Assembly (NCBI GenBank): GCA_027490155.1
Contig: JAIXYP010000060.1
Span: 1-64,000 of the forward strand
DNA: 64,000 nt
Source of the DNA: Cytophagaceae bacterium
GTDB taxonomy: Bacteria; Bacteroidota; Bacteroidia; Cytophagales; Flexibacteraceae
Direction of reading: 5' to 3'
The notes under the pieces are model-generated. The model saw only the letters and a list, made by a program, of their open reading frames with translations. It searched no databases and had not been told where the DNA came from. Positions 1 through 64,000 of the stretch are shown one piece after another. The first letter of the stretch is position 1. Each line of letters begins with the position of its first letter. The translations under genes and the position numbers were made by a program.

Positions 1-2
1 CC

Positions 3-125
3 ACTCAAAGCAGCAAACTGGTCAACTTGCGCCTGCGAGAAACGAATATCGAAGGTATTGGAGTGTTGGAGCATAAGGATTTAGAAACTATGTTAGTCAA
101 GGCGAATCTATACCTCAACACGTAA
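3..125 (+). CDS. 3' end of an unidentified gene
   Basis: An open frame enters from the left edge and ends at a TAA, giving about 40 C-terminal residues. The leucine spacing (LVNLRLRETNIEG, then L-x-H-x-D-L-E-x-M-L, then ANLYLNT) resembles the last turns of a leucine-rich repeat. Bacteroidota carry such repeats at the end of some secreted or cytochrome-domain proteins. The start and any catalytic domain lie outside the window, so no function is assigned. The 182 bases after the stop show nothing clear. Confidence 0.45.
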   Translation, partial: TQSSKLVNLRLRETNIEGIGVLEHKDLETMLVKANLYLNT

Positions 126-307
126 ATCTATCAAACCCTTTCCAAATGGAACCAAACCTTGGGCAAAAAATATTGGCTACTATGCCTATGGTATGGATAC
201 CCGCATTTGTCCGTACTTGAAAATCAGGCCAGAATAGCCAAATTGCGGCCCTGACAGTTGCCTCTGCGCTAGTCAGTACTTATTAGACCCGCCAAACCAC
301 CAAGCCA

Positions 308-1234
308 GTGCGCCAAATCCCTGCCGAAAGCCCCATTAATCTAAGCCAATACCAGCTGATAGACAGTGGGGATTACGAAAAACTAGAGCGGTTCGGGTCC
401 GTTGTCTTGGCACGGCCAGAGCCCCAGGCGATCTGGCCGAAAGCCTTGGGCGATGACGAATGGACCAAGTTGGCCCATGCTTGGTTCGAAAAAGATGCCA
501 AAAGCAACGAGAAGGGGCATTGGCACCTCATCAATTGGCCTCAAAACGCCCTAGATAGTTGGTGGATGGGCTACGAATACGAAGGGATCAAAATCACGAT
601 GAAGCTATGGCTCAGTAGCTTCAAACATGTTGGCATCTTCCCCGAACAAGCCGCCAACTGGGACTATATGATCAGGACGATCAGGGAAATGCAAGTAGGT
701 ACAGCCATGACTGACCCAATCAGCAAACCACGGGTGCTAAATTTATTTGGCTACACTGGGGCGGCCTCATTAGCTGCTTGCGCCGTCGGTGCAGAAGTCA
801 CGCACCTAGATGCCGTTAAACAAGTAGTGACCATCGCTCGCGAAAGTATGGAAGCTAGTCATCTGGATGGAATCAGGTGGGTGGTGGATGATGCCCTTAA
901 GTTTGTGAAGCGCGAACAACGTCGTGGTAATACATACCACGGGATCGTGCTCGACCCACCAGCATACGGACGTGGACCTGATGGTGAAAAATGGGTATTA
1001 GAAGATCATTTACAAGAGCTACTCATGGCTTGCCGTGACTTATTGGACCCTCAGTCCCACTTCCTGATCTTGAACCTTTACTCACTTGGGTTTTCGGCCT
1101 TAATCTCCGAAAGCTTAGGACGATCGATTTACACTGCCGAAAACACCGAACAGTCCGCTGGCGAACTGTACCTCGAGGATGATGGCAAACGAAGCCTACC
1201 ACTCGGCACCTTTTTGCGTGTGCGTAAGCGCTAA
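308..1234 (+). CDS. RlmI-like class I SAM-dependent methyltransferase
   Basis: Predicted cytoplasmic methyltransferase of 308 residues that would use S-adenosylmethionine, most likely on rRNA. The Rossmann core carries motif I NLFGYTG (residues 145-151), an acidic residue at the end of strand 2 (HLDAVK, about 167-172) and the motif DPPAYGRG (216-223). These are typical of the RlmI/RlmK family. The N-terminal 140 residues lack an obvious PUA domain, so this is a short, divergent member and the exact target base is not assigned. The start is GTG; no in-frame ATG precedes motif I closely enough to replace it. It converges with the sensor kinase gene, with 21 bases between the stops and no clear hairpin. 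Confidence 0.8.
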   Translation: MRQIPAESPINLSQYQLIDSGDYEKLERFGSVVLARPEPQAIWPKALGDDEWTKLAHAWFEKDAKSNEKGHWHLINWPQNALDSWWMGYEYEGIKITMKLWLSSFKHVGIFPEQAANWDYMIRTIREMQVGTAMTDPISKPRVLNLFGYTGAASLAACAVGAEVTHLDAVKQVVTIARESMEASHLDGIRWVVDDALKFVKREQRRGNTYHGIVLDPPAYGRGPDGEKWVLEDHLQELLMACRDLLDPQSHFLILNLYSLGFSALISESLGRSIYTAENTEQSAGELYLEDDGKRSLPLGTFLRVRKR

Positions 1235-1255
1235 TATGCAGGTCGCTTTTTGATC

Positions 1256-4200
1256 TTATTCGTATATCTGCCCCCCAGCATCAGGGTTCTCAACCAACGG
1301 AAGCTCCACGAAAAAGGTAGTCCCTTGTCCTTGAGTAGTCCTGAATGTGATACTACCACCAGCATGGTTTATGCCACGCTTGGCAACGGCCAGTCCAATG
1401 CCAGATCCACCACTTTTAGTACTGAAGTTCGGGATAAAGACCTTACTCCTGATATCATCTGGGATGCCGTTACCATTATCGCTGAAGGTAATGATCACAG
1501 TAGATTGCGGAGTAGTTGCAAGGGTTATACGGAGTTTGGCCTGACGATCATCAGGTACAGCTTGCAACGCATTCAGGACTAGGTTTGTGAAGATCCGGGA
1601 CATCAGACGATTATCTGCCTGTACCCAGAAATGGCCCGGCTGTATTTCCATCTGAAGATCATGCTCGGTGTCAGTTTGGTATAAATTTGTTGTATTGCGC
1701 AGGACTTGTGCCACATCAAACACCTCGTTTTTAGGTACAGGCATTTTGGCAAAGGTAGAGAAGCTGGTAGCAATATCGTTGAGGTTTTCTACCTGGGTCA
1801 AGAGGGTTTTGATGCTACGATCAAGCAGGTTAGGTACGTTAGGGTTGTTACTATCTATCGCCTTCTGAAGGTACTGCAGCGTGAGCTTCATCGGCGTTAG
1901 CGGATTTTTGATCTCATGTGCCACTTGCTGGGCCATTTCGCGCCAAGCACTTTCTTTTTCGGAGGCTGATAAGGCCTCGCGGCTAGCCTCAAGCTTCAGT
2001 AGCATTTTGTTATACTCATTGATCAGGAGTCCGATTTCGTCACGCGTGCGCCACTCAAGCCTTGTGTTGCTCTGGAGACTAGTCCTGCGGAGGCGATTGG
2101 TTATCAGCTTGAGAGGCACAACAAGCTGCTGGCTCACATAATAGCTCAGGGCCAAGAAAATCAAGAAAACAGCCGTAAAGATCCTGAGTAGGCTAAAGAC
2201 CACATCCGTAATCTGGTGATTAAGCTCGCTGCCACTATCAAAATAAGGTATGCTCAGGATGGCAATTGGCTTACCTGTTTCGTTATGGAAAACAGGGACA
2301 TAGGCTGATTTAAAGGTCAACCGACCGACATATTCAGTCTCTAACGTATTGGCCTGCCGATTTTCGAGCAATTGTGACCATGCTCGCGGATTGATGTACG
2401 GTTCCAGCAATTGCTTTTCGTATATACTTGGCTGGCTAGTACTGATTAGGTGTCCATCGATCCCGAAGAGGTTGATGTCCTGCCCAGTATTGCGTGATAC
2501 CTGGCCTATTTGGTCCGTTAGGCTATTGAGAGCCAAACTACCTTGTAGGTATTGCTGTACGTCAGGTCCAAGATTGTTTACGGCATCCTCAGTGTGCTTG
2601 ATGAAACTTGTGTATAGATCATCCCTGTACGAATTGCCGATCACGGACAAGATCAGAATTGTGGCAAGTAACAGTGGCAAAAAGAAGGCAGCGTTGAGGA
2701 AAAGTTGAATCTTGGTCGAAAGCAGCATCTGGGTGTTCTGGTACCTCAGGTAAATAAAATAACCCAGAACCAAGGTTAGGATATAGGATATCAGGATAAA
2801 GAACAGAAACGCAAAAGCATTGATCAGCTGCTTAATCGGAAACAAGACACTAGTCACAACCACCGTCTTTTTGTCGGCCCCTATCACACCAAGATGGTGC
2901 TGCCCATCGGCATTCTCGACCCCTATGGTGTAGAAATTAGGATCCTGGAGGAGGCTCCTGTCAAAATTGCGGTCATAGTTTTGTGAACCAAAGGCATAAA
3001 TCAGGTCCTGATCGGCAAAAATAGCATAGCTATAGACCCGATTCTGGAGGGCAGACCCTTGCCTGCGGTCCACAAGTAGTTGGGGATAGACTGTACTTTG
3101 GGAAATACGCTTGAGCTTGACATCGAGAACAATAGATCCAACCTCAACACTATCCTTTACGAGCGGGACGAAACACAAATAGCGTTTAAAGACATTACGG
3201 TTCAGCTCATTTAGGAAATATAGGCGTGGATAGGGGGTTGCGTATGTTGGTTTGTTGTAGGTGGATAGCAGTTTAGCATATTCACCAGAAGGAGCATCTT
3301 GTTGCTCAAGGGCTGCACCTACGCTGTTATAAAGCGTGATGTTAATGTCATATTTGTTGAAGTAGGGGTCAAGATGTGCCCGCTGTATCTTCTGGATTAC
3401 CAGCTCCTTGTTACTAAATGGGTCTATCATCCTGTTGAGGATAAAGTCATCTTGGGTGATTTTATCCCGCATTTGGTGCAGAAGCTGCTCAGCAATGGCG
3501 TCATTGTCATTCAGGAGCTGATTGGCAAACTGATGCTTGGCTGAGATTGACTTTTCGCGGACCAATTCGCGTTGAGCCAAACCAGCAGAGATCGCACAGA
3601 CTGCAGCACACAAAAAGTAGTAGATAAAGGTCTGGTACCGCTGCTCAGCCACATACTTTGGCAGCTTGAACCTGATCACGATAATGTAGTAACCCAAAAG
3701 TAGCGGAATGGCATACCAATGGAAAATAGGCCTGTAAAGCCAAAAGGTAGATCCGTAAGCCAAGGTTGCGATGGCTGCCGCACCATAGATGATTGGTTGA
3801 TCGTAGCCGTTGATCTTGAGGTAGAGCCGCACCAGCGTATGGCTAAACAAAAAATAGTTGGTCGCAATCAACAGAAATACAACCAAGGCCAATATCCGCC
3901 AGAAGCTGATACTAAGTGTCGCATTCAGGTCTAAAGTCCAGGTGCTATCGCTGAATAACAGTTGCGAACCAATCATCATCGCGAGCTGGGCCGCATAACC
4001 CGCTAGCACGATCAGGACAGACTGAAAGAGCCGTACCATAGCTGGCCTATGTCGAAGTTTGTCATAAGCGGAGGAGGCAAAGAGGTACCTGAATATATAA
4101 CCCAGCAATAAGGCGCCAATCAGCAGGTTCACAGCAAGGTCGCCAAGACTAAGAGGCGGCAGCTCAGCATTTACTATTGTATTGTCGAACAAGGTGGTTG

Positions 4201-5071
4201 TCAGCATTGTGCTAGGGAAACCAGCCCAAAACATCAACAACCTTAGGGATCCGAAGCAGGCTACCAGCACTGCCAAGCCAAGGACAATTTGCCTACGTGC
4301 CACCAAGGTTTGCAACACCAGTCGACAAAGCCACCATGACAAAAACACAACTGCCATAGACAGTAGGATAAGCATAATGTATCGCGCATTGTCAGGGGTG
4401 TAACCATGCTCACTTGCCAAAAACACCGAAAACAGGAACGTTCCATCAGCTAGTGTGACAATGCTTTGTTGATCAGAAAGTCTGTTAACTGTGGCGCCGA
4501 GATAGTTGAAAGCTGTAAAAGTCCAGCCACTGATCAGGTACTTGTTGCTGATCGAGAAGCGATGAAAAATTGGCACCACCGACACCACCGAATAAATTGT
4601 CGGCCCAATTGTATCCTCTGTCTTGATCATCAGGTAGCGCATATTGCGCTGCCAGACTAAACGATGCTTAAACCGCTCGGCCATCGACTGCTCAGGCGGG
4701 ACAATGTGGGCATCGGTCCAGTGCCAGAGCTTGCCATCTATAAGTAGCATAGAGGGAGTGGTTGCTAGGCCGTTGAGCATCTCTCGGCTGATCCTTAGTG
4801 TCTTTTTGTTTGACTTGGCTTCAAGGACAACTTGGTGGATATAATCAAGCGCTCGCTGATTATGTACCTCAGCTTCTGCAACCCTATCCCGAATCTGTTG
4901 CTGCAATGAGCCCTGAAGCACCGCCAAAGCAGGTTCCTTATTACGGTGGTCAAGCAGAAAGTAGAGCGACACGGCTGCAACCAAACAGGCTAGGCCAAGC
5001 ACAAGGCTACCCGGGCCAGACCAAAAGTCTCGCAAACGTCTGTTAAGCAGGGCCGAGTAGGATAAAAACAT
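1256..5071 (-). CDS. Giant NtrY-like membrane sensor histidine kinase
   Basis: Inner-membrane sensor kinase of 1,271 residues, more than twice the usual length. A membrane helix near residues 20-40 is followed by an extracytoplasmic segment, a cluster of roughly eight helices (about 225-500), a second extracytoplasmic region, two helices near 750-830, another outer loop and a last helix near 950-975. The cytoplasmic part has a HAMP-like stretch, a HisKA box AHEIKNPLTPM with His1052, an N box NLVLNALQA near 1163, DNGNGIP near 1198 and STKSGGSGIGLA near 1217, so all kinase motifs are intact. The HEIKNPLTPM form matches NtrY-type kinases. No response regulator lies nearby, so its partner and ligand are unknown. 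It lies 104 bases downstream of the GT2 gene on the same strand. Confidence 0.88.
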   Translation of the reverse strand: MFLSYSALLNRRLRDFWSGPGSLVLGLACLVAAVSLYFLLDHRNKEPALAVLQGSLQQQIRDRVAEAEVHNQRALDYIHQVVLEAKSNKKTLRISREMLNGLATTPSMLLIDGKLWHWTDAHIVPPEQSMAERFKHRLVWQRNMRYLMIKTEDTIGPTIYSVVSVVPIFHRFSISNKYLISGWTFTAFNYLGATVNRLSDQQSIVTLADGTFLFSVFLASEHGYTPDNARYIMLILLSMAVVFLSWWLCRLVLQTLVARRQIVLGLAVLVACFGSLRLLMFWAGFPSTMLTTTLFDNTIVNAELPPLSLGDLAVNLLIGALLLGYIFRYLFASSAYDKLRHRPAMVRLFQSVLIVLAGYAAQLAMMIGSQLLFSDSTWTLDLNATLSISFWRILALVVFLLIATNYFLFSHTLVRLYLKINGYDQPIIYGAAAIATLAYGSTFWLYRPIFHWYAIPLLLGYYIIVIRFKLPKYVAEQRYQTFIYYFLCAAVCAISAGLAQRELVREKSISAKHQFANQLLNDNDAIAEQLLHQMRDKITQDDFILNRMIDPFSNKELVIQKIQRAHLDPYFNKYDINITLYNSVGAALEQQDAPSGEYAKLLSTYNKPTYATPYPRLYFLNELNRNVFKRYLCFVPLVKDSVEVGSIVLDVKLKRISQSTVYPQLLVDRRQGSALQNRVYSYAIFADQDLIYAFGSQNYDRNFDRSLLQDPNFYTIGVENADGQHHLGVIGADKKTVVVTSVLFPIKQLINAFAFLFFILISYILTLVLGYFIYLRYQNTQMLLSTKIQLFLNAAFFLPLLLATILILSVIGNSYRDDLYTSFIKHTEDAVNNLGPDVQQYLQGSLALNSLTDQIGQVSRNTGQDINLFGIDGHLISTSQPSIYEKQLLEPYINPRAWSQLLENRQANTLETEYVGRLTFKSAYVPVFHNETGKPIAILSIPYFDSGSELNHQITDVVFSLLRIFTAVFLIFLALSYYVSQQLVVPLKLITNRLRRTSLQSNTRLEWRTRDEIGLLINEYNKMLLKLEASREALSASEKESAWREMAQQVAHEIKNPLTPMKLTLQYLQKAIDSNNPNVPNLLDRSIKTLLTQVENLNDIATSFSTFAKMPVPKNEVFDVAQVLRNTTNLYQTDTEHDLQMEIQPGHFWVQADNRLMSRIFTNLVLNALQAVPDDRQAKLRITLATTPQSTVIITFSDNGNGIPDDIRSKVFIPNFSTKSGGSGIGLAVAKRGINHAGGSITFRTTQGQGTTFFVELPLVENPDAGGQIYE

Positions 5072-5175
5072 CTGAGGCTAAAGTAAGGGCAGAAATGGCT
5101 AGGTTGTTATCCCCCCGCCTTGCTTTGATACCAATATCAAGCCAAAAAAGGTATCTAAGTTCTTAGACCCATGTT

Positions 5176-6273
5176 TTACAGATCTGAAAAGCGCCTTACT
5201 CCTTCAAGAAAGTAGCGATAAACGATACTAAATTGGCCTATCCCCGGCAACTTGAGTGCCATTGGCTCGGGCCGGATCTGCCGTCGAACCTTTCGGTAAT
5301 GTCCCAAGGAAGCATAAAAAGCAAAATGTGCTCTCACGATGGCCCAGCAGTCTTGAGGCTTTCCGCTGAGCAGAAACTTGATCCCCGCCACACCATCTAG
5401 ATTGAGCCTCACCATAATGACTGGAATCAGATCTTTGGCTGGCAGATTCTTGTAGAGGAGGAGTAGGCCGTTTCTGAAGTTGAGGTAGGTTTTTCGAGGG
5501 TTGGACTTGTGTAAAGTCCCGCCACCCACATGATATACCATTGCACTAGGAACAACCCAAACCTGCCGACCCTTGTGCCCTAGACGCCAACAAAGGTCAA
5601 TCTCTTCCATGTGGGCGAAGAAAAACTCATCTAGTCCCCCGACGGATTTATAGTCCTCTGTCCGGATCAGCATACAGGCACCTGTTGCCCAAAAAATCTG
5701 GATAGCGTTGTCATATTGACCTAGGTCCTTTTCACATGTATCAAACAAGCGGCCACGGCAATAGGGGTAGCCCAGCTGGTCAATAAATCCACCTGAGGCC
5801 CCAGCGAACTCGAAGTGATCTAGGGCGGCAACGCTCAAGATTTTGGGTTGACAGGCAGCGACTGCGGGGTTGGCCTTCAGGAAGTCCATCATAGGTACTA
5901 GCCAACCAGCTGGTGTTTCAACGTCTGAGTTAAGCAAAACAACATAAGGATAGGGACATTGCGCTATCGCTCTGTTATAGCCCCCACTAAAGCCGTGATT
6001 TGCACCTAAATCCAAGATACGGACTTCTGAGAACCTTGGCTCAGAAGCCAACCAGGCAAGGCTCCCATCTGTACTCCCATTGTCAGCAACCACCACCTCA
6101 GCTATGGCAGAATGGGCCACAACTCCGTCCAGATACGTTTGGAGGAATCGAAGCCCATTATAATTTAGGATGATGACTGCAACCTCTAAATCTGGCTTGG
6201 CAGCCCAAGACTTCGAGGTTGCAGTTTGAGGTGCTGATTGACCCATTCGAATTGTCGGATTGAAAGCCGGCAA
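5176..6273 (-). CDS. GT2 family glycosyltransferase (rhamnosyltransferase-like)
   Basis: Predicted inverting GT-A glycosyltransferase of 365 residues for surface polysaccharide or lipopolysaccharide. It shows the nucleotide-binding entry VAVIILNYNG (about 30-39), VADNGSTDGS (about 60-69), a DxD-like LNSDVE (about 113-118), ATGACMLIR and the acceptor-side EEIDLCWR motif. This arrangement is typical of rhamnosyltransferase-like GT2 enzymes such as the WbbL group. The C-terminal 80 residues are basic and partly hydrophobic, suggesting peripheral membrane contact. It starts 17 bases after ybaB and is probably cotranscribed with it. Donor and acceptor cannot be read from sequence. Confidence 0.85.
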   Translation of the reverse strand: MPAFNPTIRMGQSAPQTATSKSWAAKPDLEVAVIILNYNGLRFLQTYLDGVVAHSAIAEVVVADNGSTDGSLAWLASEPRFSEVRILDLGANHGFSGGYNRAIAQCPYPYVVLLNSDVETPAGWLVPMMDFLKANPAVAACQPKILSVAALDHFEFAGASGGFIDQLGYPYCRGRLFDTCEKDLGQYDNAIQIFWATGACMLIRTEDYKSVGGLDEFFFAHMEEIDLCWRLGHKGRQVWVVPSAMVYHVGGGTLHKSNPRKTYLNFRNGLLLLYKNLPAKDLIPVIMVRLNLDGVAGIKFLLSGKPQDCWAIVRAHFAFYASLGHYRKVRRQIRPEPMALKLPGIGQFSIVYRYFLEGVRRFSDL

Positions 6274-6290
6274 GATGCCGATAAATGCGT

Positions 6291-6626
6291 CTAGCCTAGC
6301 ATGGAGCCAAGATCAAACCCTGGGATATTGGGTAAGAGGCCTTCGGTCTCTTGCTTGATGCGTAAGGAAACATTGGCCTTGACCGTAACGATTGCTTCGT
6401 TAGTGGCCAATACGATCAGGTCACTTAGTTGCTCCGCATCTCCTGACTGAAACAACTCTGGCGAAATCACAAGGTCCACCAGCTGGCCATCGCCGTCAAC
6501 AGTGACAGAAACAAGGCCGCCTGCTGACGTTGCTGAAGCGCGCATATTTTGCTGATCAGCACGGACTGCCTCTAGTTTGGTTTTGGCTTCACGGGCTTTA
6601 CCCATGATGTTTAGCATATCGAACAT
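6291..6626 (-). CDS. YbaB/EbfC nucleoid-associated protein
   Basis: Small DNA-binding protein of 111 residues, the normal length of the YbaB/EbfC family, which forms tweezer-like dimers on the nucleoid. The first 40 residues form the expected amphipathic helix (MFDMLNIMGKAREAKTKLEA). A central sheet follows with VSVTVDGDGQLVDLVISPEL, and then a C-terminal helix. In many bacteria ybaB sits in dnaX-ybaB-recR; here it is instead first in a pair with a glycosyltransferase. An exact TAnnTTTG promoter element lies about 85 bases upstream. Confidence 0.9.
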   Translation of the reverse strand: MFDMLNIMGKAREAKTKLEAVRADQQNMRASATSAGGLVSVTVDGDGQLVDLVISPELFQSGDAEQLSDLIVLATNEAIVTVKANVSLRIKQETEGLLPNIPGFDLGSMLG

Positions 6627-7152
6627 AGTTGGTTGGGTGATGACGTGTGTCTAGTGCGAGGTATGACCCTATGTCATACACTAGCACAATCTTTTTGATG
6701 TCATCTGATGCAAATATAAGTCAGATGTGGCCTTCAACAGTACGGAATGCCTTCAGTTCGACTCCAAAAAGGGCAGCTTATAAATCACACCGTAAAACCT
6801 TATTATCATACGTCCTTACTATTCCTCTAGCACTGAAGGAAGGCACACAAACAAGTCCTTTCAAACGGATCTAGAATGCAGGTAAAGAGGCACCATTTCG
6901 CTCAAAACATCTCCAAAACCCTTCCAGTTAATACCCATTAGTTAAAATAAGTATCAATACTACCGGATTGGGCCAGGTTTTTGGTACTTTTACAAGTCTA
7001 CACCACCAATTAACCTTCCAAACAAACCTAGTCACCTCTGCGCTTCCAGCGTCGGATGGTACATGCGTGTTTGTGTCAGTATGTCGGTGGTTTACGACTA
7101 CCACACTACCCTATTGTCCTGAAGGTGTCTAAACCAACATGGAAAACCTAGG
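6627..7152. other. 526-base divergent intergenic region
   Basis: Separates ybaB from the giant repeat gene. Besides the ybaB promoter it holds TACTTTTA at 6985-6992 on the plus strand (7 of 8 to TAnnTTTG), a weak candidate for the giant gene's promoter that would give a leader of about 150 bases. The leader contains a short out-of-frame ATG at 7139. No RNA gene, repeat or convincing open frame was found. Confidence 0.4.
6711..6718 (-). promoter_or_regulatory. Putative -7 promoter element for ybaB-GT2
   Basis: On the minus strand the bases read TATATTTG, an exact match to the Bacteroidota TAnnTTTG element. A TTG triplet lies 16 bases further upstream, closer than the usual 19, so the -33 element is only partial. 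Transcription would begin around 6705, giving a leader of about 80 bases before ybaB. Confidence 0.45.
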
Positions 7153-10100
7153 GTGCCAAACCTGTCCGAATTGAAAAACACCATTACCAGTCCTCTTAGA
7201 ATGACTACGAACCTGAACAGCAACCCCGTTGCATGTTGTCATAAGCTTACCTCCTCCGACAACAAATTAGCCCAAGCTCCTAATCCGCCATCCTTAGGAT
7301 TTGCCGGCAAAACCCTGAGATCCTTAGCGATCCTGTGTTTTGGTCTGCTCGCTATTTTGGTATCCTCTCTCCCATCCTTCGCCCAAACAACTTATACCTG
7401 GGCCAGCACCTCTGCAGGCGGTTCATGGGCAACAGGCACAAACTGGACCCCAACCAGATCATCTCCTGCCAATAACGATGTCTTGGTCTTCAATGTGAGC
7501 AGCAACGTCACGATCACTGCCATCCCTACCCAAACTATTGGGCGACTTAGGGTTACTGGTTCTGGTGTCGTTACCCTTCAGTCTTCTGGCAACATTACCC
7601 TAACAGTGCAAGCAGGTGGCACGAGCCCTCAGGTTGATCTAGCTGCTGGTGGAATAATCGTCAACGGCATCACGAGCAACACTATAAATCTATCGGTTGC
7701 TAATGGAAATACAATAAGGACTACCACAGGAACCTCCTTGGCCTTCACCAACCTTGCAACGTTGACCAACAATGGGGTGACCTTTACACAAAACGGGGTC
7801 ATTTTTGACTTCCAATCTGGCTCAGCATACACCCACGCTGTCAATCAGGGCACCATACCTGTCGGCACATGGAACGCCAATAGTACTGTCTCTTTAACCA
7901 GCATGACTAACGGCAATGGCTCAGGCCTTGCTAACATTGGTAACATCAATCAGGCTTTTGGAAATCTAACAGTCGCCTGCTCCCAAACAACTGACCTCTC
8001 CTTGAACGTGAACTCCTCGTTTTCGGTTGCAGGAACATTTTTGGTCAACGGAAATACCTCAGGGTCAGCTGGCACCCAATACAATGGTAATGGCACTCGC
8101 TATGCACTAAAGTTAGTATCGTCTGTATCAGGTGGAAGTGTGACCATCAGCCTAAATCATGTAACCTTAACTGGCTCGACCAATGTCTGTTTGGTGGTAT
8201 TTTCGGATGCACCAGCCTCTGGCGGCAATTCGGTGACGGTGAACGTTACCGGTACCATCACTCTGGGCAATAACAGCAACCAAGCACGGTTGATTTTCGT
8301 CGGTAACACAGCCCCTGCAACCATTACCTGTACAGGCACATCCTTAACCAATATCGGCAATAATAGCACCTTAGTTTTTTTAGACCACGGCAACCTGCTA
8401 AACGGCTGTAACGTGAATGTTACAATGCTTAGCAGCATTTCCACCTCAACTTCGTCAAGCCAATTTTGGCCACTTAGGGCCTATGCAAACTCTTCATCCA
8501 ACGGAAGTAGCAATAGCGTCCTCAATGCAACCATCGGCTCTTTTACAACCCCTTGCACAATTACCAACCAAGGCACAAGTGGATTTAACATCCTAGCCCA
8601 AAATAGCGGTAGTGCGGCTAGCCAGTCCAATAACCAGGTCACGTTTAACGTCTATGGCAATGTGGTCCAGAACTCAGGTACGCCTACTATCACGGTCAAC
8701 CCAACTGATAGAGCCGACGCTAACCGTCAGGTAGCAACACTAAATATCTACCAAACAACTGGAGGTCTTAATGGAAACTTGACTATCAGTAGCGGCAACT
8801 TTATTATGGGTCAAAACAACAATGTTTTGGCATCGAACGGCAACCGTTCCTTCCTCAATGTGGAGGGCAACATCTCTGGCGGCACCATAACCAGCAGTAA
8901 CAACCGACTCAATATGGTTGGCCAAGTTAGGCTTTTTGGCCCTGCTAGTAGATTGGCCACAACTGGCACTCTAAATCTTAGCAATGCGATTGATCTCATT
9001 ATAGACAATGGTGTTGGCAACAGCACCACATTGGATAATACGGTAAACCTTAATTCTGGTTTTAGTTACCTCAAACTAACTTCGGGTAACCTGAATCTGA
9101 ATGCCAAAACTTTTTCTGTTGCAGCAAACACTTGGGTTTTCAAGTCCCTAGGCACGGTCTCTGCCACGCCCAGCTACACTGCTCCAATTAACTACCATTA
9201 TAGTGGTACAACTACCACAGGGCCAGAGCTCAGCACCAGTTTAAATACAGGTACTATCGTGGTTGCGAGTGGTGCCAATATCACATCAGGCGGGAACTTT
9301 AGGTTTCAGACACGATTTGTGAACAAGGGTACCTTTACGCAGTCAACGTCTTTCACCACTACCTCTGTTAATGGTGTTACCCTTACTGATAGCGCTGCTG
9401 CCGGCACAAGTACCACCTTCGGACAACTTGCTACACTTAACACGAGCGGAGGTAACTGGTGGGTCAACGACCTATCTTTTACAGTTGCCGGCAACTGGTC
9501 AACCTCGCAAACAGGAGGTTCAATAGGTTTGCACTTCATTAAAGGTAATACTGTATCGTCTAGAACGGTTAATGTGGTCGGTAACTTCACGATCGGCGCC
9601 GGTACGTATTTTGATATGACGGGAAATACCACCCCAACCCTTACAAGTAGTGGCCCTGATCACTCGTTAGTAGTTGGAGGCAACTTTACCTACAACAATG
9701 GCAATGACCTTTGCCGTTTTGTATATATCAATGGTAACTTTTTGCAAGCCGTCAACTTAACAATTGGCGGAACGGGATCCTCGGCATTTGGAGTTAGCTC
9801 AATTACCAGCACCACCAACCTTACATTAAAGAATCTAAGCTTTACTGGTGTCGGTTCAGTTGCAAGCAGTAATGTCACTTGTAATATCTATGGTTCAGTG
9901 TCCAACACCGCAACGACTAATGTTACAATCAGCGGTGGGAGAATGAACTTTTTAGGAGGGCCATATAGCTTTACTCAGAATCTAGGTACTGCAAATGGTG
10001 GAACATTGTCATTGTTCAATGTCACGATGGAAGGTTCAGGAACGGTAGTCAACATGCTTCAGAACATATCAATAAGTGGCACCGGAACATCTGACCTTTG

Positions 10101-13100
10101 GCACTCATGTGCCTTTGGTATAAACTCGGCTGGTACTAACCCTGTCTTCAGGACAAACTCGTTCAACCTGACTTTTAATGCTACATCAAACTCTGTCATT
10201 TTTGTACTACCTGCACTGACTTCATTTAACGCAGGCACCGGGACAGTAACATTTGATGTGCCGACTGGCGTAACAGCACAGCTAAATTTTGGCGTCAATT
10301 TCAACAACGTCGTTATGACAAGCAGTGGGGGGACGGTGTCAAATGGCAACACTTACAACTATACCATTGGAGGCGATCTAACCGTAAACAGCACCTTTAA
10401 CCTAGCCAACAACTCTGCTACCGCGACATTCAATAAGGCCGGTGCTCAGTTAATTTCGGGTAACACTGGCGCAATCAATTTAAGAACGGTTGTTATCAAT
10501 AGTGGAACAACCGTAAACGCAAGTTTTGCTAATAACCTTACAGTCGCTGGCTCCTTCACCAACAACGGTACTTTTAATCAGACAGCTGGTACATTTGTGC
10601 CTGACAATGTATCAGGCGTTACTGATGGCCGGTCAACCAACAATAGCACATTCTATAATCTGGCATTTACTGGCAACGGCCAACTGTGTTTATGGGATAT
10701 GAGCTGCACGATTACCAACAACCTTTCCTTTGGTTCAGCGGGGTCAGGCTGTACTGTCCAGATGGCTATTACAGGCACACCAGACTACATCACCACCAAA
10801 AACATTATTTTTAATAATGGTAATAATGGCTACGGGATAGACCTAACTGCTGGTAACCGCAACTTGGCCATTGATCTATCACATACCCTAGAGGTTAGCG
10901 GGTCGATCACACATAATAGCAGCAACTTTCCGAGCTTCATCGCTTTTCATACCAGAAGTGGATTCATTAATGCACTAAACATCGTGCTCAAATCGACAAC
11001 AGCAACCAACTCGATTGACCTGAGTAGCAACAATACGACCTGCTACCTTAACAATCTAACTGTCGATCCCACTAGCCAGTTTCCTATAACTGGTTTGATC
11101 GATGCAAGGCTTTATGGGACGTTGAACAACGCTAGCAACAACGATTTCATCCTCACTAATGGCCGTATATCTGGATATAGGACTGGTGCTACCATTAACA
11201 ATTCAGGTTCAGGTTTGTTACAGGTTTTCAATTTGTCAAATACCACTGGCACCCTTAATATCACTGGGGCTGTACGCTCTGCAGGCACAGGAAGTGGCAC
11301 AAACAACTTTCAAGGTGCGATTGACATTCAGTCAGGGGCCACCTTGGCACTTGGTAGTAGTACATTCACCACTGTCGGCTCAGGTGCCACCTATCGTTTT
11401 GCAGGTACACTTTCAGCTGGCACAAGCACCTGGATATTTGCTAACACAGGCACCCCTGACTTCAGGACAGACAATAATGTAACGTTCAATAATGTAACAT
11501 TAGCCTTAAGCGGTCCATCTTCTGTCAACCTTTCCAGGGATAATAGGACCTATACGTTTAATGGTACGGTGGAGGTCTCTACTTTCCAATTCACCGCAAC
11601 AGGTGGCAGTAACAGTGCCTCCTATGTCATTAATGGTTTGTTCAGGACGGCTAACCTCAATGGCTTGAACACAAATAACAGCTCAGCCATCAGTACCTCT
11701 AACTTTGGCACACTGACCCTTGGCTCAGGTAGCACAATAGAGTACAATGCTAGTGCAGGAATACAGTCAGTCTCAGCACTTACCAATGGCTATTATGCGC
11801 TGAACCTAACTAATGGCGGGACCAAACAAGCAGTAGGCAGCTTCAACATCCAGGGTGGTAGCACCATGAACATCAATGCAGGTGTTACTTTCAATGCATC
11901 CACATTTACACTTGGTAGGACGGGATCGGGCACTGCCAATTTCTCGATCAATGGTACGTTACAAACAGGAAACGCAAATGGGTTTAATGCTGCTGCTGGC
12001 TCCATCACTACCGCCAACACTGCCATCACCCAAGGTGCAAGTTCTATAATTGAGTACACAGGTTTGGTCGCACAATCCGTAACCAATATATCTAGCCCAA
12101 GTCAAAATTACCTCAACTTGCGTCTGAGCAACAACATTGGGCTTTCCTTGGCAGCCAACACTGTTATCGAAACGAGCTTGACCTTAAATGGGGGATCCTT
12201 AACCTTAGGCAATAATGACCTAACCCTAGGCACAAGCGCTAGCAACTTAGGGACTTTGACAGTCAACTCTGGTCTATTGGCCACCACGGGTACAGGTCGC
12301 TTTGTTCGTTGGTTTGGCACTAGCGGTTTGCCAACAACTACTGCATCAGGAGTTAGGTTCCCTGTCGGCACTACGTCTTCTGACCGTAGTATCTACTTAG
12401 CCTTTAGTAGTTCAACTGCAATAAGCGCTGGTGGCACGATTGGTGTCAACCATAGCCTTGCCAACGGCATTTCGGCAGTTGGTTCACCATTTGCAGATGG
12501 TACAGGCGGCGATTTGGTAAGCATAAATTTCCGCACCAATGCAGGCTGGAGCTTTAGCACCCCATCAGCCCCTACCCTTTCTGGTGGCGAAAGTATTTTG
12601 GTTGAGGCTCGCGGATCAAACATTGCAGCAATAACGACCAGTTCAGAGGCACGTTTTGTCAATGTACCGGGTCCTGCGACGGGTACCTCAGTTAACGGAG
12701 CAGGCACAGTCACGTCGCCTATTGCTTACAGATCTGACCTTAGCTTGGCCAACCTGACTAGCGCAGCTTGGTACATTGGGGCACCAACAATGCAAGCAGT
12801 GATTGTTGCCGTCAACGGATCTGCTGCGAACTGGGCAACCAACACTACTTGGAGCAGCAACACCGTGCCGACCAGCACAGATTATGTTGTCATTCCGTCT
12901 AGTGCTGCAGTTGTAAACTTGGCAGGTGGTGCACCATACCAATGCCTCACGCTCCAGGTTGATCAAGGTGCCAACCTAAACCTTTCAACAAACACATTGG
13001 TACCAGCAACTGGTGGGGTGGTTAACATTTTTGGCACGGCTAGTACCCAAAACGCTAATGGTATTGCATTGTCGCCATCTGCCAGTATCAGCAGCACCAA

Positions 13101-16100
13101 TACCCCGACTATCTCGTTTGGCACAACAGGCACTGCAAACTATAACGGTACTGGCACCCAAACAATTTCAGGTATTCAGTATAATAACCTCACAATTTCT
13201 ACAGCAAGATCTGGCTCACCTTCTATTACTTTGGATGGCACCAATTCGATCGGGATAACAGGGGCACTCAGCATTACCGCCACAGGAGTTGGTTCGTACA
13301 TCAGCACAGGCAACACCATAAATTTTAATGGGTCGCTTACCCAAACGATCCCTGCATTCAGCGGGTACAATAACTTAACTAGTAGCAATTCTGGAGCTAG
13401 GACACTTGCTGGCAGTGGCAACATTGATATTGCTGGCACATTCACACCAGGGACCAATACTTACACAATTACTGGCAGTACTGTTCGGTTCGTAAGCAGC
13501 GGAACCCAGACGATACCAGCCTTTAACTTCCAGAACCTGACAAGCACCAATAGTGGTACCAGGACCTTAGCAAGTAGCGGTAATATCGGTATTGCAGGAA
13601 CTTTTACCCCTGGCACCAATGCCTACACCAATATTGGTAGCACGGTGATCTATAATGGCACAGGTGCACAAACAGTTGCCACGTTCAACTACAACAACCT
13701 CACCGTGAATGGTGGGCGTGGTAGCAATACTGTGACAATTGGTGCAACAGTTGGTATCGCTGGGGCACTAAGCCTTAACAGCTCAGTCACTTATGACTTC
13801 ACTAACAATAACAGTATTGTTAACTACAATGGTGTAGGAAACGTAAGTCAGACCATCTTGGGAGGCAACTTTTTCGTCTACAACAACCTGACCATTTCTT
13901 CGGCTTTGACTGGGGCAAACACCGTGACACTTGACCCAACAAATGCGATTAGGTTACGTGCCTTCTCGCCAGTGGTTAACCCAGGTGGGGCAGGATATGT
14001 TGTGACCGGTAGTCAAATCCAGTTCACCGCTGGTGGTGCAACGATACCGTCTTTTGTGTATAACAACATTGCGACCTTCAACAATGCCCACACCTTACCG
14101 TCTGGAGGCAATATCGAGATCTTAGGTACTTGGACAACCTCAACTGGGCTGACTTTGACTCCGAATACAAGCACGGTCAAGTTTAGCACAGCCAACAACA
14201 TTACCTTGCCAGATGCAGGTCCATACTTCAACCTCCAGATTACTGGTGCAGGTATCAAAACAGTTGGTCGAGTCACTGTAATCAATAATCAGCTCACACT
14301 CGATAACTCATACCTCAGTATGGGTGCTGGTGATGGTGTCGAGATTGGCACAAGCGCAGCCTCCCCTGGTTCGTTGTCTGTCATTGGTGCTGCTGGTATC
14401 ATCAACAATCAAGGCAATAACTCTGCAGCATGTTATATGCTGCGCTGGTTTGGGACCACTGGCCTACCGACCACTTTCGGTAATGGCGGCCTGTTCCCGA
14501 TCGTTAGGTGGTATAACAACATCCTAAGTAGCCGCTATTTGTACCTGAACTTCAGCTCTGCGACCGCATTTTCGACTGGTGGCTCAGTACGCGTCACGTA
14601 CAACAATGGCTCTGGAGTCAGTCAGGATGGATCTGTACCATTTACGCTGTTTGCTGACAACTCAGGCCCTACAGTAAATCTTGTACGCGGTGCCGCCTAC
14701 CGTTGGGCCATATCAACACCATCTACTCCTATCCTAGCGGGTGGGGAGTCAATTGGTCTTAGGTTAGAGAATGCAGGGTCAATGCGGGTTAGCATCCCAG
14801 CCAATACGCGTGCCATCAACTTTGTGACTGGTAGCGGTATTTTCCAACAAGCACCAGGCACCTCGCAATCAGGTGGTGGTACCCAAACTGAACCAACATG
14901 CTCGAAATCGGGCCTAACAGTTGCTAACCTCACTGCCAACAACTGGATGCTTGCTACTGACAAATTAGTCGGTCAGGTCATAGCCTCAGGCATCTGGAGC
15001 AATACAGGTATCTGGTTAGGTGGCAATATCCCTGGCACAACTGACGATGTATTTATTCCGGCACCGTATGATGTGTCTCTTGTGAGTAACATTACCCTCA
15101 ATAGCCTAGACATCAACAGTGGAGCAAGCCTCAATACCAATAGCAATATCATAACCCTTGGTGCAGGACAAACATTGACTGTGGGTGGTTTGCTTCGCCT
15201 TGCAGGTCCATCCCTAAACCAAGCAAATAACTCGGCACTAAGCACAAACAATGCACCTGTTTTAGTTCTGGGCCCTAGCTCAACAGTTGAATATTCTAGC
15301 TCAGGGGCTCAAACTGTTGATAACCTCAACTATGTTAACCTGACCATGAGTAACACCGGTAGTCGGACGTTTAATGGCAATTTAGGTGTGTCTGGTAGTT
15401 TCAACCTTAATGGTAGCAATGCTTTCACAACCACTGGCTCAACGATCGACTTTAACGGAACCACAGCCATTACAGTGCCAGGCTTCAATTATAATAACTT
15501 GACTATCTCTGGCAACAAGGCTGCGAATAACGTCACTTTTGCTGGCACAGTCTCGATGACTGGTAGCTTTAGCCCGAACGCTACATTTAGCTCAGGCGGA
15601 TATATAGTGGCTGGCTCAACGCTGGAGTTCACAGGTACATCAGCCTCAACCGTCCCTGCCTTCACGTACAACAACCTGACACTTAGTGGTATCCGCGGAT
15701 CAAATAATATCACCTTTAGTGGCGCATCTACGATCCTCGGTACCTTTAGCCCAACGGCCACTTTTGGTGCTGGAAACTATGTCACGACAGGTAATACCCT
15801 CACCTTTGATGGCACAGCTGCCCAAACCGTACCTGCCTTTACCTACAACAACCTAAGCATTGCAGGTAACAGGACAAGCAATAATGTGACCCTCACAGGG
15901 GCAATAAATATTGTTGGTAGTTTCAGCCCATCTGCAACGTTTGCGGGCGGTAATTATGTTACGACAGGCTCGACTGTTAACTTCAATGGAACGGGTGCCC
16001 AGACGATACCTGCTTTCAACTTTAACAACCTAACGGTCAGCAATGCACGAGGCAGCAACAACCTGACCTTAGGTGCAGGCACTGTCGGCGTAGCTGGGGA

Positions 16101-18183
16101 TTTTGTCAACAATGCCACCTTTGGTACTGGTACTTGGGTCAGCACAGGCAACACGGTTGACATGACGGGGTCAGGTAGCCAAACCCTACCAGGTGCTGGC
16201 ATAATCCTCAATAACCTGAGCAACTCAGGCAACGGCAACCGTACTTGGGCGGCGAGCACAATCAACCTTTTAGGCACCTTCAACCCTGGTAATGGAACCT
16301 ATACCGCCCCAGTTGGCAGCACAGTTAACTATGCAGGAGGTAACGGACAAACCATCCAGGCGATTAACTACTATGCCCTCACTAGCATAAACAACAATCG
16401 GATGCTGAGCCCAACTGGGGTTATTGACATCGCACATAATTTCGCTCCGGGCTCTGGTGCCTATACCACTACCGGATCAACTGTTCGATTTAGTGGTGGC
16501 AATGCCAACATTGCAGGCGTCAATGGTGGTTTCCAAAACGTCACGATTGAAACCTCGGGCACCAAGACGTTAACATCTGCAGCATCTATGCTTGCAAACT
16601 CGACCCTAGCCTTGAACGCAGGTGTGTTGAATAATTCCAGCTTTGGCCTTAGCCTAGGCAACGGTTGCACAATCACCCGCACTACCGGAAGTCTATCCAC
16701 AGCGCCTACTTTTGGCACGAGTGCGAACGTTACTTATCTGGCAGGTCTATCCCCTGGTCCAGAGCTACCTACTTCAAGCACAGTCTTGCAAACTCTGACC
16801 ATCAACCCTGGGATCGGCAACACCGTAACATTCAACACAAGTTCTAATCCGATCGTTAACACCAACTTGGCCCTAGTTGATGGTAAACTGGCTATCGGGA
16901 CCAATACACTAACCTTGATGGCCACGGTATCAGGCGCTGGCAACATCTCTGGCGATGCAACAAGCAATCTGACCATTGCTGGCAGCACTGGCGTCAATGC
17001 TGGCAACCTTTCATTTGGTCCTTTGGCTGGTGACCGTCAGCTGAACAACCTTAGCATCACTCGTAATGGTGGCTCCTGTGCTCTAACTTTAGGCTCAAGC
17101 CTTGCGGTTGCAGGCACATTGGCTTTCGGAACCTCTAGCACTTGCAAAATCCTGACAGGGTCAAACACCCTAGATCTCGGTAGTACAGGAGTTATCACGG
17201 GCGAGGCCAATGGTCGATATGTAGTAGGCAATCTGTCCGTTAGTAGGACGCTCAATACAGGAAGCAACAGCTTTGGCAATGTTGGTGCCTCGATGTATTG
17301 CAGCAATTGCAACATCGGCCTCACAAGTGTCTTGCGCAAGTCCGGCAGCGGCACCTCTGTCCTGTCTAGTCTTGGTACACGGTCAATCAATCGGACATAT
17401 GATATTGAGCCAACTAGCCAGCCCGTAATCCCTGTCAACCTGCGCCTGAGCTGGATCTCAGACGATAACTATTATAGCACACCTGCGACCAATGGCCGTG
17501 TCTGGAGATCAACTGACAATGGTACAACCTGGACCAAAGTAGGTACCATGCAGAACTTCAACAATGGCTATATGGACGTACTGGCTGATCATTTTTCGGA
17601 CTGGACTATTGCTGATGCCAATAATCCATTACCATTGGAGCTCGTATCCTTCAGTGGGAGCTGGTTTAGCAATGCTGCTCAGCTTCGCTGGTCAACAATC
17701 TCAGAAAGCAATACCTCACATTTCGAGGTTGAGCGCAGTCAGGATATGGTATCCTACGATCGTATAGGAACCATTAAGGCCGCTGGTAATAGTACGAACT
17801 TGCTAAACTATCGTCATGACGATAAAACAGCTAAGGCTGGCAAACTGTACTACTATCGCCTTAAACAAGTTGATGTAGATGGGCAGTTCACCTATTGTAC
17901 TGCTATTAGGCTCAATACGGGCGAAGGTGGAACTTACATTGTCTATCCGAACCCTGCCACGGGCCATGCCTCTGTCACTTTGCCTTCAGACGCTGCCGGA
18001 GAATATCTAATCACGATCACCGACGCCGTAGGCAAGGTTGTTAAAACTGAGACCATCCAGAACGTGATGGGCGCAACCACTACAACACTCGACATAAGTG
18101 GCATGACCCAAGGGATTTATGTTGTATCCATATCTGGATCAATAATGTCCACCACAGTGAATCAGAAATTGGAGATCAGGTAA
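7153..18183 (+). CDS. Giant secreted beta-strand repeat protein with T9SS sorting domain
   Basis: Predicted cell-surface or secreted protein of 3,676 residues, probably an adhesin or matrix protein. A hydrophobic signal (LAILCFGLLAILVSSLPSFA, about 57-77) precedes a cleavage site at FAQ. The start is GTG at 7153; ATG at 7201 (residue 17) would shorten the long n-region and is an equally good choice. The body is rich in Asn, Thr, Ser and Gly and poor in charge, built of short beta strands. Three similar tryptophan modules occur near residues 82-115, 1881 and 2609 (W-x-T-G-T-N-W, NTTWSSNTVP, SNTGIWLGGNIPGTTDDV), each followed by beta repeats. Two RWFGT(S/T)GLPTT segments lie near 1718 and 2430. 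Near 3490 is a PLELVSFSG module, and the end (YPNPATG onward) is a type A sorting domain. No catalytic motif was seen. Confidence 0.85.
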   Translation: MPNLSELKNTITSPLRMTTNLNSNPVACCHKLTSSDNKLAQAPNPPSLGFAGKTLRSLAILCFGLLAILVSSLPSFAQTTYTWASTSAGGSWATGTNWTPTRSSPANNDVLVFNVSSNVTITAIPTQTIGRLRVTGSGVVTLQSSGNITLTVQAGGTSPQVDLAAGGIIVNGITSNTINLSVANGNTIRTTTGTSLAFTNLATLTNNGVTFTQNGVIFDFQSGSAYTHAVNQGTIPVGTWNANSTVSLTSMTNGNGSGLANIGNINQAFGNLTVACSQTTDLSLNVNSSFSVAGTFLVNGNTSGSAGTQYNGNGTRYALKLVSSVSGGSVTISLNHVTLTGSTNVCLVVFSDAPASGGNSVTVNVTGTITLGNNSNQARLIFVGNTAPATITCTGTSLTNIGNNSTLVFLDHGNLLNGCNVNVTMLSSISTSTSSSQFWPLRAYANSSSNGSSNSVLNATIGSFTTPCTITNQGTSGFNILAQNSGSAASQSNNQVTFNVYGNVVQNSGTPTITVNPTDRADANRQVATLNIYQTTGGLNGNLTISSGNFIMGQNNNVLASNGNRSFLNVEGNISGGTITSSNNRLNMVGQVRLFGPASRLATTGTLNLSNAIDLIIDNGVGNSTTLDNTVNLNSGFSYLKLTSGNLNLNAKTFSVAANTWVFKSLGTVSATPSYTAPINYHYSGTTTTGPELSTSLNTGTIVVASGANITSGGNFRFQTRFVNKGTFTQSTSFTTTSVNGVTLTDSAAAGTSTTFGQLATLNTSGGNWWVNDLSFTVAGNWSTSQTGGSIGLHFIKGNTVSSRTVNVVGNFTIGAGTYFDMTGNTTPTLTSSGPDHSLVVGGNFTYNNGNDLCRFVYINGNFLQAVNLTIGGTGSSAFGVSSITSTTNLTLKNLSFTGVGSVASSNVTCNIYGSVSNTATTNVTISGGRMNFLGGPYSFTQNLGTANGGTLSLFNVTMEGSGTVVNMLQNISISGTGTSDLWHSCAFGINSAGTNPVFRTNSFNLTFNATSNSVIFVLPALTSFNAGTGTVTFDVPTGVTAQLNFGVNFNNVVMTSSGGTVSNGNTYNYTIGGDLTVNSTFNLANNSATATFNKAGAQLISGNTGAINLRTVVINSGTTVNASFANNLTVAGSFTNNGTFNQTAGTFVPDNVSGVTDGRSTNNSTFYNLAFTGNGQLCLWDMSCTITNNLSFGSAGSGCTVQMAITGTPDYITTKNIIFNNGNNGYGIDLTAGNRNLAIDLSHTLEVSGSITHNSSNFPSFIAFHTRSGFINALNIVLKSTTATNSIDLSSNNTTCYLNNLTVDPTSQFPITGLIDARLYGTLNNASNNDFILTNGRISGYRTGATINNSGSGLLQVFNLSNTTGTLNITGAVRSAGTGSGTNNFQGAIDIQSGATLALGSSTFTTVGSGATYRFAGTLSAGTSTWIFANTGTPDFRTDNNVTFNNVTLALSGPSSVNLSRDNRTYTFNGTVEVSTFQFTATGGSNSASYVINGLFRTANLNGLNTNNSSAISTSNFGTLTLGSGSTIEYNASAGIQSVSALTNGYYALNLTNGGTKQAVGSFNIQGGSTMNINAGVTFNASTFTLGRTGSGTANFSINGTLQTGNANGFNAAAGSITTANTAITQGASSIIEYTGLVAQSVTNISSPSQNYLNLRLSNNIGLSLAANTVIETSLTLNGGSLTLGNNDLTLGTSASNLGTLTVNSGLLATTGTGRFVRWFGTSGLPTTTASGVRFPVGTTSSDRSIYLAFSSSTAISAGGTIGVNHSLANGISAVGSPFADGTGGDLVSINFRTNAGWSFSTPSAPTLSGGESILVEARGSNIAAITTSSEARFVNVPGPATGTSVNGAGTVTSPIAYRSDLSLANLTSAAWYIGAPTMQAVIVAVNGSAANWATNTTWSSNTVPTSTDYVVIPSSAAVVNLAGGAPYQCLTLQVDQGANLNLSTNTLVPATGGVVNIFGTASTQNANGIALSPSASISSTNTPTISFGTTGTANYNGTGTQTISGIQYNNLTISTARSGSPSITLDGTNSIGITGALSITATGVGSYISTGNTINFNGSLTQTIPAFSGYNNLTSSNSGARTLAGSGNIDIAGTFTPGTNTYTITGSTVRFVSSGTQTIPAFNFQNLTSTNSGTRTLASSGNIGIAGTFTPGTNAYTNIGSTVIYNGTGAQTVATFNYNNLTVNGGRGSNTVTIGATVGIAGALSLNSSVTYDFTNNNSIVNYNGVGNVSQTILGGNFFVYNNLTISSALTGANTVTLDPTNAIRLRAFSPVVNPGGAGYVVTGSQIQFTAGGATIPSFVYNNIATFNNAHTLPSGGNIEILGTWTTSTGLTLTPNTSTVKFSTANNITLPDAGPYFNLQITGAGIKTVGRVTVINNQLTLDNSYLSMGAGDGVEIGTSAASPGSLSVIGAAGIINNQGNNSAACYMLRWFGTTGLPTTFGNGGLFPIVRWYNNILSSRYLYLNFSSATAFSTGGSVRVTYNNGSGVSQDGSVPFTLFADNSGPTVNLVRGAAYRWAISTPSTPILAGGESIGLRLENAGSMRVSIPANTRAINFVTGSGIFQQAPGTSQSGGGTQTEPTCSKSGLTVANLTANNWMLATDKLVGQVIASGIWSNTGIWLGGNIPGTTDDVFIPAPYDVSLVSNITLNSLDINSGASLNTNSNIITLGAGQTLTVGGLLRLAGPSLNQANNSALSTNNAPVLVLGPSSTVEYSSSGAQTVDNLNYVNLTMSNTGSRTFNGNLGVSGSFNLNGSNAFTTTGSTIDFNGTTAITVPGFNYNNLTISGNKAANNVTFAGTVSMTGSFSPNATFSSGGYIVAGSTLEFTGTSASTVPAFTYNNLTLSGIRGSNNITFSGASTILGTFSPTATFGAGNYVTTGNTLTFDGTAAQTVPAFTYNNLSIAGNRTSNNVTLTGAINIVGSFSPSATFAGGNYVTTGSTVNFNGTGAQTIPAFNFNNLTVSNARGSNNLTLGAGTVGVAGDFVNNATFGTGTWVSTGNTVDMTGSGSQTLPGAGIILNNLSNSGNGNRTWAASTINLLGTFNPGNGTYTAPVGSTVNYAGGNGQTIQAINYYALTSINNNRMLSPTGVIDIAHNFAPGSGAYTTTGSTVRFSGGNANIAGVNGGFQNVTIETSGTKTLTSAASMLANSTLALNAGVLNNSSFGLSLGNGCTITRTTGSLSTAPTFGTSANVTYLAGLSPGPELPTSSTVLQTLTINPGIGNTVTFNTSSNPIVNTNLALVDGKLAIGTNTLTLMATVSGAGNISGDATSNLTIAGSTGVNAGNLSFGPLAGDRQLNNLSITRNGGSCALTLGSSLAVAGTLAFGTSSTCKILTGSNTLDLGSTGVITGEANGRYVVGNLSVSRTLNTGSNSFGNVGASMYCSNCNIGLTSVLRKSGSGTSVLSSLGTRSINRTYDIEPTSQPVIPVNLRLSWISDDNYYSTPATNGRVWRSTDNGTTWTKVGTMQNFNNGYMDVLADHFSDWTIADANNPLPLELVSFSGSWFSNAAQLRWSTISESNTSHFEVERSQDMVSYDRIGTIKAAGNSTNLLNYRHDDKTAKAGKLYYYRLKQVDVDGQFTYCTAIRLNTGEGGTYIVYPNPATGHASVTLPSDAAGEYLITITDAVGKVVKTETIQNVMGATTTTLDISGMTQGIYVVSISGSIMSTTVNQKLEIR
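13141..13960 (+). repeat. Degenerate 54-61-residue coding repeats, first block
   Basis: In-frame repeats inside the giant gene, each opening with an (F/Y)NGTGxQT(I/V) strand followed by a YNNLT strand. Units start at 13141, 13324, 13489, 13651 and 13825, giving spacings of 183, 165, 162 and 174 bases. They are diverged in both DNA and protein, consistent with old duplication. Confidence 0.75.
15451..16161 (+). repeat. Regular 177-base (59-residue) tandem coding repeats
   Basis: Four consecutive units start at 15451, 15628, 15805 and 15982, exactly 177 bases apart; the last unit is 60 residues. Each reads F-x-G-T-x-A-x-T-(V/I)-P-x-F-x-(Y/F)-N-N-L, then a GSF/GTFSP strand, then Y-(V/I)-x-(T/A)-G-(S/N)-T. 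The regular spacing and higher similarity mark the most recently amplified part of the giant protein. Confidence 0.85.
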
Positions 18184-18219
18184 TCCTAGCTACTATTCTG
18201 AGTCAACAGAAGTAAATGG

Positions 18220-18257
18220 ACACCACACCTTGTTAGATAGGGTGTGGTGTTTTTTTG
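18220..18257 (+). terminator. Intrinsic terminator of the giant gene
   Basis: A perfect 10-base-pair stem, ACACCACACC (18220-18229) with GGTGTGGTGT (18241-18250), and an 11-base loop, followed directly by a run of T. It sits 36 bases after the stop codon and should isolate the giant gene from rsmA. Confidence 0.88.
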
Positions 18258-18386
18258 GGACATTACTTTACCTAGTTCTTTCAGCCAAAGTGCCATACCA
18301 ATATCCGTTCTGGCTAAATCTGACCTACGGATACCCGATGCTGTAGACTTGTTGGCTAACTTGCAGACCATTAGCGCTATCGGTAG

Positions 18387-19259
18387 ATGAAACAAAAATC
18401 AGCAGGAAACAAAGGCAAGTTTGGCAGCAAAGGCAACATTAGGCCAACGCAAGACCAGCATGACCCTATAAGGGCCAAAAAGCACCTTGGCCAGCATTTC
18501 CTGAAGGACATGTACATCGCCGAATCAGTTACGAAGCTAGCTTCAGGGCATAAAGGATATACAACCCTACTTGAGATAGGCCCTGGCACTGGAGTCCTTA
18601 GTCAGTTTTTAGTCAAGAACCCCCAGTTTGACCTCTGGATGGTGGATATTGACGCCGAAAGCGTGAACTACCTGCATAAGCACTATCCTGAGTTTCGGGA
18701 CAAGACGATCCTCGGTGATTTTCTATCATGGGATTTGCCCACACAATTTGCTGGGCCAATTGGCATTGTAGGTAATTTCCCATACAATATCAGCAGCCAG
18801 ATCTTCTTCAAAGTTCTGGACAATAAGGAACAAGTGATGGAGGTCGTCTGCATGCTCCAGAAGGAGGTTGCAGAGCGTCTTTGTAGCCCTCCAGGTAACA
18901 AAGATTACGGGATTTTGTCAGTACTGCTCCAGGCCTGGTATGACATGGAATATTGCTTCACTGTTGACGAGCATGTCTTCAGCCCACCACCCAAAGTAAA
19001 AAGCGGGGTGATCAGGGTGCGGCGGAACAACCGCACTGAACTACCATGCAATCCGGCACTTTTCAAGCAAGTGATCAAGCAGGGTTTCAACAATCGGCGC
19101 AAAACTTTGCGCAATGCCCTACGCGGACTTAACTTAGCACCAGAGGTCTGGACAGAACCTGAGATCCAGCACTGGCTAGACAAACGCGCAGAGCAACTTG
19201 GCGTTGAAGACTTCATCGTCTTGACTCAGGCCTTGACACCAGCTATGTTAGCTCGCTAA
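18387..19259 (+). CDS. rsmA: 16S rRNA (adenine1518-N6/adenine1519-N6)-dimethyltransferase
   Basis: Cytoplasmic RsmA/KsgA enzyme that dimethylates two adjacent adenines in the 3'-terminal hairpin of 16S rRNA during small-subunit maturation. It has 290 residues, close to the family norm. The signature KKHLGQHFL (31-39), SAM motif LEIGPGTG (62-69) and catalytic NFPYNIS (130-136) are intact. A basic, low-complexity extension of about 28 residues precedes the conserved start; KGKFG and similar Lys/Gly-rich tails are common in Bacteroidota homologs. It is followed after 93 bases by mgtE on the same strand. Confidence 0.95.
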   Translation: MKQKSAGNKGKFGSKGNIRPTQDQHDPIRAKKHLGQHFLKDMYIAESVTKLASGHKGYTTLLEIGPGTGVLSQFLVKNPQFDLWMVDIDAESVNYLHKHYPEFRDKTILGDFLSWDLPTQFAGPIGIVGNFPYNISSQIFFKVLDNKEQVMEVVCMLQKEVAERLCSPPGNKDYGILSVLLQAWYDMEYCFTVDEHVFSPPPKVKSGVIRVRRNNRTELPCNPALFKQVIKQGFNNRRKTLRNALRGLNLAPEVWTEPEIQHWLDKRAEQLGVEDFIVLTQALTPAMLAR

Positions 19260-19352
19260 CTTCCGGTAAGGCAACATATGCTGATTGCTAATTTACCGTA
19301 TCAGCAATAAACCCTAACTTCCTTAAACAGCCTAAGAACGGCACAGGCAGCC

Positions 19353-20708
19353 ATGCAACTAGAGCTCACCAAAGAATACCTGGAGCGCCTACAACTCGCA
19401 GTCGAGGAGCAGGACATTGCTTTCATCAGGGAAAGTATGGACGGTAATCACCCTGCTGATATCAGCCAGGTGCTTGACGAACTCGACACTCCCAGTAGCA
19501 AATATGTCTTGGACCAGCTGCCCGTTGGAACCAGTGCCGAGATCATCTCAGACTTAGACAGCGAGACAAGGCGTCGGTTTCTGAAGGTATTTGATACCAC
19601 CGAAGTATCAGCTCTTATCCCATTTATGGATAGTGATGATGCAGTAGACATGCTGGACGATCTTCCTGTTCGGTTTCGTGAGGAGGTTATTGCCTTAATC
19701 GAGGACCCAGAAACGGCAGACCACATCATCGAATTGCTACACTATGAAGATGACTGCGCAGGTGGGCTCATGGCCAAGGAGCTAATTAAGGCCAATGCCA
19801 ACTGGACTGTTAACCAATGTATAGAGGAAATCAGACGCCAAGCCGAAAACGTCGAAAAGATCTTTTCTGTCTATGTGGTGGATGACAATGATAGACTATT
19901 GGGACGTGTCTCGGTCAAACAAATTTTGCTCAGCAAAAGCAACACGAAGATCGGTGACATCAGTGAGGAGGAAGTGGTATCTGTCGAAAGCTATCGCGAA
20001 ATAGGCGAAGTAGCTGAGCTCATGCGCAAGTATGACCTCGAAGCCGTACCTGTAGTAAACATCCAGAACAAACTACTTGGCCGAATCACTATTGATGATA
20101 TCGTGGATGTTATCACAGAACAAAACGAAATCGATCAACAAATGATGGCCGGTATCACCCAAAGCGTAGAGGTTGATGACTCGGTTTGGGCATCGTCACG
20201 TGCGCGACTACCTTGGCTGGTGATTGGTATGGCTGGTGGGCTTGCTGGTGCGCAGCTTATGGGATTGTTTGAGGATATGCTAACCCTGATCCCGACCATG
20301 GCCTTCTTTGTACCCCTAATCACCGCTACTGGGGGCAATGTCGGCATTCAGTCAAGCACCGTCATAATCCAAACCATCGCCAATAAATCCTTCCTAGGTA
20401 CTGACTTCTGGCATACACTTTTTAGGATGTTGCTTGTGGCAGTGGTTAATGCTGTGGTGATTGCAACTTGCGTATTTGGCTTCTTGATGTTACAAGGTCG
20501 GACCAGCGAATTAGCTGCATTGGTAACAATTGCCCTCTTTTCTGTTGTGATTTTGGCCTCGGTGATGGGTACAGTGACCCCTATTGTCCTAGATAAATAT
20601 GGTGTAAACCCAGCTTTGGCCAGTGGCCCCTTCATCACGACAGCCAATGACCTATTAGGATTGACGGTCTATTTTTCGGTGGCTCATTTGCTGCATAGCT
20701 TATTGTAG
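19353..20708 (+). CDS. mgtE: MgtE magnesium transporter
   Basis: Inner-membrane Mg2+ channel/transporter of 451 residues, the usual length. The order is typical: an acidic N domain of helical repeats (about 1-130, with DDAVDMLDDLP near 91), two CBS domains (about 135-255) that sense cytoplasmic Mg2+, a plug-helix region, and five membrane helices (about 285-450). The pore motif TATGGNVGIQSST is present near residue 324. The combination makes the assignment secure. An imperfect 7-base inverted repeat lies in the gap after rsmA, but there is no sign of a Mg2+ riboswitch. Confidence 0.95.
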   Translation: MQLELTKEYLERLQLAVEEQDIAFIRESMDGNHPADISQVLDELDTPSSKYVLDQLPVGTSAEIISDLDSETRRRFLKVFDTTEVSALIPFMDSDDAVDMLDDLPVRFREEVIALIEDPETADHIIELLHYEDDCAGGLMAKELIKANANWTVNQCIEEIRRQAENVEKIFSVYVVDDNDRLLGRVSVKQILLSKSNTKIGDISEEEVVSVESYREIGEVAELMRKYDLEAVPVVNIQNKLLGRITIDDIVDVITEQNEIDQQMMAGITQSVEVDDSVWASSRARLPWLVIGMAGGLAGAQLMGLFEDMLTLIPTMAFFVPLITATGGNVGIQSSTVIIQTIANKSFLGTDFWHTLFRMLLVAVVNAVVIATCVFGFLMLQGRTSELAALVTIALFSVVILASVMGTVTPIVLDKYGVNPALASGPFITTANDLLGLTVYFSVAHLLHSLL

Positions 20709-20893
20709 TTCACCTCAGACTCGGTTGTTAATATTCTCATTTGGCTAGATGTGTCGAAACTGGATTCCGACTTGTCTTGGGCTGTGCCTCGGCTTATAAA
20801 TTGTGATGCCATTCCTACAGAAAACACCAAGGTCAATAGGTTTTGGTTTAAGTCAACAATCTTAGTTGGTTTTCATCTCGGCATAACCTTTGC

Positions 20894-21301
20894 ATGGTGA
20901 GGAATTACAACTTCTTCACTTCAGTCATGAACTACGTAATCAGAATCCTTCTCAATAGTGTAGGGATCGTAATCCTTGCCAAAATCTTACCGAGCGTAGG
21001 TGTCGATAGCTGGACCACTGCAATCATTGTGGCTTTCCTGCTCTCGATCATCAACATTTTTGTCAAACCTGTCCTAACAGTCTTGACCCTACCAATCACA
21101 ATCCTAACGATGGGGTTGTTTTATCTAATACTAAATGTCTTGATCATAATGTTTGTAGCCAATGTCGTTGACGGATTCCATGTAGCTACATTCTGGTCCG
21201 CCGTCTTCTTTGGTATCGGTAATATGTTGATTAATGGCGCGTTAGATGCTGTCCTTGGCGAAGGCATAGATGCCAGTGGTCGATACAACCGCAAATACTA
21301 A
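20894..21301 (+). CDS. Four-helix membrane protein of the phage-holin superfamily IV type
   Basis: Small integral membrane protein of 135 residues with four hydrophobic helices (about 15-35, 40-62, 67-90 and 98-120). The pattern N-Y-V-I-R-I-L-L-N and FVKPVLTVLTLPITILTMGL matches the widespread PF04020-type family, named after a mycobacterial phage holin but found chromosomally in many bacteria. No lysis genes are nearby, so a phage role is unlikely. The start may be ATG at 20894 or, better by homology, ATG at 20930 (MNYVIRILL). A promoter-like TAACCTTTG ends at 20892, which would make the first ATG nearly leaderless. Confidence 0.75.
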   Translation: MVRNYNFFTSVMNYVIRILLNSVGIVILAKILPSVGVDSWTTAIIVAFLLSIINIFVKPVLTVLTLPITILTMGLFYLILNVLIIMFVANVVDGFHVATFWSAVFFGIGNMLINGALDAVLGEGIDASGRYNRKY

Positions 21302-21341
21302 TAACCAGCCTACCCTATTGCTGACCTAGATAGCATATCCA

Positions 21342-22526
21342 TCATTTGGGGCTAGATAGCTGTCGATAGACTTCATAAAACTGCTGCGCAACCCTAGCCG
21401 GGCTATATTTGATTTGGGTTGCGTTTGCAATTTCTAAAAGCTGGTTACGCTGCTCGGTGCCAAAGTCCATCTCTAGGTGAGCTTTAATAGCCTTGATCCA
21501 TTCCTCTACCGTGTTTTGGACAAGCCTTGTACCTGAAGAGGTTGGCAAATCTTTCACTAGTGAAGCCAGACTCGGAAAATCAGAACACAAAACCGGAGTT
21601 CCGCAGGCCATAGCCTCTATTATGACCAACCCAAATGTTTCATAATCAGTAGGATGCCAAAGAGCCGTGGTATTTTGCATAAGACTAGGTACCTGCTCCT
21701 TTGCGACCGTATCCACAAAGCGGATGGGTAAATGTAGCTGGTCAACTTCTGTTTGAAGCCCATCTAAGTAAGGGCCTTTGCCAACGATCAGGACCTCCGC
21801 ATCATTTGACCAATTATTTTTTAAAGAGCCAACAGCTTTGATTATTAAATCTGGCCTTTTGGGTGCTGACAAATTCATTAACACCAAGAAGGTACGTTTG
21901 CTGTTTGATTTACTCAGGTATCGAAAGTCTCCTTCCAAAACATTTGGTATCAAGACTAATGACTCTGGTTTCTTAAGACCGATAAGGCCAGCATTTTTTA
22001 GGTCATCTAACAACAAGGCGCTAACCATCGTAATAGCTCCTGCTTGCTGATAAGCCAGTCTGCTGAGGCGCCCTAAAATTGGCTGTTTAGATTGCCGGAC
22101 AGCGCCTGACCAATGCTCAGAAATCAAAAATTGCACCTTCCAATTCCTTGACATAGCTTGGGCGACAACCCCAACGGGAAAGGCCACATGGGCATGAATC
22201 AAATCAGGACGAAAACCTGGGTTATTTGCCTTAAGCAAACGCTCAGCCTGTAACCTAAACCAGTTGGGCCAATGTTGGTAAAGTTTCCAGAGGTGTGACC
22301 GAACCTCCAGAACGATGACATTCAGTTTGCCATGTTGTTCATGCCTGATGGTCTTACCCTTTAGTTGCCCAACTCCCTCTGGCCTGCATACGATTGCAAT
22401 CAGAAGGTGCTTGTCCTGCTCTGCCTCCAGAGAGTTGGCAATTGCCGTAACATGCGCCCTGATGAAGGTGCCAAAATTGGGCTTTTCGGCAATAGGGTAC
22501 CAACTGGCTAAGTGCAAAACGTTCAT
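21342..22526 (-). CDS. GT4 family glycosyltransferase
   Basis: Retaining GT-B glycosyltransferase of 394 residues that adds a sugar to a surface or capsular glycan at the cytoplasmic membrane face. The N-terminal domain opens with LHLASWYP and a glycine loop around NFGTFIRAH. The C-terminal domain has the nucleotide-sugar site GKGPYLDGL and the family signature ETFGLVIIEAMACGTPVLCSDFP. ATG at 22526 is chosen over two GTG codons just upstream. It heads away from the small membrane protein gene, with 40 bases between their stops. The next genes upstream on the strand are a hydrolase and a polymerase of glycan type. Confidence 0.85.
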   Translation of the reverse strand: MNVLHLASWYPIAEKPNFGTFIRAHVTAIANSLEAEQDKHLLIAIVCRPEGVGQLKGKTIRHEQHGKLNVIVLEVRSHLWKLYQHWPNWFRLQAERLLKANNPGFRPDLIHAHVAFPVGVVAQAMSRNWKVQFLISEHWSGAVRQSKQPILGRLSRLAYQQAGAITMVSALLLDDLKNAGLIGLKKPESLVLIPNVLEGDFRYLSKSNSKRTFLVLMNLSAPKRPDLIIKAVGSLKNNWSNDAEVLIVGKGPYLDGLQTEVDQLHLPIRFVDTVAKEQVPSLMQNTTALWHPTDYETFGLVIIEAMACGTPVLCSDFPSLASLVKDLPTSSGTRLVQNTVEEWIKAIKAHLEMDFGTEQRNQLLEIANATQIKYSPARVAQQFYEVYRQLSSPK

Positions 22527-22531
22527 CACCA

Positions 22532-22539
22532 CAAAAGTA
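22532..22539 (-). promoter_or_regulatory. Putative -7 promoter element close to the GT4 start
   Basis: The minus strand reads TACTTTTG, an exact TAnnTTTG match, ending only five bases before the chosen ATG. No -33 TTTG is seen at the normal distance. If used, the message would be almost leaderless; otherwise the match is chance. Confidence 0.3.
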
Positions 22540-22591
22540 GCTGACTTGGTACTAGTTTACTGATGATAGCCCTAGATTATTCGATCTCATA

Positions 22592-23305
22592 TCATGAGCC
22601 ATTCGGAATTGCCAACTCTTCGTCTGGCAACTGAAGGACTAGCTCGGTTTTCCAGATCAGGTAGCCAGCAGCGTTAAGGTGTAACCCATCATAAGTTAGC
22701 TCATTTCTAAGGACCCCGTCTTCTGACACTAGGCTCGCGAGGTCTATATAGGGAGTTCCGTTTGTCATCGCCCATTTTTTGATTTGTCCATTGAGCTCCC
22801 TGATTTCAGGATTGAACTGTACTTGGTAGCGTATAGGGGGGACCGTGTTGAGCACAATCGGGATCTTGGCTGATTTGAGTCTGTTGAGCAACACTGAATA
22901 GTCGGACCAAGTTTGCAGGGCAGATTTTCCTTTGCCAGCTATGTCATTGACCCCTAATTGACAAACGACCAGTCTGGGCTTGAGCGCAATAATTGAATCA
23001 AGCCTACTGAGCGCCCCGGTTGTCACCTCGCCCCCTATACCCCTATTCAATACATCACAGCGCCCCAAAAACTCGTTCCAATGAACCATCCCTAAATGTG
23101 AGTCTCCCAACATTACAATTTTGCGTATACCAGTAGGGTAGATAGACATTAGTTCTTTTTGGGCGTGATAAGCCCCACCTTCGGGATAAGAAATGGCCTT
23201 TTTAACCATGATTTCAGTCCAGTTTGTCCAGGAAATAATTATGCCAGCAACAAGGACAACAATCATTAAAACAACAGCAAAAAATCTGGGCCATGTGATC
23301 AGCAT
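22592..23305 (-). CDS. Membrane-anchored SGNH/GDSL hydrolase
   Basis: Predicted periplasmic or surface esterase of 237 residues with one N-terminal membrane anchor (FFAVVLMIVVLVAGIIISW, about 8-26). All SGNH blocks are present: GDSH with the catalytic Ser near residue 68, GIGG, GVND and the terminal DGLHLN with the catalytic Asp and His. Such proteins commonly remove or transfer acyl groups on polysaccharides. The start lies four bases after the stop of the polymerase-like gene, so the two are almost certainly cotranscribed, which supports a role on the same glycan. The substrate is not known. Confidence 0.82.
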   Translation of the reverse strand: MLITWPRFFAVVLMIVVLVAGIIISWTNWTEIMVKKAISYPEGGAYHAQKELMSIYPTGIRKIVMLGDSHLGMVHWNEFLGRCDVLNRGIGGEVTTGALSRLDSIIALKPRLVVCQLGVNDIAGKGKSALQTWSDYSVLLNRLKSAKIPIVLNTVPPIRYQVQFNPEIRELNGQIKKWAMTNGTPYIDLASLVSEDGVLRNELTYDGLHLNAAGYLIWKTELVLQLPDEELAIPNGS

Positions 23306-23309
23306 CGGT

Positions 23310-24806
23310 TTATGTTGTTATTTTTAAAGGACTTATGGAAGGGGACTCAGCTTTTTTGAGCGATTTTGAAACCAACCAAACCACAGGCGGTAAAGTCAAA
23401 AATAGCAATAATTCAGCTTGTTGTGGCAAGTACCCCCTCGTGATCCATTGGAACCAAAATGCTATGCCAATGGCCTGTATGTAGTTTTGAGCTAGACTTC
23501 CTGACCCCAAAAATCGCCACATCAAACCACCTAGGAGGCCACAACATATCCCGACCAACACCCAAACCAACCCTGACCAAAAACCAAAGGCCAAAAAAAT
23601 CTCCTGCATAGCTCCGTAGGCTGGGACACCCTTGCGGTATTCACCAGATTCTGAAGTGGCGTGAACTACCCGGTGCAGCATCGGGGGAAATGGCTTCTTG
23701 TCGGATGAGCCCCTATCAAGTGCCGTCAGATCCAACTTGGCTAAAAGTTGCTTTGGCAAGAATCGGATCCCGATAAAGCCAAAACTGGTCGCACCATTAT
23801 CTGGCCCTAACTGTTGTTGGTTGCTAAAAGCCAATACAGATGCCCCAACGTACGTCTGGCTAAACTCAGAAATTGGGCCACCACCGTTATCAATCGGGTT
23901 TAGCGTCAGGTATTGATACTGCTTTTTGGCTATAGCCCACCTATTGGCTGACCATAGCTGCGCGGTTAGGCCAATGGCCAAGACCGCCATCACCAGACCA
24001 ACCCTAACCCGAGGCCTAGCCAACTGCCAATACTTTGGGACATAGAGGATCAACCACCCCAAAAACAGGATTACAACACGGTATCGAACCCCTTCCACCA
24101 TGGCTAGGGAAACAAAAACGAGGGCAAACATCCCCAACCAACGCCGACCTACACCTACGCTAGGGGCAATCATGAGTAAGATCATAAGGGTATCACCCAA
24201 AGACTTTATGCCCGATATCTTATGCACCTGATGGAAAATACTGACTCCCGACCATGGATTCAGAAAGGACAGCCCCCCTGAAGAATAGACCAGCTCAGCC
24301 AATACCATTAGCTGAAGCAATGCTAAACTTACAATTGCCTGCCTACTTGTTATGATAGGTCGGGTTAACACCAATGGCGCCGAGGCCTTGTCATCCCCTA
24401 AATAGTTATTGATCCCAAAATAGCCGCATCCTAAGCCTATGAAGGCCAAAATCTGAGCCGTAATGATGGTAACTAGCTCTTGGCTGAGGTCATGATGATG
24501 TCGATAGGTGGCCCCATCTTGCCAGTAGGTCAGTATCGGGATTAGCCCATAAACAAAGGTCATCATCATACCCACAACAAATGAGGTAGGCAATGATGGG
24601 CCCAGATGTTGAACCTCGGCACCACTATCAGCAATGATTGGCCTATAACCCCGATGCCATCGCCACATCCACCCAATACCAAGGCAGATCACCACAGCCT
24701 GCAACAGCAAGGTCATTTCGATCGACATCCAGGATGGGACTAGTGTATACATTGAGTAAAGAGGACAGTAACGGGGAAAATCCTGACCCAAAGTACGCTC
24801 TATCAT
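23310..24806 (-). CDS. Wzy-like O-antigen/oligosaccharide repeat-unit polymerase
   Basis: Polytopic inner-membrane protein of up to 498 residues with about ten to twelve hydrophobic helices. A large hydrophilic loop occurs near residues 300-390 (from NRWAIAKKQYQYLTLNP to about GEYRKGVPAYGAM). A big periplasmic loop late in the chain is typical of Wzy/O-antigen polymerases, which join lipid-linked repeat units. Primary sequence in this family is poorly conserved, so the call rests on topology and on the adjacent SGNH hydrolase and glycosyltransferase. The first ATG (24806) may be too early; ATG codons for residues 19 and 27 (24752, 24728) fit better just before the first helix. Confidence 0.62.
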   Translation of the reverse strand: MIERTLGQDFPRYCPLYSMYTLVPSWMSIEMTLLLQAVVICLGIGWMWRWHRGYRPIIADSGAEVQHLGPSLPTSFVVGMMMTFVYGLIPILTYWQDGATYRHHHDLSQELVTIITAQILAFIGLGCGYFGINNYLGDDKASAPLVLTRPIITSRQAIVSLALLQLMVLAELVYSSGGLSFLNPWSGVSIFHQVHKISGIKSLGDTLMILLMIAPSVGVGRRWLGMFALVFVSLAMVEGVRYRVVILFLGWLILYVPKYWQLARPRVRVGLVMAVLAIGLTAQLWSANRWAIAKKQYQYLTLNPIDNGGGPISEFSQTYVGASVLAFSNQQQLGPDNGATSFGFIGIRFLPKQLLAKLDLTALDRGSSDKKPFPPMLHRVVHATSESGEYRKGVPAYGAMQEIFLAFGFWSGLVWVLVGICCGLLGGLMWRFLGSGSLAQNYIQAIGIAFWFQWITRGYLPQQAELLLFLTLPPVVWLVSKSLKKAESPSISPLKITT

Positions 24807-24971
24807 GCAAAAGCAGCCCTATCCATAGCACTTAATGCCGTTATTTGGGCAGTTATTTGGCACTTAGGTTGCACAAAAGATAATACTCTGTTTGTCAACC
24901 CACGCCGACATTCCCGGCTCAATAACTGCCAACTCCTTTAGGAACCCTTAACAAGATCAAGCTCACGCCCG

Positions 24972-25931
24972 ATGATAACAGGAATAATTGCGGCCTTGAC
25001 CTTTGTGCTTTGGCTTTTGGCTTGGTATCAGCAACGCCAGCCACAATCCTTTGAGCCAAATGCTGGGCCTCAGTCTGGGGATGGGTTAGGGCTAGTGCCT
25101 TTGCTGGAGCGTTGGAGCCATGACAAACTGGTGCGGTGGTGTTTATTTTTGCTCTTTATGTACACCCTAACGCTTGCCATCCTGCAGCTGACTTGGTATG
25201 GCAAGGATGGTATGGTGCCCTTCCATTGGTTTGATGACCTAGACGAATGGCAACAGATCGACAAGTTAGGGCACTACCTCAGCACCTTCCATGTAGCGCG
25301 GGTCCTGATCTATACGTTCTGGAACAACAACCTAGGCAAACGCAGTGGCACCTTAGTAGGCGGCATCTCGGCATTCTTGCTCATCAGTATGTATGAGTGG
25401 TTCGATGGGCACTCCCCTAGTTACGGTGCCTCAGCTTATGACATCGCAGCCAATGGTCTGGGTGCGCTTTCAGCTAGTTTGCAACTGTGGTTTTGGGGAC
25501 AAGCACGTGTCTTACCTCAGTTGAGTTTCCACAGCAGCCCTTACGCTGCTCTACGTCCCAACGTACTGGGCAATGGACTATCCGAGGCCTGGATCAAGGA
25601 CTATAATGGGCAAACGATTTGGTTTTTGTTCAATCCGCACTACCTATTGGGTTGGAAAAGATGGCCCCATTGGCTAGGTATTAGTCTCGGCTATGGTGGC
25701 GAGCAAATGCTGTATGGGCGCCTTTTGCAGAACCATGAGCACGGATATCACCCCTACCACCAGTGGTACATTGCGCTAGGGCCAGACCTAACATTTTTGC
25801 GCAGTAACCGATACCTCGCCGTCAGGCGCATGATGAACATCGTCGATATTGTCAGGATCCCGACCCCAGCCCTAGAGCTCAACATGATAGGCCAGGCTAC
25901 CCAGTTGGTGTTCTACCCTATCTTTTCTTGA
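24972..25931 (+). CDS. DUF2279 (YfiM-like) membrane protein
   Basis: Predicted membrane protein of 319 residues. It has an N-terminal helix (about 2-19), a second near 58-75 and the DUF2279 core: a W-x-x-x-D-K-x-G-H-like segment (QIDKLGHYLSTFH, about 95-107), then YEWFDGHSPSYGASAYD (about 142-158) and AANGLGAL. The tail is hydrophilic with many Trp and Tyr and ends in a region that could form beta strands. The family is common in Bacteroidota and Proteobacteria with no established function. Its neighbours are unrelated, and the gene looks monocistronic. Confidence 0.75.
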   Translation: MITGIIAALTFVLWLLAWYQQRQPQSFEPNAGPQSGDGLGLVPLLERWSHDKLVRWCLFLLFMYTLTLAILQLTWYGKDGMVPFHWFDDLDEWQQIDKLGHYLSTFHVARVLIYTFWNNNLGKRSGTLVGGISAFLLISMYEWFDGHSPSYGASAYDIAANGLGALSASLQLWFWGQARVLPQLSFHSSPYAALRPNVLGNGLSEAWIKDYNGQTIWFLFNPHYLLGWKRWPHWLGISLGYGGEQMLYGRLLQNHEHGYHPYHQWYIALGPDLTFLRSNRYLAVRRMMNIVDIVRIPTPALELNMIGQATQLVFYPIFS

Positions 25932-26488
25932 TCAATCAGGACTGCTTTGGTCATGGGGGGGCAGTCCGTTCACCTGCCGAAAAATAAAGTACACCCCCTG
26001 ATACTGACACTCAGTTTCAGGTTCAGGACCAGCAAGCTGATTGGAGCCTATCTAGCAGGTATATTGGCTTATTGGTCCAGAAATCCAGATTTCGAGTCCA
26101 AGACTTAAGTCCATATTGCGCTTTACCGAATGGCCTTGCAGCTTGACTACCATCGTCAGGAAAAGCAGGAAGCACCATGGTTCTACACTTTTTTAGTCTG
26201 ATCCGATGTCCTCTTACAGGGCCTAATCTGATCAAGGCATTTGGCGCCCCTACCCTATCCTCTTGATCGTCTAGCCTCGCAAGGTGACCGACAGTAATCT
26301 TTTGTTGTGTTGATAACCGACTTTGGTATCTTGTCAACCTGATTACTGATGCCTACCAATCTTGGTAATGCTGGTATTTCACCATTGCCTGATTGCAACT
26401 TGGGTGGTCACCTAGTCGCCCGTCCTGATTGCCGTTAAGCTACCCGATTGATACATCCAAAACTTACACTCCCAAAACCTATCAAGAC
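25932..26488. other. 557-base intergenic region before fbp
   Basis: A 7-base-pair inverted repeat GGACTGC/GCAGTCC (25939-25945 and 25961-25967) follows the DUF2279 stop but lacks a T run, so it is at best a weak terminator. A 104-codon minus-strand open frame (26023-26337) looks random and is not called. No promoter with an exact TAnnTTTG was found upstream of fbp, and nothing else is recognisable. Confidence 0.4.
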
Positions 26489-27505
26489 ATGACCAACATC
26501 AAGGACTCGTTACTGTTGCCAATGGGCACCACCCTTGACAGGTTTATTATGCGCAACCAAGCGCACTTTCCGTTTGCGACAGGGGAGCTGTCCCAGCTAT
26601 TGCGGGATATTGCCCTTGCAAGCAAAATCGTCAATCGCGAGATCAACCGTGCTGGCCTGATTAACATCTCTGGCTCCGTTGGCTCGATGAATGTACAGGG
26701 CGAAGACCAACAAAAGCTCGATGTCGTGGCTGATGTACGGTTCACACGTGCCATCACCAATGGTGGTGAGGTCTGTGCCATCATCAGCGAGGAGCATGAT
26801 GATATGATCGACACCGGGAACCACAAAGGCAAGTACATCATGGCGATGGACCCACTTGACGGATCCTCAAACATCGATGTCAACGTCGCTGTCGGGACCA
26901 TTTTCAGCATCTATCGCCGCCTCTCTCCAATCGGCACCCCACCAGACTTGGCAGATGTCTTGCAGAAAGGCAGCCGCCAAGTGGCTGCTGGCTACATCCT
27001 GTATGGCAGCAGCACCATGTTGGTTTACACTACTGGGCATGGGGTTTTTGGCTTCACCTATGAGCCATCGCTTGGCGAGTATTACCTATCGCATGCCAAT
27101 ATGCGGATACCGACAACGGGCTCCATCTATAGCTGCAACGAGGCCAATGTACACACCTTCCCCGAGCCAGTCCGTCAGGTGATCGACAACATGCGCCAAG
27201 AAGGCGCCAGCAGCCGGTACATCGGATCCTTTGTAGCTGATTTCCACCGCAACTTGTTCAAGGGTGGCATCTTTATGTACCCTGAGACGGCCAAAAGCCC
27301 CAAAGGCAAATTGCGCCTGATGTATGAATGCAACCCCATGGCTTTCTTGATCGAGCAAGCGGGCGGCCTCGCCACGGATGGCAATCGCCGCATCCTGGAT
27401 ATTGAACCGACTAACCTACACCAACGTTGCCCCCTTTATGTTGGCAGCAAGGAATTGGTTGACAGGGTCACAAAACAATACGAACAAGCTCAGGTACCTG
27501 CATAG
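26489..27505 (+). CDS. fbp: Fructose-1,6-bisphosphatase class I
   Basis: Cytoplasmic gluconeogenic enzyme that hydrolyses fructose 1,6-bisphosphate to fructose 6-phosphate and phosphate with Mg2+. The metal-binding signature [10 protein letters not shown] lies at 121-130, preceded by the acidic SEEHDD loop (about 100-105). The substrate-binding region [18 protein letters not shown] lies near 252. ATG at 26489 gives 338 residues, matching the family's roughly 330; the frame is open upstream to a TTG at 26429, but those 20 residues lack conservation. It stands alone, with an intrinsic terminator about 170 bases downstream. Confidence 0.95.
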
Positions 27506-27672
27506 CTAGCTTCCTGATACATTTTTACCATTAACGCGTACCCTTTGGCCCACACTTGGCTTGCAAATGGTTTTGACCATGGGCATATAGTGGAACTACC
27601 TATTGATACACACCTTTGATAGTACTTACAGATTCACGTTCCCCCCTCGACTAGTTGGCATAGACCAACACC

Positions 27673-27709
27673 AAAAAACACCCACTGGCAAATGCTGGTG
27701 GGTGTTTTT
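27673..27709. terminator. Bidirectional intrinsic terminator after fbp
   Basis: A stem of at least 12 base pairs, ACACCCACTGGC (27678-27689) with GCTGGTGGGTGT (27694-27705), contains two G-T wobbles and an AAAT loop. It is flanked by an A run on the left and a T run on the right, so it can work on both strands. Confidence 0.8.
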
Positions 27710-27779
27710 GTTGGGGGGTAGGTGCTGACAGTTTTCAGAAGGCCATAAATACTTTGATATTTTGAACCTCTATAAAATC

Positions 27780-27899
27780 ATGGCCCTCCCAGCCGACAAC
27801 CTCACTGAACGTCAAGCCATTGAGACCCAAATTGATGTGATTTTGGCTGAGCTGTATGGGGTGCCTGAGTTGTTGGAGATGGATGTGGCCAAAGACTAA
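27780..27899 (+). pseudogene. 39-codon open frame, possibly a relic of an N6-adenine methylase tail
   Basis: ATG to TAA encodes 39 residues, beginning MALPADNLTERQAIETQ and continuing with I-D-V-I-L-A-E-L-Y-G-V. The pattern (E/Q)-I-D-x-(L/I)-(V/L)-x-x-L-Y-G-(L/V) is typical of the last helix of Eco57I-like and related restriction-modification methylases. No other part of such a gene is present, so it would be a leftover C-terminal fragment that happens to start with ATG, or a chance reading frame. A true small protein cannot be excluded. Confidence 0.25.
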
Positions 27900-28002
27900 C
27901 CATTAAGGCCATATATTCGGCTACACAATGTTACCGCATAGAAAATAAGCCCACAGCTGTATTGTCCATACATAGGACCATTTTTAAACTTGGCATCTAC
28001 CC

Positions 28003-28578
28003 CTACCTCCCCAAATACTTATCCAGAGGCTGCTTTTTGTACTGCCCGTCGTTAATGTAGGTCAGGACCTTTTGGTATTCGGCAGCAGTGAAATAGCCAG
28101 GGATGGGCATGATGAGCTCCAGCTTTTCGTTCAGGTAGGCGACTGTGGGGTAACCCATTTGACCTTTCAGGAGGTTAACGGCTAGGTCATGCACCTCTTT
28201 GCCCTTGTTGTACTTATAGACCTTGTTGTTGAAGATGATATTCTCGGTACCCTCGGCGTTGAACTTGACGGCATAGAAGTTTTTGTTGACATACTCGGCT
28301 ACCTCGGGGTTTGCAAAGGTGGTTTTGTCCATCTTTTTGCACCAGCCACACCAGTCGGTATAGACATCGACTAAGATTTTGCGGGGATTGGTTTTGTTGC
28401 GTTTGGCAGCCTCCTCTATCGTGAGCCACTCGATGGTAGCGGCTTGAGGTTTGATAACCTTAGCTATCGGGGCGGTAGATTTGGGCGGTGCAGGAGTATT
28501 GCTACTGCTAGCTGCTATAATTTCGGTAGCAAAAAGCAACGCTGCGGAAAAAGCGAAATAGCGTACAAGGTTGGTCAT
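28003..28578 (-). CDS. Exported thioredoxin-like protein
   Basis: Predicted periplasmic thioredoxin-fold protein of 191 residues. ATG at 28578 is preferred because it opens directly on a signal peptide (MTNLVRYFAFSAALLFATEI); the frame is open further upstream. After a Pro/Lys/Ala-rich linker (about 28-48) comes the fold, with the redox motif DWCGWCKKMD (both Cys present, C-x-x-C near residue 78) and the cis-Pro region GYPTVAYLNE near 150. The long insert with ENIIFNNKVYKYNKGK is typical of Bacteroidota DUF255/thioredoxin_7-like proteins. Its likely role is disulfide reduction or exchange outside the cytoplasm. No electron-donor gene is adjacent. Confidence 0.82.
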   Translation of the reverse strand: MTNLVRYFAFSAALLFATEIIAASSSNTPAPPKSTAPIAKVIKPQAATIEWLTIEEAAKRNKTNPRKILVDVYTDWCGWCKKMDKTTFANPEVAEYVNKNFYAVKFNAEGTENIIFNNKVYKYNKGKEVHDLAVNLLKGQMGYPTVAYLNEKLELIMPIPGYFTAAEYQKVLTYINDGQYKKQPLDKYLGR

Positions 28579-28701
28579 CGGGCTGATCAGAAGCGTCATG
28601 AGCGTGGTGCAGCGGTTAGATATGCACCACAAATAACGGCAAAAGGGTCCAAACCGATATACCACTTATCCAGAATGCCAACCTATCAGGCCTGTCTTAG
28701 G

Positions 28702-29457
28702 CTAGGCGGCCTTACCTTCGACACTTTGACGGATGCTACGGCTCAGCTCAAAAATATAGGCCCATGTCCGTTTTATGAGCTTGATGCGCGTGCGGAAACT
28801 TCCACCTCCTTTGGCCTCACCATGCATCCGTTGGCGGAAATAGACTGGTATCTCCGCAATGGTGCCACGCTTATGAGCCCAGTAAAGTGCATACAGGTCC
28901 AGCGAAAAATCATCTGGTGCACCCTTGGCTAGGTATTGGTCAAAAAACTGACGGCTAAAGAGCTTAGGCTGCGCATTGACATCATCGAGCGCTACCCCAA
29001 GCGCAAATGAGGCCACTACCTGCATGCCGAAGGTAAAAAACTGCTCGGCAGCGGCGCGATTGCGACGTTTGCCTTTCACAAACATCATCGGGTTGTTGGC
29101 CTGGAGATAGACATCAAACGCTGTCAATACGTCTAGAGGATCTGTCTGCATATCCGCATGAGTCCAGGCCAATACATCGCCTTTGGCGGTACGTAGGCCC
29201 GACATAATGCCATAGCCATACCCTTTGTTGACTGGCACGTGATGGAGGCGAAGTCGGGGATCAGCAGCCGCAGCTAGTGTTTGGGCAAAAACCTCCGCTG
29301 AGTTGTCCTTAGAGCCATTATTGACCAAGATCACTTCCACATCCTGCCTAGTGGCCAACACCTCCGCAAACCGACTGACAATCAGGGGCACATTGCCAGC
29401 CTCGTTGTAACAGGGCACAACAATGCTTAGCAACTTGGGTGGATTGGTCTGGGACAT
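28702..29457 (-). CDS. GT2 family glycosyltransferase (DPM1/ArnC-like)
   Basis: Glycosyltransferase of 251 residues. It has the GT-A start LSIVVPCYNEAGNVPLI (about 10-26), the VNNGSKDNS nucleotide site (about 46-54) and a metal-binding THADMQTDP (about 93-101). The QTDP pattern and the short length place it with dolichol- or undecaprenyl-phosphate sugar transferases, but the C-terminal membrane helices of ArnC are missing, so it is soluble or peripheral. It follows two nucleotidyltransferase genes on the same strand (38-base gap), which could make its activated donor. Confidence 0.82.
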   Translation of the reverse strand: MSQTNPPKLLSIVVPCYNEAGNVPLIVSRFAEVLATRQDVEVILVNNGSKDNSAEVFAQTLAAAADPRLRLHHVPVNKGYGYGIMSGLRTAKGDVLAWTHADMQTDPLDVLTAFDVYLQANNPMMFVKGKRRNRAAAEQFFTFGMQVVASFALGVALDDVNAQPKLFSRQFFDQYLAKGAPDDFSLDLYALYWAHKRGTIAEIPVYFRQRMHGEAKGGGSFRTRIKLIKRTWAYIFELSRSIRQSVEGKAA

Positions 29458-29495
29458 GAGCGTTACTGGTATAGCGACTATAGGAGGCGATCAGA

Positions 29496-30293
29496 TTAAC
29501 CTGGGATGGTCACTTGATTAGGCCCACTGTAAGGATGAAAAGATTCTAGACGGAAAAATGACTCCCAGTACATAAAGGTCCTGAGGTCATTTGGTGTGCC
29601 CCAACAAACATACTGGTCGATCTCAAACACCTTGACCTTATAGCCAGCTTCGATCACCTCATTGATGGACTCGTCCACATAAAACTCATTGTTGACACGG
29701 CGGTTTTTCTGGATCATACGCTCAGCAGCCTCTACAAATAGACTTCCGTGCCTAAACCAAAATGCACCAACAACGGCATGGTCACGGATGGGGTCTGTAC
29801 TAATCGGCACCTTGACTGATACCTTGGAGGCAACTTGGTCGGCATCGACTGCCACCCAACCATATTGTTGTGGTTTGGGCACAACAGTTACATTGTTCCG
29901 GAAAGTAAAGACCAGACAGTCAGCATCCTTGGCGGCTTCTTCAAACCGCTGACGATCATACTGCATACCATTGTCACTAGCCCCAATCAGCAGTGCTTGG
30001 TCATTGTTGATCAGCTCCTTGGCCAACAGACAGGTACTTGCTTGGCCCTCAGTCAGGGCATCCACCGTGATGATAGCTGCCTCTGGGTAATATTGGTGCA
30101 CGGCCTGATCGATCCGATACTGATCAATATGGAAGGCCCGGCAGATGAAGATGTATTGGTCAGCTACTGGCAGGCTAGCTGCTGCCTGAATTACCATCGG
30201 TTTGCCAAGGACGTCAAGCAAAGGCTTAGGTGTGGTATAACCCTCCTGTTGAAAACGCGAACCTTCGCCCGCCATAGGAATGAGTGCTATCAT
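29496..30293 (-). CDS. Sugar-phosphate nucleotidyltransferase-like protein, copy 2 of a tandem pair
   Basis: Predicted cytoplasmic nucleotidyltransferase of 265 residues that would join a sugar phosphate to a nucleotide. It starts with the activator loop ALIPMAGEGSRF (a variant of G-x-G-x-R) followed by TTPKPLLDVLGKPM with the conserved Lys. Further on are LTEGQAST (about 91-98), a metal-site Asp in LIGASDNG (about 118-125), and NNEFYVDESIN with WGTPNDL near the end. It shares this layout with the gene six bases upstream, so the pair arose by duplication and is translated together. Which sugar and nucleotide are used is not readable. Confidence 0.78.
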   Translation of the reverse strand: MIALIPMAGEGSRFQQEGYTTPKPLLDVLGKPMVIQAAASLPVADQYIFICRAFHIDQYRIDQAVHQYYPEAAIITVDALTEGQASTCLLAKELINNDQALLIGASDNGMQYDRQRFEEAAKDADCLVFTFRNNVTVVPKPQQYGWVAVDADQVASKVSVKVPISTDPIRDHAVVGAFWFRHGSLFVEAAERMIQKNRRVNNEFYVDESINEVIEAGYKVKVFEIDQYVCWGTPNDLRTFMYWESFFRLESFHPYSGPNQVTIPG

Positions 30294-30299
30294 GGTCGT

Positions 30300-31118
30300 C
30301 TAGGCTAGGGATTGGGTTGAAGGCTGTATTGAATTTGGGGCAAACTGCTGGGCATAGTCAGTAAAGATGCGCTGCCAATATTGGTACTCCTCAAAGTCTT
30401 CGGGGGTACCCCATTGGCAAAAGTGCGATACCCGATCATAGATCAAGGTCCTGAGGCCATCGGCTTGCATCAAGTTATAGACCAAGCTGCTGTAGTACTC
30501 GCCATTGAGGTTGATGTCCTTATCCAGCATTTGCTGGTAATATTTTTTCAGGATAGCACCAGTCCGCATATAGTAGGTGCCGCCAGACTGTGGGCTTTGG
30601 GACTTATCTGCTGTGAAACTATACTTTTCACGGATCTCGATCATCCAGTTGTCTTGATCCACAAGGCAGCTGGCATAGTAGTTATTGGGGTGTAGCAAGT
30701 GGGGATGGAAACCTTTGTAGCAGGGTATGCCACCATCCGCACCACTAGTCTCCATTGTCTGCTTAAAGTCCTGATAATCCCAGCGCATGTAGAAGTCACA
30801 GTAGTTGACAATGCAGGGTTTGGTATCATCAATATGATCAAATACCTGGGTCACCGCCCAAACTGGCCCCTTTTTTGCACCCTCGATGCCGATCACCCTC
30901 CCAGTTGGCATCAGCTGACCCAAAACTTGCGCCATATCGGTGTTGTCCAGATGAGACTGCCGACAGATAAACAAAAAATCATGCTCACCGGGGAACAAGC
31001 TGATCACAAACTCAATGATACGGCGGTTGTCAAAGACCGGGATCATGGGTTTGAGGTCCTGATAACCAACGGACCGAAACCGTGATCCTTCGCCCGACAT
31101 AGGGATGATGATTTGCAT
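30300..31118 (-). CDS. Sugar-phosphate nucleotidyltransferase-like protein, copy 1 of a tandem pair
   Basis: Paralog of the following gene, 272 residues. It has IIPMSGEGSRF then LKPMIPVFDNRRI, FLFICRQSHLD (compare FICRAFHID in the partner), EGAKKGPVWAV, the metal-site Asp in NYCDFYMRWD, and NGEYYSSLVYN with CQWGTPEDFEEYQYWQ at the end. The two proteins differ most in the sugar-binding middle part, suggesting different substrates or a heteromer. It is first of three cotranscribed genes (this, copy 2, GT2) and is divergent from the polysaccharide deacetylase gene. Confidence 0.78.
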   Translation of the reverse strand: MQIIIPMSGEGSRFRSVGYQDLKPMIPVFDNRRIIEFVISLFPGEHDFLFICRQSHLDNTDMAQVLGQLMPTGRVIGIEGAKKGPVWAVTQVFDHIDDTKPCIVNYCDFYMRWDYQDFKQTMETSGADGGIPCYKGFHPHLLHPNNYYASCLVDQDNWMIEIREKYSFTADKSQSPQSGGTYYMRTGAILKKYYQQMLDKDINLNGEYYSSLVYNLMQADGLRTLIYDRVSHFCQWGTPEDFEEYQYWQRIFTDYAQQFAPNSIQPSTQSLA

Positions 31119-31245
31119 ATTGCCTAGCCCCAGACCTAAGTTATTGACCGAGGGCCATAGGGGCTACAAAACAACACTAGTACGGGCATACCGCCAACCT
31201 TTTAGACACAACTTATTCTGGCTGGCAGAGGCAAAATTTAGCCCC

Positions 31246-31253
31246 TATATTTG
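31246..31253 (+). promoter_or_regulatory. -7 promoter element of the polysaccharide deacetylase gene
   Basis: TATATTTG is an exact TAnnTTTG match ending 22 bases before the ATG at 31276. Upstream, CTGG at about the right distance is only a weak -33 element. The position argues for the downstream start codon. Confidence 0.5.
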
Positions 31254-31275
31254 TACAGCTTTAGGACACACATTT

Positions 31276-32598
31276 ATGACGATCGCGAAAACGATACTCC
31301 TCTTTAATCTTGCCTTGATAGGCACCATCACTAGTCTTAAGGCCCAAGTAGTGGTCGCCAACTGGCCGAATGGCAAAAAAGCAGCCTTGTCCATCACTTT
31401 TGACGACAATTGCCCTGGCCAGTTTACCCATGCTAGGCCCGCCCTTGATGCCCGAGGCTACAAAGGCACCTTTTTCGTGATCACAGGGGGTAGCCAATGT
31501 GGACTTAGAGATTGGGACACCCTACGTTCCGTGGCCCGTGCTGGGCACGAAATCGGTAGTCACTCCGTCACCCATCCACAGCTCCAGACCCTTGACACTG
31601 CGCGCATAGGAGCCGAGCTGCGCGACTCGCACGCCGAGATCCAGCGGCAGATCCCAAACCTACCAACCAAACTAACCATCGCATGGCCAAGTGGCCGTGG
31701 TGGAGGTAGTACTCGTAAAGAAGATACCATCCGGATGATTGCCGGCCCTTATTACCTTGCTGGTCGTAGTGCAAGCAGTGGTCAAGGTTGGGATAGCTAT
31801 ACAGCTTACCTTAATCCCTTCTTCAAGAACTATTATTTACAAGTTGGCACCTACCTTCAAGGACCATCAGTTACGGGTGCTGCATTTGGACAGACCATTC
31901 GTGCTTGCCTCAATGCAGGTGGGTTGATGTCCTTACTTTATCACGGCATCGAGACGGGTGGTTTCAACAACATCCCGATAACCCTGTTTGAAGAGCACCT
32001 TGACACCCTAGCTAACCATCCTGATCTCTGGATCACGACTTTTGGGCAGATGTTGCGCTACCACAACCAGGCCCGCCAAACGACGGTCACCAACGTTACA
32101 AGTTCGAACACATACTACGGTTTTACCCTGGCGGATACCCTCAACGCTACTGACTATGACGAAACCCTGACCATCAAGCTGGATGTAGCCTCAACTGGTA
32201 TTGTCCAGACAGGCAATTATGACCTAGATATTGACGGGCAACGCACAGGATATCGTTATATCGGCACCAGTGACACTATCATTTTCAATGCCAAACGTGG
32301 TCAAAGGATCAATCTTAGCACTGTGGTTGGCCTAGCTAACCGCTGGAGCCCTAACTGGACCCTGAGCCCCATGCCTGCACAAGGCACTCTCATATTGAGG
32401 GATAACGGTGGGCAATCAATTCCTTCAGGGACCTATACACTGCAAGATCAGCTGGGTCGGATTGTAACCGAACAACAAGTTCAGCAATCGACCAATTCCG
32501 TCAACCTTGATGTTACAGATCTGCCATCAGGTTTGTACACCCTCAGGATCAAATCAGCTTCAGGCTTTTATAGCAATAAAGTAATCGTCCAGAAATAG
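31276..32598 (+). CDS. T9SS-secreted polysaccharide deacetylase (NodB-like)
   Basis: Secreted deacetylase of 440 residues acting on acetylated sugars such as chitin, xylan or a surface glycan. ATG at 31276 gives a clean signal peptide (MTIAKTILLFNLALIGTI, cleavage near KAQ); the frame is open further upstream, but that part overlaps the divergent gene. The NodB fold shows SITFDDN with catalytic and metal Asp (41-44) and the metal pair HSVTH (96-100). A beta-rich middle region (about 270-355) follows, then a C-terminal type A sorting domain (ILRDNGGQ through NKVIVQK, the last 75 residues). The sorting domain lacks the usual YPNP start and is a diverged form. Confidence 0.85.
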   Translation: MTIAKTILLFNLALIGTITSLKAQVVVANWPNGKKAALSITFDDNCPGQFTHARPALDARGYKGTFFVITGGSQCGLRDWDTLRSVARAGHEIGSHSVTHPQLQTLDTARIGAELRDSHAEIQRQIPNLPTKLTIAWPSGRGGGSTRKEDTIRMIAGPYYLAGRSASSGQGWDSYTAYLNPFFKNYYLQVGTYLQGPSVTGAAFGQTIRACLNAGGLMSLLYHGIETGGFNNIPITLFEEHLDTLANHPDLWITTFGQMLRYHNQARQTTVTNVTSSNTYYGFTLADTLNATDYDETLTIKLDVASTGIVQTGNYDLDIDGQRTGYRYIGTSDTIIFNAKRGQRINLSTVVGLANRWSPNWTLSPMPAQGTLILRDNGGQSIPSGTYTLQDQLGRIVTEQQVQQSTNSVNLDVTDLPSGLYTLRIKSASGFYSNKVIVQK

Positions 32599-32721
32599 TT
32601 CCCTATTGCTGCCTTGATTCCTACTAACCATGGTCGATACCAAGGTACGAATTTACATCATTCGCATATTTAAGACTGCAACCCCTACCCTAATGAGGTT
32701 GCTCAATCCCTATCTTCAGTT

Positions 32722-34239
32722 TTGGCACAGCTAACGCCCCATCTAGCTCAGATTCAAGAGCCCAATCGTAACTTTTTTGTCCCGACCGAAGCCTCTTTTA
32801 ATTATCCAGAAAAGATCCTCCAGTTTGGTACTGGCGTCCTACTGCGTGGCCTGATTGACTACTTTGTGGACAAGGCCAACAAACAAGGCCTCTTTGAAGG
32901 ACGGATTGTGATCGTCAAATCGATGGCTAGCACCGGAGTGGACGATTTTGCCCTTCAAGGCAGCGTTTTTACACAGCTAATTAAGGGTATAGAGCAAGGC
33001 GAACTGGTTGAGCAGACCTGGATCAATAATAGTATCAGTCGGGTATTGTCTGCACAGAGCCAATGGAACGAAATCTTAGGCTTGGCCTCAAACCCTGATC
33101 TTTCGATAATCGTCAGCAACACCACCGAGGTAGGCATACAATTCGTGCCGGAGCTATTGCAAGCTGGCCAGCCACCAGTATCCTTCCCAGGCAAACTATT
33201 GGCATTCTTACTTGCCCGTTACCAAAGCCAAGGTGGCAGCAAAGCCCAAGGCTTCACCATCGTGCCGACCGAGTTAATCGTAGGTAACGGCACTAAACTT
33301 AAGGAAATCGTCCTGAAGCTTGCAGCGCATAACAACCTTGAAGCCGAGTTCCAGAACTGGGTAGCTACAGGCAACAGTTTTTGTAACTCATTGGTCGATC
33401 GCATTGTACCAGGCAAACCTTCGTCTGATGTCGTCAAGGCGCTTGAGGTGGAGCTTGGGTATGAAGATAACCTTTTGATCATCTCCGAGGTCTATCGCCT
33501 TTGGGCCATCGAAGGTGGAGCAGAAGTACGCCAGGCGCTCGGTTTTGCTGCGGCTGACCCAGGCGTTGTGATTAGTGAAGACATCACACCCTACCGGGAG
33601 CGAAAACTGCGTTTGCTTAATGGCATACACACCATCTCAGTAGCCTTGGCCTACCTTGCTGGTAAGGAAACTGTATTGGATATGATGACAGACCCTGAGC
33701 TGGCTCAATTCGTCGAGCGGGTAGCACATGAGGAGTTTGTACCATCGGTGCGAGTGGATCAGGCTTCGGCTACCACTTTTGCCAATGAGGTTCTCGATCG
33801 TTTCCGGAATCCTCACATTGTCCATCCGCTGATTAACATCACCCTGCAGTACAGCAGCAAAATGGCCATGCGTAATGTGCAAACCCTGCTTAACTACGTG
33901 GTAGATCATGAAAGGGCACCACGACTGTTTGCCCTAGGTTTTGCAGCCTATCTTGTCTTTAGCAAGGTGGAAGCCGAACGTGATGGCAACTATTTCGGTA
34001 ACAGGAAACAGGCAGAGTACCCTATCAAGGATGATCGTGCAGCTGTGTTGGCCAAACATTGGGCAGGATATAACAATGATGCTGCGCCAGTCGTACGAGC
34101 CCTTTTGGCAGAACAGGAGATTTGGGGGCTTGACCTCAACACAGTTGCTGACTTTGCGGACTTGGTGATTGCTGACGTGACCTCTTTGTTATCAGATGGA
34201 GCCTCGAATACATTGCGCCACGTTCTCAGCATCAAATAG
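32722..34239 (+). CDS. uxaB: Tagaturonate reductase (mannitol dehydrogenase family)
   Basis: Cytoplasmic NAD-dependent oxidoreductase of 505 residues, best matched to tagaturonate reductase, which reduces tagaturonate to altronate in galacturonate breakdown. The Rossmann entry is ILQFGTGVLLRG (about 31-42), and the C-terminal domain has EDITPYRERKLRLLNGIHT (about 290-308), the Lys/His region typical of the long-chain polyol dehydrogenases. The start is TTG; an ATG 29 bases upstream is in another frame. No uxaA or uxaC is present here. Its substrate links it to the pectin-type hydrolases at 40-50 kb. Fructuronate or mannitol dehydrogenase are the alternatives. Confidence 0.82.
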   Translation: MAQLTPHLAQIQEPNRNFFVPTEASFNYPEKILQFGTGVLLRGLIDYFVDKANKQGLFEGRIVIVKSMASTGVDDFALQGSVFTQLIKGIEQGELVEQTWINNSISRVLSAQSQWNEILGLASNPDLSIIVSNTTEVGIQFVPELLQAGQPPVSFPGKLLAFLLARYQSQGGSKAQGFTIVPTELIVGNGTKLKEIVLKLAAHNNLEAEFQNWVATGNSFCNSLVDRIVPGKPSSDVVKALEVELGYEDNLLIISEVYRLWAIEGGAEVRQALGFAAADPGVVISEDITPYRERKLRLLNGIHTISVALAYLAGKETVLDMMTDPELAQFVERVAHEEFVPSVRVDQASATTFANEVLDRFRNPHIVHPLINITLQYSSKMAMRNVQTLLNYVVDHERAPRLFALGFAAYLVFSKVEAERDGNYFGNRKQAEYPIKDDRAAVLAKHWAGYNNDAAPVVRALLAEQEIWGLDLNTVADFADLVIADVTSLLSDGASNTLRHVLSIK

Positions 34240-34270
34240 GGTTTAAGCTGCAAAAGCTCTGACCTAACAT

Positions 34271-34313
34271 AACCGCTAAGTTCATTACCCTAAGGGAAAT
34301 GGACTTAGCGGTT
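34271..34313. terminator. Bidirectional terminator between uxaB and the SGNH gene
   Basis: A 16-base-pair stem, AACCGCTAAGTTCATT (34271-34286) with AATGGACTTAGCGGTT (34298-34313), has one wobble and a small inner CCC/GGG stem. It is followed by TGATTTTG on the plus strand. Its right arm contains the stop codon of the convergent gene at 34305. Confidence 0.72.
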
Positions 34314-35264
34314 TGATTTTGAATCTAACCGCAATAGGGCCTGGTTGATCTCATGGGTAACGGACTGTGCCCCAGCTGCACTCAGGTGATCCACATCCGA
34401 GAACATCTGATCTGCCATCAGCGGGGAGCCATCAAGGTCCAGAAAGGGAACTTTGTGGCCTGCATTCAAAGTTTGGATTATGCTATCAGTCTTATGACGA
34501 TAGGTCTCTTGCTCCAGGGCACGATAGTGGTCATGGACAGGCAAACGCACCAATAAGAGCCCAATACCTTTGGCTTGGCAGTATTGCCTTATGGACTCCA
34601 AGGCAACGATATTGCCAGATAGGTTGGCCATAGACATAGCCCGATGGTGCTCCTTTATTCGCTGACTAGCATTAGCAGGTGTGAGATCAAAACTAGCAGC
34701 CGCGGGCATAGACTGGAACCCATCGGCAGCCAGCCCCTTAGCCTCAGTAATGGCAGGGTTTAGGACCATGCGTATTGACAAACGGGAGCCGTAGAGGGCA
34801 ATATAGCTCACCATCGGGAGGGACAAATAGCTAACTGATTCTGGTTTAAAATGGTGGTAACGGGCATAAAAATAAGCCCTGATTGGGTCAGCTTGCTCAA
34901 GGTCTTCGTATAGGCTGAAGTAACTAATCGGCACCACCACCCAACGAAGCTTGGGCATATTCCGAGTATATACCTCCAGCAAAGCTTGATCAAACTTGAG
35001 TGTCTGGCTGACATTGGCCAAGTTGTAAGTTGGCAATGTCATCAGCGCTGGGTTGATCCCTTTAAGCGCATGGCTACTACCAAGGACCAATGCTTCGGTC
35101 CCCATCGCTTGGCTAGCGCCTTGGTCTTTGATGGCATAACTATTCGGGATAAGCGAAAGGCGCCACTCAATAACCAACAAACCCAGAACTAAGGGCGTCG
35201 CAAAGACAACTAACCTAAAGGCCAATCCCCAATTGTTTCGTGGTGCCAAACTTTTTGAAAACAT
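34305..35264 (-). CDS. SGNH/DltD-like partner of the MBOAT O-acyltransferase
   Basis: Membrane-anchored periplasmic protein of 319 residues. One N-terminal helix (about 15-33) is followed by an SGNH-type domain with LVLGSSHALKG (catalytic Ser of block I near residue 62) and the end block SDVDHLSAAG with Asp and His (near 290-296). Block II/III motifs are degenerate, as in DltD, AlgX and related proteins that move an acyl group from an MBOAT protein to a polymer. Its start is 37 bases after the stop of the MBOAT gene, so the two form an operon. The acyl group and acceptor glycan are unknown. Confidence 0.72.
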   Translation of the reverse strand: MFSKSLAPRNNWGLAFRLVVFATPLVLGLLVIEWRLSLIPNSYAIKDQGASQAMGTEALVLGSSHALKGINPALMTLPTYNLANVSQTLKFDQALLEVYTRNMPKLRWVVVPISYFSLYEDLEQADPIRAYFYARYHHFKPESVSYLSLPMVSYIALYGSRLSIRMVLNPAITEAKGLAADGFQSMPAAASFDLTPANASQRIKEHHRAMSMANLSGNIVALESIRQYCQAKGIGLLLVRLPVHDHYRALEQETYRHKTDSIIQTLNAGHKVPFLDLDGSPLMADQMFSDVDHLSAAGAQSVTHEINQALLRLDSKSNR

Positions 35265-35301
35265 CCTGGTCTGCCTTAGGTCCTAGCTGTTGACTTTGTT
35301 G

Positions 35302-36738
35302 TTAAAACTGAAAATAAATGAAACTTCGGCTACCCGTCTGGCCAAAAAAGATGATCGCCAAGATTAAGCCGTAATAAATACCGTACCTCAAGAAACGCCC
35401 TTGTATCGCAAGCCAAGAAGTAAACCCACGATGTTGCAGGCCCACACTCATGCCCAACATCCCGAGCAATAACGCCCAATTGATCAACCAGTCAGCTATT
35501 GTAAAAGGCATAGCCAAAACCTGATCTACCCCATCAACATTCCAACCCATAAACAAATTGATCACCATTGTCACTCCATCAGACACGGTATTGGCCCTAA
35601 AGAAAATCCAGGCCATAACAACGCCTGCAAAGGTCAGCATCGGGAATAAAAGGTCAGACACGAAGGGGGTAAGTTGTTGGTCATCATCATCTTTGTCTTT
35701 GGTCAACTCCAGGAAAAGCTGATGTACAAATTGGTAGAAGGCATGTAAGGCTCCCCAAACAACAAAGGTATAGTTGGCACCATGCCACAAACCACTTATG
35801 ACGAACGTAATTGCTAGATTGAGCTGTTTGCGCCAGAACCCCAATCGATTACCCCCAAGCGGAATGTAAACGTAGTCGCGAAGCCAAGAGCTGAGGCTGA
35901 TATGCCAACGGCGCCAAAAGTCAGCTATGTTGGCTGCTGCATAGGGATAGTTGAAGTTTTCCATCAACCGAAAACCCATGATCTGAGCAGCCCCACGTGC
36001 TATGTCTGTATATCCGCTAAAGTCGCAAAATATCTGGAGTGTAAAAAACAATGCTCCTACCATTACTGAAGGTCCCATAGCGGTATCAGGATGCGCAAAC
36101 ACATCATCCACCACCAGCGCCAACCGGTCTGCAATTACCACTTTTTTGAAAAGCCCCCAGAGCATTAAGCGTAGCCCATTGGTTGCCATCCGGTAGGTAA
36201 ACTGGTGTCGCTCCCGAAACTGGTGGAGCAGCTGTTGCGGTCGCTCGATGGGGCCTGCTACCAACTGTGGGTAGAACAGAACGTAAAGTGCAAAGATCCC
36301 TAAATGACGCTCTGGTATTTGGTTGCGCTTATAGATCTCAATGGTGTATCCCATAGCCTGCAACGTATGGAAACTAAGGCCGATCGGTAGTAGCCAATGC
36401 AGGGTACCCAAAGTGGAGGGCAATAGGCCAACATCCTGCAGAATGGTCGTGAAAAAGGTCAGGTATTTGAACAAGACCAAAATCCCGACATTGGCGGCTA
36501 TGCTCAGCCAAAGCCATTGTTTCCGCCGATGGCCTTCGCTGGCATCTATCCGCAAGCCTACCCAATAGTCGATCAAGATTGTCCCTAGCAATATCAAGAT
36601 ATAGGCCGGGACAAATGACATATAAAACGCACAACTCGCACCTAGCAGCAAAGTCCACCTATACTTATGCGGAAGCAGAAAGTAGCTGGGGGTCACGACC
36701 AAGAAAAATAGGCAGAATTGCAGCGAATTAAAAAGCAC
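35302..36738 (-). CDS. MBOAT family membrane O-acyltransferase (AlgI-like)
   Basis: Polytopic inner-membrane acyltransferase of 478 residues from the chosen GTG start, giving M-LFNSLQF as in AlgI homologs; the frame is open back to 36870, but that part runs through an inverted repeat. About ten helices are visible. The conserved block DFWRRWHISLSSWLRDYVYIPL and the catalytic SGLWHGANYTF with its invariant His are intact. AlgI-type enzymes pass acetyl or other acyl groups across the membrane for O-acylation of exopolysaccharide. The SGNH-like protein downstream would be the periplasmic partner. Confidence 0.9.
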   Translation of the reverse strand: MLFNSLQFCLFFLVVTPSYFLLPHKYRWTLLLGASCAFYMSFVPAYILILLGTILIDYWVGLRIDASEGHRRKQWLWLSIAANVGILVLFKYLTFFTTILQDVGLLPSTLGTLHWLLPIGLSFHTLQAMGYTIEIYKRNQIPERHLGIFALYVLFYPQLVAGPIERPQQLLHQFRERHQFTYRMATNGLRLMLWGLFKKVVIADRLALVVDDVFAHPDTAMGPSVMVGALFFTLQIFCDFSGYTDIARGAAQIMGFRLMENFNYPYAAANIADFWRRWHISLSSWLRDYVYIPLGGNRLGFWRKQLNLAITFVISGLWHGANYTFVVWGALHAFYQFVHQLFLELTKDKDDDDQQLTPFVSDLLFPMLTFAGVVMAWIFFRANTVSDGVTMVINLFMGWNVDGVDQVLAMPFTIADWLINWALLLGMLGMSVGLQHRGFTSWLAIQGRFLRYGIYYGLILAIIFFGQTGSRSFIYFQF

Positions 36739-36847
36739 AAGTTTGTCGGCTGACCAGGTTGTAAGGCTCTTGATGTCATCGGTCAGAAAACATGGGCAAG
36801 CTAATAAGCAATGCCCGAGTGTCCTACCCAATTGCATGTAAAACAGA

Positions 36848-36894
36848 TAGCCCTGATCAAAATCTCGCACTGGGCCAGACCTTGATCAGGGCTA
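36848..36894 (-). terminator. Perfect 13-base-pair inverted repeat after the protease gene
   Basis: TAGCCCTGATCAA (36848-36860) pairs perfectly with TTGATCAGGGCTA (36882-36894) across a 21-base loop, 54 bases beyond the protease stop codon. On the minus strand it is followed by a poor T tract (CTGTTTTACA), so termination may be inefficient. A role in RNA stability or as a protein site is also possible. Confidence 0.5.
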
Positions 36895-36947
36895 CTTAGG
36901 TTATCACTATTACCGTTTACCAGAAACTAGTGCCGGCTATGGGCAGA

Positions 36948-39900
36948 TTACCGAATGCTAAACTGCTTGACTAAGCGTTTGCCATCCACTTCGATGGTCA
37001 TAAAGTACAGACCTGCTGGGGCAGTGATATCAGCAACATGCAAACGAGTGGTTTGACCTTCGGCCTGTGCTACTTTCTCGGACCAAAGGATCTGACCTAG
37101 GACATTGGTCAAAGTAGCATTTAATGGTAATGCGGCTGAGCCAATCTGAGGTACCTCTAACGTGAAGTTGCCACTATTTGGGTTCGGATATAGCTTCATC
37201 AAGTTGCTTAGCGATTTGTCGTTTGCCAACGAAACAACAGTGCTGGAGTCTAGTCGAACCTCGTTGAGGTACAAGATCTGGCCATATCCACCACGGTTGA
37301 TGAAGCCAAACTGGACATTGTCTTTGGTTAGAATGTTACCAGTCAGCGGCAAAACCATGTCTTGGAAGTCACTAGCATTGGTAGGCAAATACCAACCCGC
37401 AGTTGAGGCAGTTACTGTTGTCAGGTTAGCACCTGCAGCCGAAAACAATGTGGTCCAGCTAGTTCCGCAATCAGTAGTATAGGCTACGTCCAGTGTGTCT
37501 GGGTTGCCGGTATAGAACCGATAAGCATAGTTGAACGTAAGCTTTGGGGTACGGTAAAGCGAAAGGTTATAACCAGGGCTTACTAGGTAGTCTACCGAGC
37601 CACGGTTATCAGTTGGGTAATTATTGATGGAAGCACAAGGGCTAGGTAGACTACCACTAGCGGCACCAAGTGCGGAGAACAAAGTGTTACGCCAACGCCA
37701 AGTACTGTCCGCATTTCCGTTACGGATAACACGCCATCCAGGTGGTGGGAAGGTTGAGCTGTCAAAGGTTTCAACTGCTGGTAACGTTAAATTATCTGCA
37801 CCTTTCACGGTCACGTAGTCGGTCATCGTAACAGAGTCAGAACCAGCTGAATTGGTCACCTTTAGTTTAACACTATAAGTACCACCATTAGCATAAACCA
37901 CTGTTGGGCTAGCAGCATTGCTGGTAGCAGGTGTGCCACCAACAAAAGTCCACTCGCGGCTTGTTGGGGCCTCTAGGCTATTGTCTGTAAAGGTAAACGA
38001 GGCAGGAGCGCAACCAAAAGTAACGGAAGTTGACAAGATTGCGGTCGGGCGCAATACCGGGATCACTCCACTAATGTTAATGTTATCTAGGTAGATGTTG
38101 TTAGCGTTGGCTCCATGCCGAGACACAAAGGCAAACTGTACAAAACGCGCACCATCTAGCGAAGTAGGCAAAACTATACTATCTAATTTCCACTCAGCAT
38201 TGCCAGCAGTATAGCTGCCAGCAGTTGGCGTGGCGACGGTATTGAGTGAGTCGCCGATGTAGGTTTTGAGTGTAGTAAACGTTGTCCCACAGTCAGTAGA
38301 ATAAGAGACTATAAGGGTATCTGGGGCATCACCAGTCACATACTTTGCAGCCCGTGCAAACTTAAGTAAGCCTGCATTTACGCGTTCAAAGTTGTAGGGT
38401 GTAGTCCTGAGAGTATATACTCCTGGTGTGCTGACGTTATTATTGCTCGGTCGGACCGCAGCGCTTCCGCCTACACCGCTAAAGGCATTGCGGTTGGTGC
38501 GAGCCCAGCGGATGGCACCTGAAGCAGGGGTTTCCCAGTCGGCAGGCAAGGCAGCATTGGTAAATGCCTCATTAAACGGCAGGGAGCGACCGATAGGTTG
38601 ACACTTGAGGTATTGACCTTTCTGACGCATTCCGGCCGTTCCGCTTGGGTCTAGCCATGTTTTAAGCTGTGAGCCTGCAGCTGCTAGGGTATCCCAAGAT
38701 GTTGAAAAACGGCCATAATTATCTGGAGATTGTAAGTTTACACAAGAGGCACCACCACCGTACAGCTGACCTACGACATAGCCAGCACTGTCAAACAAAG
38801 GAGAACCACTGCTACCACCTTCGGTGGTGGATGTTGCCCATACAACTTGCCAAGATGCTGCCCGGGTGCCTCCCCAAACAACTGGACGTAATGCACGTGT
38901 ATAGGTTGAAATCTTTTTTATGTCGCCATCTGGGTGATGAATTCCGAACCCGTTAGGCGAGCGGAGGTAGCTACGGTTCCAGCCATTGAGGTAAACATTA
39001 TAGCTATTAGGAGGGCGGTTGGTGAGTTCTAACAAACAAAAATCGCTGTTGCCAGCACGTGATATCATGCGCGAACCTGATACGGTCTGTTGGTTAGCAG
39101 GGTTAGCAGCAGGGTTATTACAAGTGGGCGACTCCCAATTGAACCAGAAAACCCAGTTACCAACATTGGCACCCGAAGAACAATGGTTAGCTGTTAGGAA
39201 GTAGTTTTTGCCGCTGGCGTTTGCGGTGTTGACCATCGAGCCAGTACAAAGTCCACCGCCAGAGGCATCAGCAATCATCGCTACTGAACGGCGTTGGTCC
39301 AACCAGTTGTTGCCTTCAGGGCAAACCACATTACGGTTACAAGCGCCCGAAGTACCGAATCCGTTAATTGCCTTCGAGTCCTTATAGCCATGCACAATCG
39401 TCCCGATCGAGATCTGACCACGGAAATCTGCATCTGCTGGTTCAATGTACTCGAGTGTCACTTGGTCACCCCATGTAGGGGCAATGCCTAGGTTCAGCTC
39501 CGGCTGTTGGTTCCTGTTGCTAAATCCTCCTAAGTGATGGCTACGGTCTTTGTTGACAACATACAAAAGAGCACCATCTGGGATCAAAAACCGATTTAAG
39601 GCCATCATGATCGACTTGGCTCCTGGACTGCTTATAGAAAGGCGCCAAACTTTGTCACCACCGGGCAAAACAGACCAAACACCATCAGTAGCTGAGGACA
39701 ACTTAACTGGCAATGGCTTGCCAATCCGGAATGGCCGAGGCTCGGGATTAAGGGCCAAGACTCTGTCTTCTTCTTCAAGGGCACGCACGTCAACAGCTTC
39801 CATCAGGACAGTTGGCGGGGCCAGTAGGCGCGCATTAGGCAACGACCCCGGTGGGATCCCACCTTCACTGATTTGGGATAAGGCGCCTGAAGTTGTCAGT

Positions 39901-39950
39901 AGGCCTAGGGCCGCCGCAAGCATTAGCGGCCTGAGTATTGATTTTGTCAT
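36948..39950 (-). CDS. T9SS-secreted lysyl endopeptidase-like serine protease
   Basis: Secreted trypsin-fold protease of 1,000 residues (ATG at 39950, opening on signal peptide MTKSILRPLMLAAALG). A propeptide to about residue 200 precedes a catalytic domain closely resembling Achromobacter protease I. It starts GACNRNVVCPEG and has TANHC (His256), NSDFCLLEL (Asp303) and GGSSGSP (Ser381). By eye, the Lys-specificity Asp225 of protease I aligns with Asp410 in SPDNYGR and Trp169 with Trp359, but His210 is replaced by Tyr397. After it come a jelly-roll-like region (about 465-635), a PKD-like domain (about 637-720), a second jelly-roll (about 730-910) and a type A sorting domain (YPNPNSGNF to the end). 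Cleavage after Lys is inferred. Confidence 0.88.
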   Translation of the reverse strand: MTKSILRPLMLAAALGLLTTSGALSQISEGGIPPGSLPNARLLAPPTVLMEAVDVRALEEEDRVLALNPEPRPFRIGKPLPVKLSSATDGVWSVLPGGDKVWRLSISSPGAKSIMMALNRFLIPDGALLYVVNKDRSHHLGGFSNRNQQPELNLGIAPTWGDQVTLEYIEPADADFRGQISIGTIVHGYKDSKAINGFGTSGACNRNVVCPEGNNWLDQRRSVAMIADASGGGLCTGSMVNTANASGKNYFLTANHCSSGANVGNWVFWFNWESPTCNNPAANPANQQTVSGSRMISRAGNSDFCLLELTNRPPNSYNVYLNGWNRSYLRSPNGFGIHHPDGDIKKISTYTRALRPVVWGGTRAASWQVVWATSTTEGGSSGSPLFDSAGYVVGQLYGGGASCVNLQSPDNYGRFSTSWDTLAAAGSQLKTWLDPSGTAGMRQKGQYLKCQPIGRSLPFNEAFTNAALPADWETPASGAIRWARTNRNAFSGVGGSAAVRPSNNNVSTPGVYTLRTTPYNFERVNAGLLKFARAAKYVTGDAPDTLIVSYSTDCGTTFTTLKTYIGDSLNTVATPTAGSYTAGNAEWKLDSIVLPTSLDGARFVQFAFVSRHGANANNIYLDNINISGVIPVLRPTAILSTSVTFGCAPASFTFTDNSLEAPTSREWTFVGGTPATSNAASPTVVYANGGTYSVKLKVTNSAGSDSVTMTDYVTVKGADNLTLPAVETFDSSTFPPPGWRVIRNGNADSTWRWRNTLFSALGAASGSLPSPCASINNYPTDNRGSVDYLVSPGYNLSLYRTPKLTFNYAYRFYTGNPDTLDVAYTTDCGTSWTTLFSAAGANLTTVTASTAGWYLPTNASDFQDMVLPLTGNILTKDNVQFGFINRGGYGQILYLNEVRLDSSTVVSLANDKSLSNLMKLYPNPNSGNFTLEVPQIGSAALPLNATLTNVLGQILWSEKVAQAEGQTTRLHVADITAPAGLYFMTIEVDGKRLVKQFSIR

Positions 39951-39986
39951 GATAGACAGCACTGATTGTGAGACTGAACGATGTAT

Positions 39987-40016
39987 CAATAGTAAGAAAA
40001 TGCCAAGATATGCAAA
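39987..40016 (-). promoter_or_regulatory. Putative promoter of the secreted protease gene
   Basis: On the minus strand TTTG (40016-40013), an 18-base spacer and TACTATTG (39994-39987, 7 of 8 to TAnnTTTG) give a near-consensus Bacteroidota promoter. Transcription would start near 39980, about 30 bases before the ATG at 39950, supporting that start. Confidence 0.5.
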
Positions 40017-40183
40017 CGCAGCAACATGATAGGCGATTTGCCCCCCAACGAGCTCAATTTATAGACAAGTGTAGACTAAGATAGGTTGCCTACAATTTGC
40101 AAACAGCTTGATTTTGGCCCGCTAGTTATGAGTACGCAAGCAAATTTCGGGTCTGGGCCCTAACTTGCGCCCTACCATACACT

Positions 40184-42511
40184 ATGACCAAGCACCAACA
40201 ACCAAAGCCAGTATCAATTGCCGTATTGCTGCTGATAATGGCCTTTTCATTAATAGCGCCGACAATTTGGGCACAAAGCCAGGGCCATTGGGAAAACGAT
40301 AAGCCAAAGGTTGTGTTGTCAGAGGTGCTGATCGACAATTATCAGATTAGGGTCAGCACAACGAAAGGCAACATCAAGATTGATGGTCAGCTATTTGAGC
40401 AGGACTGGAAAGAAGCAGATTCGATCAAGCAATTCTACCAAAACTACCCTTATGATACTGGCTATGCCTTCTCCGGAACGGTTGTCCGGATGATGCGAGA
40501 CGACAAATACCTCTATATCAGTGCCGTCTGCCAAGACCAAATTCAGGGCAGATATATTTCTACCAGCCTGGCTCGAGATTGGAACACCAGAGACACCGAT
40601 GGGTTTCAATGGGTAATTGATCCTTTTTTGGATAAAACCAATGGGTTTGGCTTCGCTGTCTCTGCTTATGGGGCTCAGCGCGAAGGCCTCATAAGCAGTG
40701 GAGGAAATGGAGGCATCAATACCTCCTGGGACAATAAATGGTATAGTGCGGTATCCCAACACCACGGCTATTGGGTTATGGAAGCCGCTATCCCGTTCAA
40801 AAGCCTGCGATACAAAGCTAACCTAGCCCACTGGCGCATCAACTTTGCCCGGACTGACTACAAACGCAACGAGATGAGCGTTTGGGTGCCGATGTTCCGC
40901 AACTTTTCGATTGCTAACCTCGGCTTTACAGGCAAAGCAACTTTTGATGATCCTGTACCTAAAGCAGGCTCCAATGTTTCGATTATCCCTTACGGCAACC
41001 TCAGGCTGAACCAAGAAAAAAAAACAGACGGTAGCTTTACCAATAAAGGCGAGCCAAGTGCAGGCCTTGATGCCAAAGTTGGCCTTGGAAGTGCCACAAA
41101 CCTTGACCTGACGATCAACCCAGACTTTTCGCAGGTGGAAGTTGACAGGCAAGTGACCAATCTGAGCCGGTTTGAGCTATTTTTCCCTGAGAGACGCAAC
41201 TTCTTTTTGGAAAACCAAGACGTTTTTGACGGCTATGGTAGCGCTAGGGTCCGTCCCTTTTTTAGCCGACGAATCGGTATCGCGCTGGACACAGGCTTAG
41301 GTCTATATGTTAACAATCCCATCCTACTTGGGGCTAGGCTCACAGGTAAATTGGGTCAGGATTGGCGTCTTGGTGTATTGGCTGCTCAAACGGCCAATAA
41401 CCCAACTGCTGGCAACAAGGGTCAAAACGATGTTATGATCTCAGTCCAGCGGCGTGTATTTGATAGGTCTTTTGTGTCAGCATTCCTTATCAACAAACAA
41501 GGGATAGGAAGTGCTAATGGACTTAGCTTTGGCACCTATGACAATGACTTCTCACGGAATGCAGGCCTCGAGTACAACCTCATTTCGGCAGATAACCGTT
41601 GGACAGGCAAGGCATTTTATCACCTATCACAAACTGGTCGTTTGCAGGACAGTAGACTAATTGACAACAAGGCAATGGCTGCTGGAATTAACCTAGCCTA
41701 CAATGATCGCAACCTTTCTTTTGAAATCTCAGCAGAAAATGTTGGGAGCAACTACACTGCCGATCTAGGGTTTAGGCCCAGATCCAACTTTACCTACCTT
41801 TCTCCCGAGGCTGGCTACGTTTTTTTATGTAAAAAAGGACCTATTGCTAGCCATGGTCCTTATTTGGCGGGCGAGCTTTACCTGATGCCCAACCTAAATG
41901 GCCAGTACAGGCTAACTGACCATAATTTTGACCTGAGCTATTATGTTGCAGATAACAGCACCCGAAGCTTGCGCCTAGCAGTGGGACAAGACTTTATTTA
42001 TCTATTTGCCCCATTTAATCCTTCGGTTAGTACCGGAGGTGATACATTAAGTCGTGGCAGCTCCTACACAACACAATATATCAGGGGTTCATACGCTAGT
42101 GATATTCGTAAACCTATATTTTTGAATTTGGCAGCAAGTTATGGTGGCTTTTATGTCGGCACCAAATTCAGTGCAGATGCCACGCTCAACTATCGCCTTA
42201 TGCCCTATATGGCCCTCGGTATCACGGCCAACTATAACAGGCTAAATTTACCAGAAACATGGGGCAGTAAGGACCTATGGCTCCTAGGACCTAATATCAA
42301 CCTGACCATGACCAATAATTTGTTTTTCAAGGTTTATTACCAGTACAACACACAGATAAACAACACCAACATCAATGCACGGCTCCAGTGGCGTTACAGC
42401 CCAGCCTCTGATTTGTTTATCGTCTATACTGACAACTATACCATTAGCAACAATATGCAGTTCAAAAACAGGGCATTGGTACTGAAGCTGACCTATTGGC
42501 TCAATGCCTAA
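40184..42511 (+). CDS. DUF5916 outer-membrane protein with CBM9-like domain
   Basis: Secreted or outer-membrane protein of 775 residues. A signal peptide (about 1-31, ending TIWAQ) precedes a CBM9-like sugar-binding domain (about 50-240; IKIDGQLFEQDWKEAD, RDDKYLYISAVC). The rest is beta-rich with repeated alternating hydrophobic strands ending in an aromatic-rich tail (LVLKLTYWLNA), as expected for an outer-membrane barrel; this is the DUF5916 layout. The family's function is not established, but its position first in a run of glycan hydrolases suggests polysaccharide binding or transport at the surface. The next gene starts 71 bases on. Confidence 0.82.
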   Translation: MTKHQQPKPVSIAVLLLIMAFSLIAPTIWAQSQGHWENDKPKVVLSEVLIDNYQIRVSTTKGNIKIDGQLFEQDWKEADSIKQFYQNYPYDTGYAFSGTVVRMMRDDKYLYISAVCQDQIQGRYISTSLARDWNTRDTDGFQWVIDPFLDKTNGFGFAVSAYGAQREGLISSGGNGGINTSWDNKWYSAVSQHHGYWVMEAAIPFKSLRYKANLAHWRINFARTDYKRNEMSVWVPMFRNFSIANLGFTGKATFDDPVPKAGSNVSIIPYGNLRLNQEKKTDGSFTNKGEPSAGLDAKVGLGSATNLDLTINPDFSQVEVDRQVTNLSRFELFFPERRNFFLENQDVFDGYGSARVRPFFSRRIGIALDTGLGLYVNNPILLGARLTGKLGQDWRLGVLAAQTANNPTAGNKGQNDVMISVQRRVFDRSFVSAFLINKQGIGSANGLSFGTYDNDFSRNAGLEYNLISADNRWTGKAFYHLSQTGRLQDSRLIDNKAMAAGINLAYNDRNLSFEISAENVGSNYTADLGFRPRSNFTYLSPEAGYVFLCKKGPIASHGPYLAGELYLMPNLNGQYRLTDHNFDLSYYVADNSTRSLRLAVGQDFIYLFAPFNPSVSTGGDTLSRGSSYTTQYIRGSYASDIRKPIFLNLAASYGGFYVGTKFSADATLNYRLMPYMALGITANYNRLNLPETWGSKDLWLLGPNINLTMTNNLFFKVYYQYNTQINNTNINARLQWRYSPASDLFIVYTDNYTISNNMQFKNRALVLKLTYWLNA

Positions 42512-42582
42512 GATTGGACCACTGCTGCTAACTTGCATCTTGGTAGGTTGCCTATCCAATTGTACTGAAACGCTTTATCAGA

Positions 42583-45327
42583 ATGACACACCGACTAGTA
42601 ACAATCACCTCCTTCATGGTACAGACATCCAGAAGCATCAGCTCTCCTCAAAATTCATCCCGATCCTTTTACTTGGCGTTGGTTTGCTTGTTGGCCTTAA
42701 CAATGCTTGGAGGAACTGCCTGGGCCCAACGGACACAAACAACCCTAAACGACAATTGGCGGTTTCAGCGCGAAGAAATTGAGGCTGCCTCCAGCCCTAC
42801 ATTTGATGACCAAAAGTGGGAACGGGTCAATGTGCCGCATAGCTATAACACCCATGATGCCTTTGATAATGTCAAGGGATATTACGAAGGCCCTGCTTGG
42901 TACCGCAAAACGTTCAGGATCAGCGAGGTGGACCCCAATAAAAACTACTATACCCAGTTCGAAGGGGCCAACAAAATGGCCGATGTATGGCTCAATGGCA
43001 ATAAATTAGGCCAACATCAAGGTGGATATACTGCCTTTGTATTTGACGTCACCCCGTACCTCAGGGCTGGTGCCAATGTACTCGCAGTCCGTGTTGACAA
43101 TAGCACTAAACTAGAAATCGCCCCAATTTCTGCCGACTTTACCTTTTACGGTGGTATAACCCGCGATGTCTGGATGATTAGCACCCCAAAGGCGCATTTA
43201 GGAGTGCTGGAACCTTACCAAAACAGCTTCTGGTACCGCAAATTCAAGGTTGATAGCACCAAAGGACAAGTAGAGGTCGAAATCCCAGTTTTTAACAAAA
43301 GCCTTAGCAAAAGCCTCAAGGCAGAGCTCACAGTCAATCTGTTGGATGCCAAACGCCAAATCAAAGGGAGCTTCAAGACGGCCATTAGCTTGGGTGCCAA
43401 CAAGGATAAAATCTACAAAGGCTTGATATCGGTTGTCAAACCAACCCTCTGGAGCCCATCGACACCTTACCTCTACACCGTGGAGGCTATATTGTCAACC
43501 AAGGACAAGACCCCAATTGTGCTGGACCAGGTACAGCAACCACTAGGCTGGCGTTGGTTTAGGTTTGATGCTGACAGTGGCTTTTTCCTCAATGGCCAAC
43601 CACTCAAGCTAATGGGCACCAATCGCCATCAGGATCGTGCCAACATTGGTCCAGAGTTGACAGATGCCATGCATGTCCAGGACATTGAGCACCTTAAAGC
43701 GATGGGTGCCAATTTTATCCGAATTGCACACTACCCACAAGATCCGGCCCTACTCAATGCCTGTGACCGTTTAGGGATATTGGCCTGGGAGGAGATTCCG
43801 ATCGTGAACCAGATCAGCACTACAGGTGCCTTCACCAACAGCTGCTTGGCCCAGATGAGCGACATGGTCAATCAGCACCGCAATCACCCTAGCATCATCA
43901 TATGGGGATACATGAACGAGGTCCTGATCAAATTGCCAAGGGAAGACCAAGATGGCTATATGGCCAAAGTAGTGGGCCTAGCCAAAAAACTAGACAGCCT
44001 TGCACGGACCAGAGACCCCGAACGTTTCACGGCTATGGCCCTGCATAACAGCGAAAACTATAACAAATGTGGCCTTCCTAACGTGCCTCAGGTAGTAGGA
44101 TGGAACTTCTACCATGGTTGGTACCATGACACTTTTGAAGACTTTGGCAAACGTATGGATAAGGAGCATGCCCAATATCCGAAGCGTGTCCACCTGATTG
44201 CTGAGTATGGTGCAGGCATGGATGGCCGGGTCTTTAGTACCAATCCCAACATCTATGATTTTACACCGCAATGGGGTCAAGCCTACCATGAGAGTTACTA
44301 CCGGCAAATTATGGAGCGTCCTTACATAGCTGGTGGCGCACTCTGGAACTTGGTTGACTTTGGAAGCGAGGGGCGCAAAGAGACCATGCCTCATATCAAC
44401 AACAAAGGGATGTTGACGATGGACCGTCGCCGCAAGGATGTCTACTATTTCTACCAAGCTGCCCTAACCCCGGCAAAAAATGCAGTGGTTTATATCGCCG
44501 AGCGAGATAGACCGTATCGTAAAGTGACCATTGCCCAAGGATGGAAATATGTGCGCCAGCCAATCAAGATTTATAGCAACCAAGGTGAGGTTGAAATCTT
44601 CGTCAATGACAAAAACCAAGGCAAGGTTAAGCTGACCAACTTCACGGCCAAACATGATATTGTCCTTGTTCCTGGTACCAACAAAGTGGTCGTTTGGGCT
44701 TATGATGCCATCGGTGGTGGCAAAACATCCGACACCTACGATATTGAAGTTGAGTTCCAGCCAGAAAACCTATCTAGCGAGGCACATCCCTTCCGCGAAG
44801 TTGCCATCAATTGCGGGTCAAATGCCGACTTTACTGATCCGCTAACCAACCAAGTTTATGAGGCAGACAAGGCCTACAAATCCGGTAGTTTTGGCTTTGT
44901 CGGCGGTCGTACCTTCATGAACTTCAAGAGGATAGGCTCGCAGGACGAGATCATAGGCACAGACAAACAGCCCGTATTCCAAACTCGTCGTGATAGCCTT
45001 AGCAGCTATCGGTTTGATGTGCCAGCTGGCCAGTACGAGGTCGAGCTGATGTGGGCCGAAACCGACCCAAAAGCCAAAAGTGTGGTTTATGACCTAGCTG
45101 GCCAAGTCCAGAATGCCACAAGCGCCACCACTGAGCGCAGCCAGGATGTGGATATCAATGGCCTACCCTTCGTGCGGGACCTCAATTTGATCCGTGATTA
45201 TGGCTTCAACCTAGCAGTGACAAAACGTGCAAATATTATCGTCAGCGGCAAGGAAGGCATAGAGGTTAACTTTAAAGCCAATAAGGGACTAACAACCATA
45301 AGTGGCATTCGGGTCCGGAAACTTTAG
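42583..45327 (+). CDS. GH2 beta-galactosidase-like glycosidase with malectin-type C-terminus
   Basis: Exported retaining glycosidase of 914 residues. The signal peptide (about 29-48, GTAWAQ) has a long n-region, so ATG at 42616 is a possible alternative start. The order is a sugar-binding jelly-roll (about 50-210), an immunoglobulin-like domain (about 215-325) and a TIM barrel. The barrel carries acid/base Glu446 in WGYMNE and nucleophile Glu541 in AEYGAG. A DUF4982-like strand region follows and a malectin-like domain lies at about 728-914 (AINCGSNADF). The substrate may be beta-galactoside or another beta-glycoside. It is 32 bases upstream of the esterase and cotranscribed. Confidence 0.85.
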   Translation: MTHRLVTITSFMVQTSRSISSPQNSSRSFYLALVCLLALTMLGGTAWAQRTQTTLNDNWRFQREEIEAASSPTFDDQKWERVNVPHSYNTHDAFDNVKGYYEGPAWYRKTFRISEVDPNKNYYTQFEGANKMADVWLNGNKLGQHQGGYTAFVFDVTPYLRAGANVLAVRVDNSTKLEIAPISADFTFYGGITRDVWMISTPKAHLGVLEPYQNSFWYRKFKVDSTKGQVEVEIPVFNKSLSKSLKAELTVNLLDAKRQIKGSFKTAISLGANKDKIYKGLISVVKPTLWSPSTPYLYTVEAILSTKDKTPIVLDQVQQPLGWRWFRFDADSGFFLNGQPLKLMGTNRHQDRANIGPELTDAMHVQDIEHLKAMGANFIRIAHYPQDPALLNACDRLGILAWEEIPIVNQISTTGAFTNSCLAQMSDMVNQHRNHPSIIIWGYMNEVLIKLPREDQDGYMAKVVGLAKKLDSLARTRDPERFTAMALHNSENYNKCGLPNVPQVVGWNFYHGWYHDTFEDFGKRMDKEHAQYPKRVHLIAEYGAGMDGRVFSTNPNIYDFTPQWGQAYHESYYRQIMERPYIAGGALWNLVDFGSEGRKETMPHINNKGMLTMDRRRKDVYYFYQAALTPAKNAVVYIAERDRPYRKVTIAQGWKYVRQPIKIYSNQGEVEIFVNDKNQGKVKLTNFTAKHDIVLVPGTNKVVVWAYDAIGGGKTSDTYDIEVEFQPENLSSEAHPFREVAINCGSNADFTDPLTNQVYEADKAYKSGSFGFVGGRTFMNFKRIGSQDEIIGTDKQPVFQTRRDSLSSYRFDVPAGQYEVELMWAETDPKAKSVVYDLAGQVQNATSATTERSQDVDINGLPFVRDLNLIRDYGFNLAVTKRANIIVSGKEGIEVNFKANKGLTTISGIRVRKL

Positions 45328-45359
45328 GGGAGCATCTCAATACTAGCCCCTTATCGGCG

Positions 45360-46379
45360 ATGGGAAAACGTAGGCAATTTATTTGGCAGCTCATGACTGG
45401 TGGTTTGGCCGCTGGTTTGGCACCTAACGCTTTTAGCAAGGTGGGGCCAATGGTCAAATCGTTTAGTCAAAACCCAGCCAATGAAATCGAAGGGCTCGAT
45501 ATTTTGGCTGAATATGCTGGTGAACCACAGGCTCTTTGGGCATCCTTAGCCTTAGATGGTCCTGGCCATGATGGTGTCGGAACAGCACCAAGTCTAGTTT
45601 GGTACTGGCCAAAGGAGACCTCAAACATCCCCAAAGGACTAATCTTGATTTGCCCAGGTGGCGGCTACCTCCGCCATGCCCCACACGAAGGCAGAGACAT
45701 CGCGCAATTCCTCAACAATCAGGGATATGCAGCAGGTGTAGTGCACTATACAGTCAAACCAAAACAACACTACCGCCCCTTTCAGGATATACGACGTGCA
45801 ATGTTATTGGCCAGACAACGTGTCGCCAAAGCCTTTACAGAAGGCAAAATCCTGAGTCACAAGATTGGTTTGATCGGCTTCAGCGCTGGTGGGCATGTGG
45901 CCGCAACCATGGGGCGTAATCCTGCATTCTTGATCAATAAATTGGCAGCTGACCCTTTGCAAGTGCAGGATGATCAGCTCCTTAGCCTTTACAATCCAGT
46001 GCCTGATGTCTTAGTGTTGGGCTATCCTGTGATCAGCATGACAACCTTTGCCCACATGGGTAGTGTCAAGACCCTCCTAAGCCATGATGACAAGTCAGTT
46101 GGTTTGCCAGATAACCTTGCCCTGCGGGAGCAGTTCAGTCACCAACTCAATGTTGGGCCAGGTTTCCCACCGACATTTTTGTTCCACACTGCTAATGACA
46201 AAGCTGTTCCTGTCCAGAACAGTATCTCGCTTTCCGAGGCTTGCATCAAACAAGGTATCCCGACCGAACTGCATCTTTTCCCTGATGGTAAACATGGTAT
46301 AGGGCTGGCCCAAAATTTCCCTTATCTGGCTGTTTGGCCCTCTTTGATGATCGCTTGGCTAGGCAGCCACATCAAATAA
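45360..46379 (+). CDS. Tat-exported alpha/beta-hydrolase (acetyl-xylan/carbohydrate esterase type)
   Basis: Predicted exported esterase of 339 residues. The N-terminus GKRRQFIWQLMTGGLAAGL carries a twin-arginine pair followed by a hydrophobic stretch, consistent with Tat export. The oxyanion-hole motif ICPGGGYLRHAPHEG (about 97-111) and nucleophile GFSAGG (Ser175), with Asp280 (HTANDKAVP) and His312 (DGKHGIG), form a complete triad. The motif set matches BD-FAE-like esterases that remove acetyl groups from plant polysaccharide. Its place between a GH2 and a GH28 gene fits de-acetylation of pectin or xylan side chains. Confidence 0.84.
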   Translation: MGKRRQFIWQLMTGGLAAGLAPNAFSKVGPMVKSFSQNPANEIEGLDILAEYAGEPQALWASLALDGPGHDGVGTAPSLVWYWPKETSNIPKGLILICPGGGYLRHAPHEGRDIAQFLNNQGYAAGVVHYTVKPKQHYRPFQDIRRAMLLARQRVAKAFTEGKILSHKIGLIGFSAGGHVAATMGRNPAFLINKLAADPLQVQDDQLLSLYNPVPDVLVLGYPVISMTTFAHMGSVKTLLSHDDKSVGLPDNLALREQFSHQLNVGPGFPPTFLFHTANDKAVPVQNSISLSEACIKQGIPTELHLFPDGKHGIGLAQNFPYLAVWPSLMIAWLGSHIK

Positions 46380-46583
46380 TCCCTGTTTGTAGCTTCCCAA
46401 CCCCTTTGAATCGGTCAAGTATTGGATACAGCCTTGATTCTGCCATCATTTTAAGCCTTATTATTGCATTGGTATCCAAGTTCAGATGCCGACAGTAAGG
46501 CCTGATCGACACCTCATTTTACTGGCTTAGACCAGACCAACCTATTTTCATTTTCATTGTCTGAGCGCTTTAAATCTAATTGT

Positions 46584-48278
46584 ATGACAATCAAATCACT
46601 AGGCTTCATTCGCTTTTTTGCGGCCTTCTTGCTGACCTTTGGGACTTTGAGCGCCGGTATGGCTCAATCCACTTACGAAGTCAAAAAGTTTGGAGCTAAA
46701 GGCCGAAAACAGGATGATGCCCGCCCCGGCATCCAGAAGGCCATCGATGCTTGTGCAACAGCAGGCGGAGGCACTGTCTATTTTGCCCCAGGTGAATACA
46801 CGACCTCAACGATTTTCCTCAAGAACAACGTAAAGCTATACCTAGAGGCTGGTGCCACCATCTTAGCCAGCCGCAAAAAGGAAGACTATACCTTCACAAA
46901 GGGGATCTACAGCACCGAGACTGATGTGCCAATCCTGATCTATGCCGAAAACCTAGAAAAGATAGGCATTGATGGCCCCGGTACCATCAACGGGCAAGCC
47001 GAACCTGTCTGGGAACCATTGCGCGAGGTGGATAAATTCATCGAGGCCGAAACTGAAAATGCCCGTGCCGCTGGTATCGAAATGAAGCGTGCATACGCCA
47101 CCGATCCTAAAACTTGCCTTATTTACATAGTGGCTTGCAAGGATGTGAATATCGAGCACGTCACCCTCACACAGTCACCTAACTGGACCTTGCACCTAGC
47201 CAATTGCGATAGGGTCAACATCAGCAATATTTTCCTATACAGCAGCTTAGATAAAGGTGTCAATGCGGACGGTATCGACATCGACGGTTGCCGGGATGTT
47301 AGGGTTAGCAACTGCACTGTCCAAACAGGTGATGATGCCATTTGTCTCAAGAGCACCAACAAAAATGGTGTATACTCTAACTGCGAGAACATCACGATCA
47401 CCAACTGCACCTTGGTCAGCACAAGCACTGCCCTCAAGATCGGCACCGAAAGCCATGGTAATTTCCGCAATATTGTATTCAGCAACTCAACTATCAGCAA
47501 TACCAACCGTGGTATTGGCATCTTTGTCAGGGATGGTGCCACTGTGGACCGTGTGATCTTCAGCAACCTAACCATCGAATGTAACCGCAAACACTTTAAC
47601 TGGTGGGGCGATGGTGACCCAATCCGATTTGTGTTGCTCAAACGTGACGCCAAGTCAAGGGTTGGCAGCATAAAGAATGTCTTGGTCCAGAATGTCATTG
47701 CCACCGGTCAAGGAACCAGCCTAATTGCTGGCTTTAATGACAACCTCAAGGAAAACCTCCCATCAAAGGACCTCGAGAATATCACGCTAAGCAACGTAAG
47801 CATCCGGATGCAAGCTGAAGTCCTAGCTGACAAACGAGCTGCGCAAGGATTATTGCTGGCTCATGTCAATGGCCTCAAGTTGAGCAATGTCAACATTAGC
47901 TGGGACACGGAGCCAACCGAACCCCGCTGGACCCATGCCATCGAGATCAATGACGTTGCAAATGCACACCTAAATGGACTGAATATTCGCCAAGGACTTT
48001 TCACTAAAGACTCAGTGGCTGCCCTCAGGATGCACAACGTGCGCCAAGCTACCTTAGTCCAAAATGTGGCTGCCCCTGGTACAGGCATCTTTATGAGGGT
48101 AACAGGCAGCAATACCCGTCAACTCGAGGTTGAGCCACGCCCTAGTGGAATGCTATTAGCACGCAAGTTTTTATCAATGGGCCTTGAGGTACCAACTTCC
48201 GAAATCATTGGTCGTGCAGTACCTGCTGCTGTAGCCACTCCTACCTCACCAGCCGCACCCACAGTACCGAAACGTTAG
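46584..48278 (+). CDS. GH28 polygalacturonase-like enzyme
   Basis: Exported pectin-type hydrolase of 564 residues, ATG at 46584 opening on a signal peptide (about 1-27, GMAQ). The right-handed beta-helix carries the three GH28 aspartates: NADGID (Asp229) and QTGDDAI (Asp250, Asp251). A His/Gly site follows in ESHGN (289-293). The usual fourth motif R-I-K is replaced by NRGIGIFVRDG (308-318), so it is not a standard endo-polygalacturonase; exo-acting or rhamnogalacturonan-directed activity is possible. The C-terminal 30 residues are Ala/Pro/Thr-rich. It lies 204 bases after the esterase gene, so it may have its own promoter. Confidence 0.82.
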   Translation: MTIKSLGFIRFFAAFLLTFGTLSAGMAQSTYEVKKFGAKGRKQDDARPGIQKAIDACATAGGGTVYFAPGEYTTSTIFLKNNVKLYLEAGATILASRKKEDYTFTKGIYSTETDVPILIYAENLEKIGIDGPGTINGQAEPVWEPLREVDKFIEAETENARAAGIEMKRAYATDPKTCLIYIVACKDVNIEHVTLTQSPNWTLHLANCDRVNISNIFLYSSLDKGVNADGIDIDGCRDVRVSNCTVQTGDDAICLKSTNKNGVYSNCENITITNCTLVSTSTALKIGTESHGNFRNIVFSNSTISNTNRGIGIFVRDGATVDRVIFSNLTIECNRKHFNWWGDGDPIRFVLLKRDAKSRVGSIKNVLVQNVIATGQGTSLIAGFNDNLKENLPSKDLENITLSNVSIRMQAEVLADKRAAQGLLLAHVNGLKLSNVNISWDTEPTEPRWTHAIEINDVANAHLNGLNIRQGLFTKDSVAALRMHNVRQATLVQNVAAPGTGIFMRVTGSNTRQLEVEPRPSGMLLARKFLSMGLEVPTSEIIGRAVPAAVATPTSPAAPTVPKR

Positions 48279-48354
48279 ATTATATAACTTGCGAGAGTCT
48301 TTGTGGGGTGGCAATACTATTAGCTAAACTACAAATGTCCATTTGATATCCCCC

Positions 48355-50463
48355 ATGCGTATCCACCACCTGACCCTTGGTCTCTGCCTGTTGGCAACCA
48401 CGGCCTTTGCCCAGCCCAACACCGTCCGCAAATTGCCTGAGGGCTATATCGGCGACAACAAGTTCTACTACGGGGCCTCCTATTATCCCGAAGCGTGGGA
48501 CCTAGAAGCCAACCCGAACCAGATTGATCAGGACATCGTCCGGATGAAAGAGCTGAACATGAACGTCATGCGGATGGCCGAGTTCAGCTGGAGTACTATG
48601 GAGCCTACCGAAGGAGCATATAGTTTCCAGTGGCTGCACAAGATCATTGATAAGCTCAAGGCTGCAGGTATCGATGTCATCCTCGGCACGCCAACAGCCA
48701 CCCCACCCGCTTGGCTGATCCAGAAGTATCCTTCTATGATGCTCACAAAGGCCAGCGGAAAGCAGGAAGTGCATGGCATCAGGCGTGACTGTAGCTATGC
48801 AAGCGCAGATTATCAGCGTGAATGTGTCCGGATTACCGAAAAAATGGCCGCTGAGTTTGGCCGCAAACCAGGTGTTATCGCTTGGCAAACGGACAATGAG
48901 ATGTCCGTGACCTATGACTTTGGCCCAGAAACCAAAACCCAATGGCATGCTTGGCTCCAGAAAAAGTATGGCACTATTGAGCGGCTTAACAAACTCTGGA
49001 GCCTAGCCCTCTGGAGCCAAGCCTATCAGGACTTTAACCAGATTCCGATGCCTGATATCGAAAAATGGCATAACCCTTCGCTCGAAATGGCCTGGGTAAG
49101 GTTCTGGAACGACGAGATCATCCACTTTCAGGACCTGCAGCTTGCAGCCATCCGGAAGTATAGCAATGCCCCGATTACCCATGACGGTATGCCGGGCCAG
49201 TCAGTTGACTACCCTGGTCTGTTCAAAGACCTTGACTTTATGGCGGTCAACAACTACCATAGTTTTGAGGCCTACGACCTAATCATGAGCAACTATGACC
49301 GTATGCGTGGTTATGGCAAAGGTTACCACTGGCTTTTCGAAACTGCCCCTAACTTCAGCGGGGGCGGCAACAACGGCCAAACTTGGTTTTTGCATAGCCC
49401 CGAAGGTAGTATGCGTGCCGCCCTCTGGATGAACCATGCCCTAGGTGCACAAGGGTCAATGTTTTGGCTCTGGCGCCAACAGCCAGCTGGCCAAGAAATG
49501 ACCCATGGGGCAGTCCTATCGGCTTGGGGCAAACCTTCGGCAAACTACAACGACCTTAAAGCCCTCGGTGCTGAGCTCCAGAAGGTAGGCAAGGACCTTA
49601 TGTATATGCCTGTTGACAAAGCCAAAGTGGCCGTCATGTGGGACCATAAAGCCAAAGTTGGCCTCGAGATTGAGGAATACACCAACGGCATCAAGTACTA
49701 TAACGACTGGACCTATAGGTTCTACCTACCTGTTGCCAATACCTACTTGCACCGTGATGTCATCAGCCCAAATACGGATCTGACACCTTACAAGGTCTTG
49801 TTTATCCCGCTAATGCCGAACCTTGACGCCACCCTAAAAGCCAAACTAAAGGCATGGGTAACAACTGGCGGAACCCTGATTTTGGGCCCAATGACCGGCT
49901 ATCGTAACGATGAGTGGGCTGCTAATACCAGCGCTGCCCTAGGTGACCTAGAGCAATGGACAGGCATCGTTGGTGAAACTATGATCCCGATCGGGACCAA
50001 ACCACGCCCAGCAGAACCAGTTCCTGGCCTTCGTTTTGCCGAAACACTTAACTTGACCGAGGCACCTGCCCAACTTTGGGCGATGACCCTCAGTAGCAAA
50101 ACTGGAAGCATATTGGCCACCTATTCATCTTGTATGGTTAAGGATCAGCCAGCCATCATCCAGAACAATGTTGGCAAAGGTCAAGTGATCGTGATGGGTA
50201 CAGACCCTGGCAAAGAGGCAGTCAAGGCCATCGTCCTGAAGGCAGCCAAAGAGGCAGGCATCTCGCCAGTTATCAAGGGGGAAGCAGGTATTGTGGCAGT
50301 GCCTCGCAATGGCAAAATCGGCAAGGCCATAGCTTTGGTAAATATCACTGGAGAAAGCAAGTCAATCACCTTGCCATACCCTGGCACCGATCTACTAACC
50401 GGCCAGAAAACGGGCACAGCCCTAACCCTAAAGCCATTTGAGGTTCAGATAGTCAAGGAGTAA
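48355..50463 (+). CDS. GH42 beta-galactosidase
   Basis: Exported beta-galactosidase of 702 residues with signal peptide MRIHHLTLGLCLLATTAFA. ATG at 48355 is preferred over a TTG four codons upstream. The TIM barrel opens with YYGASYYPEAW (38-48). The acid/base Glu182 is in WQTDNE and the nucleophile Glu329 in WLFETAPNF, both as in GH42. A GH42 trimerisation domain (about 415-625) and a small C-terminal beta domain follow. Typical members release galactose from beta-1,4-galactan, a pectin side chain. It is last in the hydrolase run, followed by a strong terminator. Confidence 0.9.
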   Translation: MRIHHLTLGLCLLATTAFAQPNTVRKLPEGYIGDNKFYYGASYYPEAWDLEANPNQIDQDIVRMKELNMNVMRMAEFSWSTMEPTEGAYSFQWLHKIIDKLKAAGIDVILGTPTATPPAWLIQKYPSMMLTKASGKQEVHGIRRDCSYASADYQRECVRITEKMAAEFGRKPGVIAWQTDNEMSVTYDFGPETKTQWHAWLQKKYGTIERLNKLWSLALWSQAYQDFNQIPMPDIEKWHNPSLEMAWVRFWNDEIIHFQDLQLAAIRKYSNAPITHDGMPGQSVDYPGLFKDLDFMAVNNYHSFEAYDLIMSNYDRMRGYGKGYHWLFETAPNFSGGGNNGQTWFLHSPEGSMRAALWMNHALGAQGSMFWLWRQQPAGQEMTHGAVLSAWGKPSANYNDLKALGAELQKVGKDLMYMPVDKAKVAVMWDHKAKVGLEIEEYTNGIKYYNDWTYRFYLPVANTYLHRDVISPNTDLTPYKVLFIPLMPNLDATLKAKLKAWVTTGGTLILGPMTGYRNDEWAANTSAALGDLEQWTGIVGETMIPIGTKPRPAEPVPGLRFAETLNLTEAPAQLWAMTLSSKTGSILATYSSCMVKDQPAIIQNNVGKGQVIVMGTDPGKEAVKAIVLKAAKEAGISPVIKGEAGIVAVPRNGKIGKAIALVNITGESKSITLPYPGTDLLTGQKTGTALTLKPFEVQIVKE

Positions 50464-50490
50464 CTTCATCTTTCTGTACGACATCCATAG

Positions 50491-50519
50491 AAAAAGGGGG
50501 CCAAATTGGTCCCCTTTTT
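50491..50519. terminator. Bidirectional terminator between the GH42 gene and accC
   Basis: AAAAAGGGGGCC (50491-50502) pairs with GGTCCCCTTTTT (50508-50519) across an AAATT loop, with one wobble. Its A-start and T-end make it suitable for both converging genes. Confidence 0.85.
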
Positions 50520-50556
50520 GGTTGTAAATCTAAGGCAAATGGAAAATCTTGTGAAC

Positions 50557-52059
50557 CTATTTAGCCCTCAATTTCCAAGCTGAGGTAGTGTTACTCGCAC
50601 CATTTAGCTGGGTAGTTGACTTAGTAACAGCGCCAGTTTTGCCATCCTGTAGCATGGTAGCTAGCAAGGCTGCGGACTCTTGCTGGGCTGGGCTTGCCTT
50701 AGGAGCTAAGACCTCAGGGCTGAAATACTTGGCCACAAAGCCAGTATCAAACTTGCCTGACACAAAGGCCTCATGTTGCATCACGAAGTCACAAAAGCCT
50801 AGGGTGGTCTGGATGCCCGTGATTTGGTACTCCGCAATGGCACGCCTCATTCGGTCGATTGCCTCTTGTCGGGTGGCAGCATAGGTGATCAGTTTGGCTA
50901 CCATTGGGTCATAGAACACGGATATTTCCATCCCCTGCTCAAGTCCATCGTCTACCCTGATGCCAGGACCTTGTGGCCTGATGTAGGTATTGAGTCTGCC
51001 GATGTCTGGCAAGAAGTTGTTGGCAGGATCCTCGGCACAAACCCGTATCTCGATCGCATGCCCCCGCATGGTTAGGTCCTCTTGTTTGATCGGCAGCGAT
51101 TGCCCTTCGGCGACCATGATCTGCATCCTGACCAAGTCCACACCTGTAATTTCCTCAGTCACTGGGTGCTCGACTTGCAAGCGTGTATTCATCTCGAGGA
51201 AATAGTAGTTCAGCTGGTCATCAACGATAAACTCGACCGTACCAGCACCATAATAGCCACAAGCCTTGGCCACACCGACAGCATCTGCTCCCATGGCAGC
51301 CCGCACTTCTTGAGTTAGGCAGCTGCTTGGGGCCTCTTCTACCACTTTTTGGTGCCTGCGTTGAATACTACACTCACGCTCGAAAAGATGGATCACGTTG
51401 CTATGTTGATCTCCCACCACCTGAAACTCAATATGTTTGGGAGAGGAGATGTACTTCTCGATAAAGACCGCTGCATCCCCAAAAGAGGCCTGAGCCTCAT
51501 TGACGGCTCTGGTCATCTGCTCGTCAAATTCGGCCTCTGAGGTCACGACCCGCATACCTTTGCCTCCGCCACCAGCGCTAGCCTTGATCAGGACAGGATA
51601 GCCGATCTCAGCAGCACGCACCTTTGCCACTGATACATCCGTAATTGGGGTTTCCATGCCTGGCACCAGCGGGATGTTGTACTTAGCAACCGCTTGTTTG
51701 GCCGCAATTTTTGACCCCATCACCTGAATGGAGTGTGGCGAAGGCCCGACGAAAATCAACCCAGAGGCAGTTACTAAACGGCTAAACTCAGCATTTTCTG
51801 ACAAAAAGCCATACCCAGGGTGGATGGCCGTCGCCCCGCAAATTTTGGCAATACTAATCAGTTTGTCCATCCGGAGGTAGCTCTCGGCACTAGGTGCAGG
51901 CCCTATGTGGTACGCCTCGTCTGCAAAGCGCACATGAGGTGCGTGGCGGTCTGCATCGCTATAGACAGCGACTGTTGCGATGCCCATTTCTTTGGCCGTC
52001 CGCATAATCCGGAGTGCGATTTCTCCACGGTTGGCCACTAATAATTTGGTGATTTTCAT
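50557..52059 (-). CDS. accC: Biotin carboxylase subunit of an acetyl-/acyl-CoA carboxylase
   Basis: Cytoplasmic enzyme of 500 residues that carboxylates the biotin of a carrier protein using ATP and bicarbonate. All landmarks are present: LLVANRGEIALRI (7-19), HPGYGFLSENAEF, the ATP-grasp glycine loop KASAGGGGKGMR, ERECSIQRRHQK and EMNTRLQVEHPVTE. It is about 50 residues longer than E. coli AccC; the extra tail (about 455-500) is Ala/Ser/Thr-rich and has no biotinyl MKM motif. No carrier or carboxyltransferase gene is adjacent, so it could serve acetyl-CoA or propionyl-CoA carboxylase. The flippase gene ends 50 bases upstream on the same strand. Confidence 0.92.
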   Translation of the reverse strand: MKITKLLVANRGEIALRIMRTAKEMGIATVAVYSDADRHAPHVRFADEAYHIGPAPSAESYLRMDKLISIAKICGATAIHPGYGFLSENAEFSRLVTASGLIFVGPSPHSIQVMGSKIAAKQAVAKYNIPLVPGMETPITDVSVAKVRAAEIGYPVLIKASAGGGGKGMRVVTSEAEFDEQMTRAVNEAQASFGDAAVFIEKYISSPKHIEFQVVGDQHSNVIHLFERECSIQRRHQKVVEEAPSSCLTQEVRAAMGADAVGVAKACGYYGAGTVEFIVDDQLNYYFLEMNTRLQVEHPVTEEITGVDLVRMQIMVAEGQSLPIKQEDLTMRGHAIEIRVCAEDPANNFLPDIGRLNTYIRPQGPGIRVDDGLEQGMEISVFYDPMVAKLITYAATRQEAIDRMRRAIAEYQITGIQTTLGFCDFVMQHEAFVSGKFDTGFVAKYFSPEVLAPKASPAQQESAALLATMLQDGKTGAVTKSTTQLNGASNTTSAWKLRAK

Positions 52060-52109
52060 ATCAATTTTGGTGATGATAGTTGGTAGTCTGTGCTAAGCAA
52101 AAGACCAAT

Positions 52110-53471
52110 TTAGGCTGGTGTTTCAGCCTTGCCTAAGGTCTGCCTGATGATCCGGGGGAGGTTATAGGCCTGCAAAAACATCCCGAACAGGTAACGTGTC
52201 CTAGGTATAAACAAGTTGCTAAAGTAGTCAGAGATCGAATAAGAAATGAGGGTGGCCAATGCTGCGCCCCACCCACCAAAACGAGGTATCAACCAGAGGT
52301 TAAGCAAGATATTGGAGGTGGCCCCTGCTAAGGTGCGGTAAAAGTTAATTTTGCTCATCCCACGCAGGATGTAAAAGTGCGAACATGCAGTACCGATGCC
52401 GACGAATAGGCCAGCCCAGATATGCAGCACCAAGATGTCAGCAGCCGCGGCAAACTCAGGTTTATAGACCTTGATGATCCAATGGGCTGTAAACTGAATG
52501 GTGACCCCTACCGAGAGAGAAACCCAAGTCAGGATGTCAAATAGGCGTTGGAGCTTCTTATGAGCTAGTGGTTCATCCGTCTGATATGCCTTGATGATGG
52601 TTGGCATTACCGAGCTAATGACGGCCAGTGGAATAAAATACCACACCTCAGACAGCCTTACTGCAGCTTGGTAAATCCCAGCTTCGGCCGTGCCAACCAA
52701 CTTTTCGGTCATCACGAGGTCAATCCGCATATAGAGCAAAATAACAAAAGAGCTAATGGCAACTACCCAGCTCTCAGCCACTAGCTTTTTGGCCAAAGCC
52801 TTGTCAAACGTCCAGTGAAATGGAGACATCCCCTGCCGCAGCAGAATAAAAAAACTAAAGACCATCGCCATTGCAAACTCCGCAAACTGAATAATGGCAA
52901 ACCAGATCAATGGGGACTCCAGAAAAAGACAATACAGTCGTAGGCCAGACCCGATCAGAAAACTCAAGTTCTTGGCGTAAACCGTGTACTTGCTCTTGAT
53001 CATAGACTGATAAAGCAAGTCTACGACATCAAATGAGAGGACCAGAAAACTACACAGCTGCCAGAAGACCAAGTACTCGCTCAGATGGTCCCCATCATAG
53101 AGCAAATAGCCCCCGATCAGACCCGCAACAAGTGCCACAGAGCTGCCCCCCAGTTTGAGTAAAAAACCTGTACCGAGATACACATTGCGTTGCTCTGGTT
53201 TTTTGACCAACTCACGGACCAAAATGGAATCCAGCCCAAGGTGTGTCAGAGGCGAAAACAGGGCCGCGAAGGACATACAGGCCGACATCAAACCATATTG
53301 CGAAGTGCCGAGGTAGTTAGTGACCTGTAAGCTCACAAAAAAACCAATGCCTAGCCTGACAATCTTATCACCTACCAACCAAAACGTATTCAGAAACAAC
53401 TGCTTGAGGTCCGGTCGCTTTGTGAGGCGGGACAGCAGGGTTTGGTACAGCAACCGTTCGGCAAAATTCAA
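52110..53471 (-). CDS. Oligosaccharide flippase (Wzx/MATE-like)
   Basis: Inner-membrane polysaccharide exporter of 453 residues with about twelve to fourteen helices and little hydrophilic sequence. The opening FWLVGDKIVRLGIGFFVSLQVTNYLG is typical of Wzx-type flippases, which turn lipid-linked repeat units across the membrane. The start is taken as TTG at 53471, because no suitable ATG precedes the first helix. It is a plausible partner for the polymerase at 23.3 kb, although the two are 29 kb apart. It is followed by accC on the same strand. Confidence 0.85.
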   Translation of the reverse strand: MNFAERLLYQTLLSRLTKRPDLKQLFLNTFWLVGDKIVRLGIGFFVSLQVTNYLGTSQYGLMSACMSFAALFSPLTHLGLDSILVRELVKKPEQRNVYLGTGFLLKLGGSSVALVAGLIGGYLLYDGDHLSEYLVFWQLCSFLVLSFDVVDLLYQSMIKSKYTVYAKNLSFLIGSGLRLYCLFLESPLIWFAIIQFAEFAMAMVFSFFILLRQGMSPFHWTFDKALAKKLVAESWVVAISSFVILLYMRIDLVMTEKLVGTAEAGIYQAAVRLSEVWYFIPLAVISSVMPTIIKAYQTDEPLAHKKLQRLFDILTWVSLSVGVTIQFTAHWIIKVYKPEFAAAADILVLHIWAGLFVGIGTACSHFYILRGMSKINFYRTLAGATSNILLNLWLIPRFGGWGAALATLISYSISDYFSNLFIPRTRYLFGMFLQAYNLPRIIRQTLGKAETPA

Positions 53472-53805
53472 GGCAATCTGTTGTGGCGGCGATGGTGGTC
53501 CGCAGGCAAAACTAGTATTGGGGCACCCCTTCCATTGAAAAGCTCCCCCTCGTCAAGGCCACAAAGATAGCCTAGATCAGTACCCATTCGATAGGTCAAT
53601 TAACCCATATTGTGATCTGAGGTCCAGACCGTCTCTACAATAATACCTAGAGATCGGACAAGGAAACTTAGTATGGTAAGATGTTATCCTCATTACCGAA
53701 AACCAAATTATGTCACAGCCCGTTATCACCGCAAGGCGTAAAAAGCTAATGTCCATCAACGACAATGCAAAAATGGCCTAGACCACCGATATTTGTACTA
53801 ACTAG
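53472..53805. other. 334-base divergent intergenic region
   Basis: Lies between the flippase gene and the small DUF6728-like gene. It holds the two minus-strand TAnnTTTG elements noted for the flippase and, on the plus strand, GATATTTG at 53788-53795 (7 of 8), which could drive the small gene. A 62-codon minus-strand open frame is judged random. No RNA gene or repeat was seen. Confidence 0.4.
53507..53514 (-). promoter_or_regulatory. Putative -7 element for flippase-accC
   Basis: The minus strand reads TAGTTTTG, an exact TAnnTTTG match, 36 bases before the TTG start. A second exact match, TATCTTTG, lies further upstream at 53569-53562. Neither has a good -33 TTTG. Confidence 0.38.
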
Positions 53806-54027
53806 ATGCACAGCACCGACAAGCCTACCCCTCGTATGTCCGACACCAAACCTTCCCTGCGCCATTATATTGACTTAGGTCCTGTCTTTGGTTACTTTTT
53901 CCGCAAGCCAGACCCTAATGCCAAGCCCAACTTCAACCTGAGGTCGATGCACATCATCAATAAGATCAGCATGGGGATGTTCTTGGTCGGTTTGATCATG
54001 TTTATTATCAAGCTGGCTTTGCGCTAG
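53806..54027 (+). CDS. Small single-helix membrane protein (DUF6728-like)
   Basis: Protein of 73 residues. The middle has LGPVFGYFFRKPDPNAKP, then NLRSMHIINKIS and one C-terminal membrane helix (about 51-71). The order YFFRK-x-D-P-N, a basic LR-x-MH-x-IN and a hydrophobic end resembles a small family of unknown function widespread in Bacteroidota (recalled as DUF6728). ATG at 53836 (residue 11) is an alternative start and would leave a more normal leader after the promoter-like GATATTTG. Confidence 0.6.
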   Translation: MHSTDKPTPRMSDTKPSLRHYIDLGPVFGYFFRKPDPNAKPNFNLRSMHIINKISMGMFLVGLIMFIIKLALR

Positions 54028-54091
54028 ACTTGTTCAACTGGCATTTATTTGGCAGATTTAGGACCAAAAGCCTTGTACAATCCTGCCAATT

Positions 54092-54457
54092 ATGAATTAC
54101 GAAACGATCAGGGCCTATTGCCTATCCAAACCTGCCACCACCGAAGGCCTTCCGTTTGGCCCCGGTACTTTGGTGCTCAAGGTGGCACATAAAATGTTTG
54201 CCCTGCTACCGCTTGACGAGCCTGAACGCTTAAGTGTAAATCTCAAATGTGATCCTGAAAAGGCAGAAGAGCTAAGAGAGGCATATCCTGATGCCATATT
54301 GCCAGGCTACCACATGAGTAAAAAACACTGGAACACTGTGCTGTTGAACGAAGGTCTTCAACACAAGTTGGTACAAGAGCTGATAGACCACTCGTACCAG
54401 TTGGTGGTCGATAGCCTACCCAAAAAAGTACGTGAAGCTATGCTGCTAGGCCAATGA
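54092..54457 (+). CDS. MmcQ/YjbR family protein
   Basis: Small cytoplasmic protein of 121 residues, the usual length of the YjbR/MmcQ (CyaY-like fold) family. It has the N-terminal helix MNYETIRAYCLSKPATTEGLPFGP, the LVLKVAHKMFALL strand pair, SVNLKCDPEKAEELRE and the family end G-Y-H-M-S-K-K-H-W-N-T-V. Members are proposed to bind DNA, but the role is not well established. The last bases (ATGA) overlap a possible early start of the next gene, so translational coupling with the GT9 gene is likely. Confidence 0.85.
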   Translation: MNYETIRAYCLSKPATTEGLPFGPGTLVLKVAHKMFALLPLDEPERLSVNLKCDPEKAEELREAYPDAILPGYHMSKKHWNTVLLNEGLQHKLVQELIDHSYQLVVDSLPKKVREAMLLGQ

Positions 54458-54510
54458 GGGTACATTGGCGGTTGCAAATGACCAAAATTGCTTCCTACTT
54501 GCATCCTGAG

Positions 54511-55545
54511 ATGAAGATACTGGTATTGCGTTTTTCGGCCATTGGGGACATCGTCTTGACCACACCCGTCATTAGGTGCCTCAAACAACAGCTACCCGAT
54601 GTCGACATCCATTTTGCCACCCAGCTCCAGTATGCCTTCCTGCTACAGCACAACCCTTACGTTGATCAGGTTCTGACTTGGGACAAGGCAGATAAATCGG
54701 ATCTTGAAAGGCTGATCAAGACCTTAAGGGCTGGTGACTATGACTATGTTATCGATCTGCACCACAACCTTAGGACCGCCAAGATCAAACGAGCCCTAAA
54801 CAAGGTACCAGCATTTAGCTTTGACAAGTGTAATATCCAGAAGTGGCTCTACGTCAACTTCAAGTGGGATCGCATGCCTGATGTCCATATCGTCGATCGT
54901 TACATGGATACAATCAGCAGACTAGGTGTGATCAATGACCAACAAGGACTGGATTACTTTTTCAACAAGGCAAACTCGCCAACCATTGACTGGTCTAAAT
55001 GGGTAGATACTGGTTCCTCCACCCCACTACCTGATGACTATATCGCTGTAGTGATTGGGGCTACCCATTTCACCAAACAGCTACCCGTTGTTAGGTTGAT
55101 CGAGCTATGTAAAACAGCTTGGCATCGGTACCAGAAACCAATTATTATCCTTGGCGGACCTACTGATATGGAACGTGGGCAGATGCTATCTACAGCCCTA
55201 AAGTCAGATAATATACCTCATCATGATACAACAGGGCTACTGACCTTCGATCAATCAGCAGAGGTAATACGCCAATCGTGGCTTGTCTTCAGCAATGATA
55301 CTGGGCTGATGCACGTTGCCGCTGCATTCAAGAAAAAAGTAGTGAGCATCTGGGGTAATACCACTCCAAGGCTAGGTATGTACCCTTACCTAACACCGAA
55401 TATTGTTTGGCAACATTCTACTGGTCTAGGCTGCCGTCCTTGTAGCAAAATCGGGTTTTCGAGCTGCCCCAAGGGTCACTTCAAGTGTATGCAGGACCTA
55501 CCATTCGACTGGTCCGCAGTTGATGTCCTTATGCAAAAAGCCTAA
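54511..55545 (+). CDS. GT9 family (heptosyltransferase-like) glycosyltransferase
   Basis: GT-B glycosyltransferase of 344 residues related to lipopolysaccharide heptosyltransferases. ATG at 54511 gives the conserved start MKILVLRFSAIGDIVLTTPV; the open frame extends 19 codons upstream, but those residues are not typical. Other motifs are VIDLHHNLRT (about 84-93), a Rossmann strand VVIGATHFTKQLP, IIILGGPTDMERG and the donor-site FSNDTGLMHVAAAFKKKVVSIWGNT near 265-290. It would add a sugar to the lipopolysaccharide core or a related glycolipid. A perfect terminator hairpin begins within its last codons. Confidence 0.88.
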   Translation: MKILVLRFSAIGDIVLTTPVIRCLKQQLPDVDIHFATQLQYAFLLQHNPYVDQVLTWDKADKSDLERLIKTLRAGDYDYVIDLHHNLRTAKIKRALNKVPAFSFDKCNIQKWLYVNFKWDRMPDVHIVDRYMDTISRLGVINDQQGLDYFFNKANSPTIDWSKWVDTGSSTPLPDDYIAVVIGATHFTKQLPVVRLIELCKTAWHRYQKPIIILGGPTDMERGQMLSTALKSDNIPHHDTTGLLTFDQSAEVIRQSWLVFSNDTGLMHVAAAFKKKVVSIWGNTTPRLGMYPYLTPNIVWQHSTGLGCRPCSKIGFSSCPKGHFKCMQDLPFDWSAVDVLMQKA

Positions 55546-55564
55546 CCAGTAGGTTAGGCTTTTT
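55535..55564. terminator. Terminator overlapping the GT9 stop codon
   Basis: AAAAAGCCTAACC (55535-55547) pairs perfectly with GGTTAGGCTTTTT (55552-55564) over an AGTA loop. The TAA stop (55543-55545) lies inside the left arm. Symmetric A and T ends let it also terminate the convergent nuclease gene. Confidence 0.88.
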
Positions 55565-55586
55565 ACAAACATCTTAGTCAGATTAA

Positions 55587-56174
55587 TTAGTTGCGCTTGT
55601 TGAGCTCGTCCCTAATCTGTGCAGCACGCTCATAGTCTTCGGCATTCAGAGCCTCGTCTAGCATGGTCTTGAGCTGCTCGGTACTGGCATCCCGTACTTG
55701 ATCTTGTAACGATTTCTTCTTTGGACCTTTGGCTGCAACTGGTTTCGGATCGTCATCCTCTGGCTCGGACAAGATGATACCTGCCTCCGACAAGATTACA
55801 TCATTGGTATAAATATCGACCCCAAAACGAAGCCCAACCGCAATGGCATCGGACGGCCTTGCATCAATGTTATATGTATTGATGCCATCTGTTGTCACGA
55901 TTTGAGCATAAAAAACACCTTCGCGCAGGTCGTTGATGTAGATCTCCTCAACAAAAAAGTTGAATGCCTGACCAAATGCCTTGAACAGATCATGGGTCAG
56001 TGGACGTGATGGCTTGATTTTTTCGATCTCAATCGCGATGGCTTGAGCCTCAAACATTCCGATAACAATCGGAAGGCGCCTATTGCCACCTTCTTCGCCC
56101 AGAACCAAGGCAAAGGAGCCTTGTTGTGATTGGCTGGAAGAAAGTGCAAGTATTTCTAGCTTGATTTTAGCCAC
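55587..56174 (-). CDS. Bifunctional nuclease (DUF151) with UvrB/UvrC motif
   Basis: Cytoplasmic protein of 195 residues from the GTG start, which gives M-AKIKLEILALSSS as in homologs; the frame continues upstream to 56279, but that N-terminus is not conserved. The DUF151 core (about 5-135) includes NRRLPIVIGMFEAQAIAIE and NTYNIDARPSDAIAVGLR. A Lys-rich linker (about 140-160) joins a C-terminal UVR helical hairpin (QLKTMLDEALNAEDYERAA, about 168-186), which in other proteins mediates contacts with UvrB/UvrC or Clp partners. The nuclease activity named for the family is known from few members. This domain pair is common in Bacteroidota. Confidence 0.85.
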   Translation of the reverse strand: MAKIKLEILALSSSQSQQGSFALVLGEEGGNRRLPIVIGMFEAQAIAIEIEKIKPSRPLTHDLFKAFGQAFNFFVEEIYINDLREGVFYAQIVTTDGINTYNIDARPSDAIAVGLRFGVDIYTNDVILSEAGIILSEPEDDDPKPVAAKGPKKKSLQDQVRDASTEQLKTMLDEALNAEDYERAAQIRDELNKRN

Positions 56175-56301
56175 TTCTGTTTGATAAACTAGGGTCGCAT
56201 AATGCTGCTGCCCGATGTGTGTACTAGTTACAGATATTCCGCCAACTACCAATGTAAAACTGACGTTTAGCCCCAGCAAGCTGGCCTAACGCAAAAGATC
56301 A

Positions 56302-56322
56302 GGGCTGCAATAATAGCAGCCT
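56302..56322 (-). terminator. Weak hairpin downstream of etfA
   Basis: GGCTGC (56303-56308) pairs with GCAGCC (56316-56321) over a seven-base loop. On the minus strand it is followed by CTGATCTTTTG, a poor T tract. It is 59 bases past the etfA stop and may end that transcript in part. Confidence 0.35.
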
Positions 56323-56380
56323 AAATCCAGAATAATTCCGGATAATCAATGGGCACACAAATAATTCTGGCACCCTAGCC

Positions 56381-57340
56381 TTATTTGAGTGCCTGATTGA
56401 GCGCTGGAAGGATCTTGAAAACATCGCCAACAATGCCATAGTCCGCCACTTTAAAGATTGGCGCCTCAGGGTCTGAGTTAATTGCAACAATACATTTGCT
56501 GCTGCTGATACCTGCCACATGCTGGATTGCTCCGCTAATCCCGGCAGCAATGTAGAGCGAAGGGCTCACCTTGATACCTGTTTGGCCAACGTGCTCGTGG
56601 TGCGGGCGCCAATCCAGATCACTAACAGGTTTGCTGCAGGCAGTAGCTGCACCAAGTGTTTTGGCAAGGTCTGTGATTAAGCCCCAGTTTTCGGGACCTT
56701 TCAAGCCACGACCACCGCTAACGACTAGGTCAGCCTCAGGTAACAAGATTTCTCCTGTGGCCTTTTCGGTGCCTTTGCTGGTAAGTGCTTTGTCTGCTGC
56801 ACTAAGCGAAACAGGAAGTAACTCAACAGTTGTAGAGGCACTATTTGGCTCAAAACCAGTAGCAGCTCCTTTTTTGACAGTTAGGATACGGAGGGTAGCA
56901 TTGAGGGCAACGTCCGAAAAAGCTTTGCCAGTGTATATGCTACGCTTGACGCTAAGAACACCATTATTAAGTACTGGCAGGTCCACGACATTTGTTGCAA
57001 GGGCGGCACCTGTAGCAGCTGCAACTCGTGGTGCCATTGCATCTACCAAAGAGCTTTTAGCAAGTACTACCAGATCAGGATTGCTGATCGCGATGGCTTG
57101 TTTCAGGACAGCGGCAGAGGTCATGATATCTACCTGCACAAATGCACTGTCGTCCGCATGTAGCACCTTTTGGACACCATAGCCACCAAGCGAACCTAGG
57201 TCCGTGGTGGTAGGGCCAGCGATAACAGCTGTAATTGCACCACCACCCAAGGCTTGAGCAGTCTTATGAGCGTATGCAAGGGCCTCTAGGCTTGACTTTT
57301 TGACGGAGCCGTCAGACTCCAAAAATACCAGAATATTCAT
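56381..57340 (-). CDS. etfA: Electron transfer flavoprotein alpha subunit
   Basis: FAD-binding subunit of the soluble electron transfer flavoprotein, 319 residues, the normal length. It would take electrons from acyl-CoA and related dehydrogenases and pass them to the quinone pool through ETF:quinone oxidoreductase. The C-terminal FAD domain has VSGGRGLKGPENW, HEHVGQTGIKVSPSLYIAAG, SGAIQHVAGI and INSDPEAPIFKVADYGIVGD, all canonical. It follows etfB (115-base gap) on the same strand. No acyl-CoA dehydrogenase gene lies nearby. Confidence 0.95.
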   Translation of the reverse strand: MNILVFLESDGSVKKSSLEALAYAHKTAQALGGGAITAVIAGPTTTDLGSLGGYGVQKVLHADDSAFVQVDIMTSAAVLKQAIAISNPDLVVLAKSSLVDAMAPRVAAATGAALATNVVDLPVLNNGVLSVKRSIYTGKAFSDVALNATLRILTVKKGAATGFEPNSASTTVELLPVSLSAADKALTSKGTEKATGEILLPEADLVVSGGRGLKGPENWGLITDLAKTLGAATACSKPVSDLDWRPHHEHVGQTGIKVSPSLYIAAGISGAIQHVAGISSSKCIVAINSDPEAPIFKVADYGIVGDVFKILPALNQALK

Positions 57341-57455
57341 CAGACAAGGGTCTTGATTGTATGTGAGGCGGGATGGGTAATTGTCCTAAAGACGAAACCC
57401 AATATTGCCATTTGGTGTAAAATGGAATAGGAACTGAATGGTCGATTGTCGAGGA

Positions 57456-58193
57456 CTAAAGCACTTTAGCTTCATTCCGGAGCAAGTCAACAAGCTCAGC
57501 AACATTGTCGGCAGCAATCATCTTGCAGGCCCCTTTAGCTGGTGGCAGGCTGAATTGTTGGACGGTAGTTGAGGTTGCTGTCACATTCGGTTCAACCACT
57601 TTGAGTGGCTTTGTCCGAGCACCCATAATACCACGCATGTTCGGGATTTTCCACTCGGCAATTGGCTCTTGGCAACCTGCTACTAGAGGCAAGTTCACCT
57701 CGATCACTTCTTTGCCACCTTCAATCTCTTTCGAGACCGTAGCCAGACCACCGACAACGTCTAAACGCATCACTGGCGCCACAGATGGAATACCAAGAAG
57801 TTCACCAACCATACCATGCACTTGCCCACCATTGTGGTCAATGCTTTCGCGTCCCATCAGGATTAGGTCATATTGTTCGGCTTTGCATACTGCTGCAATC
57901 TCTTGCGCTACCTGCCAAGCGTCGGTCGGGTTGACATTGATCCTGATCGCATCATCAGCACCAATAGCCAGTGCTTTACGAAGCGTGGGTTCGGTCTCTA
58001 CCAAACCAACATTGAGGGCAGTGACGGTGCCGCCTTGCGCCTCTTTAAGCTCAATGGCACGTGCAAGGGCAAAGTCGTCATACGGACCGATGATGAAGGT
58101 AACGCCCGCAGCGTTAAACTCCTTTCCGTCCGGCGTAAAGCTGATTTTGGTTGTCGTGTCCGGTACGTGGGTGATGCAGACCAGTATCTTCAT
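57456..58193 (-). CDS. etfB: Electron transfer flavoprotein beta subunit
   Basis: AMP-binding beta subunit of the electron transfer flavoprotein, 245 residues, partner of the alpha subunit encoded next. It opens with MKILVCITHVPDTTTKISF and has NPYD-like GPYDDFALARAIELKE (about 37-52), the nucleotide loop LMGRESIDHNGGQVHGM (about 111-127) and the conserved ADNVAELVDLLRNEAKVL end. Gene order etfB-etfA matches most bacteria. The 200 bases upstream have only imperfect promoter matches. Confidence 0.95.
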   Translation of the reverse strand: MKILVCITHVPDTTTKISFTPDGKEFNAAGVTFIIGPYDDFALARAIELKEAQGGTVTALNVGLVETEPTLRKALAIGADDAIRINVNPTDAWQVAQEIAAVCKAEQYDLILMGRESIDHNGGQVHGMVGELLGIPSVAPVMRLDVVGGLATVSKEIEGGKEVIEVNLPLVAGCQEPIAEWKIPNMRGIMGARTKPLKVVEPNVTATSTTVQQFSLPPAKGACKMIAADNVAELVDLLRNEAKVL

Positions 58194-58392
58194 ATCTAAT
58201 TGGTGCTAGTGCTAATCAGCCGGTTTCCTACTGCAGAAATCACAAAATAGCAACTGCACATGCAGGTGCCCTGACTAGCCTTTTGTATCAAGCCCCAAAT
58301 ATGATACATGGGTGCCAAAATCGATACACCTCAACCTGATTTCGGCCAAAATTATTGATAGGCAACCCTGTTAGCCGCCAAAGCTTCTTAGG

Positions 58393-59271
58393 ATGATCAG
58401 TCATGCACCAAGTCCCAAATCCAAACCTAGCAAAACACTGGCCCTGATCCATTACCTTTGTGGTTTAGCACAAGCCTGCACACCTATGGGCCAAGACCCC
58501 TCTACCTTTCAGGTTGACAAAACGCCACGGATAGATAAGACCTTGTTTCAGGAAGGCCACTTTCTAGGTCGCCCAGCTGATTTTGACGATCTCATTGTCC
58601 AGCGTCGGCTACAACTTACGGAGGCGATACCGAATTTCACAGGCAAAGATCTGACCCTTGTAGATGTTGGTTGTGGCAATGGAGCATCTGCTTTTTTCCT
58701 GGCCGATAAGTTTAAGTATGTGCTTGGTATCGATGTCTGGGAAGGCCATCGCAGCTCCTTTGAGGCCTATAAAACCCATAGTGGCATCACCAATGTGGAT
58801 TTCCTGAAACTAGACCTTGAGAGCGAATCACATCCAACCCAATATGATCGGCTAATCAGCTTTGAGGTCATCGAGCACCTTAATGATGATCGGAACGTGA
58901 CCAGCTTCTTCAACTTGGTCAAACCTGGCGGGCAGATTGCGATTTCGGTGCCGAACAAGTGGTGGATCTTCGAAACCCACGGTGCTAACCTCCCACTCCT
59001 ACCCTGGAACCGAGTGCCATTCTTTAGCTGGCTACCAACCTTCATCCATGAGCGCTTTGCGAACGCCCGTATTTATACACCTGCCCGCATCCGCCGTGTG
59101 CTCGAGCGTGCTGGCTTTGAGGTGATTAGCGTCCAGAACATAACCGCACCATTGGACGTATTGAAACCATCAGGCTTCAAACGTTGGCTACAGGCCAATA
59201 TCTTCAGGGGGAACACAACGACGATACCGTTCAAAGCGACGGCGTTGTTTGTGCATGCGGTGAGGCGGTAG
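58393..59271 (+). CDS. Class I SAM-dependent methyltransferase
   Basis: Methyltransferase of 292 residues. The core shows LTLVDVGCGNGASAFFL (motif I, about 85-101), LGIDVWEG after strand 2 and a SFEVIEHLNDD post-motif (about 156-166), then KPGGQIAISVPN. This UbiG-like pattern is common in small-molecule and glycan methyltransferases. The part after residue 195 (FETHGANLPLLPWNRVPFF) resembles methyltransferases found in glycan gene clusters. The first 30 residues are weakly conserved, and ATG at 58489 would be another start. It precedes the AT-rich orphan gene but is not obviously linked to it. Confidence 0.8.
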   Translation: MISHAPSPKSKPSKTLALIHYLCGLAQACTPMGQDPSTFQVDKTPRIDKTLFQEGHFLGRPADFDDLIVQRRLQLTEAIPNFTGKDLTLVDVGCGNGASAFFLADKFKYVLGIDVWEGHRSSFEAYKTHSGITNVDFLKLDLESESHPTQYDRLISFEVIEHLNDDRNVTSFFNLVKPGGQIAISVPNKWWIFETHGANLPLLPWNRVPFFSWLPTFIHERFANARIYTPARIRRVLERAGFEVISVQNITAPLDVLKPSGFKRWLQANIFRGNTTTIPFKATALFVHAVRR

Positions 59272-59341
59272 GGTTTGGAAATTCTAGTATGGGCATAATG
59301 ATGGCAAGCAGTAAGTTAACAACTTGTTTGCAAAAAACTAT

Positions 59342-59372
59342 TTTGCATATACGGATACAACTACTAGTTTTG
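59342..59372 (+). promoter_or_regulatory. Consensus Bacteroidota promoter of the AT-rich orphan gene
   Basis: TTTG (59342-59345), a spacer of exactly 19 bases and TAGTTTTG (59365-59372) match the TTTG-N19-TAnnTTTG consensus in full, the best promoter in the window. The element ends 13 bases before the ATG, so the leader would be very short. Confidence 0.65.
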
Positions 59373-59385
59373 AAAAAAAACTAAT

Positions 59386-61374
59386 ATGTCCAAGCTCCTT
59401 ACTCTACTAATCGTTCAAGTATCAATGTTAATGCTCTTCATTGGGACTACTCAAGCCCAATCGTCGAGTACGATCGAGGATCTTATAGCTAGGCTACCTT
59501 CCACTCCCTATATTATTGAGAATATCAAGGACTCTTCTGACTACAGCAGAGAAGCAACAGAAAAATTAATTAAGGAACACTACAGTATATCGCCAAAATT
59601 AATCACAATAAAACCCGAAGAGATAGTGAGAATTAAAAATATTACAGATTCAATTGGAAAAGAGGTCACACAAATGACAAGATCAATAAATAGCGAATTA
59701 TCAATCTATGATAACTTAATTGGCAAAATAAACAGTAACGAAAAGGTCGATCCGATAATTTCGGAGATAAAAAACCTATTACAACTAATCGAGACAACAA
59801 GAATTCAAGAGCTAAATAGCATAAAGGAATCCTATTACCAAACTTTCTTTTGCTTAGTAAAAGCGAAAAATTACAGTGACTCAATGCCATATCCGGAATA
59901 TCAAGCTGAGTGCTACAAGGCTATTGATAATGACGTAGTTGAAAAAGGAATTGGAGTTTTCGTTGAATCAAAATCGAAAATTGAAAACAAAGAATTGATA
60001 TATGATAGCGTTAAGACAGTAATCAAAGGTACAATGAACATACAAAGTTCGAAACGACAGATTGATCAAGAAAATCAAATATTTAGAGTTGCCTTCGAGT
60101 TAAAAGTAAAAATAAGTGACATTGTTGAATCTGGGACTAATGTTTCGGAGCTTGAGCTTGACAAATTGAGAGAAAATAAAAATTGGTATATATTCACTAG
60201 TAAACCATCGGCCTTTGATGGGATGTCAGGAAACAACGTCAACCAACCTATAGTTGACCAGAATGGAGACACATTGGATTCTGATGATATACAATTTATT
60301 GAGACATGTATTTTTAATTACGAAGATGTAAAATTTGAAAACCAAGAAAATAACAGTAAATTAAAAAAGCAACTTTCTGATCTTGCAATTAAGATCAAAG
60401 GAATTGAAGACCAAATTTCTAACCGAAGAAAAGTTCTTGCCGTTAATATCAGAAACATCAAAGATGCTATTTCTGAGATCCGTTATTTAAATATTTCATC
60501 CTTTGACTCACTAGTCCCTCAAAAAATCATTGATGAAGCCAAGCTCCATCTAAAACAAAAAAAGGAATCAAAAACAAAAATTAAAACAATTATCGAGTAT
60601 AATAATATTATGCTAACTCAATCTAGTCCTGTAAAAATTTATCCAGCTGAATCAGTCCATCACGACATTGCTTCAGCATTGTTTCCTATTCTGAGGGACG
60701 GCTCAAGAACTAACGCACAGAAAAAAATGCAAGAATTAACGTTAACAAAAAACGGGATTACTGATCAGTACGAAAATAAATTCAATGAAAACAAGACATT
60801 TATACTTGATAAAATTTGGTTCTATGTTGTTAAAAAATCTGACCATATGGAAGCATATGTTCTATTAAAAAACAGAACTGCTGTTACCTATAGTGAAAAT
60901 GAATTAGAAACTGACCTTGATAAGAAAGAAAGATTAAAAAAAATTGAAAGAGAAAACCAGCTAAAATTGCAGCAAATTGCAAAACGTCAAGCCTACATTC
61001 AAGATAGTATCCTTTTAGCTAAGAAAAACAGGGAAGATTCCATTGCAAAGATCACTGCATGGAATAACTCTTGGCATGTTGTATCAAAAGACTCCATATT
61101 TATCCGACATGACTTTTATAAAGACTACAATTCCTATACGGATAGATATGTTTCTTCAAAAATATCCTCTAAAATCCACTGTTCTAGCCTAAAATATTTA
61201 GTATGTCATATTATCCATCCAAGCAGAGGGGAATACACTTTCGAACTTGTCAAAAGTGTTGATTCATATTCTGCTTCGGTTCCGTGGTTGAATCTAAGAG
61301 TAAGTGTGCGTGCGAACTATAATTTACTGTTAGATGATTACATATTGGATGTCAAATTGTCTGATCTCCACTAG
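59386..61374 (+). CDS. AT-rich orphan secreted protein of unknown function
   Basis: Unrecognised protein of 662 residues. A signal peptide is clear (MSKLLTLLIVQVSMLMLFIG, cleavage near TQAQ). The chain is Lys-, Ile-, Asn- and Ser-rich with long helical, probably coiled-coil stretches around 320-345 (NNSKLKKQLSDLAIKIKGIED) and 508-555 (KKERLKKIERENQLKL), then a beta-like C-terminal 100 residues containing two Cys close together. There is no sorting domain, lipobox or membrane helix after the signal. Its codons are far more AT-rich than all its neighbours (for example 17 G+C in the 60 bases at 59581-59640, against 27 of 60 at 58801-58860), which suggests acquisition from an AT-rich Bacteroidota. 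Its stop overlaps that of the convergent GT4 gene. Confidence 0.72.
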   Translation: MSKLLTLLIVQVSMLMLFIGTTQAQSSSTIEDLIARLPSTPYIIENIKDSSDYSREATEKLIKEHYSISPKLITIKPEEIVRIKNITDSIGKEVTQMTRSINSELSIYDNLIGKINSNEKVDPIISEIKNLLQLIETTRIQELNSIKESYYQTFFCLVKAKNYSDSMPYPEYQAECYKAIDNDVVEKGIGVFVESKSKIENKELIYDSVKTVIKGTMNIQSSKRQIDQENQIFRVAFELKVKISDIVESGTNVSELELDKLRENKNWYIFTSKPSAFDGMSGNNVNQPIVDQNGDTLDSDDIQFIETCIFNYEDVKFENQENNSKLKKQLSDLAIKIKGIEDQISNRRKVLAVNIRNIKDAISEIRYLNISSFDSLVPQKIIDEAKLHLKQKKESKTKIKTIIEYNNIMLTQSSPVKIYPAESVHHDIASALFPILRDGSRTNAQKKMQELTLTKNGITDQYENKFNENKTFILDKIWFYVVKKSDHMEAYVLLKNRTAVTYSENELETDLDKKERLKKIERENQLKLQQIAKRQAYIQDSILLAKKNREDSIAKITAWNNSWHVVSKDSIFIRHDFYKDYNSYTDRYVSSKISSKIHCSSLKYLVCHIIHPSRGEYTFELVKSVDSYSASVPWLNLRVSVRANYNLLLDDYILDVKLSDLH

Positions 61375-62825
61375 CTCACCCCCACCAACCAATCCAGCAC
61401 AGCAGCAAACTTGCCAGCCAAAGCCTTTCGGCTATATTGCTGGTAACCTTTGCTTTGGCATATTGGCGTGCCGGATTGATAGGCGGCAAACAATGCAAGG
61501 ATGTTGTCCTTGAGCATGGCTGCATCGTAATAACCAGAAAACAATCCAGCCCCAGTATCGATCAAAACCTGTTGGGCATCCCCTCCCTCTGGCCCAATGC
61601 AAAGTATCGGGCGACGTAAGGCTAGGTATTCGAAGATTTTACCTGTTAGGATTCCATTAGCGTTGTTCACCCTATCAATCATCAAAAGCAACACCTGCGA
61701 GCTCCGCTGGGTTTCCAATATTTGGTGGTGCGGCTGGTAGGCCCTGAAGTCAAGCCAAGGTGTCAATCCAAAAGTCTGAGCCGACTCCTGCACAACAGGG
61801 TCAACCTTACCATAAAAATGGAGTTGAAGGGCTTCGGCAAAGTCCTCATTGGTCTGAACAAGATCCTGCAACACCTGCCAGAAAACTTGGTGGTTCCTCG
61901 GATAACCCAGCATCCCTACGTAGGTGATCGTAAATTTTTCGTCTGGCTTTGGCTCTGCATCAAATACAAAATCAGCCTCATCATACCCATTATGGATAAC
62001 CAAGGTCTTTAAGGGCTTATGCGGTGGTTTGACCAAGGTATCCATATCTGCAGCCATTGCGTGGCTAACCGCCACTACGGCCTCCGCCTCAGTCAATACA
62101 CCTTGCTCTAGTGTCTCGTGTTTGCGCCGAGCAAACCCGCTAAGCTTCAACTCTTGATAAAACCCGATTTGCGTCCATGGGTCACGGAAATCAGCTAGCC
62201 AAGGCAAATTTACACCTTGCTTTTTGAGCAGCCGTTTCAGCTTCAAGGCAATGACGTGCATACTATGTGGTGGACCTGTACTCACGATAGCCTCTACTGG
62301 CTGCTCCTTCAGGTAATTGGCCAGATATGCCACCGAAGGATTGATGAAGAACATCCTAGTATCGGGCACGAAGAGGTTAGACCGCACCCAGATGGCTAAT
62401 CTTGACTTCCAGCTAGACTGTTGTCCCTTACCAACATACAAGGGGTTAACATTTGCAGTGGCCTTCTGGCCTTTGCCCATAAACTTATTGTAGAGGTCAA
62501 AAGGCTCCCAAATTGGTTCTCTGATGACTTCAATACCTTCTGGAATTTCGGCCAAGAGGGCATCATCACGGAGCTCAAACTGGCTGTTGGAAACGGTATA
62601 AACCACTGGCTCGTATCCATAAGCCCGCAAATACTTCACTGTCTTTAGCCATCGCTGAACCCCACTACCTGCTGAAGGTGGCCAATAATAGGTTATTACC
62701 AGAACCCGACGACGAGCGTTGCCATTGTCAGCCTCAGACAAAGCAGATTGAGAAATGGCGTTGCGAGAATCTGATGTGGTAGGGTTGTCCAAAGGTCTGG
62801 CGAAGAAACAAATATGAGGGGTCAA
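61371..62825 (-). CDS. GT4-like family glycosyltransferase
   Basis: GT-B glycosyltransferase of 484 residues for surface glycan synthesis. The N-terminal domain begins with VLVITYYWPPSAGSGVQRW (about 41-59), a glycine-rich acceptor-side loop typical of the family. The C-terminal domain has FTITYVGMLGYPRN (about 298-311) and the donor-site stretch GILTGKIFEYLALRRPILCIGPEGGD with the invariant Glu. The first 40 residues are unconserved, and no other ATG fits, so the true start may be a different codon. Its stop codon overlaps the stop of the AT-rich gene by a shared CTAG. Confidence 0.82.
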   Translation of the reverse strand: MTPHICFFARPLDNPTTSDSRNAISQSALSEADNGNARRRVLVITYYWPPSAGSGVQRWLKTVKYLRAYGYEPVVYTVSNSQFELRDDALLAEIPEGIEVIREPIWEPFDLYNKFMGKGQKATANVNPLYVGKGQQSSWKSRLAIWVRSNLFVPDTRMFFINPSVAYLANYLKEQPVEAIVSTGPPHSMHVIALKLKRLLKKQGVNLPWLADFRDPWTQIGFYQELKLSGFARRKHETLEQGVLTEAEAVVAVSHAMAADMDTLVKPPHKPLKTLVIHNGYDEADFVFDAEPKPDEKFTITYVGMLGYPRNHQVFWQVLQDLVQTNEDFAEALQLHFYGKVDPVVQESAQTFGLTPWLDFRAYQPHHQILETQRSSQVLLLMIDRVNNANGILTGKIFEYLALRRPILCIGPEGGDAQQVLIDTGAGLFSGYYDAAMLKDNILALFAAYQSGTPICQSKGYQQYSRKALAGKFAAVLDWLVGVS

Positions 62826-62980
62826 ATTTACGACATGTGGTTAATTTTTGACGTTCATATACCCCATTGACCCTGACAGAAAAATCGTTACAGACCCATC
62901 AAGGCCCCTTATCAGGCCGCTAACCAGTCCTTGGCAGCATCCAATGGCTTTTTGTGGACATCAACAGTGCCTAGCATAGG

Positions 62981-63011
62981 TTTGGTAACTTAACGGTTTG
63001 TTCTTAATTTG
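62981..63011 (+). promoter_or_regulatory. Putative promoter of the glutamine amidotransferase gene
   Basis: TTTG (62981-62984), a 19-base spacer and TTAATTTG (63004-63011, 7 of 8 to TAnnTTTG) form a near-consensus promoter. It lies nine bases before the open frame's first ATG (63021) and about 120 bases before the homology-supported ATG (63135). Confidence 0.42.
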
Positions 63012-63134
63012 GTTATCTAAATGGTGCCAAAGGTCAGACGCCTGTTCTATCATGGATGTGCGGGCCAAGGGCTTAACCAAAGCCAGATAGTTCAACCAGA
63101 GATCCTATCCACTTCAAACCCAACCCCTCAAGAC

Positions 63135-63950
63135 ATGACATCAGGTAAGCGCGTTGCCATCCTCGACATGAACGACAATGCGGTCAACCAAGGCATTCGC
63201 TGCCTCCGCGACCTAGTCACCAAAGCTGGCCTCGAGCCTGTTGTTTATGAGGCTCGCTACAAAAACGAATACCCTGAGCTAGAGGATTTTGACATTATCA
63301 TCAGCAGTGGTGGCCCTGGTGACCCAACAATTTGCCTTGACACAGCTTGGGGACGCAATTTTGGCAACTTGTTGGATGGGATTTACACCCACAACCTGAA
63401 TCCGAGTAACCAACGTAAGTATGCGTTCATGATCTGCCATTCCTTCCAGATGTTGGTTCTACACTGGGATTTGGCAACAGTCAATAAACGCAATAGTACC
63501 AGTTTTGGCATTTTGCCAGTACATAAAGTGGAGGAAGCCCTACATGATGATCTAATGTTCGAAGGTTTGGCCGATCCGTTCTACATCGTGGACAGCCGGG
63601 ACTACCAAATCGTCCAGCCCAACCAAACCCAAATGATCGAAAAAGGCTGCGAAGTTATATGCCTCGAGAAAATCAGAGATCATGTACCGTACGAGCGCGC
63701 TGTGATGGCGATCCGCTTTAGTCCTGAGATCGTTGGTACACAGTTTCACCCAGAGGCTGATGTCGAGAGTATGAAGTTTTACCTCTACAGCCCAGCCAAG
63801 ATGGAGTATGTTAAAGAGCGCTACGGCGAGAATAAATACGCTGACATGGTCAGACTAATCGATGAGGATTGGGCAGTGCAGGCAACTAATGCCCAGATTA
63901 TCCCCTCGTTTCTGGAAGCAGCCTGTTTTGGTGGCCTAGTCACCAGCTAA
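63135..63950 (+). CDS. Class I (type 1) glutamine amidotransferase
   Basis: Cytoplasmic glutaminase-type protein of 271 residues that would release ammonia from glutamine for a partner enzyme. ATG at 63135 gives the conserved opening GKRVAILDMNDNAVNQG; an in-frame ATG at 63021 adds 38 unconserved residues, but the promoter position leaves it possible. The core has IISSGGPGDP (56-65), nucleophile Cys101 in MICHSFQM and His205/Glu207 in QFHPEAD, so the catalytic triad is complete. The nucleophile elbow is C-H-S rather than the usual C-x-G, which sets it apart from GMP synthase and anthranilate synthase. No synthase partner gene is in view, and the substrate is unknown. Confidence 0.85.
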   Translation: MTSGKRVAILDMNDNAVNQGIRCLRDLVTKAGLEPVVYEARYKNEYPELEDFDIIISSGGPGDPTICLDTAWGRNFGNLLDGIYTHNLNPSNQRKYAFMICHSFQMLVLHWDLATVNKRNSTSFGILPVHKVEEALHDDLMFEGLADPFYIVDSRDYQIVQPNQTQMIEKGCEVICLEKIRDHVPYERAVMAIRFSPEIVGTQFHPEADVESMKFYLYSPAKMEYVKERYGENKYADMVRLIDEDWAVQATNAQIIPSFLEAACFGGLVTS

Positions 63951-64000
63951 TACTCAAGCAAATCGCTTATTGATAGACTTAGTCTTTTGAAGGGACTCGT

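Follow-up and report, generated by a model that had tools for sequence, protein, structure and literature searches.

The locus and its neighbours

The window, by which we mean the whole 64,000-nucleotide stretch of Cytophagaceae DNA analysed here, contains an AT-rich gene that is referred to below as the orphan. It lies between a methyltransferase gene and a glycosyltransferase gene, in a segment that distinguishes this genome from that of its congener G001 (Table 1).

Table 1. Features of the orphan locus, in window coordinates
Feature	Coordinates	Strand	Basis or remark
SAM-dependent methyltransferase (Methyltransf_23/11), left neighbour	58393..59271	+	conserved in G001
Species-specific segment, with 284 bp of unrelated DNA in its place in G001	59272..61377		alignment with G001
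Promoter match TTTG-N19-TAGTTTTG	59342..59372	+	inside the species-specific segment, ending 13 bases before the ATG
Orphan gene, 662 aa, ATG start	59386..61374	+	open frame and translation
Glycosyltransferase (Glyco_trans_4_4), right neighbour	61371..62825	-	conserved in G001

In G001 the two neighbouring genes adjoin on contig C74 with their orientation unchanged, and the flanks are 87.9% and 87.5% identical at the DNA level. The alignment with G001 covers window positions 54143-59271, breaks off exactly where the methyltransferase stop codon ends and restarts at 61378. Between these flanks lie 2106 bp in the window and 284 bp in G001, and none of the 2106 bp (0/2106) align. All of the 13 further intervals that were compared with G001, of which five are intergenic and one of these a convergent spacer, align at 80-95%. 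The species-specific segment starts immediately downstream of the methyltransferase stop codon and reaches into the penultimate sense codon of the glycosyltransferase gene. The last codon and the stop codon (TAG) of the window's glycosyltransferase consequently fall within the segment, where the end of this gene overlaps the 3' end of the orphan by four bases, and the G001 glycosyltransferase extends a few codons into its own 284 bp. Because the flanks align, the replaced stretch is unrelated and the glycosyltransferase ends differ, the whole spacer has been exchanged. Judged by the alignment with this one congener, the gene shows the pattern expected of an acquired gene, namely absence from a close relative in which both flanks are conserved.

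The 284 bp of G001 (L070:5132-5415) bear no detectable likeness to the orphan gene, with best local scores of 27 and 23 against a mean of 23 and a maximum of 34 over 100 shuffles. They have a GC content of 0.359, compared with 0.433 +/- 0.042 for 289 host intergenic regions, and no copy was found when the other 18 members of a 19-genome set were searched. This spacer may be a remnant of another insert, and since it too is low in GC, both species may carry replaced sequence here. As the comparison covers two species only, it does not polarise gain against loss.

A reading of the segment as an integron cassette was considered and dropped, and one as mobile-element cargo gained no support here, given that no integrase, recombinase or mobile gene was seen by eye beside the orphan, that the window holds no tRNA gene that could have served as an insertion site, and that the flanking repeats are limited to short, chance-like pairs. 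No Rfam match occurs at 58300-62000.

Composition and coding signal

The first-pass annotation had remarked on a sharp difference in base composition, and this is borne out: the GC content of the gene is 0.328, against 0.493 +/- 0.030 for the open reading frames (ORFs) of the genome, a deviation of about -5.4 sd from a baseline of 492 sampled ORFs of at least 100 aa (782 kb). Along the window, GC shifts stepwise at both edges of the gene. The orphan is not unique in its AT-richness, as five of the 492 sampled ORFs have a GC content of 0.36 or less. At the three codon positions its GC is 0.393, 0.284 and 0.308, compared with 0.541, 0.397 and 0.539 in 185 host ORFs of at least 200 aa.

The frame is clearly intact and coding, in agreement with the earlier view that the gene is not decaying. 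An open frame of 662 codons has a chance of about 3e-24 at the composition of the orphan, the five remaining frames of the region contain between 32 and 81 stops each, and the codon-position signal amounts to 29 mbit, with a maximum of 6.5 among 200 shuffles. Codon usage, which had been proposed as a check on foreign origin, gave a divided answer. Under synonymous codon models from two samples of low-GC Bacteroidota (G012, 47 ORFs; G701, 19 ORFs) the orphan scores -1.066 and -1.075 per codon, a much closer fit than that of host genes (-1.328 and -1.370, sd 0.05-0.06). Under the host model, however, it scores -1.196 against -1.160 +/- 0.052 for host genes, and because this is only 0.7 sd below the host mean, codon choice alone is compatible with a resident gene.

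Promoter and leader

In the relevant passages of PMC7366714 the Bacteroidota promoter consensus is given as TTTG near -33 and TAnnTTTG at -7, and the -33 motif is described there as not identified in Flavobacterium johnsoniae. The predicted promoter of the orphan agrees with this housekeeping-sigma consensus at every defined position. It had been called the best promoter in the window; the match is indeed perfect, but it is one of five such matches, and another, at 62951-62984 upstream of the gene at 63021, is also well placed. With five perfect matches against a chance expectation of 1.9 +/- 1.3 (five or more occurred in 2 of 100 shuffles), the match backs expression only moderately. It nevertheless suggests that the orphan is expressed and, from the position of the -7 element, that the leader would be some 6-10 nt long.

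Predicted export and architecture of the protein

Hydropathy shows a single hydrophobic peak at residues 1-22, the remainder of the protein reaching at most 0.74 over 19 residues, so that residues 1 to about 24 are predicted to form a Sec (SPI) signal peptide with no further transmembrane segment. The first of the five cysteines is residue 156; there is accordingly no lipobox, and a lipoprotein (SPII) reading was dropped for want of a cysteine at the end of the signal peptide. A type IX secretion system (T9SS) cargo reading was set aside as well, because Pfam found no C-terminal sorting domain such as PF18962 in the orphan, although it detected PF18962 in a 3676-aa protein of the same window, which served as a positive control. 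The proposal of export without a T9SS tail or lipobox thus agrees with the prediction. The mature protein would have a computed mass of about 74 kDa and a pI of 7.3. The control protein (7153-18183, plus strand) also gives a weak match to a G8 domain.

The coiled-coil character suggested earlier finds partial support. A hydrophobic periodicity of about 3.5 residues is significant in three of the six helical segments (77-115, 122-150 and 320-366), borderline in one (P 0.09) and not significant in two, and the long charged helix at 504-560 has no significant heptad-like periodicity. The predicted layout, read from low-confidence models, consists of helical N-terminal and central parts, a charged helix at about 504-552 and a beta-rich C-terminus. 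AlphaFold2, run without relatives, reached a pLDDT of only 36 on the full-length protein and of 45 on the C-terminal part, where it was confident solely in a helix at about 510-540.

Searches for relatives

The orphan passes no family cut-off, as had been expected of a protein from no recognised family. Pfam, NCBIfam and PADLOC gave no match at E<=1, the best PHROGs and PDB matches had E values of 0.25 and 0.52, and the thirds of the protein and residues 398-533, searched separately, stayed below every Pfam cut-off (best E 0.015). A search of 58 other related genomes gave no homologue at E<=1e-3, and the gene is thus absent from the congener and from nine other family members among them; vertical presence in close relatives, named beforehand as the observation that would count against a foreign origin, was not seen. 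The support that the first-pass annotation had hoped for, homologues in AT-rich Bacteroidota, did not materialise either, in that none was established at E<=1e-3 in an order-wide search of 389 genomes or a phylum-wide search of 394, two sets that partly overlap. GTDB contigs and four viral-contig scans, all of which detect close relatives only, yielded no homologue, and 50,697 phage and 72,556 plasmid records gave no match at E<=0.01. The DNA of the segment matched the 58 other genomes over stretches of 24-55 bases only (E 2e-4 to 0.01, 13 genomes), which are taken as AT-rich chance matches.

The weaker matches do not alter this picture. For the whole protein, 13 of 389 order genomes and 13 of 394 phylum genomes contained a match at E<=0.1 per genome, with about 39 expected in each case (best three candidates scored per genome, own genome left out); for the C-terminal 193 aa at E<=0.05 the counts were 13 of 389 and 21 of 394, with about 19 and 20 expected (best eight candidates per genome). 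Chance predicts about as many, and the number of weak matches is therefore no evidence of homology. Among the part that was inspected (18 and 17 loci, partly the same), many are recognisable as unrelated enzymes of the ParC-like, LpxC/FabZ, trehalase-like and AraC kinds, alongside a few unnamed secreted proteins (L003, L084) that may yet be relatives. The same search recovered the glycosyltransferase next to the orphan in 9 of the 11 genomes searched, the own genome included, down to 36% identity, from which its reach can be put at about that level. We therefore class the gene as a putative ORFan, with no homologue beyond its species at E<=1e-3 in the databases searched.

A CBM9-like similarity

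One lead stands out from these searches. A CBM9_1 family of genus g134 can be aligned to residues 410-560 of the orphan at about 25% identity; it is represented by three proteins of low-GC Bacteroidota (L015, L021 and L025) that score 33-40 composition-corrected bits against the orphan, each above all 300 of 300 shuffles. The three were chosen as the best matches of a search of 395 genomes, in which some 0.3-2 chance matches are expected at 40 bits, and they are mutually 86-87% identical, so that the evidence amounts to one match and not three. A model built from them ranks the orphan best of 492 sampled ORFs (E 9e-6, in a small set). Comparison of the set with the orphan by hhalign gave a probability of 39% (E 3e-4 for a single comparison); the true CBM9_1 protein of the window scored lower, at 1.7%, and hence this comparison has little power. 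The Pfam model CBM9_1 (PF06452) does not match the whole orphan or residues 398-533 at E<=1, whereas it does match L025 (8.2e-14) and the window protein at 40184-42511 (9.6e-8). The similarity is thus best treated as an unproven lead toward a glycan-binding surface role, and not as a family assignment. The window protein just named (plus strand) is a 775-aa DUF5916 protein with a CBM9_1 domain.

Other AT-rich genes

A second AT-rich orphan of the same genome (G000) lies at C68:63090-64490 (L093:13090-14490, minus strand). It encodes 466 aa at a GC content of 0.322, and a search of 18 relatives gave no match to it. Its 3' end overlaps by 12 bases the end of a convergent gene, an AraC-type regulator by eye. 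On the 5' side, homology to G001 (C353) sets in some dozen bases before the start of this orphan, and the TPP riboswitch belonging to the next gene is therefore retained. The two orphans have in common their low GC, their lack of relatives and a 3' overlap with a convergent neighbour. The proteins themselves show no significant similarity (best E 0.019 over 26 residues), and that of the second orphan differs, as judged by eye, in carrying hydrophobic stretches within the C-terminal third and in lacking an evident signal peptide. Overlapping convergent pairs are rare, with 4 in 95 sampled, and two of the four involve these orphans. Both ORFs of more than 300 aa with GC <=0.36 in the 782 kb sampled overlap their neighbour, compared with 2 of 93 other convergent pairs (Fisher P 0.0013, post hoc), which hints at a shared insertion route. 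Such a route, in which a whole convergent spacer would be exchanged or cut at a stop codon and the newcomer's stop would come to lie inside the end of its neighbour, is in our estimation improbable. If it did operate, its products would be unrelated proteins, of which the 662-aa one would be exported.

Several further genes of low GC were noted. Zorya type II-like genes ZorE2, ZorB2 and ZorA2, detected by PADLOC at L100:5206-8215 (G000 C40:45206-48215, minus strand), have GC contents of 0.35-0.42. An AT-rich lipoprotein-like gene with DUF6843 (L062:1189-2585, minus strand), possibly an immunity gene, directly follows a gene piece that looks RHS-core-like by eye and has no Pfam match. An AT-rich ORF of 178 aa (L055:16283-16819, plus strand, GC 0.346) matches nothing in Pfam or PADLOC.

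Origin of the gene

The simplest account is that the lineage gained a low-GC single gene together with its own promoter, which would now be enclosed by the stop codons of two host genes that converge on it. Acquisition, which we consider likely, draws its support from the foreign composition, from codon usage that suits low-GC Bacteroidota and from the exchanged site in G001; the donor would be a low-GC member of the Bacteroidota or one of its mobile elements, and the event would be a gain in this lineage, not a loss from G001. The product would leave the cytoplasm via Sec and reach the periplasm or, without the T9SS, the surface. Acquisition and export together, the reading that we favour, is given a probability of roughly 0.6. 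Going further, the helical segments might act as spacer or oligomerisation parts and the beta-rich C-terminal parts as a contact region, which might bind glycans should the CBM9-like similarity at 410-515 be real. That the protein is an accessory envelope or surface component, as export and architecture might suggest, is our best guess at its role, though one to which we give rather less than even weight.

The orphan resembles other horizontally acquired ORFans in its atypical composition, its lack of established relatives and its absence from a congener. It is unlike the usual ORFan in its predicted export, its consensus promoter and a segment bounded by the stop codons of two neighbours, and 662 aa is long for an ORFan. 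With the strain-specific exported or surface accessory proteins of Bacteroidota it would share the Sec signal peptide, helical segments and, by a weak prediction, a beta-rich C-terminus, and it differs from them in having no lipobox, T9SS tail or domain found by Pfam.

The main rival to acquisition is a fast-evolving resident gene of the genus that was lost in G001, with the 284 bp as the residue left by deletion and drift. Only two species of the genus were compared, the low GC of the G001 spacer is what a decayed AT-rich gene would leave, and the codon score under the host model is near normal. Against this, the 284 bp retain no similarity to the gene while neighbouring intergenic regions still align well, and the 58 other genomes contain no match at the threshold used; we regard loss of a resident gene as unlikely.

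In this genome AT-richness may also mark genes of conflict, and the orphan could on that basis be phage or mobile-element cargo, or a gene for antagonism or defence. The Zorya II-like genes are among the lowest-GC genes sampled, which makes defence or antagonism cargo conceivable, and the AT-rich DUF6843 gene sits beside a piece that appears RHS-like by eye. The orphan, however, stands alone, with no partner, immunity gene, integrase or mobile gene seen by eye beside it; PADLOC has no match, PHROGs only the insignificant one given above, and the phage and plasmid records and viral-contig scans none. Defence proteins that act inside the cell do not typically carry a signal peptide. A more specific idea of RHS or defence cargo was dropped, for lack of a PADLOC model match and because the gene is solitary, and the conflict reading as a whole seems to us quite unlikely.

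Birth de novo from AT-rich spacer DNA would explain why no homologue is established and why the congener has a spacer at the locus. Yet 662 codons with a signal peptide, a strong codon-position signal and a promoter match are too long and gene-like to have arisen recently from a spacer of about 300 bp, and host spacers average a GC content of 0.433, which leaves this origin very improbable. An assembly chimera or contamination would account for the foreign composition but is scarcely credible for a gene inside a 141 kb contig whose flanks are collinear with G001 on both sides, in an assembly with a listed contamination of 0.21.

Significance

Taken overall, the orphan is probably an acquired ORFan, ordinary in kind, whose replaced site is unusually clean; on present evidence it counts as one of many such genes. 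The first-pass annotation had put it forward as the strongest candidate for an undescribed function, and this stays a guess, because neither a secure domain nor a partner gene nor a confidently predicted structure gives a pointer to what the protein does. If expressed, the gene would give one of two sister species an undescribed exported protein. The exchange at this site can be read to the base, which makes the locus a usable case for studying the origins of large orphans, and it also lends itself to asking whether genes land preferentially at convergent stop-codon junctions.
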